From positions 27,233-91,232 of the forward strand of contig AJFK01000035.1 of assembly GCA_000467715.1 (NCBI GenBank): 64,000 bases of DNA. Direction: 5' to 3'. The translations under genes were made by a program, and so were the position numbers. Below the pieces are notes generated by a model. It saw only the letters and a list, made by a program, of their open reading frames with translations. It did no database searches and had not been told where the DNA came from. Positions within the stretch are counted from its first letter, which is position 1. Each line of letters starts with the position of its first letter. Source of the stretch: Hysterium pulicare CBS 123377. Its lineage: Eukaryota; Ascomycota; Dothideomycetes; Hysteriales; Hysteriaceae. Shown one piece after another: positions 1-64,000 of the stretch.

Positions 1-979
<979 letters not shown>

Positions 980-1519
980 GAAGCTAAACTAACAGTACAT
1001 CTACAATTTCTTTTGGAGTTCGTGCCTTCAATTCTCATTCGGATTTAGGTTCAGGCATCTACATTGCATATTCCGGCTACGGAAAAGTCTTTCTAACATC
1101 TGATATACCTCAAATTGGTGTTTGCGTTTGAGGATTGCGCTCAAGAAGCTTCAAGCACATAGAAACAAGGTCGCGTGTCTGATTGGTGCAGACGGCCCAT
1201 GATGCAGTATTCGCGAACCAAATATCAATAAAAGACCAACTTGAAACCCATCGTTTTTGCTCCCTGCATTCAAGTGAATGAAAAAAGCGTTTAAGAGACA
1301 CTCCGAAGTCTCATTCCCGCGTGAAGTCCTAATTTCTCGGCCGGGACCAGCTGATTCCTCGGTGAAGACATAAATGGAAGCGGCGGGGCTGATTTCGGTA
1401 AAGCGCCCAGATCCCGAATCTTTTGTCCAGACTCCAGAGGCGGGCAAATCTTCAAACTCCACAAACTCTGGAAAGCAATCTTTATTCTCTCAAAGGACAT
1501 ACCAGATCAACTTGCAATC
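980..1519. other. Intergenic, homocitrate synthase terminator and IDI promoter
   Basis: 540 bp between two genes on the same strand. It holds only short open frames on both strands. No repeat, TATA box or structured element stands out. The last 60 bases are pyrimidine-rich, as is usual before a fungal start codon. Confidence 0.6.
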
Positions 1520-2549
<1,030 letters not shown>

Positions 2550-4432
2550 TCAGCACTTTCAACTGTTTCTCTGCATACTTGAGCGTATTATTTTAACATC
2601 TGGATGGAGTAACAAGGGCAAGATGGTGATGAGCTGATGTTTAAGTGGATCATGTTCTTCGTTGAGGATTCGAGAGATCAGCCAGCAAGTTTCAACACAG
2701 TCAGGCTGATTGAACGAACCGACTACGAGGGGCAGACCAAAGCATGTATTACTTATCGATATATACCAACAGGGCTAACCTACTCTTCCGGAACAATGGC
2801 CCGATCAAATGGCCAATTCGCATGCAAAGCTGCAGCTGCAAGGTGAATGAAGTTATCGATTCTATCACATGTATACTAGTCACGGAAAGCCTTGGCACTT
2901 ATCAATCATGCATGCCCCGTTTTCCTATCGATATCTCTCGGTGACAAAACGGCGCGGGTAGAGATCTACACTCCTGCAGCAAGTTGATTTTTTGATAGCA
3001 GTGCAGCCATTGTCGTTATATATTTTTCCATCACGATCAAGGAATCCAGTTTAACAGCGGAAGGATCCCGACTGATCTGATAATAGCTAACATACTCTTG
3101 TTGTTTTTCTTGTGTATCGGACTTCTGGATGTCGGAGAATAGCCAGTAATCTGCTGCTTAGTACCTCCCTGCTCACCTTATCCCGTTCCAGCAAGTCCTG
3201 CCGACAGTTTCTCGCCCTGATTCGCACCCCACACTTTGTTCACCAACGCTGTGGCCAGCCTCCAACAAACCTGCGTCCAGCAATTGCCTGCAATTGGGAG
3301 AGCGGCGTCCTCCATTGCTGTCCAGCTCATCGGCTATGCAGGCGCCTCCTCAGCTATCGTGGAATCTGCATGGTCCGGGAATCCATTGACGCCCGGGTTA
3401 CTTCCATTTACCAAGATGCGAGCGAGAATGCGTAACGAAAGATACGACGACTCGCCGCACCGCTAGAGAGAAATCCAAGCATGGCCATGGTTGATCCCGG
3501 CGAGACCTTAGCAAGTCCTCCACCTTTGGCGGGAGGGGTGGAGAGTGGTGGAAGGGAGCGGGCGGAATTGTATATCAGGCTCACCCTCCCCCATCTTTGT
3601 GCTCCTGCAAAAGCGTACAGAGTATCACGCTGCGGACGGAACTCCAGATCATCACTCCTCGCTCTCACCAACCATTTCTCTTCTCCACCCCCACGACGCA
3701 CGCTATTGAGCTGCAGCCGGACCTCTTTATCGATCCTCTCCGCCCCTCTGCACCAAAGAGACTCTTTCGCCAAGTCATCGTACAGTCTGCTATCGGTCCA
3801 GGTCTTGTGACAAGCCGTGGCCCTACAAAAAAGCAAGCAAATCGTTCGTCCTCAGCCAAACAAAGTTCCCATCCGCCTCGTCTTACATCCGGACTTGCAT
3901 CTTCGATATAGTCTCGTCCTCCTGCTCGTCCGCTCAGCACCCGAACGAGCCGCATTGACCCAACCATTTCGCGTTCCCACTTGCCATTGAAAGGCAGCCT
4001 ACAAAGTCTTTGCCTATTGATGTCGGTTGATATACGTCAATCCCTCACTTCGTTGCGTTTTCCGTCTCGAGTCGAATCTGTCTCGAGATCTCAGCTCTCT
4101 AGAGTTCATACAGGTGATAGTACAAGACCAGCGGAACATTCAATACTGATCACTGTTCAAAAGGTATACTATAGAAACCAAGTGACTGGCAGACCTCCCT
4201 GTTGGCTAGAATCACACCAATCATAATCAGACTAATGTCCATACAGCAGTGTAATTTGAACTGAAGGTCTCTTAAGTGAAAACACTTCGTTCAAGTGACA
4301 AACTTCATCGGCCCTTGTGCCATTCCCCACAAATCAAACGATCACCCTGGCTCGGTATACGACAGTCCCTATTCTCAAGAGAAGCGGCAGGTCACATCTC
4401 AATACTAGTAGTAACCGAGCGAAACCGCAATT
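2550..4432. other. Long intergenic region upstream of GNAT gene
   Basis: 1.9 kb with no supportable gene. Reading frames of 100-109 codons near 3,400-3,970 overlap each other on both strands and have low-complexity, Ser/Pro/Arg-rich translations, as expected from pyrimidine-rich DNA. The stretch 3,640-3,900 is strongly CT-rich and may be core promoter or 5' UTR of the gene starting at 4433. Confidence 0.5.
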
Positions 4433-5369
4433 ATGGATAAAACGATCGCATCAAGTGGAATCACTATTGTCGAGCCGAAAGCAGCCATGAACACTGCTCA
4501 TCCTCAAGCCAATAATGTTCCCACTAGTTTCAAAATCATTGGGCAGAAGCCAAAGCCTGCTCCTGCTTCCGTTGACAACGATGTCCGCATCGTTACTCCC
4601 GAAGAGTACAAGGAGGCCGCACAATGTCTGGCTGAGGCTTTTGCCCAGGATGATGTAGCTCGCTACTTCATTGATGTGCCTGATCGTGAGCATTGGTCCG
4701 AGGAAGAGAAATATAGACTCCATGTTGAAATTCTCGAGTACGTGACTTATGCTCATTGCTTGAAAGGGCTCGTGACCACCGTAGGTCCAAATTACGGCGC
4801 TGTTGCGCTTTGGTAAGTGCTCACCCGTTCATGCTGTTCCTCGTCATCCTCTCTGTTATTAACAGGGCCGTGGAGCCCTGATATTTGAATCATCAAACTA
4901 ATACCTCGAATCCAGGATGCCACCAGGCAAGAACATGGACGACTTCCTAACCATCCTTCGCAGCGGAATGTGGCGTCTCAACTACAAGCTGTCTGCCGAG
5001 GGCAAGCGCCGTTTCTTCAACGAGTTCCTCCCTCTCCTCCATGATACCAAACATGCTATTCTTGGTGACCGTGACGATGATTCCTGGTACCTTGTTTACA
5101 TTGGCACTCGCCCGAGTGCTTGTGGCAAGGGCTATGCACGCAAGCTCATCGAACACGTGACTAAGCAAGCTGATCAAGAGGGCAGGCCTTGCTACTTGGA
5201 GAGCAGCAATGTTATCAATCCGGCCATTTATCGCAAGTTCGGGTTTGAGGAGGCCCGCAGGATCCACCTGCAGCGCGGACCCAAGAACGTGGAGTTGGAT
5301 ATCATGGTCAGGGAGCCTGTTGGGGGAGAGAAGCAACTCCAGAAGGGGAGGAAGGATAGCGCACAGTGA
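4433..5369 (+). CDS. GNAT-family N-acetyltransferase
   Basis: Predicted acetyl-CoA-dependent N-acetyltransferase of about 277 aa; substrate unknown. Exons 4433-4812 and 4916-5369 join as ALW-MPPGK across a canonical intron. The C-terminal half has the GNAT core: WYLVYIGTRPSACGKGYARKL, whose R-x-x-G-x-G pyrophosphate loop (motif A) binds acetyl-CoA, followed by LESSNVINPAIYRKFGFEEA (motif B). The N-terminal half (EEYKEAAQCLAEAFAQDDVARYFID) is the usual opening of fungal single-domain GNATs that resemble small-molecule acetyltransferases. The first 50 residues are poorly conserved-looking. The ATG at 4433 is the first in frame. Neighbours give no hint of substrate. Confidence 0.85.
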
Positions 5370-6204
5370 GCAAGAGTTAGGCACCGTTTCAACGGGTGAC
5401 AATTTACAGAGGATGCAACAAATTGAATTTGATGGCGGCTGGTAGAGGCTGCGAGTTCAACACTCAGAACGATGGTTGGAAAGATTCTTCAACAGAAATC
5501 CGGATGTTTCGTCCATTATTCGATGACTGATTTGATCGCACTCACTACATTCACTCCTTAAACAAATATGACTTATGTTGTTGACTTTGCTCCACCAAAT
5601 TCCACCGTACTTGGCGAGAGTGACGATAAAGTCCCCTGCAAACAGGGGGTCAGTGAAGATCGACGAAACACTGCATACCAAGTGGGGCGCAGAGGATAGG
5701 GGTCCTCGAAATGCGCGAATCGTGAGCAACGCGTGAAGAAACATGGGGTGTTTGGAGTAGTGATGCAAAGTATGTACAGCAGGACTTCTTATGAGCATCA
5801 TGTCCTCGTCGAAGAGGTCGGCAGCTAGGACGCTATTTTCGATTCGGCTGAGCCACTCTTGCTGGCGAAGTCGAGGCTGAATATGCAGCTGGATCAATTT
5901 TGGGCACATGAAACGGTGCGCTCCCATGCAATCTTTCTTGTCCACCCCCTTCTCACGCCTTACTTCGCCAGAGATTTCTCTCGCCTTCCTCTTCATTCAT
6001 TCTCATCAGTTGATATACAGCTCTCTGGGTAGCCTTCTAATCAAGGCTCCCGCCAGTCTCCGCCCCGCTATCCACACCGTACATCACCCCCGCCTGTGGC
6101 CTACGCGTTTGGGCTGCTGCTTCAGGCTGCCAACTCATCAACCCTCACATATTTTTTTGGACCCTGGCCTTATAATCGTCTCGGGCGTCTGTCATCCTTC
6201 CATC
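5370..6204. other. Intergenic region upstream of 2EXR-like gene
   Basis: 835 bp. A 179-codon frame on the minus strand (5457-5996) is the longest here but lacks family motifs and runs into the CT-rich leader of the next gene, so it is not called. The segment 5,930-6,200 is CT-rich and looks like a promoter/5' UTR. Confidence 0.5.
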
Positions 6205-7227
6205 ATGCCCGCAATGCCTCGTCAGAGAAGATACTCAGTGACAGGGCAAAATCCGCCCGATAATGTCGGCATGAAGTCACCCAAAATTCAGGCTCTGAAC
6301 CCCACGGTGCAAACAAACTGCAATCTCTGCGAGAGTGCGGGATCTCAGGAAATAGGTACGTGTCGACTCCGAAACAGGGAGACGTTTATTTGCGAAGAGA
6401 ACAATCCTGACGCATTCACAGTTCGGAGACCCTCCAAACGCGATGCAACTCAAATCCCTTCCCCAACGGCCAATGAGCAAGAGAACCTCCCAACCAAGAT
6501 CGCCCGTCTCGCCCTGGAGCACGAAGACGTAGGGAACGTCCCCCAAGACGTATCCGACCCTTACTCAAACCACCTCACCTTGCCCGTCATCACCCTCCCA
6601 ACACCGCCAAAAACCCCTCTAACACCCGAACGAACAAAACCACTCACCCTCCTCTCCGTACCCCCAGAAATCCGCACCCAAATCTACCGCTACCTCCCCG
6701 ACACCCTAGTTGAGTCCCGCCCCCTAATATACTGTCTCTCGACCTTCAAAGGCCGCAAGCAACACCCGCTCGCCGCCGTCTGCCGCCAGATCCGCTCCGA
6801 ATCCCTCGCCATCTTCTACGGCTACAACACCTGGGTCATCAAGCTCGAGTTCAAAATCATGTACGATGCCTTCCGAGCCTGGATCCACAGTCTCGGCGAC
6901 GAGAACGCAAATTCCCTCCGTCTGATCCAACTCTCTGTTCGTGGATGCGACTTCAGACCTGTGCCTAGTGTGCCGCCTGTCCCGGGGGAGTATGTTTGTG
7001 TGGATGGGGATGCGAGCTTTAAGATTGATTTGAGTGAGAGGTTTTTGGGGGGCAAGGTCGAGGTCATGCGGTGTGATGGGAGTAGAGAGGGTGGGGAGAA
7101 AGCAAGAGGGAGGTTGGAAGAGTTGGTTGCGGTAATATGGGAGAAGAGGTGTAGAGGGCAGGTGAAGGCGCAGGATTGGTTGATGCTTGTGGATCAGTTC
7201 CTGGGGTATACTGGGTGGTGGCTTTGA
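6205..7227 (+). CDS. 2EXR/F-box-like domain protein, function unknown
   Basis: 340 aa if unspliced. The centre carries the fungal 2EXR/F-box-like signature: LLSVPPEIRTQIYRYLPD, then HPLAAVCRQIRSESLAIFYG. These proteins are abundant in Pezizomycotina; some may act as ubiquitin-ligase adaptors but most are uncharacterised. The reading frame stays open upstream of 6205, but the ATG there follows a CT-rich leader and is the first good start. A possible 66-nt intron (6356-6421, GTACGT..CACAG with CTGAC branch site) lies in frame, so both spliced (318 aa) and unspliced forms would be translated. Before the domain is a Pro/Thr-rich linker. The C-terminus is Arg/Glu-rich. Confidence 0.75.
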   Translation: MPAMPRQRRYSVTGQNPPDNVGMKSPKIQALNPTVQTNCNLCESAGSQEIGTCRLRNRETFICEENNPDAFTVRRPSKRDATQIPSPTANEQENLPTKIARLALEHEDVGNVPQDVSDPYSNHLTLPVITLPTPPKTPLTPERTKPLTLLSVPPEIRTQIYRYLPDTLVESRPLIYCLSTFKGRKQHPLAAVCRQIRSESLAIFYGYNTWVIKLEFKIMYDAFRAWIHSLGDENANSLRLIQLSVRGCDFRPVPSVPPVPGEYVCVDGDASFKIDLSERFLGGKVEVMRCDGSREGGEKARGRLEELVAVIWEKRCRGQVKAQDWLMLVDQFLGYTGWWL

Positions 7228-10200
7228 AGAGATGGAGATTTAATTTAAGAAGAGCATTGAGGGATGATATTGTTTTTCACCTGCTGCATTTTTATGCGCG
7301 GAGTTTTGGTCGCATGCATACAAGAGACGGATGGAGTAATATCAGCGTGAAAACATTGCATCTTGGCATCTGGAGGGGGTTAGTTGATACCCGGACAGTC
7401 TTCTCTTTTCTTTCAGAAAGTAATTGGCAGTCAAGTCCCACTTCACAGTTATTCTTCGTCTTGACTATGATGCTGTACTGACTGATGTACTCTTTTCCTA
7501 GCCTTTTGAAGACAAGACTTGAAACTTCCCGTACTTTTCAGGTCGCTTTCAAGAAGTCAACTGGCTTTGATGCCTTCAGCAGAGCACAGAATGCCTCCGT
7601 AGAACACCATCACCGGAGTTGGTAGCGTAGGGCATAGACCGCTGTAGTCCAGTCCAGAGATAAGGATTCTCACTAGCTTATACTCAATCGATCACGTGGC
7701 TCACCGCCTCTATTTGCTAACTATTCTCTCTGCCCCTAAGGATACATAAACCCCTCTCATCCTCTTCCTGTCCCTCTTTTTTTTGGGTTGCTGTACCTCA
7801 CTGCCCAGGTCTCTACGGCATCATGGCTTCCACAGTTGGAGCCATCATACATGATGTTTCTAAAACGAGGAACATCGATGGGATATGTGTGTGCTTGTGG
7901 AGTGTGGAGTTCAAAAATGAAGCCAAGGAAGTCGATGTCTGGCTTTTGGGATTCGGGGGGATGGTATCGAAATAATGTCAACCAGATCATACATGGGGTG
8001 GGGTTGGGCGGGGCTGCTTTTGTGATTGGAAGGGGGGAGTGTGGTGGTGGTGGTGAGTAGGTTTGGGAAGCGGTGATGAGGTGTGGTAGGATGGTGGTGA
8101 GGATCAGGGGCAATGAAGTAAGATGATCTTCCTCTGCAACCTTCTTCACATGGGATAAGAAAGTAAATGTGCACATTCAAGATTGTTCCTCCTACTTCTA
8201 CTCCCTAGCAATTCTCCACCACGTTTGCCTGGAAAGGAGTCCAGACTCACTTGACGGATCTTTTGGGACTACCTTCTTAGTGATCCCCATCGCCCCTGAA
8301 CGAGATATATAAACCACTTCTCTTCCTTCTTCTTCCATTTTGCTTTCCACGCCAAATCCCGTCCGCATCTCCGCAGGTCAAAAGTAACCATTATGTCTTC
8401 AAAGTTCAAATGAGTCCATCGAATCATCGAATATCAGCATTACATGTCCGCCCGTGTCCAGACACGCAGTCAGGCACCGCATTTTAATGTGAACTGGCTC
8501 ATTGTAACCTCCTCGGGTAATGGCACAAAATGTTCACTTCTGGCGCGAGCACTCGTAATGACTTGTCGCTCTTTGTGCCTCAAAACATGAGAAGATTCTG
8601 GGAAATGGTTGTGAGAGTGTCGGTGTGGGCTGTGATGGAGTTGGAAAACTCCTGAATTCTATAGCATGGGGACGGGGGAGTTTGAGAAGGTAGTTGAGTT
8701 TTCTTGGTGTGGATTGAGGTTTAACGGGAGTGGTGACGGTGTTCGATATTGAGCTTTGATGATGAAGAGTTGGTCGTTGTAGGTTGGTAAAGATGAGTTT
8801 CATCTCGAACTTCTTTGCGTGAAGTAGGCTACTTGAGTCTGCTACCAGAGCTTCACAACTCCATCTTCTAGCAGCCCTCGACTGAATCACGCACTGCCCC
8901 CCAAGTCCAAACACAATCACCGCATGTTTCTTTGATATACTCTTAGTCATCCCTGTCGCGCTCTCCCCGCTAAACTAGGTATACAAAACCCTCTCATCTT
9001 CTCGTTCCACACAACCCCCATCCGCAGCTCCGAGGTCCAAAAATGACCGAGATTTTGGGCGCATGTCCACAATATGACAGGAGCACAATTCCATGGTGTC
9101 TTTTCCGCTGTTCACCAAACAACGTTCGACCACGCGACACATATTTGTCAGAACATTAAAAGTTCGCAGGCTGTGTACTTGTTGGGTTGGGATGGACTCG
9201 GTATAAGGAAATCAAGTCACAATCTCCCTGCCACGCATGGGATATAGTGCTTTGGGAAGACATTTGAGGGTAACCGGTTTGGGGGTCAAGGGATATGATG
9301 ATGTTTAGTATTGGATTTTGATGTTTAAAGTCATCATAAAGGAAACACGTAAGACAATGGATGTTAGGGCTACCATAGTATTCTTAGATTAGAATAAGGA
9401 AATTCAGAGCCACCTACACAAGCTGCCCTTGTGATTTATTCCTTTGCCGCTTACTCATCTTGGCCTCTGTTTCTCCCAGGAAACGTCTATATAAAACCCT
9501 CCCTCTGCGTACTTCATCGTCTTTTCCTTCACACTTTTATTCGTCCTCGCTGGGGATTGAAAAAAGTTGCCGGTGACTTCGATGGCCGGATCACATCTAG
9601 CTATGCCGATGCCCCTATGGTGCTCAAAACCGGCTCAATGACGGGACCATGGACCTGCTGGCTTGGTGGACGTTGAAGCATTTCACATGATGACTTGCCT
9701 TGAGCCTTATGGTGTTCCGCGCCCAAAATCATCAGAAGACAAGGTGGATGGGTGGGGAGCTGGGCTTTTAGGTCAATCAACCAGAGACCTTACACCAGAT
9801 CATGTTGTTGTTTCGCTGGGAGTTCATCGACTACACGTCATACTCTAAATGGGAGATGAGACCCTCAGTGATTTGAGGGAATTGACGGCGCTGATTTTGG
9901 CGAGGGGTGATGTTTGTTACTACTCTCCGATACTAATGATCATCAGTATCAATTTTCCTGGTAGTTTCTCCCTTCATCATTTTGATTGTCCTGAATGGAT
10001 TGGTGGATGACTTCGTGTGAATCTTCCACACCACAAGATTGGCCATGCCAGTATGGTGATACATCCAGATATGCCTTGATCCCTCTCGCAACAGCTAGGA
10101 CATGAGTTTGTCGCAATTGCTGTATTTGGAGCTCCCTCTTTGAATTGTTAGAGTCAAGCAGGCATTGTGTGGAGTGTGAAGTCGAGCAAGGGGACTCGGG

Positions 10201-11249
10201 ACTTTATAGCTAGATCGAGCTTACGGCCGAGTGTCAAAGAGGAAAAATGAATGGCGAACATACCCCTGGATCCATGAAACGATGGATAATGGATGGTTTG
10301 GGGGAAGTGTAGGCGAGGACTGACCGACGCAGTCAGCACAGCTACGCAGATGGCTTTGAGGATTTGTGTCTCTCCGAGTGTATACCAGAAGCTGATTATT
10401 CTCTTGTAGATAAGGTCCTAGATATCATATTTTGAGACCTCTGATAGCTTGCCTATACTCCGTTTGACCTCATTTAGCAGAGTTGGTTTGGTCATTCGTA
10501 ATACGCATTAGACTACTTTCTCGTCCGTGGACCTATCCGACGGAGATCATTATTCTCTATTTCTACTTTTGCTTGGCTAGCAAAAAGGTTCAGTGTTATA
10601 GATATGGATTCATCCACAAAGCCATGCAAGAACGGAAAAATTATGTTTAGTTCCCGGCCGTGAGGCCATTCAACATCTTTTAATTGAATTCTCCGAGTAG
10701 AAGACTGGCTTCTATCTTTATTCCCATTCCAGCATCTAATTCTCTCCAGTAGACTACTACCAGTAGTTGGAGAGCGTTTTGAAGATCCCAGATCCCAAAA
10801 GTAGGAGATGAGCCTACTATCCTTCATCGAAGCCCTTCAGCCGAATTCCTGCCATTGCAGTATCAAACAGCCATGGAAATGCTGAAGAGCTTCGAGAAAG
10901 AATGCCTGGCATTAAAGCTTCGCAGAAGATTTAATGCTGTATCCTTCGAGGATACTTTGGTCGCCGTGAGGCGACTAGCTTTCTAAAATATCGCATGAGC
11001 AGTCCGGCTGATCTTTTTTTGCAATTCCCCCAAATGTGCAAGTACTCGTACAATCATGGAAATGAGATAGAAAATCAAATCAAATGCTCGCTCGCTAAAA
11101 TCAAATGACCCACGCTGAAATGCAGAGAAAATGAATGAAAATGAAACAGTGATATGAAACATGAAATCATCAAAAAGCATTAACATATGTGCTAGGTGAG
11201 AGACGAAATGTAGTTTGTTGCGGTGCTTAGGTTACGAATTCGCAACTCA
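7228..11249. other. 4-kb gene-poor region with four promoter-like blocks
   Basis: No gene can be supported. Four blocks share a TATA-like word followed by ACCC(T/C)CTC and CT-rich DNA, then an ATG within about 100 bp: near 7740-7830, 8300-8400, 8975-9045 and 9487-9580. The ORFs that follow are only about 19-50 codons (for example a 50-codon frame starting with the ATG near 7823). The blocks at 8300 and 8975 also share GTCCGCATCTCCGCAGGTC versus ATCCGCAGCTCCGAGGTC. They look like diverged copies of one unit, perhaps a decayed family of small genes. The part from 9,900 to 11,249 shows nothing. Confidence 0.4.
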
Positions 11250-13464
11250 TTATGGCATTCGATCCGCAGTAGATCTGTTCTGTGCAGCCGATGCTGCAGA
11301 ATCATGAAGTAAATATGCTAAGAAAGTCGAGTCGGTACTGTTTAATGGAGTTGTTCTTGAGAGATCCATCCTAGGGCTACGTCGTTGAGGAGGCAAAGGG
11401 GTTGGGCTGGCTGCGGGTAGCGGAGTGCTCGAAGCAACGGTCCGAAGGGAAGGTGGAAGAGCATCTCCCCAAGTTGAAGGTATGTAGGCCGCGGCGTTGT
11501 TTGGAGGCTGAGAAGACGATAGATATTGCTCAGTCACAATATCTTCCATCCGGAGGAAGGGATCATCCATGTCGGGCAGATTCAAAGATTGTGAAGGAGG
11601 GCTTGGATCTCGTGCATTCTGAGACCCTCGGTCGAACTTGTCGGTGGAAAACCCAATGATATCTTCTTGAGAGCCAGGAGTGGTTCTTCTGGAGCCCATG
11701 AACACATCGCCTCGTAAGCTTGACGGATATTGAGCGACCATCTCCGTTTTTAATGACTTGACGTGTTGCGTATCAGAGAGGTATGTCAAATTGTAAATAT
11801 CCCTGCTGGTGATAGGATGTGATGCATCGAGCAGTTGTTTTGTACGCAGACCGACGCTAGTTGCACTAAGTGCTTGATTGTTGACGTGGCAATCCCCACG
11901 GATGAGATCCATGGGCTCACCATCTGCATCTGCTACGACCACCCCGCCGCTCAGGTGATTATGGTCAGCCTCTGGTCGGATGAATGTGCCGAATGGGTCA
12001 GTTGGCGAGTCCGAGGCGCCTTCTTTCGAACGCTCCAGTTCATGTCTCCCACCCGCGAAACTATTTGATGACAAAGGTAACTTGTCAGCAAGCTTATAGA
12101 TTCGCTGAAGCTGATCCAGCATTCCCTTGGGATAATCTCCAAATTCCAGATCCTCAAGAAATAACTTGGCGTTCTCCGCGGTCCAGCTCAGAACCTGCGG
12201 CTTGTCCTCGACGAACATTTTCCACGAACCTGAGAGTCCTTGTCGCGAAAGTAAGCTCTTAATCATAAGGGAATGATTCATGTCAGCTCTTGTTTTCCGC
12301 GGCTCGGATTTGTAGTGTGTCGTCTCAATGTGCTTTGCTCTTGACATGAAACAAGCGGGGCCTTCAAAAAGAATACCACAAAAGGGACAGGCGCAAGCCG
12401 TCTTGGGGCCCGATAGAACCACAACTTGTTCTGGCTCCATGCATTGGTGATGGCCATGCGTCTTCTTGTGATGACGATCACATCCTCCCTTTGTTTTGAA
12501 CTGCACTTTGCAGTGGGGACATATCCACTCTTTCTTTTGGCTGTGGTTATTCTTCTCATGATTTAGGCAATCGCCGTATCGAACAAAGTCCTGAGTACAG
12601 TACATGCACTCAAATAAACGGGGTTGGCTAGATTTGGTCGATTCAAAAGGGCTGGAAACCGCTGACTCTGTCGGCGGATCACAAGGTGTTTGCGGTATGG
12701 AAGGGCTGCTGGAGTGTTGATGGTGATGAGGTCCATGAAGGTTCTGGGAGGAATTTACTGAAGTGGGTGCCGGATCGAAAGTCGGGATCTGAACAGCAGA
12801 GAAGTTGGAGTGTAACTGGACGGAAGAGGTGGGGTCGTAAGAGAGGATGCTAGATACGACCGAGCTACGTACTTCAGACGAAGGTCGAGACTCGTAGCCT
12901 GAATCTCTCAAGGCGTTTGACAGCTGATCCGATTGCGGTGTTTGAGAATTGTCCGGGAACTGGGCTAGCTGTGTAGACGTGCCCTCGGAATTCCCAACGA
13001 TAGCTGCTCTGCATTCCAGAATATCACTCCCGCGGAATTCCTTTAAAGCCTCAAAGAAATCTAGAGCGCCTTCTTCGACGAACTTCAAGAGCAGTCTTAT
13101 GTCGACATCCCGATATTGGCGAGCGATTCTGAATAGATCCTCATCTTGAGCTAGTTCATAACCTCTCATGATCTCTGCAACTTGGTATCTATGGAAGAAC
13201 TGTCGGTATCCGTGGTTCTCATAGGCTACTGCCAGAGCAGCCGCTGATTTGCCATTCCATTGACGGTTTCTTGCATCTCGTAGACCCAGGCGGTTGTTGG
13301 TCAAACCCGTAGTGGGCCAAGCAGAATGCGAGGGCAACGAGTTCTGCATCTGGTAGAGAGAGATCGCGATTCAAATGCACAAAAGAATCTAATCGGCCCT
13401 GTCTTCCGATCAAAAATTCGTGAAGGCTCTTGAAAATTTCTGGAGTCAGGCTGATGGTCGACAA
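11250..13464 (-). CDS. C2H2 zinc-finger protein, reading frame split near 13300
   Basis: The main frame (13349-11250, 699 aa) encodes three zinc-finger-like units at about residues 247-345: FECMYCTQDF..H..H, WICPHCKVQF..H..H and a looser CACPFCGILF..H..H. An N-terminal alpha-helical region (KSAAALAVAYENHGYRQFF) precedes them, followed by Ser/Pro-rich linkers. It is probably a nuclear DNA-binding or regulatory protein. The N-terminus is uncertain: a second frame covering about 13464-13300 (TPEIFKSLHEFLIGRQGRLDSF to FCLAHYGF) reads like the true upstream sequence, but it is one base out of register and has no ATG. No intron of credible length joins them. Either a one-base indel lies near 13300 or the model is incomplete. 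Confidence 0.7.
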
Positions 13465-16396
13465 GGCTGAGTATCCTAGGTTTTCGGGAAATAATCGGAC
13501 GACTGATCAGCGAGTGGCTCGAAAATGGTCCATCAACTAAACAACAATTCTGGCTCTCCAAAAAACATTAAGGCGAAAGGAAAAGAGGATGAAAAGTGAG
13601 AGAAGGAGACGAGGAAACAAGTGACGACCTGGGTGGGCTTTGACAGGAGATGATCTCAGAAAGCTGATGCGACGCATGCAGGGGTGCCGGCTACTGGCCA
13701 AGACGTCCTCGTGGAGGCTGTGTGATAGACCCAAAAGAGATAGTCACCTGCAGGTGCAGCAAGTTCTGCCGGCCTTTGATTGTCGTCTTTAAGCCGCATC
13801 GATTCCGGATTCTCCTTGTAACTCATTGAGATTCCTCACTCGACTTTGGACGTGGAAACTGCTATTCGTAAGGTTGGTTCATGGGTCTGAAGAGCTCCAA
13901 ACCTGCATGCTAGTATTCGCATTTGATTCGCCGCCCTCGAAGCGCCAGTCAATCGTTCTTCAAGTTGCAGCACGGACCCTATCTTCTTCAACTCCCACTG
14001 TCCTGCTTCTGCTGTCCGCGACCTTCAAGATCAAGCACTTAGTAATCGAACATAACATAACATGGACTTGACGTTCAATTCGATGTTCGATGCTCGCTGG
14101 TCAACGCCTCGCGGAAGGAGGAATATAAACATGGCTGTTCGAAGCCGCAAGTAATGTCGTTGCATGTTTCCGCTACTTCACCTACGTTGCCCTCTCTGTA
14201 CCGATAAATCTATCAGCGGCCTTAGAGCTTTAGCGTTTGCCTCCCATGGATTCAGGTCCAGGCAGCATTGTTGTGATTGCCCCAGCGCTAAGGTTGCATG
14301 AACAGCTGGAAAACGAATCCGGAGCGCTGGCGAACGAGTCGGCACCGCCACAAACACCGCCACCACAACCTCGCGATGGATGTGGATGGAAGCTGCCAGT
14401 CGACATGGCCACGTTTCAGGTTGGACTCTAGGCTATGGATACCTACGTAGTTAGTAAGCATGTTCGACGAGCAGAAGGTTGGTCTTCTGATTCCTTTCCC
14501 CCTGATATGGTATCTCTGATCTAACAAAGTCTTGTAGGCACGTCGGTCCCAATCAGACTTTCAAAAAAAGGCAATGAATGCATTCGAGTTTGCAGGCTAT
14601 TAAGGTGATTGTTGGTATGTGTATGAGAGGTTGATGGTGGTCTGGAGTGGAAATAAGATATTCCCGGTTAGGAGCACAAGGGAAGGCACGAAAATAAGTG
14701 GGGCTGGCTCCATGCGCATTTGAGGATCGTGTACTCGCACAACTATGGATTGCTTGATTATTTATTGCTCTGTTTTATTGCCTTACAAGTATAGTTCTTT
14801 TCTGGCCTTTCAAGATAAATCCTGGTTATTATGCAACTTTCCGCATCGCCTCCAGGATGGCAACTTGCTTGCAGCCTATTACCGAACCCAATCCATCTGT
14901 GTATGCTGATTGTAAAGAAGCTGGTATATGCAGACCAAACTTCTGAAAACGACAAATGACGATACTTATTTACAGTTAAATTGCAAGGAGACATATAGAA
15001 ATCACTCTTATCTTCTGTGATTTGATTTGTTCCTTATTCTCTCCCAAGCAGAAAATAACAGAAGGTGACGCTTCCCTTACGGACTGCCCAGCGAAGGGAA
15101 TAGAAGATTAAGATCATGACAACCTTGACAATTGCAGCTCTGGAACTTTACCCCGCAAAAGCCCTCCTTTTTCTCCTGGATTCCTTTGTATGCACAGCAG
15201 AGATCGACCCTATTAGGGCTCCCATTCCTCCCCAGTCAGATGTTTAGCGTTCAGGTTCATCCTCGCATGGAGCTGGCTACAGTGCCTTTGAACCGAAGTA
15301 CACCCTCAATCATCGGACCAGCAAACCCGCAATCCACAAATGTACCCCGCGATACATGTTTGAAATGCAGTTTGCTATGACCGAGGAAACCCCTCGGTGC
15401 GATGGATGTCCACATAATGCAAGCCGCTAGTGCTTCCGACGCTGTTGAATCGTTGCTTCGAAGACGCTTGGCGTCCATGCTTTACTCAAATAGGTAATTC
15501 GCCAGATCAGCTTAGTGTAGAGGGAAGGATGGTGCATCGCCGCGGGCAAGGAGCTGCGCACCAACACTTCTTCGGCCTCAAGGATTTTTGGCATTCAAGA
15601 TAATCGTCTGCAGCGTTCGACCGAGACTGAAGGCTTCGGCGACTCCATATCCTGGTGTCCGGAGTGGATTGTGGATGGAGACGGAAGACGGCGGATTGTG
15701 AGAGAGAAATCACCGTCGGTATCATTCGAAGATTCGAGAATGCATTCTATCATGAATTGTTGTGGTTTATCCCGTTCGCAAGAAAAATCAACGGTATCTG
15801 ATAAGACTGCAGCTGCAAAATCCACCGCTATCACCTGATGGAGGGGCAGTCGCCGGTCACCTCTGGAAGGATTCCATCACCGCAAGTCAGCCCACTTCGC
15901 CGTGCAAACATCGGGTCCCGTCTCCAGCCTGCCTCTCCCGCTGTGGTGAAGCTGTGGTCCGACCGTCATCCGATGCCACCTGGGCAACCTCAACAATGAC
16001 AGCCCCTCTATTACGGGCCAATGGCCAATGGAATCTCCACTGCACCAGCTGCGCAACGTGCTGGTCCCCTGACAGCCTCTCCGGAGAGCCGGCCACGCCT
16101 ACTTGTCGTAGTACGGAGTGGGTCTTGCTTCGAAGCTGCCCACCTAGGAGCTCTCCATCCGCGCCGAAGACCTTGATACCTCCAGCTGTGAAGGCGGGGT
16201 TGTGAGCTCAAGATTTTGGCAGTCGCGACCGAGCTATATAAAGCGCTGTGGGTACTTGCTCTCTCATCATCAATTCAACATCTTCCCTACGTCAAAGTTA
16301 AACACTACTCTCCACCTCTCTAAATCTCTCTACCTCCACCCCGCCAATCCAAACTTGAATCCCCGAAGCTTCTTCCACCTCACACCCTCTATTGCA
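13465..16396. other. Intergenic region between divergent C2H2 and ADH genes
   Basis: 2.9 kb without a supportable gene; frames up to 147 codons near 15,760-16,205 overlap antisense frames and read like non-coding GC-richer DNA. A perfect 12-bp palindrome CTCTCCGGAGAG lies at 16077-16088. The last 160 bp hold the ADH core promoter. Confidence 0.5.
16235..16242 (+). promoter_or_regulatory. TATA box of the alcohol dehydrogenase gene
   Basis: TATATAAA lies 155 bp before the ADH start codon and is followed by a CT-rich leader rich in TCTCTC and CCACC. This is the usual layout of a strongly expressed fungal glycolytic or fermentative gene. Confidence 0.7.
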
Positions 16397-17557
16397 ATGC
16401 CATCTGAAATCCCGAAAGAGCAATGGGCGCAGGTCATCGAGAAGACGGGCGGCCCAGTTGAATACAAGAAGATTCCCGTTCAAAAGCCCGGCCCCGATGA
16501 GGTTCTCGTCAACATCAAGTATTCCGGTGTCTGCCACACTGACTTGCACGCCGTCAACGGTGACTGGCCGTTAGCTACCAAGCTACCGCTCGTTGGTGGC
16601 CACGAGGGAGCTGGTGTGGTTGTTGCTAAAGGAGACCTTGTTCAAGATATCGAGGTATGGTCACCTTCACTTCCATCGATTTTCAACATCCATATCTTTC
16701 TACCCCCTGCCATAGTATCGGTGTGATTGAAGTCAGCTGATTTGTGATTGTAGATCGGCGATCACGCCGGTGTGAAATGGCTCAACGGATCCTGCCTCGC
16801 CTGCTCCTTCTGCCAGCAATCCGATGAACCTCTCTGCTCCAAAGCCCTCCTTTCTGGATACACCGTCGATGGTACCTTCCAGCAATATTGCATCGCAAAG
16901 GCCGCTCACGTCGCTCGCATTCCTAAGGAGTGTCCCTTGGATGCCATTGCTCCTGTTCTCTGCGCTGGTATTACCGTCTACAAGGGCCTGAAAGAGTCCG
17001 GTGCACGTCCAGGTCAGACCGTCGCCGTAGTGGGTGCCGGTGGTGGTCTCGGTTCCCTCGCTCTGCAGTACGCTAAGGCTATGGGCCTCAGAACCATTGC
17101 TATTGACACCGGTGATGAGAAAAAGAAAATGTGTATCGAACAGTTGGGCGCCACAGAATTTATCGACTTCGCGACATCCAAGAACTTGGTTAAGGACGTC
17201 CAAGCCGCCACTGAGGATGGAACAGGCCCACATGCAGTTCTCCTTGTCGCTGTCAACGAAAAGCCATTCCAACAAGCTGCTGAATACGTCCGCCCAAGAG
17301 GCGCTGTCGTCTGCATTGGTCTTCCCGCTGGCGCTTACCTCAGGGCTCCTGTATTCGAGTCCGTCATCAAGATGATCCGAATCCAGGGCAGCTACGTTGG
17401 AAACAGGCAGGACAGTGCCGAGGCCATCGACTTCTACAAGCGTGGTCTCATCAAGGCCCCATACAAGGTCGTTGGACTCTCCGAGCTGCAGAGTGTCTAC
17501 GACAAGATGCACAAGGGCGAGATTGCTGGACGATACGTGCTCGATACCTCCAAGTAA
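16397..17557 (+). CDS. ADH1: Zinc-dependent alcohol dehydrogenase (ADH1 type)
   Basis: NAD-dependent, cytosolic medium-chain dehydrogenase that interconverts ethanol and acetaldehyde; 353 aa, the normal length. Exons 16397-16654 and 16754-17557. Catalytic zinc ligands are seen in [10 protein letters not shown] and GGHEGAG, the structural-zinc cysteines in [17 protein letters not shown], and the NAD-binding loop in [20 protein letters not shown]. The C-terminal [23 protein letters not shown] matches fungal ADH1. The ATG at 16397 gives [13 protein letters not shown], a standard start for the family. A TATA box and CT-rich leader lie upstream. The antisense strand carries a long shadow frame. 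Confidence 0.95.
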
Positions 17558-17953
17558 AAGTGTTTTATTGATGAGAACGGGTTTTCTTCATGTAATTTCA
17601 GGTTAAACTGGTATTAGGGAGATTTTCCCAGTGGATGGGATGTGCTGATATGAGCAGTATTAGTGATGGATGAGTGGAATGATGAACTAATCGCCTTTAC
17701 TTGTAAATATTTCAACTTCGGCAAATGAAAGATGATCGGTCCTCAAGAATTTAAGCCCCAAAATATACTGCGACCCAGTGTGCTGCCTCACGCGGTGGAC
17801 GTGGAGCGTCATAAGTTATGCACGTGCTTTCATTATTACTAACCCTTGCATAAATTTCTCCGACATGAAGCCTCGGCTTTGGTGACTTCAACGCCAACAC
17901 CTACAACGAGCAGCAATGCTCTCAAACACCAGGCAGAGCTCCAACGCGCAATC
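17558..17953. other. Intergenic ADH to PEX12
   Basis: 396 bp between two genes on the same strand. The PEX12 reading frame is open upstream to about 17846, so a longer N-terminus is formally possible, but MEFMSSL is the typical start. Nothing else is visible. Confidence 0.5.
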
Positions 17954-19440
17954 ATGGAGTTCATGTCGAGTTTACAGAATGGCCTGGACGAGCTGAAACC
18001 ATCCCTCTTCGGTAAGATACCTCTCTTTGCCCTTCCAACACAGACTCCATCGCATCCAAGCCCAACATGCGACTTACAAAACGATATGATATCTAACGCT
18101 CCATTCCCGCAGAACTCCTTTCCGAACAACAACTCTCCTCCCTCCTCCCCCCCTCCCTCCGTTACCTCCTAGCCGTCGCAACCCACCGCCACCCCCGCTA
18201 CCTCCTCCGCATCCTCAACTCCTTCGACGAAGTCTACGCGCTCCTCACGCTCCTCGTAGAGCGGCACTTCCTCCGAACCTATGGCGGAGGGTTCACCGAA
18301 AATTTCTACGGCCTCAAGCGCGAGCGCGTTCTGCGTACAAAACACGGCGAAATACCACGCGCACAACTCGGAAGCCCCGCCGAAGTGCGCGAAACGCTGA
18401 AACTGCGACGAGGGGATGTATGGCGGAATCTGGCTGTGATGGTGGGGCTGCCGTATGTGAAGAGGAAGTTAGATGAGAGCTATGATGTGCATGCCGCACA
18501 TGCGAATGTGTTGGGTGCGACGTATAATCGGAATCAGGATACTTTACCTGCGGGAGCTACACTACGGCAGCGATTCTGGTTCTATTATAAATGGTTTCTC
18601 AGACATGTATATCCGAGCGTGAATGCCGCGTACTATTTCAGCTTGCTGGCATTCAACCTCGCATACCTATTCGACGGTTCGAAATACCACAGTCCGTTTC
18701 TATGGCTCATCGGGACGCGGGTACGGAGGTTAGGAGAGGCGGATTACAGGGCCATTGAACTAGCTACCTCGCCGAAACTAAGAGCAGGAGCGGCAGCCAG
18801 ACCGGGTGAAGGCGGCTCGATATTCCATCCTAGAAATATGGCGAGGAGTATACCTCCGCGCCTCCTCTCCTCCCTCCGCATACTCCTCCCAGCATCCATC
18901 TTCGCGCTCAAATTCCTCGAATGGTGGCACGCGTCCGACTTCGCCCGCCAACTTTCTCGACGAGCGGCTGAGAGTATCGAGTTACCACCGCCTGTAATTT
19001 CAGGCCTAACATCTACCCGCTTTCTGAAACCGAAACCGAAGTCAGAAAATACCCTTCCTATCGACTCCGCTGAAAAGCAACTCCAACCTTCGAAGCCTAC
19101 ACCTCCGATCTCGAAATCTTCACTGCTCCCTATCCTTACGGTTCCGGCCCCCGGCCCTGAGACATCGCATCTCTGTCCTATCTGCACATCTCCGATCGTC
19201 AATCCTACAGCTTCACCCTCTGGTTACGTATATTGCTACACGTGTGTCCATCGATGGGTAGAAGGCACACACGAACGGCAAGTCGCATTCATGGAGGGTT
19301 CGAAGACGGAAGCGGAAGAAGGCGAGTGGGATGAGGAGGGGAGTCGAGAGGGGAGGTGGGAGAGTGGGAAGGGGAGGGATGCGGTTATGGGGACCGTGGT
19401 GTTGGGTGGGACGGAGGGGTTGAGGAGGGTTGTTGTTTGA
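17954..19440 (+). CDS. PEX12: Peroxin-12, peroxisomal RING ubiquitin-ligase subunit
   Basis: PEX12 is one of three membrane RING subunits (with PEX2 and PEX10) that ubiquitinate the import receptor PEX5 so that it can be recycled from the peroxisome membrane. Exons 17954-18011 and 18113-19440 give 461 aa. The start [22 protein letters not shown] is diagnostic. The Pex2/Pex12 membrane domain spans about residues 20-280, with [23 protein letters not shown] and hydrophobic segments such as [18 protein letters not shown]-terminal degenerate RING ([11 protein letters not shown]..., [13 protein letters not shown]) sits near 370-405; as in other PEX12 proteins it lacks the full set of zinc ligands. 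The tail is Glu/Gly/Arg-rich. Confidence 0.93.
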
Positions 19441-19683
19441 TAATACTTGGACGAACAGATAGAATGTTTGAATATTTTACCTTTTTCTCATCTATCGAAG
19501 ATGAGGTATATGTACTTGGATATGATTTAGGTCGGTTGCGAAGAGTGAAACTGGACTTGAAGGCGGTCCCGGAGGCCGAATGTGCCACGTAAACTGACAG
19601 GAAAGAAGTTGGTACGCGGAGGTCTAGACATTTGGAAGGCTATAAGTCCTCATAGTGATATAAGAACGTAAATCTATACTATC

Positions 19684-20767
19684 CTACCCACCGCCTGAAT
19701 CCCCTCGCTCAGAATCCGGTAATAGCCTTGTCCTCTCATCAGGCCCATCATCCTCATCCACCATCCTAATCCTCCCATCCACCTCCTCTCCCTCCCCATT
19801 TCCACCCCCCTTCCCCTCCTCCTTCGCCGGCCAAAAAGTAAACTTCACACTCATAACAAGCAAACACCCCTGCAACAGCCCCGTAAAAACAAACAAACTC
19901 CAAGTACTCCACCCACCGGCTCCCAACCTAGCATACAAACTCGCCGCAAAGACAAAACTGCCCGGCGTCTGTATACACATCATCGGGATACTCAGACTGC
20001 CCACATCGCGCAACTTGTAGGTCGTGTAGATCTGAGGCAGGTATTGGATTGCGGCGAGCAGGGAGCCGAAGACGCCGAGGAAGTTGGCCCACGAGCGGAG
20101 GTGGGAGGGTGCGGCGTAGATTATGGCTATGGAGGTTAGGAAGGTGGTTATGAAGAAGGTTAGGGAGAGGGTTAGGACGAGGATTGCTTCTTTGTAGGTG
20201 GGGAGGGAGGAGGTGTCGTCTGCGATTTCGGCTTGTTCGCGTTCGGAGGGGCGGGGAAAGAAGATTAGGAAGAGGAGCATGCTGTTTGCAATCATCAGCT
20301 TACTTTTGCCTCTCGTCATATCCCAGAACCTACGCTGGAGGGTTCAGAAAGTGACTCGAATGTACTCACATGAAGAAAAAACACGTCCACTGAACTCCAA
20401 TCTGCGCGATCCCCAATAGTGCAGCCGCGCACGCAAATGGGCTTATGTCCTTGCAACATCCCATATCCGCCCTGCTCTCCGGCAGCGTGAGGATGTTTGC
20501 TATGCTCGCGGTTCCGGAGACTGTGCCTAGGAGCACGAACATGGGTGACAGACCGCGGGAGGAACGCCGGCTGATTATTTTGTAGTGTTGTGGGAGGTAG
20601 GATACTAGGATGCCGAGGAGGATGAAGCTGGGTAAGATGGTTAGTATGAGCGGTTAAGATCATAGGTGTATGGAGTTTGGAGTAAATATGTACATTGAGA
20701 CGCTGAAGTTGACGATGTCGGGGGATGACAGCTCGGCGCAATGGTCTTTGTAGATCGGTAGGCCCAT
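19684..20767 (-). CDS. PQ-loop repeat membrane protein
   Basis: Seven-helix PQ-loop (MtN3/cystinosin-like) protein, about 309 aa. Exons 20767-20694, 20627-20370 and 20281-19684, joined at canonical sites. Two PQ loops are seen: SYLPQHYKIISRRSSRGLSP and IQYLPQIYTTYKLRDVGSLS. In between are hydrophobic helices (ALLGIAQIGVQWTCFFF, AILVLTLSLTFFITTFLTSI). The C-terminal tail is acidic (EEVDGRIRMVDEDD) and ends with a Leu-Leu context (RTRLLPDSE) of the kind that targets vacuolar or lysosomal membranes. Members move amino acids or sugars across organelle membranes or act in trafficking; the substrate here is unknown. The 3' end converges on PEX12, 243 bp away. Confidence 0.88.
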
Positions 20768-21132
20768 AATGTCTAGGAGCCTGACTTCAGGCGTATAGTG
20801 AAAGTAGAATTTCGTGTGCGGATCATCTAGTGATGGGATGTGGGCGTGGTGTGTTGAGCACAGAACTCATGTTTGTATGAGAGTTGCCTTGTTTGATATG
20901 TAGTCGGGCGCTTGAGCTGCCGGGCTGTCACGAATGAAGTTTAGCGTGTAGCTACCTAGGTCGGGACCCCTTGGACGCGTTCCATGCTCCACACTCTCCA
21001 CAGCCTCACACTCGTTTGCACTGCACCTACCACCTGGTTAAGTCTATCTATGTATCTCTAGACCTTCTTTAGCTGATCAATTACGTTGCTTTGCATTTTA
21101 CTCCGGGATCAGGTCTTCTTCGACATCCCATT
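20768..21132. other. Divergent promoter, PQ-loop and BTB genes
   Basis: 365 bp between two divergently transcribed genes. No TATA word or repeat stands out. Confidence 0.5.
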
Positions 21133-22547
21133 ATGAAAGACCAACCATCGACATGTTCCCCTCCCAGGACTTTTCAGTTCTCCGTCGACATGCCACCGAC
21201 CATTTCTTTACATGAATCCAGCGACCTAACGCTACTCGTTGGTCCTCGCAAACAACAGATCCAAGTGTCGACCAGTGTATTACGCCGGGCGAGCCCTGTT
21301 TGGCGCGCCATGTTCAACGAGCGGTGGCTCGAGAGCAAGGCTACGGAGATACCCCTTCCAGATGACGATCCTGAAGCCCTGCTCGTAGTATTGCGGATTG
21401 CGCATCTTCGATTTACAGAGATCCCACAAAGGGATGGCATGACCTTGCCTCAACTTATTGAGCTTGCCACTGCCTGCGACAAGTATGATACGGTCCATCT
21501 TGTCAGGCCTTTCCTGGACCATCACCGCTGGGTCGAGAATCTCAAATATCTTGCATTCCACCCTGGTAATGAGGAATGGCTCTTTATTGCCTGGACTTTC
21601 GGCTATCAAGATATCTTTAAGCCTCTTGCTGAGCGCTTATTAATGAATGTCACTACCGACGAGCATGGGCAGTGCTTTTCCAGCACTGGGAGGATGTTAG
21701 ACGACGATATGCCCCCTGAAATCATTGGTAAGTCTTTCAAGATTGTTGGCTTCGTGATTGCAGAGTTCACAAATGACTGATTCTAACCATACTCTCAATT
21801 TGTGCATTTATAATATTTCCATGAAGGTATCCTCGCAACAGCGTAATCCCTATGGAGAAGTCATAGAACTTAGCTCGCAAAGAATACTACAAAAGCCTTA
21901 GCATTAGTACTCGTGTAGATCTTCTTAAAGAGAACGGACAGCGTGGCACCCCGTAACCCTGAACCCTTCGATGCTAGTCTAGTCTCGGGTGGAACGTTAC
22001 TGTTTTATTCATGACGTGTTTCCATTTGTGTAATAGACTGACAACAGTTGTAGACAACATACTTCTAGTCCGACAAGAATTGGTGACCTCAATACTCAAC
22101 CACTGCTATACGACCTTTGATAACGTAGTACTCAAAGGAACATGCCGAGGCAAACCAACGTTCAAACTGGAGCCGGATGAATTATCTCAATGCCAATCGT
22201 TAATTGTTGGATCTTTGGTGCGAGGACTTCGCCAGCAAGGTCTTCTTCCAGATCGGCTTAAAGCGTCGGATTATTTCAAGAGCGTCCAGACGTTGAGTAT
22301 GGGCCTTAAGCAAATGCCTATCGACACCCTGAGGTCAGCAGATTTGACGGGTCTTACGATTAGAGCGAATTCCTCTCCCTATCATATTTACGATAAGGAG
22401 AAGATAGCCAAGGAATACTTTTTCAAACACGACGCTTGTTCAAGCACAGCAAACTTGATGATTGGTATAGACAGAATTCTGGCCGACAAGCCGGAAGTAG
22501 TTTTACCATCACACCGTCGGCATATGGAGGAGCAAGCAAAGAAATAA
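21133..22547 (+). CDS. BTB/POZ-domain protein
   Basis: About 362 aa, exons 21133-21727 and 22054-22547. The BTB fold is seen in the first half: ISLHESSDLTLLVG, IQVSTSVLRRASPVWRAMFNE, EIPLPDDDPEALLVVLRIAH, LIELATACDKYDTVHLVRPF. The rest (IIDNILLVRQELVTSILNHC, LVRGLRQQGLLPDRLKASDY) follows the pattern of fungal stand-alone BTB proteins, which lack a second recognisable domain and may serve as cullin-3 adaptors; no partner can be deduced. The start could also be the ATG at 21190 (MPPTISLHES). The single intron, about 326 nt, is several times longer than others here and contains in-frame stops. Confidence 0.8.
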
Positions 22548-24026
22548 AAAACAAACCAATCTCGCAATCGAACTTATCGGGTGCATTCTTGAAAGTGGAT
22601 TGTTCAATAGCCAAAGTAGGATGCAATATACAACGATACTTTTTGTTGCAGGAATAAACTTAGGAGTCTAAGGGCTGCACTTTAGCTGAAACTTTCCTAA
22701 TGGGGAACTTCACAGTGGAAATTAGAAGGTATGGTGTGATGAAGGTCTGGACAGAAAGTCCCGTTGCGCTACTCTGAATAATATATTTCTTGCGAGACAA
22801 GAAGTTCAGAATAATACGTGTCTGATGCGAACGAATTCATCAGGAAGGAGCTCTTCAATGTGTCCCACGAATGCCTGGACCCGGAGAATGGTTCATAGTG
22901 GACATCATCGGGTTCTGGACCAATGATCTGCGATATCACTGTTCGAGATGAATGCTCTAAGCGGCCCGCACAAAGCAAATATGACAGTAAGCCATCTCGG
23001 CTGACTTGTAATTATATCTTATTATGAACGCGAGACACGAGAGCCACTCACTTGCAACACACGGACTGGCTTATCTGATGAACCCCCATTCTCTGCCCTC
23101 GAAATGTTTGCCAACATCCTTCGGCGAGCCCAGAAAACTTGAAGTTGTGGTTCGCGCCGTAGAGACACGTGAAAGAAAGAGACCAGCGATGCGGCTTCGG
23201 CGTGGCGCAATGCAGGTCCAAGCATAGAACATTCCCAGAACCGCAGATCCGGAACGATGCGAGAGAGGCGAGATGAGAAGGCCGTGTACCCACGCGAAAT
23301 AAGAAAGAACTGCAACGAGGCAGATAAGCTACAAAGACATTGACATTTCGGCGCGTCAGTATCAGGATCGCGGCATGCCAAGGGGTGGGTTTGACACATG
23401 GTGATCCTGTAACAGCAGCCCGAGCGGCTGCGATCCGGGTTGTTGGAGCCGCTTGGCAGAGCCGCTAGAACTCCTGACTTCCCGTTATCTCCTTGGCAAG
23501 GGAGCGCTAAACCGAAACAGCTTCTCAACCCTATTTTCCTTATCAACACCACGGCGTCTATACAAATCGCAATGAATGTCGAATGTCCTTTTAACTGCAC
23601 AACATGCCGTACAACCCTGGTTGTCGGCAAAAGTCTTGGCCCACTGGGCGGGACCGTTCCAACTTCGCCTTATCACGCCTAGCCAAGTCGCCTTTCCCTG
23701 TCGATTCAAACTGTCAACCAGACATCAAGGCGAGCCCTGCGGCGGAAAAGGCTGGGCATTCTGTGGGGACGAAGCGTAAACCGATCTTCTTATCAGTGCC
23801 AAGTCAAACTCCACCGAAGAACGGGGGGCGGGGGTGGGAACAGTGGCCGAATCCGGCTATTTGTGGAATACTCGGAACATAGCGGTACGTACCTATATAT
23901 GACCTGGCACATACCCTGTTCGCGTTGAAGATTTCGTTGTACCACTTCAATTCTTCTCGTTGTAGACATCCTCACACACTGTGAGCATAGAAGTCCGCCA
24001 AAGAGTAGCACAGTGATACAAGCAAC
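22548..24026. other. Intergenic region with ammonium transporter promoter
   Basis: 1.5 kb with no supportable gene. Frames up to 202 codons on the minus strand at 23022-23630 have no family signature. The right two-thirds carry the GATA-factor sites listed separately. Confidence 0.5.
23071..23795. promoter_or_regulatory. Six HGATAR sites upstream of the ammonium transporter
   Basis: GATA-factor core sites (HGATAR on either strand) occur at 23071-23076, 23322-23327, 23485-23490, 23540-23545, 23670-23675 and 23790-23795. In ascomycetes AreA/NIT2 activates ammonium permease genes through such sites under nitrogen limitation. The sites are seen; the regulation is inferred. Confidence 0.55.
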
Positions 24027-25582
24027 ATGTCGCTACCGACTCCTGTAAGCACCCATCAACCCCTGGTACACTTCCAGAGAACTCGCTGACATATCCCCCC
24101 CAGCCTACGTTTGACCCCGCCCATGCAAATGGTGGCGACTCTCTCGTGGTAGATGTGAACGCTCAATACGCTGGCCTCGAGTTCCACTACACGTACCTCG
24201 CCTTCTGCGGCTTCATCGTCTGGCTCATTATCCCCGGTCTCGGTCTGCTCTATGGAGGTCTTGCACGCAGGAAGTCGTCTCTTGCTTTGCTCTTCCAGTC
24301 CCTGATGGTTGCCGCGGTGTAAGTGAAAAAAATGTGCCAGCTCACCTTAACGAACGATATTAACATGCATACCAGCACCACTTTCCAATGGATGTTCTGG
24401 GGTTATTCCTTGGCCTACTCCCGCACCGGTAACGCCTTCATCGGTGACCTCGCCAACTTCGGCATGAAGAACGTCGTGGCAGCGCCTTCCCCTGGCTCAG
24501 CCTACATCCCGGAGATCGTCTTCTGCCTTTACCAGATGCTCTTCTGTGCCTGTACGGTACAGATCGTCATTGGCGGATCTTTCGAGCGTGGCCGTATCCT
24601 TCCTTCGATCGTCTTTGCCTTCTTCTGGGCCACCATCGTCTACTGCCCCATTGCCTGCTGGACCTGGAACGCCAATGGATGGCTGTACAATCTCCCATCC
24701 CTTGATTTCGCCGGAGGTGGCCCTGTCCACATCGCCTCTGGTTGGGCCGCTTTAGCCTATGCTATGGTCCTTGGAAAGAGAAAGCACGGGGGTGAGCCAT
24801 CTCACGGCAAGCCTCACAACACGACTCTCGTCTTCCTTGGCACAGTTCTGATCTGGTTCGGTTGGTTCGGCTTCAACGGTGGCTCAGCTCTCAATGGCAC
24901 GATCCGTTCCATGATGGCCGCTTTCAACACCAACACTGCTGCCGGCTTCGGTGTTTTGGGTTGGGTTCTCGTCGACTTCATCCGCACCAAGGGCAAATTC
25001 AGCGTTGTTGGCGCTTGCTCTGGTGCCATCGCAGGTCTCGTTGGTATCACGCCTGCCGCCGGTTACGTCTCTGTCTGGCTTGCTGCTCTCATCGGTTTCC
25101 TCACCGCTGTCGTCTGTGCCTCTCTTCAGAACCTCAACCAGTGGCTTCGCATCGACGAGGGCATGGATGTCTTCAAGCTCCACGGAATTGGCGGCATGTG
25201 CGGCTCCTTCTTCACCGGTATCTTCGCTCAATCCTGGGTTTCCGCTCTTGACGGCAGCTCCCAATACCCAGGTGGTATTGATGGCGTTGGTGTCCAAGTT
25301 GGAAAGCAATTCGCTGAAATCACCGCCATCTCCTCCTACTCCTTCATCGTTACTTGCATCTTGCTCTACATTCTCAAGTATATCCCCGGCATGCACCTTC
25401 GTGTCACCGAGGAAGCTGAGATGATCGGTCTCGACATTGATCAATTCTTTGACGAGCAAATTGGTGACTGGAGCATGTACGAGGCATCTGGTGCTCCCAT
25501 CGATGGCCTCAAGGTTGGTCACGGAACTAGCAGCGCGAACAGTGTTAAGGTACAGACTGAATCTCCGGATAAACAGGCGTAG
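24027..25582 (+). CDS. Ammonium transporter (Mep/Amt family)
   Basis: Plasma-membrane ammonium permease, 479 aa, about 11 transmembrane helices. Exons 24027-24044 (only six codons), 24104-24318 and 24376-25582. Family motifs: GLGLLYGGLARRKS near the N-terminus, TTFQWMFWGYSLAYS, AGGGPVHIASGWAALAYA with the first pore histidine region, LIWFGWFGFNGGSAL, and the KLHGIGGMCGSFFTGIF segment with the second conserved histidine. The cytosolic tail begins at LRVTEEAEMIGLDIDQF, the usual control region. It belongs with fungal MepA/Mep2-type proteins; which subtype cannot be told. The GATA-site-rich promoter fits nitrogen regulation. Long shadow frames on the minus strand are an artefact of codon bias. 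Confidence 0.96.
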
Positions 25583-26433
25583 CTGGTCGATAAGTAATTG
25601 AAAAAAGGAAGGGAGAGTGTTTGGTGGATTTAGGGTCGCCTTCTTCAGTATACCCCTCGCTTTGGTTTGCTCTTTTATAGATTGTACACAAACCGACAGC
25701 TGTAGACACTTTAATCTTTTACAATGGAATAGAACGATGTTTTTATAATACCTGGTATTTGATTCTCTATGTGCGTTCGAAAACACTTCCTGATACTGAC
25801 TGACTGACCGTACGCCTCTTTAAATTCTGCATTTCCAAATGGACAAGCAGCTTCAGGGCGAGAAGAAGGTTGTTTGAAAACTCACGAGACGAAATCTTCA
25901 AGAAACCAGCCAAGCCCAGCCAGTCGCCAAGCATCTATTTTTATCCTTCCCACCGACTCCTCAAAAGCAACCAAGAGGGCATCCAGTCACCGCGCCGTAA
26001 CATCGCGTCACACAAATGCAGCCACAAAAAGCGCAGCATGAAAGGCACTTTTCTGCCCCAAAGTGAGCTTTCTCTTTCGCCTAGACGAGGCTGAAATAGC
26101 CAAGAACATCCACGCAAGACTTCCTCAGCTCGCCCGCTCTCCGCTTGTGATGTACTGGAAAGGCTCAAGCGCAGTAGGGCTGAGATGTGACACCGCACCG
26201 GCATGAGCGAGCTATAATATCAGTAAAGAGAAGTTCGCGAGTACTTAAGTTTTGGGTTGTCTTTATCTCGTATTCTCAATTTCCAGTCTGATTTCTTGTT
26301 GTCAAATAACCTACTTTTTTATCAATCTCTTACCCTCATCTCCCATCTCTAAACACTAAGCATCAGTCCACACCACGAATCGGACGCTTCATACCATTCA
26401 AAACTTACAACACCATCCTATCCACAATCAACC
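25583..26433. other. Intergenic region, ammonium transporter to hydrolase
   Basis: 851 bp. The last 150 bp before the hydrolase are CT- and CAAC-rich. No other element is seen. Confidence 0.5.
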
Positions 26434-27534
26434 ATGCCATTCGGTCCCTTCGCCCTAACCTGGTCAAACCCCAAACCCCCTCTCACAGCACTCCCCTCCG
26501 GAATAACCCGCACCTGCATCTCCACTCCCTCCGGCCGCCTCGAACTCCTTTCCGCCATCCCTCCTTTTGCCACGACCAACGAGTCTCCCATCATTTTCGC
26601 GCATGGCGGCTTCGGCTGCGCAGCCGTATGGCTCGAATACATGAGCTACTTCTCCGGGCGCGGAATTCCATGCTACGCTATCTCGTACCGCGGGCATGGA
26701 AGTAGTTGGAACCCGGGGTTTTGGGGGTTAGTGTACGGGACGAGTCGGGATGCTTTGGGTGGGGATTTAGTGGCGGGAATAAAGGAGGTGGAGTGGTTAG
26801 AGAAGGAGAGGACGGGAGTGGAGAGAGGAGTGGTGCTGATAGGTCATTCGAGCGGTGGAGGGTTGAGCCAGCTGGTTTTGAGTAAAGGAGATGTGAGACT
26901 GCGGGGGTTGGGATTGATTGCGAGTATTCCTTGTTTTGGATCGTGTGTTCTGCCTTTCCTCCTGTTTCAACTCAAATTCTCATACTGAAAACCCCTTAGA
27001 ACGGGCGTCTATCTCAACTGGTTCAAACTCGACCCCCTATTCAATTTCCGCATGATATGGCATGCATGGCATCCGAAATCCCCGCTCTCAAACACCCATC
27101 TCATCAAACAAGTCTTCTTCGGCTCTTCGATGCCGGCTTCTAGAGTCCGCGCGTTTGAAACCCTTCTCGCGCCTTACGAGTCCTTTCTTTGGCCGATGCA
27201 AATGTTCAGGCCATTCGTTGATGTCAAGAACATCTTGCTGAACATCACCGGATGGGGGATGCGGACGAATGGGGAAAGGGGGAGTGAAAGGCTGTTAGTT
27301 ATGGTGGGGACGGAGGACAAGATCACTACGAAGGAGATTTCATTCACCATGGTAGAGGATTATAGGAAAGCGCTCGGGCAGTTGGTGAGGGACAAGAAAA
27401 TTGATGCTGTTGAAGAGGAACGGAGTTGTGGAGTTAGGTTTGAGACTGTGGAGGGAGTCGGCCATCATTTGCAGAATGACGTTAATTGGGAGGAAGGCGC
27501 TGAGAAGATTCTGAGGTGGTATGAGCAGTTGTAA
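26434..27534 (+). CDS. Alpha/beta hydrolase
   Basis: 347 aa, exons 26434-26942 and 27000-27534. The oxyanion-hole motif is IIFAHGGFGCAA, the nucleophile elbow is LIGHSSGGGLSQL (Ser in G-H-S-S-G), an acid candidate is in VMVGTEDKITT, and the histidine is in VEGVGHHLQND. This is a complete catalytic set for a serine hydrolase of the alpha/beta fold (AB_hydrolase_6-like). There is no signal peptide, so it is probably cytosolic. Substrate is unknown; esterase, lipase or lactonase activity would fit. The start MPFGPFALTWSNPKP follows a CCATCC-rich leader. The intron is short (57 nt) and removes an in-frame stop. Confidence 0.87.
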
Positions 27535-28258
27535 CGAAATGGGGCTTTAGATAAGTGTAGGTTCAGGTAATTTGAGATGGTAGCTTAGGAGGTAGGTACC
27601 TGATCTCAGGATTCGGTCCAATGGTTTATCTCTTATACGCTTCGTGCAGCATCCATCCTTCACACCTTTCGCAAAGCCCTTTCTTGCGGAGGTTGATATT
27701 TGTTGAGAGTTGGGGTTGACGCAATTTGAAGGCATTAGAAAAAGTGTGGGCTTGTTAGGTTAGCGTGAGATTTTTCTGTGGCAGCTTCACAAGGGGGTGT
27801 CATAATTCGTCCTTTTCGGAGGATCTTGCCCTACCACCTTCTTTACCACCGCCTTACAATGCTAAGTTAGACTCTAGGATAAATGCAAGTTGGCAACCAG
27901 AAGGTTAGTTGGAAATAGTATATAGAATAGGACCTTCCAGCCCTGTACCGGCAAAGGAGTGTATAGTACAACGAATAATGACACCCGTTATGCTCTGTGT
28001 CAATATTACCGTGGAATTTTGCTTCCGCTAAGCTTTTCATTAATCAAGCCCACAATGCGGAACAATGTCTGATAACAGTAGCTGAAATCCGACCAGCGGG
28101 GAAACCGGGATACGATTAAGAATACAACGGAAGTGGAATGAGAACAACTGATAACCAAAACACGGGTACGGGATGCAGAAGACCATGAGATTGAGATTGA
28201 AATAACACAAGAATAAGTCAAAGCCAATGACAGCAAAAGGGAAATGAGGTGTACGGAC
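27535..28258. other. Convergent 3' intergenic region
   Basis: 724 bp between the ends of the alpha/beta hydrolase (+) and the SGNH hydrolase gene (-). No supportable gene or repeat. Confidence 0.5.
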
Positions 28259-29591
28259 TCAGTCCCCCGCCTTCATTTTCTCAAAGATGGCCTCCATCAT
28301 CTTTTCGAATCCATTTGTTTTCGGATGGAAAGGTCTCATCGCTCTGGAGATAGTTAGCGCCTCCTTCAATACTTCTCTTGAACATATGGAGACTTACGAT
28401 CCTGGTCTATCAGGTGTAGGATCACTATCAGCACCAATAGGCTCATCCGGATGCTCGGCTCTCCAAGCATCAATATCTCTTTGCATCGGCTCTTGAGGTA
28501 CCCAAGGAGGCCGGGGCGGATTGTACAGCCAGACGTTTGCGCTCTTTGGGTCGTCCTCCCACTGGTCATCGACATTGTGGTTCGTTTTGCAGAAGCGATG
28601 GCCGTCAAACATGTGGCTGATTTCGACGAAGTGAACGTTTTTTCCATGGGCATCGCCTTCTCAGAACTCTTGTATAGCTTCTTCAATCTTTGTTCTCAAC
28701 GTCTCGGCCAGGTCGTTGATGTCGTGGCGGAGCTGCTGAGTCAACTTCGGTCTGCAATATAACAGGCCGAAGGTTTGATCGTTGCACCAATTGTCATCGA
28801 CATTGAACGGGTGAGCGTAACTTTATTTATCTAATTAGCACATGTTGCGAATGGAAAATTAATGACAACTTCGTGAGCGGTGCTATGAACCTTCATTGGG
28901 AAATGATCATGCTCAGGAATGAACAACTTACTTCGTGGCATATAGTTGGAAATTTGGGTTCTTTTTCCTCCCTTCTTTTATGATAGCACCTAACATTACT
29001 TTGCAGTTGTATTTGAATGCTCCGTCATCGTTCACCTTCGCTTTGGAGTCTTGTAGGGCTTTGTAACAGTCACCATTGGGGTTGGGATATTCTGGACTGC
29101 AGTTGGAGTCGAGAATTGGTACATAGATGCATTTCTGGACAAGATTACCCCAGCCAAGCTCGTTGCCTCCTACGCTAGGTTCCAATTAGTCTCACTCTAG
29201 AAATTTGTTTGTGGAGTGCTACTCACGTTAGTGTTGCGAATTCGGTGCCGTCATCCATTTGCCCAGCTTGACCACCCATACCTGCAAAATTAGACCCCGA
29301 ACATGCAGGCCATCTGAACTGCTGCTCATTCACAGGGAAAAAGCTCCCGTTCTGAGACATCTGATACGCGTAAGCCTCCTTGGAACGCCTACAACGTCTC
29401 ATCTCATTGCGGTCTTGATCATAGTCCAAGTCTGCTTCCCACGTCACTCCCGTTGCCCAAGAGTCGCCAAGGGATGCCCATTTCAAGACAGAGTAGGGGC
29501 CGTATGTACCGGGGGGAAGGCCTCCAAGAGGAGAGGTGCGGGCAACTTGACAGAAAGGGATTACCAGAAAGACGAATAGAAAATGTAGCAT
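28259..29591 (-). pseudogene. Secreted SGNH-type hydrolase with in-frame stop
   Basis: Exons 29591-29227, 29174-28932, 28820-28398 and 28343-28259 join in phase to 371 codons, but codon 256 is TGA (28661-28663). Both sides read as one protein: ...RTKIEEAIQEF, stop, EGDAHGKNVHFVEISHMFDG. No GT..AG pair could remove it. An N-terminal signal peptide (MLHFLFVFLVIPFCQV) predicts secretion. SGNH blocks: SLGDSWATG (nucleophile Ser), TVGGNELGWG, and RPFHPKTNGF with the catalytic His in the last exon. The stop would cut away the His, so a truncated product should be inactive. Alternatives are a sequencing error or stop-codon read-through. Substrate unknown; esterase or lipase is likely from the fold. 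Confidence 0.72.
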
Positions 29592-30697
29592 GGTGCAAAG
29601 TAATAAGATAGAGAATGCTTGAAAGCTGCACGTAATAGGATGAGCGTTTTTGAAGTGCTGTACACATGTTGATATGCAGTGTCGACATCAGCTAATGTAT
29701 AAACCCGTCCTCAAGTTGACAGATTTGCGGCAAGGACATGTTAATGGATAGGGCGACAATTGCACAATGCCAGTGATTCAAGAAGGATCTAAGAGCGAGT
29801 CTTGAAGGAAGAGTGATCCAACGGTTGTGATCGTCCGTGATGTATTTTTGGATGCCTTTTGCTTGATGTAGTTGACTAAGGAACGATCGTGATGTACGTA
29901 CATGAGATTTCGTAGTGAACACGTTCCCAAATGAGTTGGTGCTTCGGTTCGTACGGACAATCTGAACTTTCTTCAGGGCCTTGTTAGAAATTTCGGGTTG
30001 AGGTAGTATCTAAAGAAACCTTCGGTTCTTCATAACTGCTTTCGTGAAGGAAAAGCGATTTAGGGCGTTTGTGCCAATTGGAGCGTAACGCGATTCTGCA
30101 TCTCCCACAATCAACATGTTTGAAAAGAATACGGAATAAAATCCGTACGAGCCAGTCTAGAAGGATTTGTTGGAGAGCCGGCAGCCCAGGACATCAGTTC
30201 GAATGTAAAGCAAAGATCTTCAGGGCCTGTGTTGTAGACATGTCTGCATTTGTGGAAGAAAAGACCAATCCGTCGAGGCACAGACCAGTATGCAAAAGGT
30301 TTCACGAAGCGCCCGACGTCTTGTTGAAGCTGTAGTTAGCGAAGTGTTTCAAAAGGCGTGAAACTTTCCGCCACGATCCTAAATAACCGACGCTGCAAAA
30401 GCCGCATCCTATCGAGTCTGGGTTTGGTCTTGCCAGGTTTCGGTGGATTGTTGGTTTATGTTATGTCGTACGTATTTGTTTAATAAAGGAAATGCCGGGC
30501 ACGAAACGAAGCCATACTTGTGACGGGGTTTGTCTAAATTTGGATGCATAGCCTCCTCACTTCTACTTTGCCGCACCAGCCGCACTCGTGAGATTCTTCT
30601 GGCCATGGACATAGACGGTGCACCAAACACAAGATATCTTTCTATTGCTCAAACTCCACGTATTTCGAGCTCGTTTTGTTGATGATCAGTCGCCGAC
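29592..30697. other. Divergent intergenic region
   Basis: 1.1 kb between the SGNH gene (-) and a secreted-protein gene (+). Only short frames; no repeat seen. Confidence 0.5.
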
Positions 30698-31935
30698 ATG
30701 CCCTCCTCTTATTCTAGTCTCGGACTTCCTGTGTTGGTGAAATGCATCGCACTTCTCTCAATCATCGGCCTTTCAATCAGCTCCGCTATACCAAATCAAA
30801 TCCCATTAACATGTGACCCTGATTCCTGTACGAAACCTGCTTATGCAGTCGGCTTTGATATAACCCTTTCCTACGGGTATGTTCGGACTGATCCAGATGT
30901 CGAATTTGAAGCTAACACCAGCAGAACTGCCGTTATTCGATGGGAAGATGGCACGTTCGAGCCTGTAGCTCATATCGATGGCTCACCAGCGTACTACGAG
31001 ACTATGAAGTATGTTTCTTTAGAGTCCTCGTGGCATCTCCAGTAGGTACCAAGATATCTTCAATGAAGCTTCATCCCAACGTCCAATCTAGTCCGCCTTA
31101 TCAGTTCCCTCTCGATTCCCTCTGGGATACGCCTCGGGAAAGAATCCGCTGGGTCCGCAAGAAGCTGGGCCTTCCAGCCTCCAACGAAGTCGGGCATATC
31201 GGGAAAATGATGATCGCTTTGCGGGAAGCCGTTGAGGAAAGACTCGGAGAGAAGATTGACACGGCCGTCATTGTAAGGCCTGAGCTTTTTGCACTCTTTC
31301 ACGAAGATTTGATTGATGCCCTTGAGTATGCCGAGCTTAGATACCTGGAACTATGTAGATGGTGTCCAGTACAGTTCGAGCTCTGGGCGGGTTATGCCGG
31401 AAGCGGGTTTGGATTATGCCAAAACTTCGCCAATACGACTGCGTGTAGGGAAGAGATGGAGACCATACCGTACCAAAGTGTCCTTTCTCTCCTCTACACC
31501 AAGAAAGTGTTCGAAGTGCATCAAGGAGAGCTCAAGTATGCATACCACACGAATACGCACGTGGACTGGTATGGCCTCAATTGGACTTTGGGGTCAGGGG
31601 CCATTCCAGACGATGCGAACGAAAATCGGCGATATTGGGAGCAAGTCCGGGACCAATTGCACGCAGTAGCGAAGTCTTTTGAGGGGCAACGAATTGAAAT
31701 AGTCATATTTCAAGGAGAAAGCGCGTTAGACCCGCTGTTCATGCAGGTTGTGCGTGATGTGGTAATGGAGCTGCAACTCGAAGTGCCGGAGTTCATACAT
31801 GACGAACCTGCATTCGTGTCGGCGAAAGGGGCAGCGGAGTACGCGTACAGAAGACTGAGCGGATTCACACTATGGGAAAGAGATCTTGAATATTCGCTTG
31901 TTGGCTATGCCGGATTGGCTGATTATGATGGTTGA
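30698..31935 (+). CDS. Predicted secreted protein, unknown family
   Basis: A signal peptide-like start (KCIALLSIIGLSISSAIPN) precedes CDPDSCTKPAYAVGFDITLSYG. The best model has exons 30698-31041 and 31092-31935 (395 aa), with a 50-nt intron GTAGGT..TCTAG. The second exon is a continuous 280-codon frame with protein-like composition (LWDTPRERIRWVRKKLGLPA, ELFALFHEDLIDALEYAELR). I do not recognise the family; a faint likeness of VGFDITLSYGYV to the phosphate-1 loop of actin/Hsp70-fold ATPases is not enough to call one. The junction is uncertain: a shorter 34-nt splice would give a plausible MNRYQDIFNEASSQ stretch but then meets a stop. Four Asn-x-Ser/Thr sites fit secretion. Confidence 0.6.
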
Positions 31936-32169
31936 TATTTCGTTCGTGGGCTGCAGCATATGTTCTTTCTTTCAGACAAGTTGAGACTTTGTGGTACATT
32001 CTAAGCACTCCATCAACCTAAACACTTTTCGGTTTGACATCCACTATGATTGTTGTCCATAGCAGACTTCGCAAATAACGCCCTCCCGGTCAAGTTTGAT
32101 ATCAATACTACGACTACCGGTCAGCCTTAAACACATTATACGAATACTGAATCGGGTGAAAAAGTCTTA

Positions 32170-33451
32170 CTATCTGCTGCGGTCAGGGTGATCAATACCA
32201 TATGTCACTCTTGATAGACGGCTCCTGAAGATGTTTGGTTGGGCTGGCCGTCCAATTAAACCTGGGACATAAAGGAGGTAGTTCCACGGTAGTTCAGGTT
32301 CTAGGATTGTATTCCTTGCTCTGGCAATTTCAATGGCTTCAATATACAGACTTCTACAGGTGAGTACAAGAGCCGTGCCCCTATTCCACGGAGTAGAAGG
32401 AGCCTTGCGATCCAGCGGGTCAGCATTCGTTCGTTGTGGCACCATGACCTCCTCCAAAATCTGTAGGCGGATTTCGGGAGGTAGGCTCAATAACAGTGAC
32501 GACTGATTGATTTGAGGTCTTCCATGGAAACTAGAGATCAGATCATCTAGCCGGAGCGATACCGGTTTGACGAGATAAATTCTAGCCATATCATCTTGAA
32601 GACTTCGAAGTGCAAGATCGTTGTTCTCAGTGACGATTCGTTTGCCTAATAATATCTTTTCCCATGTGTCCAACGGTAGCGGTGATTCCTCTTGGTTTAT
32701 TCCTTCGTCGTAGACAGGCCGTCGCCAGGACGGGGATTCGCGGTGTGATTGTGCCACTTTCCATTCCAACCGGTTCTCGTCCTCAATCATCTCGATTTCG
32801 ATCCCTTTCTTCTTGTAATATCGTTCTGGATCTACTAAGGCTAGCATTTCTGATACGTCTTTCAATAAAGGCACAGGCTGACAGGCTCAAGTGGTACTGA
32901 CGTGGCAGCGTTGAGAAATGGTGAATCGCGGGCACGGAACTTCTGGATTACATAAGCAGATAGCTCAGTCTTTCCGACCTCCAACCATCGCTGCAGTAAC
33001 ATGAAGCCGCCACCAACAGAGCAATCTTGAAGACACTACCGCTCAACGTCCTGGAAGGCGTAGTCTTCACTTTATGTTTCATTAAGCGATAACGCCAATC
33101 CTTCTGGTCATTCGGAGGTTTACCCACCATGATCCCCCTGGCAACCTCTGTTTGAATCTCTTCGACTTCAAAGTATCATTGACGAATATCTAAGTTTCTG
33201 TAGCAGATATGTCACTCGCTATCTCCTTTGTAATGACCCTACATCTCGTCTTGAAGGCACTGGTTTCCCATTATTTTCTTTTGCGATTCGCTCAGACAAC
33301 GCTGGAAGCACCACCTAGCAGATGCTGCTGTAACCATCTGATATTTTGAGATAAGAAGAATGTCACCGGGTTGGATTCTTCGGTCCAAGAGGGCCTGCCA
33401 GTGTTCGTCATCTTTGCGATCAGTCATTCGCAAGACCGTAGAGTCGGCCAT
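32170..33451 (-). CDS. F-box-like protein, fragmented gene model
   Basis: The 3' part (32874-32170) encodes a 2EXR/F-box-like unit: LLSLPPEIRLQILEEVM, then ALVLTCRSLYIEAIEIARA. Upstream on the same strand are more protein-like pieces: a frame starting MVGKPPNDQKDWRYRL (33130), a frame with RWLEVGKTELSAYVIQKFRA (about 33005-32890), and a 70-codon frame from ATG 33451 (MADSTVLRMTDRKDDEHWQA). They are in different frames. The join near 32900 would need an intron of only 20-24 nt, so a frameshift is more likely. The outer limits given are therefore the likely gene span rather than a proven CDS. Function unknown. Confidence 0.45.
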
Positions 33452-33718
33452 TAAAAGTATGCTTGTTGAAAATTTGAAGCCTGTTACCCTCTATTAACTG
33501 GTGATTAACTGCCTGTTATAGTCTTCTATGGGATTTGCTACATTGTTTGCTGAAGTTTGGAGCGGCGTGTGGAGCTTGATGTTTCCAATAATGCTTTCAC
33601 CAGAACTGGAGGGAGCGAAGAGGGCCGTAATATGGTCTAAGGTAGAGTTAGCTTACCTTGAGAGTTGTCACATGATATTCTGAACCAACATGGCTAGAAT
33701 CTCGCAATTTGTTGTGTG

Positions 33719-35861
33719 TTATAATATGAACACAAACGGTTTGCGCTCAATCTTTGGCACACCTCCCTCCACAAGTGGAATTCCGGCGTCATTCTCCCTT
33801 GTCCTCTTTGAAGATCCTCCATTCCTCTCATTCTGCCTCCTCAGCACAACCCTCAACACAAGAGCTAACACGCCCACCGCAAGCATAAACCCCGCACAAA
33901 TTGCCATCCCGTTAACATAAAACGGGGCGTCAGTATCCGGAAAAATACTCGTGCCAACCAGCGGACCCATCTGTCCGATAACATTCAAAACGGCCATGCC
34001 CGTCCCTTTCTTCGAGTCCGATTCCTGGTTATTGATGGTCCAGGTAATGATGATCGTGATTGCGGAGAAGAAGCCTGCGGCGGCCGGATAAATGCCGATG
34101 TAGCGCCAAGTGTGGTTTTCCCATTCGAGGTAGCCACCTAGGGCGATGAGGAGGTAGCCGGAGGTGGCGAGGAGGGAGTGGATGATTATGAAGGTGCTGC
34201 GGGTTTGGAAGCGGTCCGAGAGGTGGGCTGTTAGGAGGACTACTATGAAGGAAAAGAGGTAGGGAGGTGCTGAGAGGGCTTGCGCTTTTAGGGCTGTGTG
34301 GCCCATACTCAGGAAATGTAAGTTCAAGGATGATGCGGTGAAGGACTGAGGTCGACATACTCTCGGATAATAGTCGGGAGAAACACAGGCATTGAGCTGA
34401 ACGCTACATTGCAGCTGAAGAACATGAACTTTAGAGATGTGATTAGCGTTTTGGTTAACTGTTCAAGGATGGAAGAGGAATTTCGGGTATTTTAATGAGA
34501 CAAGAAGAGTGATGGCAGAACATACAGCTGTTAGGTAGCACTTCGGGTCCATAAGTGCCTGCAAGACCTCCCTAATCTTCAGTCCGCCTTTCTTTTCCTT
34601 GGTAAATTCATGTTTCTCTGTGCTGTTATCGAAGTCATCCTCATCTGCGGCCTCTTTCTCTTGCCTAAGTCTCAGAACAGCGACTTCTCTGAGCCTTGGA
34701 TTCAAGAATCGCGCCGTACCGGGACTGTCGGGTATGGCGTCCCAAGCCCATACCGCGACAAGTACACTAGGAAAGCCTTCGACAAGAAAGAGTAGTCTCC
34801 ATGGTGCAATAGGTCCATGTTGGCCGAGTTTTGTGATCAGCCATGCTAGACTACTGGCAAAAGATGTTGCCAGTGGAGCGGCGGAGATAAATAATCCAGT
34901 CCGAAAAGCGAGCTCATTACGACGGAAGAAGAACGAAAGGTAAAAAGGGACACCGGGTCCAAAAGCTGCCTCTCCGACACCGAGAAGAGCTCTAAGAGAT
35001 AATAGGAAGCCAAATGAGGTAGAAGTAGATTGTAATGAGGCAACTATGCCCCATGATAAGACGCAAAGGGATATATAAATATGCGGAGGAACGATTCGAT
35101 ACCTACAAGGATTTAGTAGATTGTACATGCGGACTAATCTTTGTATATTGGAGGCAGGGGTCTAACGTGCTGCGAGACCCGACCGCACGGTTCTTGGGTT
35201 GATCGCACTTACATTAAGGTCATCCATTCGAAAACAATATAAGTTATGTAGAAAGCCCACAGAAGCCATTCATACTGCTGTGGTCTTAACTTCAGGTCTC
35301 TTTCCAAACCTGCGATACGAGCATTTCCAATATCTGTCCATTGGTGTCAGCCCTTGTTCTATTCCTACCCTCTGTCGAACGCAAGTTGAATATGCCGCAG
35401 TTGTGCAGAACTCTAGAACTTTGAGAGATCTCAAACGGAATCTTCTTACTCGATCGATCTAGAAAGCTCAACAGATACAATAGCGCCATGAAGAGAACCA
35501 GTCTTCTATCTAGCTTCTTTAAAACAGCCCGATCCTCATCCGGAGTATACAACTCATAGCTCTGAATGGAAGAGCTTTGCGATACTCTTCTCGAGTCCCG
35601 CAAAAAGCTATCTTCTTCGCCGTCATCTTCCCCGTCGTAATGGCCCCGATTGATATCATCCTTCCCTCTCTTCCCCCCAGGTCTCGAAGAGAAATCTTTC
35701 AGTTGAAAGCTTTCCCCCTTATAATTATCTCCAGTCATAGTCAACGCATCGTCATCTTCGGAATCGGAGGGTGTGAGACGGACCGACGCGTCGTCGGTGC
35801 TTTGGGAGGAGGACTCTTGGGGTTTACGAGGGGGTTCTGGAGACGAGGAACTCGAAGGCAC
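33719..35861 (-). CDS. MFS transporter, anion:cation symporter type
   Basis: 588 aa in five exons: 35861-35450, 35333-35213, 35102-34526, 34428-34361 and 34307-33719, all with canonical borders and matching phases. A long acidic, Ser-rich cytosolic N-terminus (about 110 aa) leads to the first helix LVLFMALLYLLSFLDRSNIGNAR, the classic start of the ACS family (TC 2.A.1.14: nicotinate, allantoate, pantothenate and similar anion carriers). Further signatures: LLGVGEAAFGPGVPFYLSFF, APWRLLFLVEG, IIRDMGHTALKAQALSAPPY and TWRYIGIYPAAAGFF. About 12 helices. It imports a small organic anion or vitamin across the plasma membrane; the substrate cannot be told. The gene seems intact. Confidence 0.92.
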
Positions 35862-36267
35862 TATGTCGAAAGGAGACCCTCAAAGGGTCAATGAGACTTG
35901 GGAGGGGAGTCTGGCGGCATTGGCAATAGGGAACGATGCAAATGGCTAGTATTCAGCTGCGAAGTTCTTCGGCATCGGAGGAAAGACCGGAGACCCTGAA
36001 AGGCGCGAGGATGGCGGGAGTCCGTGCACGATGCCGATACCCGTCCCCGGATTTAATCTTGGCCACGTTTAATCTCGAACGACATTATTTTATTCCTCCT
36101 ACCCCTCTTAGAAGGACTCCAGCAAGTCCGTCAACACAGGTCAGAGCTCAATGCTTGTTCGAAACCATAGACCTCTCTAACTTGAAGATGAATGGTTCGG
36201 TAACAACGGCACTGATGTATCCCTTTGACAGGATCTCGAGTTTTTACAATACGCAGAAAAGGATCCA
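35862..36267. other. Intergenic region, MFS promoter and HET terminator
   Basis: 406 bp; short frames only, nothing further seen. Confidence 0.5.
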
Positions 36268-38220
36268 TTAATACAAGGCAAACTCCTCCTCAACATACTG
36301 ACCAGTCTCCAGTCCTGCCATTGCTTCCCCACTCATCACGCCTTGTATATGCGTCTCCCCAACGAACTCATATTTGTCATGCTCCACCTGACGGATTATG
36401 TATGGCACTATGCCCCCAAAGAAGATACACACTATATCACCTTCCTTCACCCCGTAGCGCTCACTATCTTTTGTTGATGGCCCGAGTCCAAGGTGACCTC
36501 TTTCTGTGCGATATAATTGCCTGCTACCACATGTTTCACAGATCATACGAAGAAGTCCAGGCATGAGAGGACCCAGGCGGGGTTTCTCCAGTTCATCGTC
36601 GGCAAGTTCCCAATTGGTCTTCTCAAGTTCCAGGAATAGCTTCCGGTACTCTAATGTGGCTGGTGCCCTTACGTTCAGATTCTCAGTTATCCAGACATCC
36701 TGCACGATTGTCCGCCAGAAAGTCTCCAAATCGTCTTTATGATCACTCTCGCCAACTATACTTTTACCCCTCGAAAAGCGACCCCAATTGGCCAGAAGCT
36801 CTCTGTATTGTTCTGACCACCAGTTTGATGTGGTGCTCACGAAAGTTTCCACGCTATCTATAGTTCCAAGTCGAAAGCCTCGTATGTACAGTACAGAGAA
36901 ATCATGTGCGAACCTAGCCTGAGCCGGCATATTGGCGCTTGCGCGGTAGAACGAACTCTCGCTTGGTAAGTCCACCAAAGAACAGTGAACCCCTTCCAAA
37001 ACCTGGTCATGGGTGTATTGATCCTCCCGTAATGCATCTTCGAAACCGTTGAACACCGGCCATCTTGGTATCCAACTTGGCAGAGGTGGGTTGAAGTCAA
37101 CTTGACGTTTCGCAAGACTCAGTGGTGTAAGTCTTCCCATGGTCTTCACATATAGTACGAATAGCTCCTTCCAAACTTCATCTATTCGCTTTTTGTAGTC
37201 CGGAAAGAGACGTCCATCCTTGTGGAGAGTGTTGGCAAGCCCCATGAGCGCATAGACTCGGTCCCGTGGGTCTCCACAGAATTTGTTTCTCGTATATAAC
37301 AGCAGAGAATACATCCTCTGCACCGACGTACCTGACCCATCACTTGTGGATCCGAAACGAGCCCTTAATGAGAAGAGTCGGGTGATGGTGAAGATTCTTC
37401 CTTGTTGTCTGCAGTCAATTAAAGGTAGCTCAAGATCGGGCAACACTTTGAACTGTCCACCGAATAACCCAATTGTGACTAAACATGACCTTGTGAACTT
37501 CTCAAAGTTTCCTTGATCTAAGATGCGGCATCCACACAAGATCTCAGACTTTGTGGATGCCACCCATTCTTGCGTAACCCAGAGACGGGTGAACCATGGC
37601 CGCTTGAGGAGAGAAAAGTATGCCTTCCACGCCTCCACATTCGTTTCATTTTCGAATAAAATTCGCATAGCATTAAAAAGGGCTTCGCTTCCCCACGATT
37701 CTCTTGTGCCGTCCCATTTGTTAATAAGGTCTATTGCCATATTGCTATTATCGGCTTCGACTCCCAGCCAGACAATGGTTTTGGTCGCCCTTGCATATAC
37801 TCGATGCATTTGGTACACTTGATCACTTTTTTCCTCATTGTTCGCTTGGTCGATGCATATCGCATCCGCCCAGATCGGTAATCTCAAGGCTCCTCGTGAA
37901 CGGTAGATAGCAGCGATCGCCCGAATAGCTTGGTCTAAAGACTTTGTAATAGAGCATCGCATTCCATCAATGATGATCTCAGTGACGATAGATGAGTCGC
38001 CCCAAGCATAAGATATGGCGAAATACTCTGGAGTCGTGCTGCCCAGCCTTGCCACTCGAAGGGAACAGTGCACTGGCAGTTTATTATCGACGGCGTGTGC
38101 TGCTTGCACAAGGTCTATATCTAGAATTCTAACCTGGGAGCTTCCAGATTCCAAAGGATGCTTAGCATATAAGCTCGAAGTTTCCGATACCATCTTAGTT
38201 GATATCTCTTGATCTGCCAT
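36268..38220 (-). CDS. HET-domain (heterokaryon incompatibility) protein
   Basis: Intronless frame of 650 aa. The HET domain covers about residues 60-215: EYFAISYAWGDSS, then LRLPIWADAICIDQANNEEKSDQV, RVYARATKTIVWLGVE and WFTRLWVTQEW, the three conserved blocks of the family. HET proteins control non-self recognition between hyphae and, when triggered, cause death of the fused cell; the domain is TIR-like. The rest has no recognisable sensor domain (no NACHT, WD40 or ankyrin repeats), which is common. The C-terminus (GDIVCIFFGGIVPYIIR) is typical of fungal HET proteins. Ascomycetes carry dozens of copies, so a role in actual incompatibility is not implied. Confidence 0.92.
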   Translation of the reverse strand: MADQEISTKMVSETSSLYAKHPLESGSSQVRILDIDLVQAAHAVDNKLPVHCSLRVARLGSTTPEYFAISYAWGDSSIVTEIIIDGMRCSITKSLDQAIRAIAAIYRSRGALRLPIWADAICIDQANNEEKSDQVYQMHRVYARATKTIVWLGVEADNSNMAIDLINKWDGTRESWGSEALFNAMRILFENETNVEAWKAYFSLLKRPWFTRLWVTQEWVASTKSEILCGCRILDQGNFEKFTRSCLVTIGLFGGQFKVLPDLELPLIDCRQQGRIFTITRLFSLRARFGSTSDGSGTSVQRMYSLLLYTRNKFCGDPRDRVYALMGLANTLHKDGRLFPDYKKRIDEVWKELFVLYVKTMGRLTPLSLAKRQVDFNPPLPSWIPRWPVFNGFEDALREDQYTHDQVLEGVHCSLVDLPSESSFYRASANMPAQARFAHDFSVLYIRGFRLGTIDSVETFVSTTSNWWSEQYRELLANWGRFSRGKSIVGESDHKDDLETFWRTIVQDVWITENLNVRAPATLEYRKLFLELEKTNWELADDELEKPRLGPLMPGLLRMICETCGSRQLYRTERGHLGLGPSTKDSERYGVKEGDIVCIFFGGIVPYIIRQVEHDKYEFVGETHIQGVMSGEAMAGLETGQYVEEEFALY

Positions 38221-38903
38221 TCTTCATCATAAGTAAACGGGAAGCACAAAATCATCCCCTAACGGAAGCCTTCTGGGGAGTCGATGCCGAATATCAAGAG
38301 CACAGAGCGGGTAGCCTGGCCGTGATCGAGGAGCAGTGGGTAAACAAGGCTGAAAGGTTTGTTGATCGTTCTCGATATTCCTCGTGAACCGCGCTCAGGC
38401 CAATCCAATTGTGGCCTAGTGCAACTCCTTAGGATAAGGCGTCCAGAGCCTCCTTCACCACCACAACCACACTACATTTCATTGACAACATGTATCTCTA
38501 TACTACGTGTATATGGGCTACATATTATATCAAACCATTTCTAAGCTAAAGCTCCGCGCTTACCGTGCTTTACTTACTGTATCCATACCTGATGTCTGAA
38601 TTATGAAAGCCTGACACTACAAGAAGTTTCGAGATCGTGGTGGCTGATCGGTGAAACAATTAGGGGGGAACTACTCGGAAACAAACCGCACCAACGAAAG
38701 CCATGATCTCCCTATTAATCTTCCGCTATTCGGTCGCTGGAAATGAATATAAGACTAGTTTCGCACCTTTTAAATAGCATCAAAAACTCTCTTTTTTCAA
38801 TACTTTGTCGTTCTTTAAGTTGTTTTCGTTCTGTCAATCTTTTCAGGTCTCGAACCTACATGCATTCTTTGTATCTGCTAGTGTAGTCATCTTTCTTTTC
38901 ATC
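38221..38903. other. Divergent promoter region, HET and esterase genes
   Basis: 683 bp. TTTTAAATAG near 38768-38777 is a TATA-like word about 130 bp before the esterase ATG and is followed by a T/C-rich leader. No gene. Confidence 0.5.
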
Positions 38904-39857
38904 ATGTTCTACAAAGTCTCCATGGCAATGAGTGCCTTCGGCCTTCTTACAGTTACTCTTGCTATACCCCCTCCAAACCAACCACGAGCCAGCTACCCCT
39001 TCAACGAAATCGTTGCCTTCGGCGACGAATTCAGCGACAACGGAAATGGTTCCTATGCTCATGGTCTTACTGGAAATCCAGCCACCGTCTATGGCTTCGG
39101 TACTTGGACCAATGGCCCTGTAGCTGTGTCCTACCTTTCATCCCTCCTCAACGTTCCCCTCCGTGACTTCGCATTTGGCGGCTGCTGCGGTGGCGCGAAA
39201 GGCGGAGCAGGCTTCGATAATGCCTACACGAACACAGGAGCCGGTGCTCAATCTCTCGTTCAGCAGATCGCGAATTATACCGGGCATGCACATCCGAATG
39301 TTAAGCATGCCATGCAGTTTATCTGGGTCGGTCAAAACGACTTGAGTGCTCATACGGATGCATTTTGGGAGGGGGACCCTAATAATACACGATTTGCTGC
39401 TAATGCAAGCGCAAAGACGGTTGGTGCTGTAAAAAGGCTTTTGAATGAAGGCGCACCCTACGTCTTCGTCTCAAACATCTACCCCAAACACCTCGCACCT
39501 GTCACAAAAGCTTACCTCTGCGGTACAAACACCGATTGCGTAACCACCTGGGGCAAAGTGATCCAACAAGCCAACGTCGCCGTCCAAAATGGCCTGAAGC
39601 AATTTGGGAGTAAAGTCATCTACTATGATGCTTTCAGCTTCGTGTCCAATCTGTATAGCAACGCGACAGCGAACGGGTTTACGAAACCATTGACGGACTT
39701 CTGTGATGGAGATGGAGATGCGACGTGGAATGATTGTATGGTGAAGGGGAACGCGGGCCAGTATTTCTGGATGAACTTTGTGCAGCCGACTACGAGGGTG
39801 CATCAACTTATCGCTAACGACATGAAGGAGGTGGTTGACAAGCATTTCGGGATGTAA
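38904..39857 (+). CDS. Secreted GDSL/CE16-like esterase with altered nucleophile motif
   Basis: Intronless, 317 aa. The signal peptide is about residues 1-22 (SAFGLLTVTLAIPPP). Block I reads VAFGDEFSDNGNGSYAHG where most GDSL enzymes have GDS, so the usual nucleophile Ser is replaced by Glu; the following FSDNG and YGFGTWTNGPVAV match the family. Further blocks: RDFAFGGCCGG (block II Gly), IWVGQNDLSAH (block III Asn) and a C-terminal QPTTRVHQLIAND with the His of the catalytic pair. I recall fungal members with GDE in this position, so the change may be a subfamily trait. Likely acts in the cell wall or on plant polysaccharide acetyl groups. The frame is open to 38805, but the ATG at 38904 gives the signal peptide. 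Confidence 0.85.
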   Translation: MFYKVSMAMSAFGLLTVTLAIPPPNQPRASYPFNEIVAFGDEFSDNGNGSYAHGLTGNPATVYGFGTWTNGPVAVSYLSSLLNVPLRDFAFGGCCGGAKGGAGFDNAYTNTGAGAQSLVQQIANYTGHAHPNVKHAMQFIWVGQNDLSAHTDAFWEGDPNNTRFAANASAKTVGAVKRLLNEGAPYVFVSNIYPKHLAPVTKAYLCGTNTDCVTTWGKVIQQANVAVQNGLKQFGSKVIYYDAFSFVSNLYSNATANGFTKPLTDFCDGDGDATWNDCMVKGNAGQYFWMNFVQPTTRVHQLIANDMKEVVDKHFGM

Positions 39858-40275
39858 ATCAGGGCATCCGACCACCTATGAAAAGGTTTTGGGACGATAA
39901 AGGAGACTATTTGATTTTCGCTGTATATATTTGAATTGACCTGACTCGAACTGGAAAGTTTAGTTAGACTAGGTAGGTTCCTCAAATTAAGACGGTCTGG
40001 ATGACATCTATTTTTCAATTCTCCTGCGTCTTCTTTAGCTTGAGACCTCGTAGCATAAAGATGAAGGGTGATTATTGGTCTGCCATGTTCCGAATGCATG
40101 AATCTCCTCTTCGATTTTTCTTGAACTCCAACGACTCCGAACACTTCCACAAGATTCTAAAGCTCTTGGGCTTCCAGGCACTCGTCTTTTCTCCTTTCCG
40201 AGTCTGTAACTATTGTCAATTATATCACTATACCAAAATAATTGTCGCACATACATACACTAATGTCCATCCAAA
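39858..40275. other. Convergent 3' intergenic region
   Basis: 418 bp between the esterase (+) and a small membrane-protein gene (-). Frames on either strand lack motifs. Confidence 0.5.
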
Positions 40276-40581
40276 TCACACATTCGCATTCCCAAACCCG
40301 ACTTCAACAAATCTCACTTTCTTCTTCCCTTTATCCTTCGTCTCTAGCATTCGCGGATTCGAAGGGGTATTTCGTCGCGATGAAGGTGCATAGGCGGCAT
40401 GGTTGCTACCCAAGGAGGCGTTATGTGCTTCGGTGTCGCTAATCTCGTCTTCGTAGTTTCCGGCTGGGTAGACTGGGTCCTCGGAGAAGCAATCTAGTAA
40501 GCGAATTCCGATGCCGATGAGGATTATGAGGATGGGGATTGCGATGCAAAGGGATACTGTGAGGGCGAGGAGGGTAGGCAT
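40276..40581 (-). CDS. Small single-pass membrane protein, unknown
   Basis: 101 aa from the ATG at 40581. One hydrophobic helix at about residues 2-28 (ALTVSLCIAIPILIILIGIGI) is followed by an acidic, then Ser/Arg-rich and finally Lys-rich soluble tail (ETKDKGKKKVRFVEVG). The KKVRF ending resembles a PP1-docking RVxF motif (K-V-R-F), which is an observation only. It probably sits in the membrane with its tail in the cytosol. No family is recognised. Composition is clearly non-random, which supports a real gene. Confidence 0.55.
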   Translation of the reverse strand: MPTLLALTVSLCIAIPILIILIGIGIRLLDCFSEDPVYPAGNYEDEISDTEAHNASLGSNHAAYAPSSRRNTPSNPRMLETKDKGKKKVRFVEVGFGNANV

Positions 40582-41703
40582 TTTGGTGTTGGTGATGGTC
40601 AAATAAAAAAATGGGGTAATTGGAGTGGTGGTAAGATGAATTGTTGATAGAATTAAAGCTAGAGGAGAGAAACGAAGGAGCTTTGTGGGATTTGGTTATT
40701 TGGTTCCATGACACTATGAAGGCGTGGGCTGACGGTTATGGGGCGTGGGAATTGCATATGAGAACCTATCTTGATGTGGGCACGCGACTTCAACTCTTAG
40801 GTATTAACCCTATAATAAAACGCAAAACAGAAGTTTAGGGAATAATCAGATCCAACAATTACTTGCAGAATGGGAACGGATATTGAATATTTGTAGCTGC
40901 AGCGAGCCATCTCCTGAGCGGTATAGAATATCTGAAATTACTCGTGAAGGCTGTCTCAGAGATCAAGCAGCAACAATGGTGTCTAACACTTCGATCTCTG
41001 CATTATGCTTTTGAAGTCAGTATAACTTTTGTCTAAACGTATTGGTAGTCTAATACGAATGGTTCCACTCATGGGGTACACGCGAAGGGTTGAGATGCCG
41101 TTGAGAGGAGTATGACGTTCACCTGAAGGTGGTATTCGTACGTGAACATCAAAGAACAAGGCCTCCAAGGTCAAATCTAACGATCAAAGTGTGTGCAGTG
41201 GGATGCCTTGCTTTTGAATGTGAGTCTCGTACAGGGGAAAAGCCGACCGGGAGAACGATCACCGATTGTTCGGATAATTTTCCATGACGCGCATTCACGT
41301 CATCCGACCCCAACAACTATTCATCCTAACGACACACGACCGATCAATCGTACCGGAGCCGCCTCCACTGTGCCGTGTAGAATCCCCACACTTCATTGTA
41401 TCCGTCTCGGGATTAATCTCTGGGGCAGAAGCCGATGCATGACTCCGTGTGGAGTGGCATCCGCCTGGGACTTCCTAAACGGGACATCCGCGAAAGATGT
41501 ATCGGACTGTTTGAAGATCTTCGGATCGAAGTATGATGATCATAGTTACTTCTAGCGTAGTAACCATTAGATGGGTAGGTAATTCTGGAAGCGTGAAAAA
41601 GAAGTTTATAGCCACTTCATCGTATCATCTAACCACCTTCTTCTCCTTTACAAAGTCGATTTTCGTTCTTTCCTCTTACCCTATCTTTCAAAACCTCGTA
41701 ACA
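40582..41703. other. Divergent intergenic region upstream of sugar transporter
   Basis: 1.1 kb; short frames only. The final 70 bp are CT-rich (TTCTTTCCTCTTACCC), a typical leader. Confidence 0.5.
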
Positions 41704-43537
41704 ATGGAGAAGCGCATCGGCAAATGGAACGTCGCGCACGTTCTCGAAAAGCGCAAACTCCTCATTGCCGTAAACTGTATCGCCGCGCTCTCCATTTTCT
41801 TTTTCGGATATGATCAAGGCATGATGGGAGGCGTGAATAACGCGAAAAACTATATCGATCTTATGGGATTTGGGTACGTCGACGCAGATACTGGTGAGCC
41901 GGTGGTGACGGATAGTCTCCTCCAGGGAGGTATTGTATCTGTGTATTATCTCGGGACGCTGTTTGGATGCTTATTAGGAGGATGGGTGGGAGATAAAGTT
42001 GGACGGATTAAGACGATTGCGCTGGGGGCTGTTTGGGCTATTTTGGGTGCGAGCTTGCAGTGTTCGGCACAGAATCACAGTTGGATGATTTGTGGTATGT
42101 CTGCACCCCCGACTCATGAGAGGTATGTAGCTGAGTTTCCACAGCACGTGCCGTGAATGGAATTGGGACTGGAATACTGAACGCTATTGTGCCTGTCTGG
42201 GTACGTTGATATGGATGAGTTGATTGTGTATCGTCACTAATCATCCCGCAGGCCACAGAAACCTCCGAGCATACATCCAGAGGCCAATTTATCGCCATAG
42301 AATTCACGATGAACATCTTCGGCGTCGTGGTAGCATACTGGTTGGAATTGTGAGTCTCCCTCAACCACCCAGGAGGACTCCGATTATTCCTGGATTAGCA
42401 AGGAATTAGTTAACATCAATCAGCGGTCTCTCCTATGTCGACGGTGGTCGCTCCGCCATCCGCTGGCGCTTCCCAATCGCTTTCCAAATTATCCCTCTTC
42501 TCGTTCTCTTTGGCACCGTCTGGTTTTTCCCTGAATCACCCCGGTGGCTCGTAAAGGCCGGCCGGCATGAAGAAGCACGTTACATCCTCGGCCGGTTACG
42601 TGGCGAAACAGGATCAGACGAAGGAAAAGCAGATGCTGAATTCCAAGACATCAAGCACGTAGTCGAGCTCGAGACTTCCACGTCGAAAAAGAATTCTTAC
42701 TTCCACATGCTCTTCGGTATCGGCTCCGGGAAATTGCATACGGGGAGGAGGGTGCAGTTGGTCATTTGGCTACAGATTATGCAGGAATGGGTAGGTATAG
42801 CCGGTGTAACGATATATGCGCCTACAATCTTCAGAATAGCAGGCTTCGACTCAAAGAAATCGCAATGGATTTCCGGGCTCAACAACATCTTCTACATGTT
42901 TAGCACTCTCATTTGCGTATTCACCCTCGACCGCATCGGCCGTCGTTGGACGCTGTACTGGGGCTCTGTAGGCCAGGGCATAGCCATGTTCCTCGCAGGT
43001 GGCTTTTCGCGTCTAGGCCTCAATGCTCGCGCCGCAGGAAACATTTCCCAAGCTTCAAGCTACGGAAACGCTGCCGCCTCCTTCGTCTATATCTTCACGT
43101 TCGTATTCGGGGCAACCTGGCTTACCGTCCCCTGGCTTTACCCAGCAGAGATCTTCCCGCTGGAAGTCCGAGCCAAGGGAAACGCATGGGGCGTTGTAGG
43201 TTGGTCCATCGGTAACGGTTGGCTGACTCTCCTGTGTCCCGTCATGTTCAGCGCGATCGGCGAGAAGACGCTTTATATTTTCGGCGTGGCAAACGTGATC
43301 ACACTACCGATGGTCTGGGCACTTTACCCCGAGAGTAACCAGCGGACATTGGAGGAAATGGATTTGCTGTTTGCGGCTGATACACCCTGGGTTTGGGATG
43401 CGGAGAAGAATTTTGAGATTCTCAAGGAACAGAATCCGGAGTTGGTTGCGACGGCTAGAAGAGGAAGTAGTGTTGTGAGGGAAGGGGGCATTGGAAGGGT
43501 GGCGAGTTTGGAGAAAGATGATAGGGTGCAGGTGTAA
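41704..43537 (+). CDS. MFS sugar transporter
   Basis: 552 aa, 12 helices, exons 41704-42094, 42145-42200, 42252-42349 and 42424-43537. Sugar-porter motifs: FFFGYDQGMMGG (helix 1), GGWVGDKVGRIKTI (D-x-x-G-R), ARAVNGIGTGILNAIVPVW with ATETSEHTSRGQF, FPESPRWLVKAGRHEEA (P-E-S-P-R-W-L), and DRIGRRWTLYWGS after helix 8. The C-terminal PESNQRTLEEMD is the PETK-like motif. It takes up hexoses or related sugars at the plasma membrane; the exact substrate is not visible. Introns are 46-75 nt and canonical. Confidence 0.94.
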
Positions 43538-43639
43538 AATAGGAAATATATATGCGCCTACGCGGAAAATGTTTTCAGGAAGTTAATAATCATTCCTCCC
43601 ACTCCATAACGAAGAAATATACGAGTGTGAATAGCTAAA

Positions 43640-44332
43640 AGACCATCGCGAACCACCAGTGCGAAAGGTGAGTGACCAAGGTCCATCAGTGATCCTCATC
43701 GGAGTTACACATAAACTTTCTAAGACACCAGTGTACGTTGAAGCGCTGACTTCCCCTATCCCAATCTTAATGCTAACAAGTTCAGACCCTACATCATCGC
43801 CACCGAAGCCGCCATTCCCCGTATCAAAGAAAAGACAGACTTCCTAGCCTTGGCTAACTCTCTCAAGCCATTTTCGTGTCATTCTTCATACTTCCATGTA
43901 TCCTCAATGCTAGCGCATACTGGTTGGTTCGGGAGGCCTTTCGAAGAGACCAACTGGCTATTGGTTTTCGGAGCTCCACTGCGGAAGTTTAAGAAGGCGA
44001 AGTTGGTTACAGTTGAGGTCCTCTATTCCGATAGGCTGTGTCAGACGATGGAGAGGAGGGGATTACGCTTACTGTCAATTCAGCTTCAGGATGAGATTAT
44101 CTGTGACCGTTCTGGTGTCTTTTTCCGCGTGGAGACGTTACTCCGAGCTTCTTCCTGTGGCACCGTGGTACGATCACAGCCACTGTCATCCACGAAACTG
44201 ACCGGAATCGTGCAACCCTTACTCGTCTGTAAGGGCCTCAACATTCCTCATCTTAGAATGAAAAGCCCCGAAAGCACGATCCCGCAGCGAACTCAAACCC
44301 CTACCTTTGCATCAAAACTTTTCCACCAGTGA
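43640..44332 (+). pseudogene. Possible gene relic with one well-formed intron
   Basis: A frame from about 43659 (VILIGVTHKLSKTPV) joins across intron 43733-43785 to a frame beginning PYIIATEAAIPRIKEKTDFL and running to TGA at 44332. The intron has GTACGT, a perfect TGCTAAC branch site and TTCAG, which argues for past or present splicing. The first 90 residues of exon 2 (SSMLAHTGWFGRPFEETNWLL) look protein-like; the last 100 do not. No in-frame ATG is found before a stop upstream, so a start codon is missing or lies in another exon. It overlaps the start of the next gene by one base. I do not recognise the family. Confidence 0.3.
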
Positions 44333-45618
44333 TGGCAATTTCTGGCACATATTGTCTCAATCATATCTCGAAAAAGAAGACCACAGTTGGCATTTATTTC
44401 ATTATACTCATTCTCCTTCTTACTTTCAGTGCCCTGAATATTCCCTACGGATCCGTGCCATGGAGCGAAATCTCTACGATGCCTCAAACCAGCTATCAGG
44501 GTGATCACTTCAAAGCAGTGGCGGTTACTTGCAGCTTCCCAGCCAGCGGCCAATATGGACTCACCCCAAAGTTCACTTACTATGTCCTGTTAGCTGCTAC
44601 AGTCATATTCAGAAGACAAGTCTGGCTAGCTGCGGGTATCGCAGCTTCTGCGATGACGTATGCTGGTACTGCCGCTATCCACTTAATTGTCCTGTTCGCG
44701 ATAAATAACCGCATCCGTCCTGATTCAAAGCATTCACATTGCGATGATTTAGATTTTGGTTATAACATGACGTTTCCGATCTGTGCTGGGGTATATGATC
44801 CAGACTACGGCCAAGCATTTGCAATCGTGAGCGCCGGACTGCTAGCCGCGCTGCCTATGGCAGTTTGGTCAAGAACATTCGAAACAGCTACAGCTCGCCC
44901 GATCCTAGTAATATGGACTCTATTACTGGCCTTCAGTCATATATTTTACAACTTCATCGTGTCGAACCTTATATCAAACCGCCATCACCATTACCAAATA
45001 TGCGCGAACGGTGCGAGCGAAGCTCTACCGGGCAGTGCCTACGTCCCTGCCGCCATCGATGGCGCCTGGAGGAGTTCCTTGAAGCAGATCGTTTCAGGTA
45101 CTGCGGGTGGCGCACAAGAACTATGCATATATTCATGTTTTGCCTCCGACGACTATATTGGCCGAACTTCGCAAGACATCGGTGTCTATGACCCATCTGT
45201 ATACGAGCTTACAGATAATCGCTCCCGCACTTTGGAGATCACGTTTTGGATTGCTTATATACTGCTCGCTGTTGGCGCTATAGCTACCAGGAAGTGGAAA
45301 GGTGCTGGCAGTGAACCAAGGTGGTATGGATACTCCCGATGGATCATTCAGGTCATTGCCGTGTGCGCATATATTGGGTCTGTTATCTTTATCAGCGTAC
45401 AGAGCCACGGTGGCCCCGTGTCTGAAGGACTTGCTTCGGTCGGTCAGTGGAGTACAATTGCTGTAGTCGGACTTGTATTCATTGCTGCTATAATTGGCAG
45501 GGTAACGGAGAGGTGGACACCGGATGCACTTGCAGTTGAGGTAAGGAGAGAGGCGAATAAAGCAACTGTAGCAATTGAAGAAACGGATTGGAGCTGTGAA
45601 TATGGATACGCATCTTAG
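44332..45618 (+). CDS. Polytopic membrane protein, unknown function
   Basis: 428 aa, intronless. About seven or eight hydrophobic segments are seen, among them GIYFIILILLLTFSAL, AAGIAASAMTYAGTAAIHLIVLFAI, AIVSAGLLAALPMAVW, ILVIWTLLLAFSHIFYNFIV, TFWIAYILLAVGAIA, WIIQVIAVCAYIGSVIFIS and WSTIAVVGLVFIAAIIG. A large loop after the fourth has spaced cysteines (YQICANG, ELCIYSC), suggesting an extracellular disulfide-bonded loop. The first ATG at 44332 is used; a GTG precedes it in frame. I do not recognise a family. Confidence 0.7.
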   Translation: MAISGTYCLNHISKKKTTVGIYFIILILLLTFSALNIPYGSVPWSEISTMPQTSYQGDHFKAVAVTCSFPASGQYGLTPKFTYYVLLAATVIFRRQVWLAAGIAASAMTYAGTAAIHLIVLFAINNRIRPDSKHSHCDDLDFGYNMTFPICAGVYDPDYGQAFAIVSAGLLAALPMAVWSRTFETATARPILVIWTLLLAFSHIFYNFIVSNLISNRHHHYQICANGASEALPGSAYVPAAIDGAWRSSLKQIVSGTAGGAQELCIYSCFASDDYIGRTSQDIGVYDPSVYELTDNRSRTLEITFWIAYILLAVGAIATRKWKGAGSEPRWYGYSRWIIQVIAVCAYIGSVIFISVQSHGGPVSEGLASVGQWSTIAVVGLVFIAAIIGRVTERWTPDALAVEVRREANKATVAIEETDWSCEYGYAS

Positions 45619-46540
45619 ATTGATAGGGTTCTTCACTTTCCTAACCGGTCGCTCACAAATCATCAGTCCCTGTAGGTCTCCTCTCGGGATTGTGAATAGT
45701 ATGTACTGTAAAAATCCTTCTGTTGTTCTATTTGTGACGGTCGCATATGTAAGTTGGATATTGTAGGAAAGCATGGTATACCTTCTCGACGTTGGCTCTA
45801 GAGGCCATAAATTCTATCTTAGAGAAAGCCGTTGTGGTGATCTATGAAGCCGTGGGGGTTAACAGTACTAAGCTGGTTTAGCACGATCTACTAGCCACTC
45901 GAGACTAGTAAAGCGGCTGTTTCCGCCTTCGCTTCCGCGTTCCCTCCCGTGCGTCAGGGGCTCACGCTAAGGCTCGTGGCTACCTGAAACTTAAACTTCA
46001 TCTCCAGCACCACGCAACCTTGGCTGTATCTCGATTCCTCTCGCCGTGCCCTAGCTGCATGTCGGCACGTCTTTCTCATGTATATGCGTGAAGGAGACGC
46101 ATTCACCTCACACCACTCCTCCATAAACAGTACAGCAGTCGACTCACATACATCACTAGTCTCAACGAAACCAATAGTAGCATGTTGGTATGATGGCAAC
46201 ACGGTGGTGATCCTTCACCGCTGGTCTCTTTGAAGTTCTCGAAGCTGGACATCGCGATCCAGACCCTCGCGTATCAAGAGTCCAGATCGCTACATCAACT
46301 CATTGTGGCTGAAGGAGCGACAAAAGTGAGCGAAATGAGGAAGTAAGACTGATTGACCACAGCAGATCAAAAAATGAGACCGAAAGCCGAACAGTAGACA
46401 GGAAAAAATTGAGATATAAAAGGTAGTACTCGCCACGCACCTTTTCCTTCCTCATCAAAAAATCGACCAACTCCCAACTTCTCACATCATTGCATACCGC
46501 CAGATTACCAGAGCATCTCGTCACTTTCAAGTTTCTCGTC
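45619..46540. other. Intergenic region upstream of beta-rich protein gene
   Basis: 922 bp, short frames only. It contains the TATA box at 46415-46421. Confidence 0.5.
46415..46421 (+). promoter_or_regulatory. TATA box of the gene at 46541
   Basis: TATAAAA lies about 120 bp before the start codon and is followed by a CT-rich leader, a good core-promoter layout. Confidence 0.6.
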
Positions 46541-47306
46541 ATGTCCAACACGTATAGGATCGTCATCAGAAACAACTCTGGTAATACCCAAAAGTATGCT
46601 CTGATCACCGGTCGACCCGAGGTGACGGGGGACGTCCAGGGCGGAGTTTGGTCCAACGTCTTCGCGACAAATCAGACCCCTTCCGGTGGTGTCGCTGAAT
46701 TCACTGTGGAAAAGCGATACTACGCTCTTTGTGGTACTTCGAGTGGCCCCCCACGCTCCGGGGCCACTGTGTCTATTGGTGGATTAAAGGACGTGAAACT
46801 GGGGCAAATGCAGGGCGGCGGAAACCTTTCAAAAGGCACGACCATCAGCTACACTGCCAATCCCGGCGGGCAAGGTCCATTTTTTGAGTCAGGTTCTCTT
46901 CCCGATGGTGGTTCTCAGAGCGCATTCCAGATCAAAACCTCCGGCAGTTTTACAGCGAGCGATGCCGAAAACGGTGCGTGTGAAATTCTCCAACTGCTAT
47001 ACGGTTCTTAAACTTCTAAACTGACTCTTTTGCGACGACGCAGGCAACTGGTTGATCGGTGTCAGTGGTTCAGTCAACGGGAGACCTAGTCCTGCTGCCG
47101 TGTTCAAGCCAAGGCCCAACTCCCAGTTCCAGATTAGGCCCACCAACAAATTCTACGTCGCTTATGGAGATTATGCCGCTGGCGTTCTCGCCGATATGGG
47201 GATGATTGGTTATATGTCAAGGGAGGTCGACTTCTCGAGACCTGATGCCACACCTACTATGACAGTAGAGCATACCAGGGACGGTCAACTAATCATCCAG
47301 CGCTAG
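46541..47306 (+). CDS. Soluble beta-rich protein of unknown family
   Basis: 231 aa, exons 46541-46973 and 47044-47306. No signal peptide or membrane segment. Short alternating hydrophobic stretches (YRIVIRNNSGNTQKYAL, VWSNVFATNQTPSGGVAEF, RYYALCGTSSG) and many Gly, Ser and Thr suggest a beta-sandwich. The second half (NWLIGVSGSVNGRPSPAAVF, FYVAYGDYAAGVLADMG) mirrors this style and may be a second domain. The pattern resembles small cytosolic proteins seen in many ascomycetes that are annotated only as hypothetical; a lectin-like role is possible but unproven. A TATA box lies at -126. It sits next to the polyketide cluster but its 3' end faces it. Confidence 0.75.
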
Positions 47307-48048
47307 TTGGATAGATGAGGAAGGAGATGTAGACGTCTTGAGGGGCACATTGTTGGAGGTATATTCTGGTCTAGTTTAGAAATCGATCAGTAAACATTTC
47401 CTTTGAATGATACGCACGGGCAGGGGATTATGTCAAACCTGCCAAACCAAACTTGCAACAGTGGGTCATGAATGCACCAGTTTGGGCCAATTTAACTTGA
47501 TAACGTACCAATACATCTTTTAAGATGATCTTGGTGGTGATATGGCGTTTCAGTGGTTGGTGAGGTGGTTTAGAACGTGAAACAAAAAAGCTCAAGATAG
47601 AAAGACAAACATTTAACAATTGGTATTCGCTGGTGGTCATCCATGCAACTGCTAATCAACCGCTGGCTTTCAAAGGTAGAAGTCACGATGCGCAGGTGTC
47701 AGGGTTAGGGAATCGTTGCTCTGATGTTCCATCCTGCACAGCCACCTTTCTCACCTTTGTTCATGCAAAGGACCCCTAGTGAAACAGTTCAAAGACCTGT
47801 GGACCCAACCTACAAACGAGCAAAGACGTTCACCAATTGGAACAAGCGTCGAAATATATTTGCTGCTGGTCGCATTATCGACGGCATTCCTTGCATATCT
47901 TACGGATCTGATCTCGCTCCTCGTTCTCTTGCGAAACTCGGCCAAGACTCTAGTCTTCGATGGGCTTATTCCTTCTCGATTCCATCCAACTCATCTACCT
48001 ACATATATTTTGCTGAACTCTTCTGATATAAGACCATATCTTCAAAAT
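47307..48048. other. Convergent 3' intergenic region, left edge of PKS cluster
   Basis: 742 bp between the 3' ends of the beta-rich protein gene (+) and the PKS gene (-). Two overlapping frames of about 100 codons at 47,724-48,078 have no motifs. Confidence 0.5.
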
Positions 48049-51000
48049 CTAACTGCCAGTCTTCGAAAAACTCACTAATTTACTCGTCCTCGCCACTTCC
48101 CCTGCCAACTCCGCAATGGTACTATTCCCTAAGATCTTAAAGACCGGCACGTCCGCACCCGTACTCTTACTAAACCAATTTCGTAGCTCCACCGCCACCA
48201 AAGAATCCACCCCATACGCGTGCACCGGCTTGCCCGTATCAATATCGTCTTGTCCCACCGCCAGCAGATCTGCAACATGCGCCCTTACGGCCTCGCAAAC
48301 AATATCCTCAGCCTCGGTCAAAGATTTCGCTTCACTGAGCCGCATCTCGCACGTTTTGGTGTTGTTGGCGCCTGTAGAAGCCGCGTGGTCGTCCGGGTGA
48401 ATTGCGTGTAGGGTCTTGAACAGCGGTTTGGCCATCCATTGGGGCTCCACGATGCCTTTGGACTTCAATTCTGCGGGGATTCCGAGCGTGGTGACGACCT
48501 GGGCTTTTAGTGGTGACTGGACAGGTAGGCTTGGGTCGCAGTAGTACTCGAGAAGCGCGAGCAAGTCCTGCTCACTGAAGTCCTCGATGCCGTTCCTTCG
48601 CGCTAAAACTTTTACATCCATTCTATTCGCTACGTAACCAACGGATGTCACGCTGCCGAGATCGATTGAGACTGCTTTTTCCCCGTGGCGCACGCGGTGG
48701 CGAGCAAGTTCGTCCTGGTAGGTATTCCCGGATGCATAGTTGGACTGCCCGTGGGCGCCTAGGAGGCCGGATTGCGAGGCTAGGAGGATGAAGAAGTCCA
48801 TACCCTTGGGCAATAGGGTATGGAGGTTCCAAGAGCCATCTACCTTTGGTCTAATGGCGGCACTCCAGTCGTCGACCGTCATGTTATTTAATGCCACGTT
48901 CTGGAGAGTATTAGCATTGATCATTCAGTCAACGACAGACTGCGACTTACCCGCAGCACCATAGCTGCCTGGATACAGCCCTTTATGGGTGACATTGTGC
49001 TCTCAATGTCATTTACGACAGATTGTAGCTGCCTGGCGTTGCTAATATCGCAGGACATTGTGGCTACATTCGCTCCACTTGCCCGGACATCCGTCAGAAA
49101 CGGTTCCAAATGACCGGAGCTGGCCTTGGAGCGAGAAAGCAACACGATATACCGAGCACCCCGTTGAACCATCCAGCGGCAGATACTTTGAGCGATGCCA
49201 CCAAGACCACCGGCGATCACATAGGTGGAGTGTGGATCAAAGAGCTGAAGAGACCTCCGCGACTTCTCTACTTGGACCAGGTCGTCGTCGGAAAACTCAA
49301 TCACAATCTTCCCAAGATGTTTTCCCTTTTGCATCATCCGAAAGGTTTGCTGAATCTCGCTGCCTTTGAAGACGTGTAGTGGCTTTGGGGGTGTGATTGT
49401 TTTGTCGACGGCGAGTCTCATCACTGAGCTTAGGATAGTGCTAATTCGATCACCCTTCTCATACAGTTGTGGCAGATCGACACTCGCGAACATAACATTT
49501 TTGGAAAACGGAAACATGGGCAGCCCGCCAAGTGCAGAGATACCGGTCGAGTAGATGTCTTTTTTCCCTAACTCGATGAAGCGACCGAATGGAGCAAGGC
49601 ACTCCCAGGACTTCCGCAACGCCTCGCCAGCGAGAGAATTGAGAATGATATTGACACCACGATTCTCTGTCAGCCTCTTGATCCCTTTTGCGAAGTCCAA
49701 GTTTCGGCTGGAAAAGATATGGCTTTTGGGAATTCCATATGTATTAACGAGCATCTCTACTTTCTCTTCAGTAGATACGGTGGCATAGATTTCACATCCT
49801 AGGTATTTGCATAGCTGGATGCTCGCTTGACCGAATCCGCCAGCGCCGGAGTGAATCAGCACAGATTCGCCTGGTTTCGCCTGCGCCCAACTAATGAGGC
49901 TGTAATATGCGGTACAGAAGACGAGTGGCAGAGCAGCACCTGTTGAAAATGGCATGCCCGACGGTAATTTATGCATCTGATACGCCATACATCGAACCGT
50001 TGTTTTCATTGTTCCCGTATGCACGCCTAAAATGTTGTCTCCAACTCTGAAATCATGGGTAGGGTTGCTTCCCACTTGGATTACGACACCTGCAAGCTCG
50101 TTTCCGAAATAGTCGTCGTTGATTTGCCCAAGGGCAGTTAAAACGTCTCTGAAGTTTAGTCCCACCGCTTTGACCTGGATCTCTACCTCTTCTGATGCGA
50201 GCGGTTTCGGCATGGCAATATCCTCCGTATACGCTAGAGTATCGAGGAGCCCAACAGTGCCGATTCCGAGTTTAACGGGTCGCATGAGCCCTCCGTATCT
50301 CTTCCGTAAAGCTGTCGTGCGTGATTCCGGGGCGGGGAAGGTATCGGCAATCAGGTTATTAGCTTCTACCAGGCGGCTGATACAAAGTACTCCGTCCTTT
50401 TCAGTATACTCGTTCTCATACGTTGGCGAAGTTCTTGGCAGATCGCTGCGTAGGATTGTCCAGATGTGGTTCGCAACTCTCTCGCAATGGTACGGAATCT
50501 CGATGGTGACAGTGACGAAGCTAAAATCCAAATTCTCGGATTCAACTGTCCGTGCTAGACCCGCAACAATACCATACTCAGGGCTCATGAAATCCGAACG
50601 CTGTCCACCGACCCAAAGGAGCCGATTGGCCTTTGAACAGATTCTCTGAAGGAGTGCGAGTTCGCCGCGGTTCATGGTTCGCAGGAACGGCCGGTCCAGA
50701 GCCGGTAGAAATATGCAAGTCGAGTTTGTGAAGTCTACATCTTGAGAGGCTTCGATATCTACACAGCTCAGTTTTATATCGCTATGAGGCGTCAAGTGCT
50801 GTCGGATATGCTGGTATATCTCAAGCTGAGAGTGTGAGGACTGCTCGCACACGACAGTAATATCTGACATCATTCCGGCATGGATATGGGCAGGAAGCGC
50901 TGTCGACATCATTACGGCAACTTTGGGATTCTCTTCATCTTCTTCAGCATCCCCTCTGAGAACCATATCGGCACCTGAAAATTCAGTTTTCGATAGAAGG

Positions 51001-54000
51001 TCGTGCCATTCGGTTTGCGATATGAGAGGACTCCATTCGCGATTCGACTCGGTACCTTAAGAACATCATTAAAGCGCAATCACTAAGTTGATTCTTGTAC
51101 TTACATAACCACCATCCAGGGAGAAGGCCGAAAAGAAAACCCAATTTCGTGGCCTTGGGGTTCGTACTCTCGTGTAAAATAAGCTTACCGCCCCTAGATC
51201 GAAAGGTCAACTGGGTATCAAAGTCCGAAAGCGTGGGACGTACGGTTTGAGCAGTCTTCTGCAGTTTTTCAGAGTCTCTTCGAGATTCGGAGTAGCGTGT
51301 AGTACCTTTGACTGTAAGTCAGATAGAAATATCTCAACTGCCGAGAACTTACGTTAGACGCAACCACAACATCGAAACTGCTGACATCGAAACTTTGGTC
51401 TGCCGGATCTTTGGAAATGTCCAATGTCTTATAGGTTATCCGCGGGTTATTAAACCGTTCCCTTGCGCGCACGAAAAACCCAGGAGAGATATCCGTGTAG
51501 ACATATTCAGCGAATCGAGACGTTCCACTCTCGCCTTGCGCATGGCGGTTAAGGCTGTCGAGAAGGGATGTGGTGAGCCCGCCTGTGCCCGCCCCAACCT
51601 CAAGTATCCGTATAGAAGGGTTTTTGAACGCCATTGAGTCGACGTAGTTACACAGTCTTGGAAGCAAATCAGCTGGCCACTGTCCATGTTGGTAGAATTT
51701 CTCCAAGAGGTCATCCGAGAAGAGAAATTCTAAGGGGTCAAGTTTACCTTCCATAATCCTTAAAAGATTCTCAGCGATCTTGACGAGGAGGCGACCTTCT
51801 ACATCGAACTCTTTTACAGCCTGATAGATCTCGAGTGTCTGCGAAATAGGGAATTTGTTTACAGATTCATCCCACGAAACACCTGCAGTGCCCATGGTGA
51901 CTTGGCGTCGCATCCAGTCCAGATATTTTCGCAAGTGAGGACTAGGGGCAGAGTAAACCTTGGAGATACCATGAAGCGCATTCATGATAGCCGTGCGACA
52001 TACCCATTCTTTCTCTTTGTCCATATTGTGTATAATAACCCCATTGATTACGGAAGGATGAGACTTAGATATTAGGGCGGATAATGGGTCTTTGAGTAAT
52101 GTAAAGTCTGGTCGCCAGTCAAGATTGTAGAATCGACGGCATGTATTTCCTTTCTCTTGTGCTTCCGGACAACCGGTGGCTATAACAGTCATAACTACTT
52201 CCGCTACCATGCATATTTGGTCGCCATTTGCACTTGCAGCTACCACGGATCCCTTCATCTCGCGTAGGCCATTGAAAGCCGATATCGCATGAGCTTTTGC
52301 CTGCGAGGATTGAGTTCCTTGAGTCACGCCTTCTGAGATCCAAAGGTTCGTCAGGCGCGTAGGTACCATTGTCGGTACTTGTTCTCCTCCAGGTCCAAGT
52401 AGAGCGGGCAGGGCGAGCTGTAATATGGCATCTAAAGCACTTGGATGTACTAGATGAGGTTGGCAGGGTGTGTCTGGATCATGCGATCTCCAATGCTGCA
52501 TGTCTATGATTCCTACAGCTTCCCCTCTGCCGTTGGCTTTGATGTTCCCGAGTCCCTGGTATGTAAGACCATAGTCCAGCCCAGAGCTCCTAAGAATTTG
52601 ATATATGTCAGACTTCTCCATCGTAATCTGGCAATGGGACCATCCGGACTGAAGACGGTCATAATATGACGCTAGTTCTTCCTTCCGTTCGTCGATTCCC
52701 GAGGGACTCCACGTCGTGTCCGCATATTCTAAAGTAATAGCTCCCCTGCAGCATTCACGCCAATTTCCATTCTCATGGACGCAGATTCGGAACTCATTCC
52801 AGGAAGAGAGTGCTTTGCGAGTCGTGTCTTGAGATGGCCGAAGGACAAGTTGGGTTTCTACACCTTGAGGGTCCGAAGTTAGCACTAATGCATTTTGGAA
52901 GGTCACATCCCTAAACCGGTATCCTGTCACTTTGCTTTCGCCTCCTAGAAATTGACGCGTAGCCTCCAGTGCCATGACCATCATTCCCGCAGCTGGATAT
53001 ACATCCAGTCCATTGACCTAATCATGATGAGCAAAGAAAAATCGCAGACAGGACTTAGAGCAACCTACCTTGTGGTGTCTCAGGAATGGCATGTTCTTCA
53101 AAATGAGGCGGTTGTTCCATCGTGCTTCGAGTTCATTCCAATCCATAACCGGAGTACCTAGCAGCTCGTGGTGGGGAAATTTGCGAAATCTGTAGTTCTT
53201 GCTAATTCGACTCTCCAGCCAGTAGCTCTGGGGGCGATTGAATGGGTATGGCGGAAGGTTGGTTAGCATTTTTGGCTTTCTTAACAGGCCGGGATTTCTG
53301 TTTACTGCGGCCAAATCTACTTCATAGCCTCTACAGTGCAATCTACCCACACATTCGAGAATGGAATGATGTGCTGGTTGGTTCCGCACAAGAGCAGAAG
53401 AGTAGCAGGTGTGGATATCCCCACCAAAATCTTTCAGAATATCCCGAATGGGTGATTTCAAGGCCGAATGTGGCCCAATCTCAAGCATGTAGTCTGCTGC
53501 AAGGCTCTGCGTAGACTTGCCCAGCTTTCTTCGCCGAGGAGTACACACGTGGCGCATGGCGTCATTGAACTGTACTGGTGCCACCAAATTCGCAACCCAA
53601 TAATCAGCGGTAAGAAGCTCGTGAGGCGCCGATTGCTGACCCGTAACGGTTGAAATAAGCGGCCGCATGGGACGCTCTTCCCCAGCGGATATGTCGTGGA
53701 TGAATTTTTCATAAATCACCGCAGCTCCAGCCATATGGGATGAATGATAGGCTACATCTACATTGAGCCTGCGAAATGGAACGCCATCTTTTTGAAGTGA
53801 AGAAGAAAGGAAGTTCAGGGCGTCCAGAGATCCGGAAACTGTTACGTTAGAAGGGCTATTGTAGCAAGCCACTGTAATCGAATCTCCCTCTGAATGTGAA
53901 GCATGCCATATAGATGTATAAACCGAGAGTCGATTCGGCGACAGTTGAACAGCCATCATGGACCCTGAACGTGGACTCAGGAGGTTGGCCAACGAAATTG

Positions 54001-56456
54001 CGAACCCGCGGTAATATGAGATCTTCCATGCGGCCTCACGGGATATAGCACCAGAGCAATAAGCAGCTGCAATCTCACCAGAAGAATGGCCCACACTCAC
54101 GGCTGGTGTAATACTCCAAGTGGTAAGGAGGTCAGCCAGTGCAATTTGAATAGCCGTGCACATAGGTTGACTGTGCTCCGGATCATCGAAATAGGAATCA
54201 GCTGCGTCCGTTTCGTACAGCTTCTCTAAGGTTGATCAGCATTGATAGAAAGAAATCTGGGGTGTGTGGTAGGTACCCAATAGTGACCAACGACAGCCAA
54301 GCGAACGAAGATAGCCATCAGCCGCAACGAGACTATTTTTGAAGGACTCAATATCAAGGAGCTCCCGACCCATACCACGCCACTGTGCACCCTGTCCAGT
54401 GAACACAAAACATATGTTCAGTGACTTCTCCGCTCTCACGGGATTTGACCATACGAGCTCAGAGAGCGGCGTATCTGTAGCAGCGTCAACAGCGCACGAC
54501 CTCCAGGGAAGCTTAGTCCGTTTGTTATTGAGAGTGTAGGCAAGGTCATCGGAATATTCTGAAGAATGCTCGTGACGAACTTCCGGATATCCTCGACTGT
54601 ATGCCCTCTTGAGACGTTCGATCCCAGCTTCGTCGAATGCCGATAGAGTCAGTAGTTTGGGAAAAGGTACCAAGGCTCGTTGGGGGTTCAGATTCGTCCC
54701 ACTAAGGTCATTTAACATACCTACAGTCGACTCAGGATGCGAAGGAGTGACTTCAGTGGAGTGCAATCCATCAAGGTTGTGGGCACGAAGATAATGGTAC
54801 GCATCGTCGAGCACAGCATGCGCATTAGTACCACCAAATCCAAACGAATTTACAGAGGCTCTTCGTAAGCCTTCAGTGGGCCATACGGTAGTCTCGGTGG
54901 GAAATACCAGATTCCAGGCAGCTGCGTCTATCTGCCGGTTAATCCGATCTAGCCAGATGTTTGCTGGAATCAGGCCCCTTTCTAGTACGAGAATGGTCTT
55001 GATAAGACCCGCGATTCCGCTAGCTCCTTCTAAATGACCAATGTTAGATTTTACTGAGCCAATATACAAGGGATTCAGCGAAGATCCAGTTTGTATGAAT
55101 GCGTTTGCGATGGCTTTAGCCTCTGTAGGGTCACCAACTGGAGTACCCGTACCGTGAGCCTCAAAATATCTCGTTTTAGCCATATCAAGGCCAGCACGAT
55201 GATATGTTGACCGGATCAATAGCTCCTGTGCTCTTCCACTCGGTTGGGTAATTCCGGGCGTTCGACCATCTTGATTCGAGCCTGTTGATCGGATAACGGC
55301 TCTAATCACGTTGCCATCCTGTAGTGCTTTAGAAACACGTTTCAAGATCACAACTCCAAAACCTTCACCCCTTGAGTAACCATTAGCTCTGTAGTCAAAG
55401 CTATAGCACTTGTTGTCCGGAGACAAGAAGTTCAGGCTGTTCAAATTAGCACTGACAGAAGGGTCGAAGAAGAGGTTGCAGCCAGCAACTATGCCCTAGA
55501 GCTGTCAACTCGCCTGAAGATAGAAGTTTTTGAAGCAAAAGACCGTACCATTTCCGCGTCACCGCTGTGTAAACTCTGACAAGCCATATGTAGTGCCACG
55601 AGGCTGCTGGAGCAAGCAGTATCAATAACCATGCTCGGGCCGTGGAAATCGTAGAACCAGCTAAGTCTATTTGCAAGAATTGACTTGCTCGTTCCAATAA
55701 CTTTATATCTTCCTGGAAGCTCTGGATCGCGTGCCGTCATGGTTTCAAAGTCGTGCATGAAACATCCAATGTGGACTGATGTGTTCGAACCAGTAGCTTG
55801 GTCAAGGGGTATACCGGCTACAAATGAGTTAGCTCGGTCATCGACTCAGATTCCACCGCTTCATAGCGGTCATCCAGTCATTTTTACCATTTTCGATTGC
55901 ATGGTAGGAGGTCTCTAACAACCACCGCTGCTGTGGATCCATGCATTCTGCTTCAGCGGGGGAAATGGTAAAGAAGGGCGCATCAAAACACCCAAGTTCG
56001 TCTCTGATGAAGTGTCCACCACTTGCGTTCTCCTGGTTTCATGATTTTAGCAAAGGTATTGCCACGTATCAATGGTGGAATACGTACAAAAGAATCAGCA
56101 TTGTAGCGGTCTTTCGGCACTGAAGTCAGGGCGGATCTTTTATCGAGTAACGTCTGCCAAAAAGATTCTGGGCAGGTGGCATCTTGAGGGAATTTCAGAG
56201 CGAGTCCTATGATTGCAATAGGTTCAAAGATACGGCCATCTTTGCCCTCCTGTGTCTTGGAACTTTCTGGGGATACATATTCAATACCCGATTCTTGCTT
56301 ATCGCTATTTGTACATCTGTTCGGAACAACAGTAGAGTCAGTTTTTGCACGTGTGGTTACGTGATTTTCTTGGGTGGATCGAAGCGCCATTGTCAACTGT
56401 AGCGCGCTGTTGATGGAATCAAATGATGTTAGGCTGGGCTCTTTCCCTTTAGCCAT
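48049..56456 (-). CDS. Highly reducing type I polyketide synthase
   Basis: Ten exons: 56456-56088, 56032-55888, 55817-55549, 55495-54277, 54225-53069, 53017-51353, 51305-51244, 51193-51105, 51055-48951 and 48900-48049. They sum to 7932 nt (2643 aa) with every phase matching; introns are 47-71 nt. Domains by residue: KS about 78-505 ([33 protein letters not shown]); AT about 620-930 ([21 protein letters not shown]); DH about 1010-1290 ([16 protein letters not shown]); C-methyltransferase near 1520 ([16 protein letters not shown]); pseudo-KR; ER about 1920-2240 ([26 protein letters not shown]); KR about 2270-2460 ([25 protein letters not shown]); ACP near 2590 ([11 protein letters not shown]). 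All active-site residues are seen. No thioesterase or reductase domain follows, so release needs a partner in trans. Predicted product: a methylated, largely reduced polyketide. Confidence 0.95.
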
Positions 56457-57472
56457 CCAAGTGTTGTCCCCATCGACATCAAAAGAAAAGGCCTGGGCAT
56501 GACCCAGTATACGCGCGCAGCCCCATAGACCCTAGATCGCTTTCAGATGTTAGTCTGAATATGGGAATCGTTATTTGACCAGCTGCAAAACACTAAAAAA
56601 TCGAAACGATCTACATACATCCATCAAGTTTCGGAGACCGAGCTGCATATGCACGTATCCACGAAGATAGATATTTGAAACATCGATATCGAGGTCTAGA
56701 GTTGGCTGCCCGCACGGTACAACAGTTCTTCCTGCTTACGCTCGCTTTCCTGCAGTCATCCATACACACCCTTGAAATTACGCAGGCTAACACACCCAGG
56801 ACCTTTATCCATATTTGCAATTGCCATCAAAGTACAATTGCAACATACGAGCATTCTACTGCCCAATAGCAGACAAGCTAATACGGTATGTGGAAATAAA
56901 TAAGCTCCGGTATGGCAAAGATTTCGGCCTTGGACCTTGTCATGTCCCCGCATAGAGGATTCAGCTTTTGATAGACATTAGCTCCCGATGTGCCGCACTA
57001 TGAATGTTTCAGGCGAGGTAAAGATACCGTAGCGCTTGCAAGGCTGCCCAGCACAAAGAGTAGAGTCAGTCCAATAGATAATTAGGTAGCCAATGGACGT
57101 TGGCTCTCGCTGCGCCGTAATATAGAAGTTTCCGATTTTCGTGCAAGGCAGGCACACTGTATCACCTGCAAGGTTTTTCAGCGCATAGGGTGAAGTCAGT
57201 CCAATAAATAAATAAGCCGGTAGACATTGGTTCCCGCTGTACCGCAATATAGCTCTTTCGCGCAAAGCGGACATCCCGAAGCACTTGCAGGTTTGCCCAG
57301 CACATGGGGTAAAAGTCAATTCAATAAATCAATAAAGTCAAGTGAAGGATAAGAAACCTGAAATTTTTCTGCTGTTTGAGCTGACCGAGTGAAGTGAGTG
57401 AAGTCAAGCAACCCGGCGGTCGCGACTAAGCGAAAATTAAATCACGTGAAAGCCCGTTATACGGAGGTGCAG
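56457..57472. other. PKS upstream region with tandem repeats
   Basis: 1.0 kb between the PKS start and the sulfotransferase 3' end, both on the minus strand. It contains the three degenerate repeats listed separately. A 114-codon frame runs through the repeats, but the units are not in the same phase in it, so it is not called. Confidence 0.6.
56973..57340. repeat. Three degenerate tandem repeats of about 125 bp
   Basis: Units begin at 56973, 57095 and 57222 (lengths about 122, 127 and 119). Each opens with (A/G)GAC(A/G)TT(A/G)G(C/T)TC(C/T)CG, carries CCG(C/T)A(A/C)TAT about 20 bp in, then C(C/T)TGCA(A/G)G, CAGC(A/G)CA and GTCA(G/A)T(C/T)CAATA(G/A)AT near its end. The first two units have a CCAAT box, altered to TCAAT in the third. 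Divergence is spread over the unit, so the duplications are old. The position about 0.5 kb upstream of the PKS start allows a regulatory role; this is inference. Confidence 0.75.
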
Positions 57473-58516
57473 CTATTTCCTTAAGGTCCAGTAACCGACT
57501 CCAACAGCAACAAGCAGCACACCCACAGTTCCTACATACTTTCGAGTGCAATGCCAAAGCCTCAGATAATAGATGAATCCATGAATCTGAACTGTCCATT
57601 TCGCGTCGTTGATCCTCGGGTACGGCTCATCCTTCGGTACCTGCTTCTCGAGGAATTCGCAAAGAGGTGCCCAACCATCTTTGGACTCGAACTCGAGTAA
57701 TCTGTTCTTGGGGACTTTGGAACGTACGTGAGCATAGTGCTCGATGTAGCTTCTGCGCAAGGCTTCACCGTTGGACATGTCGCCATCTGTCCATTTGGCC
57801 ACGATCATGCGGAGTATGGTAGAGTATGGTCCCCAGAGAATCTGTGGATGGCACGCGCGTCAGACAAGCTGTTTAAATAAAAAGGGGATCTGGGCGCCTT
57901 ACCGGGTCAATGGACGCGAGCCAAGGTAGCGTTCTCCATTCCAGAATCTTGAAGATGGACTGGTTAACAGACGTGTACCAAGAATCGATGTCGCGGTTCG
58001 TAAGGATGACTTTGGCGTTGGGATACTTCTCCAGGAGCTCGTCGATGAAAAGCAGACACGGTATGTCTTCAATTGCCTGACAGAATTCGCAGGCCAGTTA
58101 GTATGCATGATGTAAAGCAAGTGTGGTGAGATATGTACATTGTAGTTCCGAAGGACCTTGTCGATGTCATCGCCAGTCCAAAGTTTTCCTTGACCCTTCA
58201 GCTTTGCGTTCAGGGCCTCTTCCCATAGCTGGAGATGCTGCTCCTGCCAGCGAGTGACGCATTCCGACATGTGATAGACGCTGTAACCCAGCTTCTCCAA
58301 AGCTACTTTGAGTGCTAATGACGTAAGTATGAGCTCGGAAGTATATCGGTGAGTCCGAGAGACAAACACATGGTTCCTTTCGAAAGGTCAGTGGGATATA
58401 GGCAGACGCCAATGGCTGGGCGAACCTGTTCTGCTGAATCCAAGAGCCAACAGCTCCATTGGCTTTGGCCTCTCGGCTTCGGGAACCGTGTCGATGAGTC
58501 TCTTTTGGGAGACCAT
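57473..58516 (-). CDS. P-loop sulfotransferase-family protein, membrane-anchored
   Basis: 272 aa in five exons: 58516-58426, 58376-58368 (9 nt), 58314-58139, 58076-57903 and 57841-57473. Without the microexon the motif breaks; with it the N-terminus reads ALGFSRTGTMSLKVALEKL, the 5'-phosphosulfate-binding loop of the Sulfotransfer_4-like fungal family. A later KVILTNRDIDSWYTSV is the 3'-phosphate-binding region. The C-terminus ends in one hydrophobic helix (YVGTVGVLLVAVGVGYW), so the protein is probably tail-anchored. Such proteins recur in fungal metabolite clusters, where many have no proven sulfation activity. It lies between the PKS and the exporter on the same strand, so a tailoring role is likely, not shown. 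Confidence 0.88.
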
Positions 58517-58979
58517 TGTGGATTGAGTCAAGAATCAAGTCAAGTTGATACACGAAGCTTGGGGGTGGGCAAGCTGTCGAGCTTTAGAGTAGCGCGGGGT
58601 TGGCTGCGGCGCAGGGCTTGTGCTTTCAGGTGAATGTTCGAAGACAATCGTGCGTACAGGGAAGGAGCACTAAGCCCAAGAAGTGAGATGCAGGTGGTGA
58701 GATACTATGGAACTGGGCATATATTTTGTGAGCGGGTTTTGGGGAGGCGCCTAATTTCGATACTGCGCATAGATTGATCGGTGAGAAGGCCTGCATTGGT
58801 CTGTGGTTTAATACCCTGCTGCTGACACGCCCGCGGGCCGCACGATCCACCCGCAGAAGCTACCCTGGATACTATATTAGTTTGCAGGCCACGCAGGAGC
58901 AAAGACGTCTGACGCCATCTCACGGCTGAGTCACGTAGGTATTGCTATTAATCTATGTACGGGGGCCGGTATGTAAGGA
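58517..58979. other. Intergenic, sulfotransferase promoter and MFS terminator
   Basis: 463 bp. A GC-rich patch includes the perfect 10-bp palindrome GCCCGCGGGC at 58829-58838, about 313 bp upstream of the sulfotransferase start. No gene. Confidence 0.5.
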
Positions 58980-60996
58980 CTACCGTTGGAACCGGGGTCG
59001 TCGCTCAATCATCAAAAGCGTCACCAAAAGTCCGGCGCTGCTCAAGCCCAGGATCGCTTGCATCTGTTGCGTGAAGCTAGCCGCAAAGGCCTCCCGCACT
59101 TCCTCCCGCACTGCAGGCGGGAGAAGCGCCACCGTTTGTGCTGAACCTAGTAGGGCTTTCATTTGACTTGGTGATAGGATTCCTGCAAGCCTCTCGGTGA
59201 TGCGGTTGTTTAGGATGTTTGCGCAGATGGAGACTCCGATACTTCCACCGAGAACCCGGAATTGGTTGCTTGCTCCCATCCCGACGGCTTTTATTCGTTA
59301 GCAGCTGGAGACAGAGCAGAGAATTCGGACGTTAGATGACTGACCTAGATTTTGTTCCGAGAAGGCGAGCGGCGCAGTCATGACCACGGTGGCTAAGTTT
59401 ATGCCAAAACCAAAGCCCATTATTACCTGGAAACCATATTGCGATTTCGGAAAGCCGGGACCGGATCGCTGAATTGAGGACGCAAGACCGGTCCCCAGCA
59501 TTATGAAAGACGACCCGGCCAGAAGTATGTATAAAGGCGGAACTTTTAATTTCTGCGAAGAAAACCCGGCAAGAGCGGAACCCACGGGCACTATGAGGGT
59601 AAGTGCTAGTAGGCGGTAACCAGCTCTCGAGGGTGAGTCGCCATATACGACTTGAAACTGCTGAGGGAGGACGATGATGCAGGTTATGAACGCTAAACCG
59701 CTAAAGAGACAAACTAGCAAGAGCCCCATGGCATACCTATCAGTCAACACAGGCCATGGGAGGATTGATTCTTGCTCTGTGACTCTGCTTGCTTGGTATC
59801 GAGACCAAAGGACAGTGCCTACCATCAATACGACGGATACGATTAGTAAACTGAGCACAAGTGCGCTCTTCCAAGAGAACTGGGTTCCACCTTCTTCGAT
59901 TGCGGTGACAAGTAAAAGGGTTGAAGAAAGCAGGAAAAATCCACCGACGAAGTCCACTCTCCGTAGCTTCGAGCCCAGTGGAAGTTTTGAAGATGTATCA
60001 TGATCACGCGAGTGGGGGAAGTGGGCCGGTAGTGTGAGGTAGAAGAGAACTAAAGCAGCAAATCCGACAGGAGCACTAAAGTCGCGATGAAGATTAGCAG
60101 AGGTCGGCAGGAAGGGCGTTGAGTTCGTCTCACTTGAACAGGAAAATCCATTTCCAAGATCCGTGGTCCGAAATCACCCCTCCAAAGATAGGCCCAAGCA
60201 AGCTCGACATGGCGGCGACTGCAGAAATGATGCCCGCATATCGAGCATACTTCGTTGGTGGCACCATCTCAGGCAGGATCACAAACGTCATTGTATAGAT
60301 ACCACCCCCTCCGATGCCTTGGAAGGCGCGAAAGATGATCCTTTACTAAATCAGCACTTCGAGATGGCCTGGCCAATATCGGTACCATCTAGTGGCCTTA
60401 CAGTTGTTCAATCGAACGTGCAACGCCGCATGCAATGGAGAAAACAATGAAAATAATCAGAGAATAACTCATTAGAGTGCGTCTGCCAAAAGTATCGCTA
60501 AGTTTAGCTAATATCGTAAGAAACCCTGGAACATGTTCAGCGCGAGCGATGCAAAGCTTTCCGCTTGAATGGAAATGTACCTGTGTACGTGAGGAGATAT
60601 GCTGATATTATCCAGCTACTACTTCGAAAGCCTCCTAGATCGTTTGTTATCGCCACAAGGGCCGTGCCGACAATGGTACTCTCCAGCGTCGAAAGGAAGA
60701 GACACAAGCATAATCTGTCGCCTGTATTAGATAATCATATATTGATCCTAGGTAGTAGATGAGGTGGAGACTCACGAAAGATTCAAAAGCTGCAGTCTGG
60801 GTCCTCGGAGAGAGAGATTGGGCGTGAGAGGCTCCTCCTCTGAAACTAATAAAGTCTCCGGTAATTGATCTTGCTCGATTTTCTCAGTAGATTTGTCTTC
60901 GTTAGGAATTCGATTCGAGTGCGCGCTGGTGGAAGGCAAAGACGGTTGTGTTGAAGGTGTTGAACTGGCCATTTTGCTCTGGATATCGTGGTTCAT
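58980..60996 (-). CDS. MFS exporter (14-helix DHA2 type) with one-base frameshift
   Basis: Exons 60996-60776, 60714-60581, 60526-60402, 60340-60134, 60075-59345 and 59287-58980. The family pattern is clear: LESTIVGTALVAITNDLGG (helix 1), ILAKLSDTFGRR (motif A), FRAFQGIGGGGIYTMTF, LLGPIFGGVISDHGSWKWIFLFN and GASNQFRVLGGSIGVSI. In exon 3 the frame breaks between FGRR and LMSYSLIIFIVFSIACG: one extra base near 60480 shifts it, and read as it stands it meets a stop. Corrected length would be about 574 aa. Within a PKS cluster it would export the product or give self-resistance. Start could also be the ATG at 60972. Either the copy is decaying or the sequence has an error. Confidence 0.82.
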
Positions 60997-61644
60997 AGCA
61001 AAATAAACCTTAGAATACTTAGAGTGACGAAAGAGGAAGCATGTAGAGCGTACTGCGGCGAGAGCAGTTCTTAGGCAGATGGGGTCCAGGCATGGGTTTA
61101 ATTTGATAGGCAATATTCTTCTTCAAATGCCAAATATTTCACGATCACGGTGTCCGAAGATGACTGTGCCGCAATATATCCCTTGAGCTGTTTCTTGAAC
61201 GTTGTTGGCCGAACCTTGTTTATAAGTAGGGATCAGCCGTATATGCTGCTGTACCACCATCCCTCGGGCTCCTGGGGCGGTTACATCTGCAATCCCGTCC
61301 AATAAAGTCACATACTCAGCACCAAAACTTAGACCAGGCAATGCCTTCCTTTCGGTGTGAATGGCAGCATGCGCTGATGGCCCCTTTCGCCCTAGCCCTG
61401 TCCGCGCCGCAGGAAGAAGACAATCGCAAAGATCAACCACGCGTAAGCAGTGATTATATTTAAAACTCTTCATTTATCGTTAATTTCATTGTATATCTGC
61501 GCCGCAAGAACAGTTACTGTTCTCTGTCCAGGGGGAATTTTTAAGACTGAGTACTTATCAAAACTACTTGGCAGTAGACCACCGCGTCTGACCGCCGCAC
61601 CTTTGAACTAGAATCCTCTCACAGCTGTCACTTTTGCTGCCATC
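60997..61644. promoter_or_regulatory. Divergent promoter of MFS and rhodopsin-like genes
   Basis: 648 bp between start codons of the exporter (-) and the membrane protein (+). It holds TGTGCCGCAATATA at 61165-61178, nearly identical to an element in the tandem repeats upstream of the PKS, and three more GCCGCA words near 61409, 61501 and 61591. A 116-codon minus-strand frame (61123-61473) is not supported by motifs. Confidence 0.5.
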
Positions 61645-62878
61645 ATGGGGTTCGCCGCGGATCAGAATGATCTACTCATTACTGCGGGCATTCTCATCCC
61701 CGCAACGATGATAGTTATTGGCCTCAGGTTTTTTGCCCGACAACGCCTTCGAGCCAGAAAAGGACTCGACGACTGGTTTGCTTTGGCTGCTGGAATTGTG
61801 TTCTGGGCAAACTGTTTTGCGATGGTCTGGGGTGCGTTTTCAAGTCTCTGAACTCTTCGATGCGAGCAAGCCAACTAACGGACGTCCTGATAGGTGTTTA
61901 TAAAGGTTATGTCGGGGTGGATCCTTTGAAAATGGATCCGGCTGCACTCGTACAAGGTCTAAAGGTTTGCAATCCTGAAAAGCTCTCGCGTACAATGCTA
62001 AGAAGACTAGATGAGCTTCGCCGGTATATTTCTCATGTCTACGATTCTCACACTAGCGCGATTTAGCGTTTTATTCCTGTACTATCGCCTCTTCGGCATA
62101 TACGCCAGCTTCAGAATAGCGTTAATTGTGGTTGGAGTTGCGTCAACCTTGTGGATGCTTATCATATGGTTCCTGACCATTTTCCGCTGCAAGCCGATCA
62201 GCGCTGCTTGGAACATTTTCCTTGTTATTCAGGGACAAGCGCACTGCCTAAGTCAGGAAACTATATTCCTAATCACCGAAACGATCAATGCGATTCTAGA
62301 CATCTCCCTTGTTTGCCTTCCGATAAGCAAGCTTCGTATTCTTCAGCTCCCCCTGCGGGATAGGATAGGCCTCGGGTTCGTTTTCGTCACTGGTGCCTTG
62401 TAAGTATCTCCGTTATGTCAAGCAGATAATGGCCGCTAAACTCTGCAGCGTTGGTATCACAAGTATACTCAGAATCGTGTTTACATATAATCCATCAAAG
62501 ATAGGTATGAATAATCGCTTCGTACCTATACTGAATCTTCACTAACCGCTTCTAGGAGCCCTTCTTGATAGCATTTTCTGGCTCGACCTGCAGTTAGCCA
62601 CGGCTATTATCTGCGCATGTCTCCCAACGCTGCGATCGCTCCTCCCGACTCAAAAAACCTTTGTCCCATTATCATCGGCCATCCAGCGGCTCCTAGGTTC
62701 AATAATGACCTCTTCATCAGCAACGGTAAAATCCTCTCAGCAAAGTTCCAGCGTGCCGACATCAGATGGCTTATCCAAGTCCATATACGGGAGGTATACT
62801 AATTTAGGGAGGGATGGTGAAGATGGAATCGCTCTTACTAGTGTCAGCGTCGATACTCGATCAACAAACCAGATTTAA
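61645..62878 (+). CDS. Fungal rhodopsin-like (PTH11-type) integral membrane protein
   Basis: 341 aa, about seven helices, exons 61645-61831, 61894-61964, 62011-62399, 62449-62504 and 62556-62878. The start AGILIPATMIVIGLRFFARQR followed by KGLDDWFALAAGIVFW (L-D-D-W) and the segment LARFSVLFLYYRLF, WFLTIFRCKPISAAWN and INAILDISLVCLPI define the fungal rhodopsin-domain family (Fung_rhodopsin, related to PTH11-like receptors without the CFEM domain). A Ser/Thr-rich cytosolic tail follows. Such genes are often found in metabolite clusters with unknown role; sensing or transport are guesses. Introns include a 46-nt one with a TGCTAAG branch site. The 3' end is 81 bp from that of the FSH1 gene. Confidence 0.88.
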
Positions 62879-62959
62879 GTAGTTGCGCGACGACGGATTT
62901 GTTTGTTTACGTCTTATGAATATAAGGGCTCTCCAGTGTCAATTCAAGTATATAATATT

Positions 62960-63816
62960 CTATTGAGCAAATAACGTACGATCAATCATGTCCTCAATGA
63001 CCCTGACCATCCGTGTCGTCGATTCCACTGTTCTCGGAATTTCATGTCCGCCCTCATGATCTAGCTGGCTTCGTCCCTGTTTACGACATACCCGGCTTAG
63101 TTCCAAGCTTTGCTGATAGCCCGGGTCTTTTGAACCGTATATGTGAACAGTAGGAATTCCAATGATGTCTCCATCGAGATCCTCCTTAGCGGTTCGAGCG
63201 TTTCCATCTACCACCTGCCAAGGTGGTGATCCGCAGATGAATACAGCGCACTTAATGCTATCATAGGCAGTGTTCTCGGCCCCGGGGTATTTATGAGCGA
63301 GATATGTTGCAGTTAGAAGAGCGCCTTGCGAAAATCCTATAATGCCATCGAAAGGGCCTTCGGTACGGATGTACTCGTCGAGGTCCGCTAAGGCTGAGAA
63401 GAAACTCTCAACTTCTTCATTGAAGTAAGCATAGTAATCTTCGTCGGCAGGAAACAAGGTCATGATTTCTAGATGCTTTTAGGTTAGCGTTGCTCATCAA
63501 ATACTCATCAATTGCATATTGGCATACGGTTACCATGTGTGATACAGATGCGGAGTGACATGCTTACCAGAAGCTTGCGGGTGTTTTAGTGACCCTTCCA
63601 CAAATTCGAACTGATGGTTAGCGCCAAGTCCATAGCGAAGAGGTGCTAGAAAATTAGCACGTTACGATACTGCGATACAGTTCTGCTGGTGATGATGATG
63701 TACCGGTTTGAACTTCGAACACCTAGATTCCAGCGGTTAGAACATCAACGTCCGTGGAAACTACAATGACGTACTCTGGCGTTCGACCCCATCCCATGTA
63801 AACATAAAAACCTCAT
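62960..63816 (-). CDS. FSH1/LovG-like serine hydrolase, candidate polyketide-releasing enzyme
   Basis: 215 aa in four exons: 63816-63775, 63722-63704 (19 nt), 63645-63568 and 63468-62960. The joined N-terminus reads MRFLCLHGMGSNARVFEVQT, the FSH1 oxyanion-hole region; then GANHQFEFVEGS, LFPADEDYYAYF, the nucleophile elbow GIIGFSQGALLTATYLA, an acid candidate near VHIYGSKDPG, and the catalytic His in HEGGHEIPR. In the lovastatin pathway the FSH1-family enzyme LovG hydrolyses the thioester that ties the product to a highly reducing PKS lacking a release domain. The PKS here also lacks one, so this gene is the obvious candidate. That link is inference from family and position. Confidence 0.9.
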
Positions 63817-64000
63817 CGAGGTACTGAAGCCAAAATTGATATATGGGTGAGGGTGCTAGTAAAGCCTTTGCGCTGGCTGCTGGCGGTTCAGCAGCCTTCA
63901 GTGATCAAAATGGCGCGGATTGAGTCGAAGTTTTCTCCTCATCCGGCAAATTCTCGATTAGCGTCCAAAAACTGAGAAGAACTTTGCAAAAAAAAAAAAA
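63817..64000. other. Window end, FSH1 promoter region
   Basis: 184 bp upstream of the FSH1 gene, ending in 13 adenines (63988-64000). A 22-codon frame from the ATG near 63910 has no support. The A-run could be genomic or a contig-end artefact. Confidence 0.4.

Follow-up and report, generated by a model that had tools for sequence, protein, structure and literature searches.

A highly reducing polyketide synthase/FSH1 locus of Hysterium pulicare CBS 123377 with an embedded S. mansoni-type sulfotransferase gene

LovB, the synthase of the LovB/LovG system, possesses a condensation-like domain after its ACP, and in CurM, the curacin A protein, a sulfotransferase (ST) and a thioesterase (TE) are fused in cis to the polyketide synthase (PKS). 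In the LovB/LovG pair, a thioesterase-less highly reducing PKS (HR-PKS) that includes a methyltransferase domain is paired with a free-standing hydrolase, LovG, which is described as the product-releasing thioesterase (PMC7870829); in the case of curacin A, sulfonation makes a leaving group (PMC3908369). The fusapyrone cluster (FPY) resembles the locus described here in possessing a PKS, a hydrolase with an FSH1 domain and an MFS transporter, and differs from it in having a P450 and a dehydrogenase (PMC10512364); the words "rhodopsin" and "sulfotransferase" are absent from the main text of that paper. The same source describes FUS5, the FSH hydrolase of the fusarin cluster, as co-expressed and not essential, and FSH1 genes in PKS clusters are thus not always required. 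The sulfotransferases of PF17784 (IPR040632) are known as S. mansoni-type (PMC11625862) and include SmSULT-OR and the bacterial SgdX2, the structure paper of which, as cited in PMC11677658, speaks in its title of an "activating sulfotransferase". FgSULT1, the characterized Fusarium enzyme, is a member of PF00685, a different family (PMC7690957). For AsSULT, also fungal, a 2024 study reports surroundings that gave no sign of a known biosynthetic cluster type (PMC11677658). Among the open-access matches listed, a single paper names PF17784.

The genome assembly comprises 596 contigs (37.2 Mb). Within a window of 64,000 nucleotides (the whole stretch of DNA analyzed), taken from contig C29 at bases 27233-91232, the locus lies at 48049-63816. 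This interval runs exactly from the stop codon of the HR-PKS gene to the start codon of the FSH1 gene, and all five genes that the initial annotation had placed there are present, each as a spliced model with Pfam matches. Their arrangement is not as first described: the four partners said to follow the PKS lie upstream of it relative to its transcription, and one of them, the rhodopsin-family gene, is found on the opposite strand. The five-gene locus is real and apparently intact, apart from one doubtful splice donor. Contig C29 terminates with the window (91232 bases), in an A run 184 bases past the FSH1 start codon, and the right border of the cluster is therefore out of view.

It follows that the reported absence of a P450 and a transcription factor is valid for the left side only, where Pfam scans of 20 of the 63 open frames (minimum length 120 amino acid residues) found neither. 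A genome profile search revealed no P450 match on C29 (92 of 282 first-look candidates scored) and no Zn_clus match (150 of 207 scored). The three open frames nearest the PKS, at 43742-44329 (196 residues), 44257-45615 (453 residues) and 46427-47008 (194 residues), are without a Pfam match. Farther to the left are found a sugar transporter (41515-43534), a GDSL lipase (38778-39854), an adjoining HET-domain (heterokaryon incompatibility) frame of 651 residues (36271-38223) and, beyond the latter, a further MFS open frame. The segments 47001-48000 and 63001-64000 agree in their base counts; they have no common 20-mer in the same orientation and were rejected as a repeat.

Our preferred reading, to which we assign a probability of roughly 60%, is that of a compact, paralogous HR-PKS cluster with synthesis and hydrolytic release of the LovB/LovG type, export by the MFS protein and probable O-sulfonation.

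The HR-PKS gene (48049-56390, minus strand) possesses ten exons, which encode 2621 amino acid residues. The exons were joined by conserved motifs and GT-AG borders, giving nine introns of 47-70 nt and zero internal stops; the start Met is our choice, a further in-frame ATG being present slightly upstream. Since this model reads through, a broken PKS was rejected. The domain order is KS-AT-DH-CMeT-(structural KR)-ER-KR-ACP, with Pfam matches to ketoacyl-synt (7.6e-72), Acyl_transf_1 (3.2e-49), PS-DH (5.7e-17), ADH_zinc_N_2 for the ER (1.3e-13), KR (9.3e-62) and ACP_SdgA_C (3.3e-10); the C-methyltransferase is represented by Methyltransf_12 (1.2e-21) at residues 1503-1611, with the motif EVGAGTGG. 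The active-site motifs are present, the ER motif is intact, and KS, AT, DH, ER, KR and ACP are located on one polypeptide, which is the hallmark of a fungal HR-PKS. The ACP match stops at residue 2609 of 2621 and no domain is found after it, from which we conclude that the enzyme is without a release domain in cis; the thioesterase, terminal-reductase and condensation families are not represented among the 23 Pfam matches. The initial description of an HR-PKS with all reductive domains and a C-methyltransferase, and without a release domain, is thus borne out. The best solved relative is LovB (7cpx, 3.1e-266). The two differ in that the C29 enzyme has its ER in cis, whereas LovB is described as relying on the separate LovC, and in that no condensation-like domain is found past the ACP. 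On the strength of these domains and motifs, the PKS would iteratively build an ACP-bound chain that is reduced and C-methylated. Between the PKS and sulfotransferase genes, in the 5′ region of the former, lies a degenerate direct repeat of approximately three units of 120-130 bp (56972-57311), the copies of which are 71% alike at spacings of 249 and 130; a genome search revealed no second copy elsewhere.

The FSH1 serine hydrolase (62960-63816, minus strand; four exons, 215 residues) is the candidate trans-acting thioesterase. It matches the FSH1 family (PF03959) at 1.1e-36 and possesses the motifs of a Ser-Asp-His triad: GFSQG at 91, SKDPG at 159 and HEGGHEIP at 184. At an E value cut-off of 0.01 it has one PDB match, 1ycd (1.4e-05), which is yeast FSH1. 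Genome-wide there are nine FSH1-family matches, six of which have an HR-PKS gene within 7 kb (at C29, C198, C26, C238, C222, and C452). Since the PKS is without a release domain, its chain would be handed to the FSH1 protein, which may free it in trans, as in LovB/LovG, as a carboxylic acid or lactone. The pairing of HR-PKS and FSH1 as a release logic, put forward in the initial annotation, fits with the intact domains and motifs, with LovB as the closest solved relative and with the location of most FSH1-family matches; on the hydrolase side, the likeness to LovB/LovG is based upon the FSH1 family and the triad.

The MFS gene (58980-60996, minus strand; six exons, 574 residues; MFS_1 1.5e-43, TRI12 2.1e-14) encodes the presumed exporter of the product. 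Its neighbor (61645-62878, plus strand; five exons, 341 residues) encodes an integral membrane protein of the Fung_rhodopsin family (PF20684, 8.9e-44). Retinal-binding rhodopsins possess a lysine in the last membrane helix. The last membrane segment of the C29 protein, ALLDSIFWLDLQLATAIICACLPTLRSLL, with the helix assigned by eye, contains no lysine, and the protein is therefore not to be taken as a light receptor; "rhodopsin-like" is correct as a family name and not as a function. The most likely role is membrane sensing or transport.

Members of this family are numerous, with at least 159 matches in the genome (150 of 220 candidates scored); the 150 that were used collapse to at least 131 genes in the 37.2 Mb. 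A member is found within 7 kb at nine of the 21 HR-PKS loci (C29 included), where 1.28 are expected (Poisson P ~8e-6, an expectation that disregards possible joint gathering of Fung_rhodopsin and PKS genes in variable regions), and at one of 14 other KS loci, which served as the comparison set. Within 10 kb the count is 11 of 21, with 1.72 expected. The 21 loci are those with a PKS_DH_N match (30 of 30 candidates scored), each spanned from the KS to the DH position. At some of these the match enters the DH profile at an internal position, and all seven such loci possess a Fung_rhodopsin gene within 10 kb versus four of the other 14 (Fisher P 0.004). These part-way starts (28-38), found at C293, C541 and five of the six loci grouped with C29 below, suggest a shared intron at this site. 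C293 and C541 are themselves HR-PKS loci outside this group with a Fung_rhodopsin gene within approximately 3.4 kb. In the open-access literature on rhodopsin and HR-PKS, the phrase "rhodopsin domain-containing" is absent among the matches listed.

A KS tree of 19 sequences (unrooted; constructed without C314, C324, C336, C495, C22, C3, C7 and further PKS loci) groups C29 with C26, C198, C222, C438 and C238 at a FastTree support of 0.977, the C222 entry being 313 residues long; C29 joins C26 at 0.899 only. With C29 counted, a Fung_rhodopsin gene is located within 7 kb at all six of these loci, FSH1 at five (none being found at C438) and an MFS relative at four, such that PKS, FSH1, MFS and Fung_rhodopsin occur all together at C29, C26, C238 and C222, in varying gene order. 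This co-occurrence indicates that four of the five genes constitute a recurring module. The idea that the set is unique was accordingly rejected, and what had been called a less usual set is so by virtue of the sulfotransferase alone, since the rhodopsin-family and MFS genes recur beside sister HR-PKS genes of the same genome. The best match to the C29 Fung_rhodopsin protein elsewhere is found at C495, beside another HR-PKS (29% identical); the copies at the sister loci rank below it and were rejected as its closest kin, which counts against simple co-duplication. The positional association between Fung_rhodopsin genes and this PKS clade stands; descent as a single block is not supported. At C222 (15565-29332), two PKS genes are located within approximately 14 kb, one being the HR-PKS of the sister group and the other a divergent PKS on the other strand, whose KS matches that of the window at 38% over 322 residues.

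The sulfotransferase gene (57473-58516, minus strand; four exons, approximately 272 residues) is located between the PKS and MFS genes, at distances of 1.1 and 0.5 kb. Its product matches Sulfotransfer_4 (PF17784) over nearly the whole domain, at positions 2-213 of 215 (1.7e-67, 227.9 bits, using the GC-donor model discussed below), and has nine PDB relatives at 5.3e-28 to 1.7e-17, which include 9kf1, 5tiz, 4mua and SgdX2 (8y9p, 1.7e-17). These matches place it with SmSULT-OR and SgdX2, from which it differs in being fungal, in its hydrophobic C-terminal tail and in its location in a PKS cluster. The Asp of the sequence IEDIP, which starts at residue 94, is aligned with an Asp in the alignments to 9kf1, 5tiz and 6b53, and we take it to be the catalytic base, its role in SmSULT-OR. 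In the initial annotation the protein was called membrane-anchored. By eye, the PF17784 paralogs at C168, C556 and C361 have similar tails, so that an anchor is not particular to the C29 enzyme. The nine PF17784 matches in the genome represent six genes. Only that of C29 shares a contig with a PKS; the other five are on contigs without a KS match, although two of these (C72 and C168) are so close to a contig end (within 3 kb) that a PKS neighbor could be out of sight. No homolog was found at the sister loci by genome profile search and locus scan. The sulfotransferase is what sets C29 apart from them. Under the preferred reading it would most likely use PAPS to sulfonate a chain hydroxyl, provided that its first intron is spliced correctly, and the transferred group may be a final sulfate ester or an activated leaving group.

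This intron (58315-58425, minus strand) is situated in the PAPS-binding loop. When one intron is allowed, GFSRT kept and the acceptor CATTAG used, three joins are possible, from the donors GTTCGC at 58425, GTCTGC at 58407 and GCCATT at 58416. Their scores are -1.2, -3.1 and -3.5, versus -3.1 to 5.3 (median 3.0) for the 23 donors of the cluster. The GC donor yields the loop RTGSPT and matches the junction of the C168 paralog, whose homologous intron has a normal GT donor at the position where C29 reads GC. Of the two GT joins, that from GTTCGC yields RTA, with a single A in place of GSPT and the loop lost, while that from GTCTGC yields RTGSPSHWP, in which RTGSPS is kept and three residues are added just past the loop. 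An intron without a good donor inside the PAPS-binding loop renders the activity of the enzyme uncertain; the gene may have begun to decay recently, the assembly may contain a wrong base, or the intron may be truly though inefficiently spliced. Together with the lack of a homolog at the sister loci, this means that the sulfotransferase may be a passenger or a decaying gene, the working cluster being the four-gene HR-PKS/FSH1/MFS/Fung_rhodopsin module as found at those loci. We consider this a serious alternative, at about half the weight of the preferred reading. It is opposed by the open exons, the strength of the PF17784 match with the GC join, and the retention of the NRDIDSW motif and the aligned Asp. 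Furthermore, an intron of the cluster's own Fung_rhodopsin gene has a similarly weak donor, GTTTGC, and an assembly error would explain the sulfotransferase donor as well.

A second alternative is that sulfonation drives off-loading in trans, a split version of the CurM logic: the sulfotransferase would sulfonate the beta-hydroxyl of the final unit on the ACP and FSH1 would hydrolyze the thioester, with decarboxylation and loss of sulfate leading to a terminal alkene. The two systems are alike in that a sulfotransferase and a thioesterase-type enzyme accompany a PKS, here one without a release domain. They differ in that CurM has ST and TE fused to the PKS, whereas at C29 the genes are separate, the PKS is a fungal iterative one and the hydrolase belongs to another family. 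Moreover, FSH1 is found beside five other HR-PKS genes (C198, C26, C238, C222, and C452) without a PF17784 match, and it is thus not tied to the sulfotransferase. Although the logic is established for curacin A (PMC3908369) and SgdX2, by title an activating enzyme, is among the sequence relatives, a fungal example was not found among the open-access literature matches listed, and we regard this scenario as very improbable. Likewise very improbable is the reading that the stand-alone S. mansoni-type sulfotransferase activates the chain together with FSH1, the sulfonated hydroxyl being expelled during or after release, in which case the sulfate-free product would possess a terminal alkene or a new ring.

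The preferred reading of a LovB/LovG-type cluster with probable O-sulfonation describes a locus which is, for the most part, ordinary for its genome, the sulfotransferase being the uncommon component. No cluster matching the five-gene set was found among the open-access full-text matches listed, and the words sulfotransferase, FSH1, rhodopsin and hydrolase have zero occurrences in a lichen PKS paper. If the sulfotransferase is active, the C29 locus is a variant of the HR-PKS/FSH1 type with an embedded sulfotransferase, and if the polyketide is its substrate, the fungus would possess a polyketide cluster to which a PF17784 enzyme is dedicated. The frequent pairing of PF20684 genes with this HR-PKS group provides a handle on the function of a large family of fungal membrane proteins.
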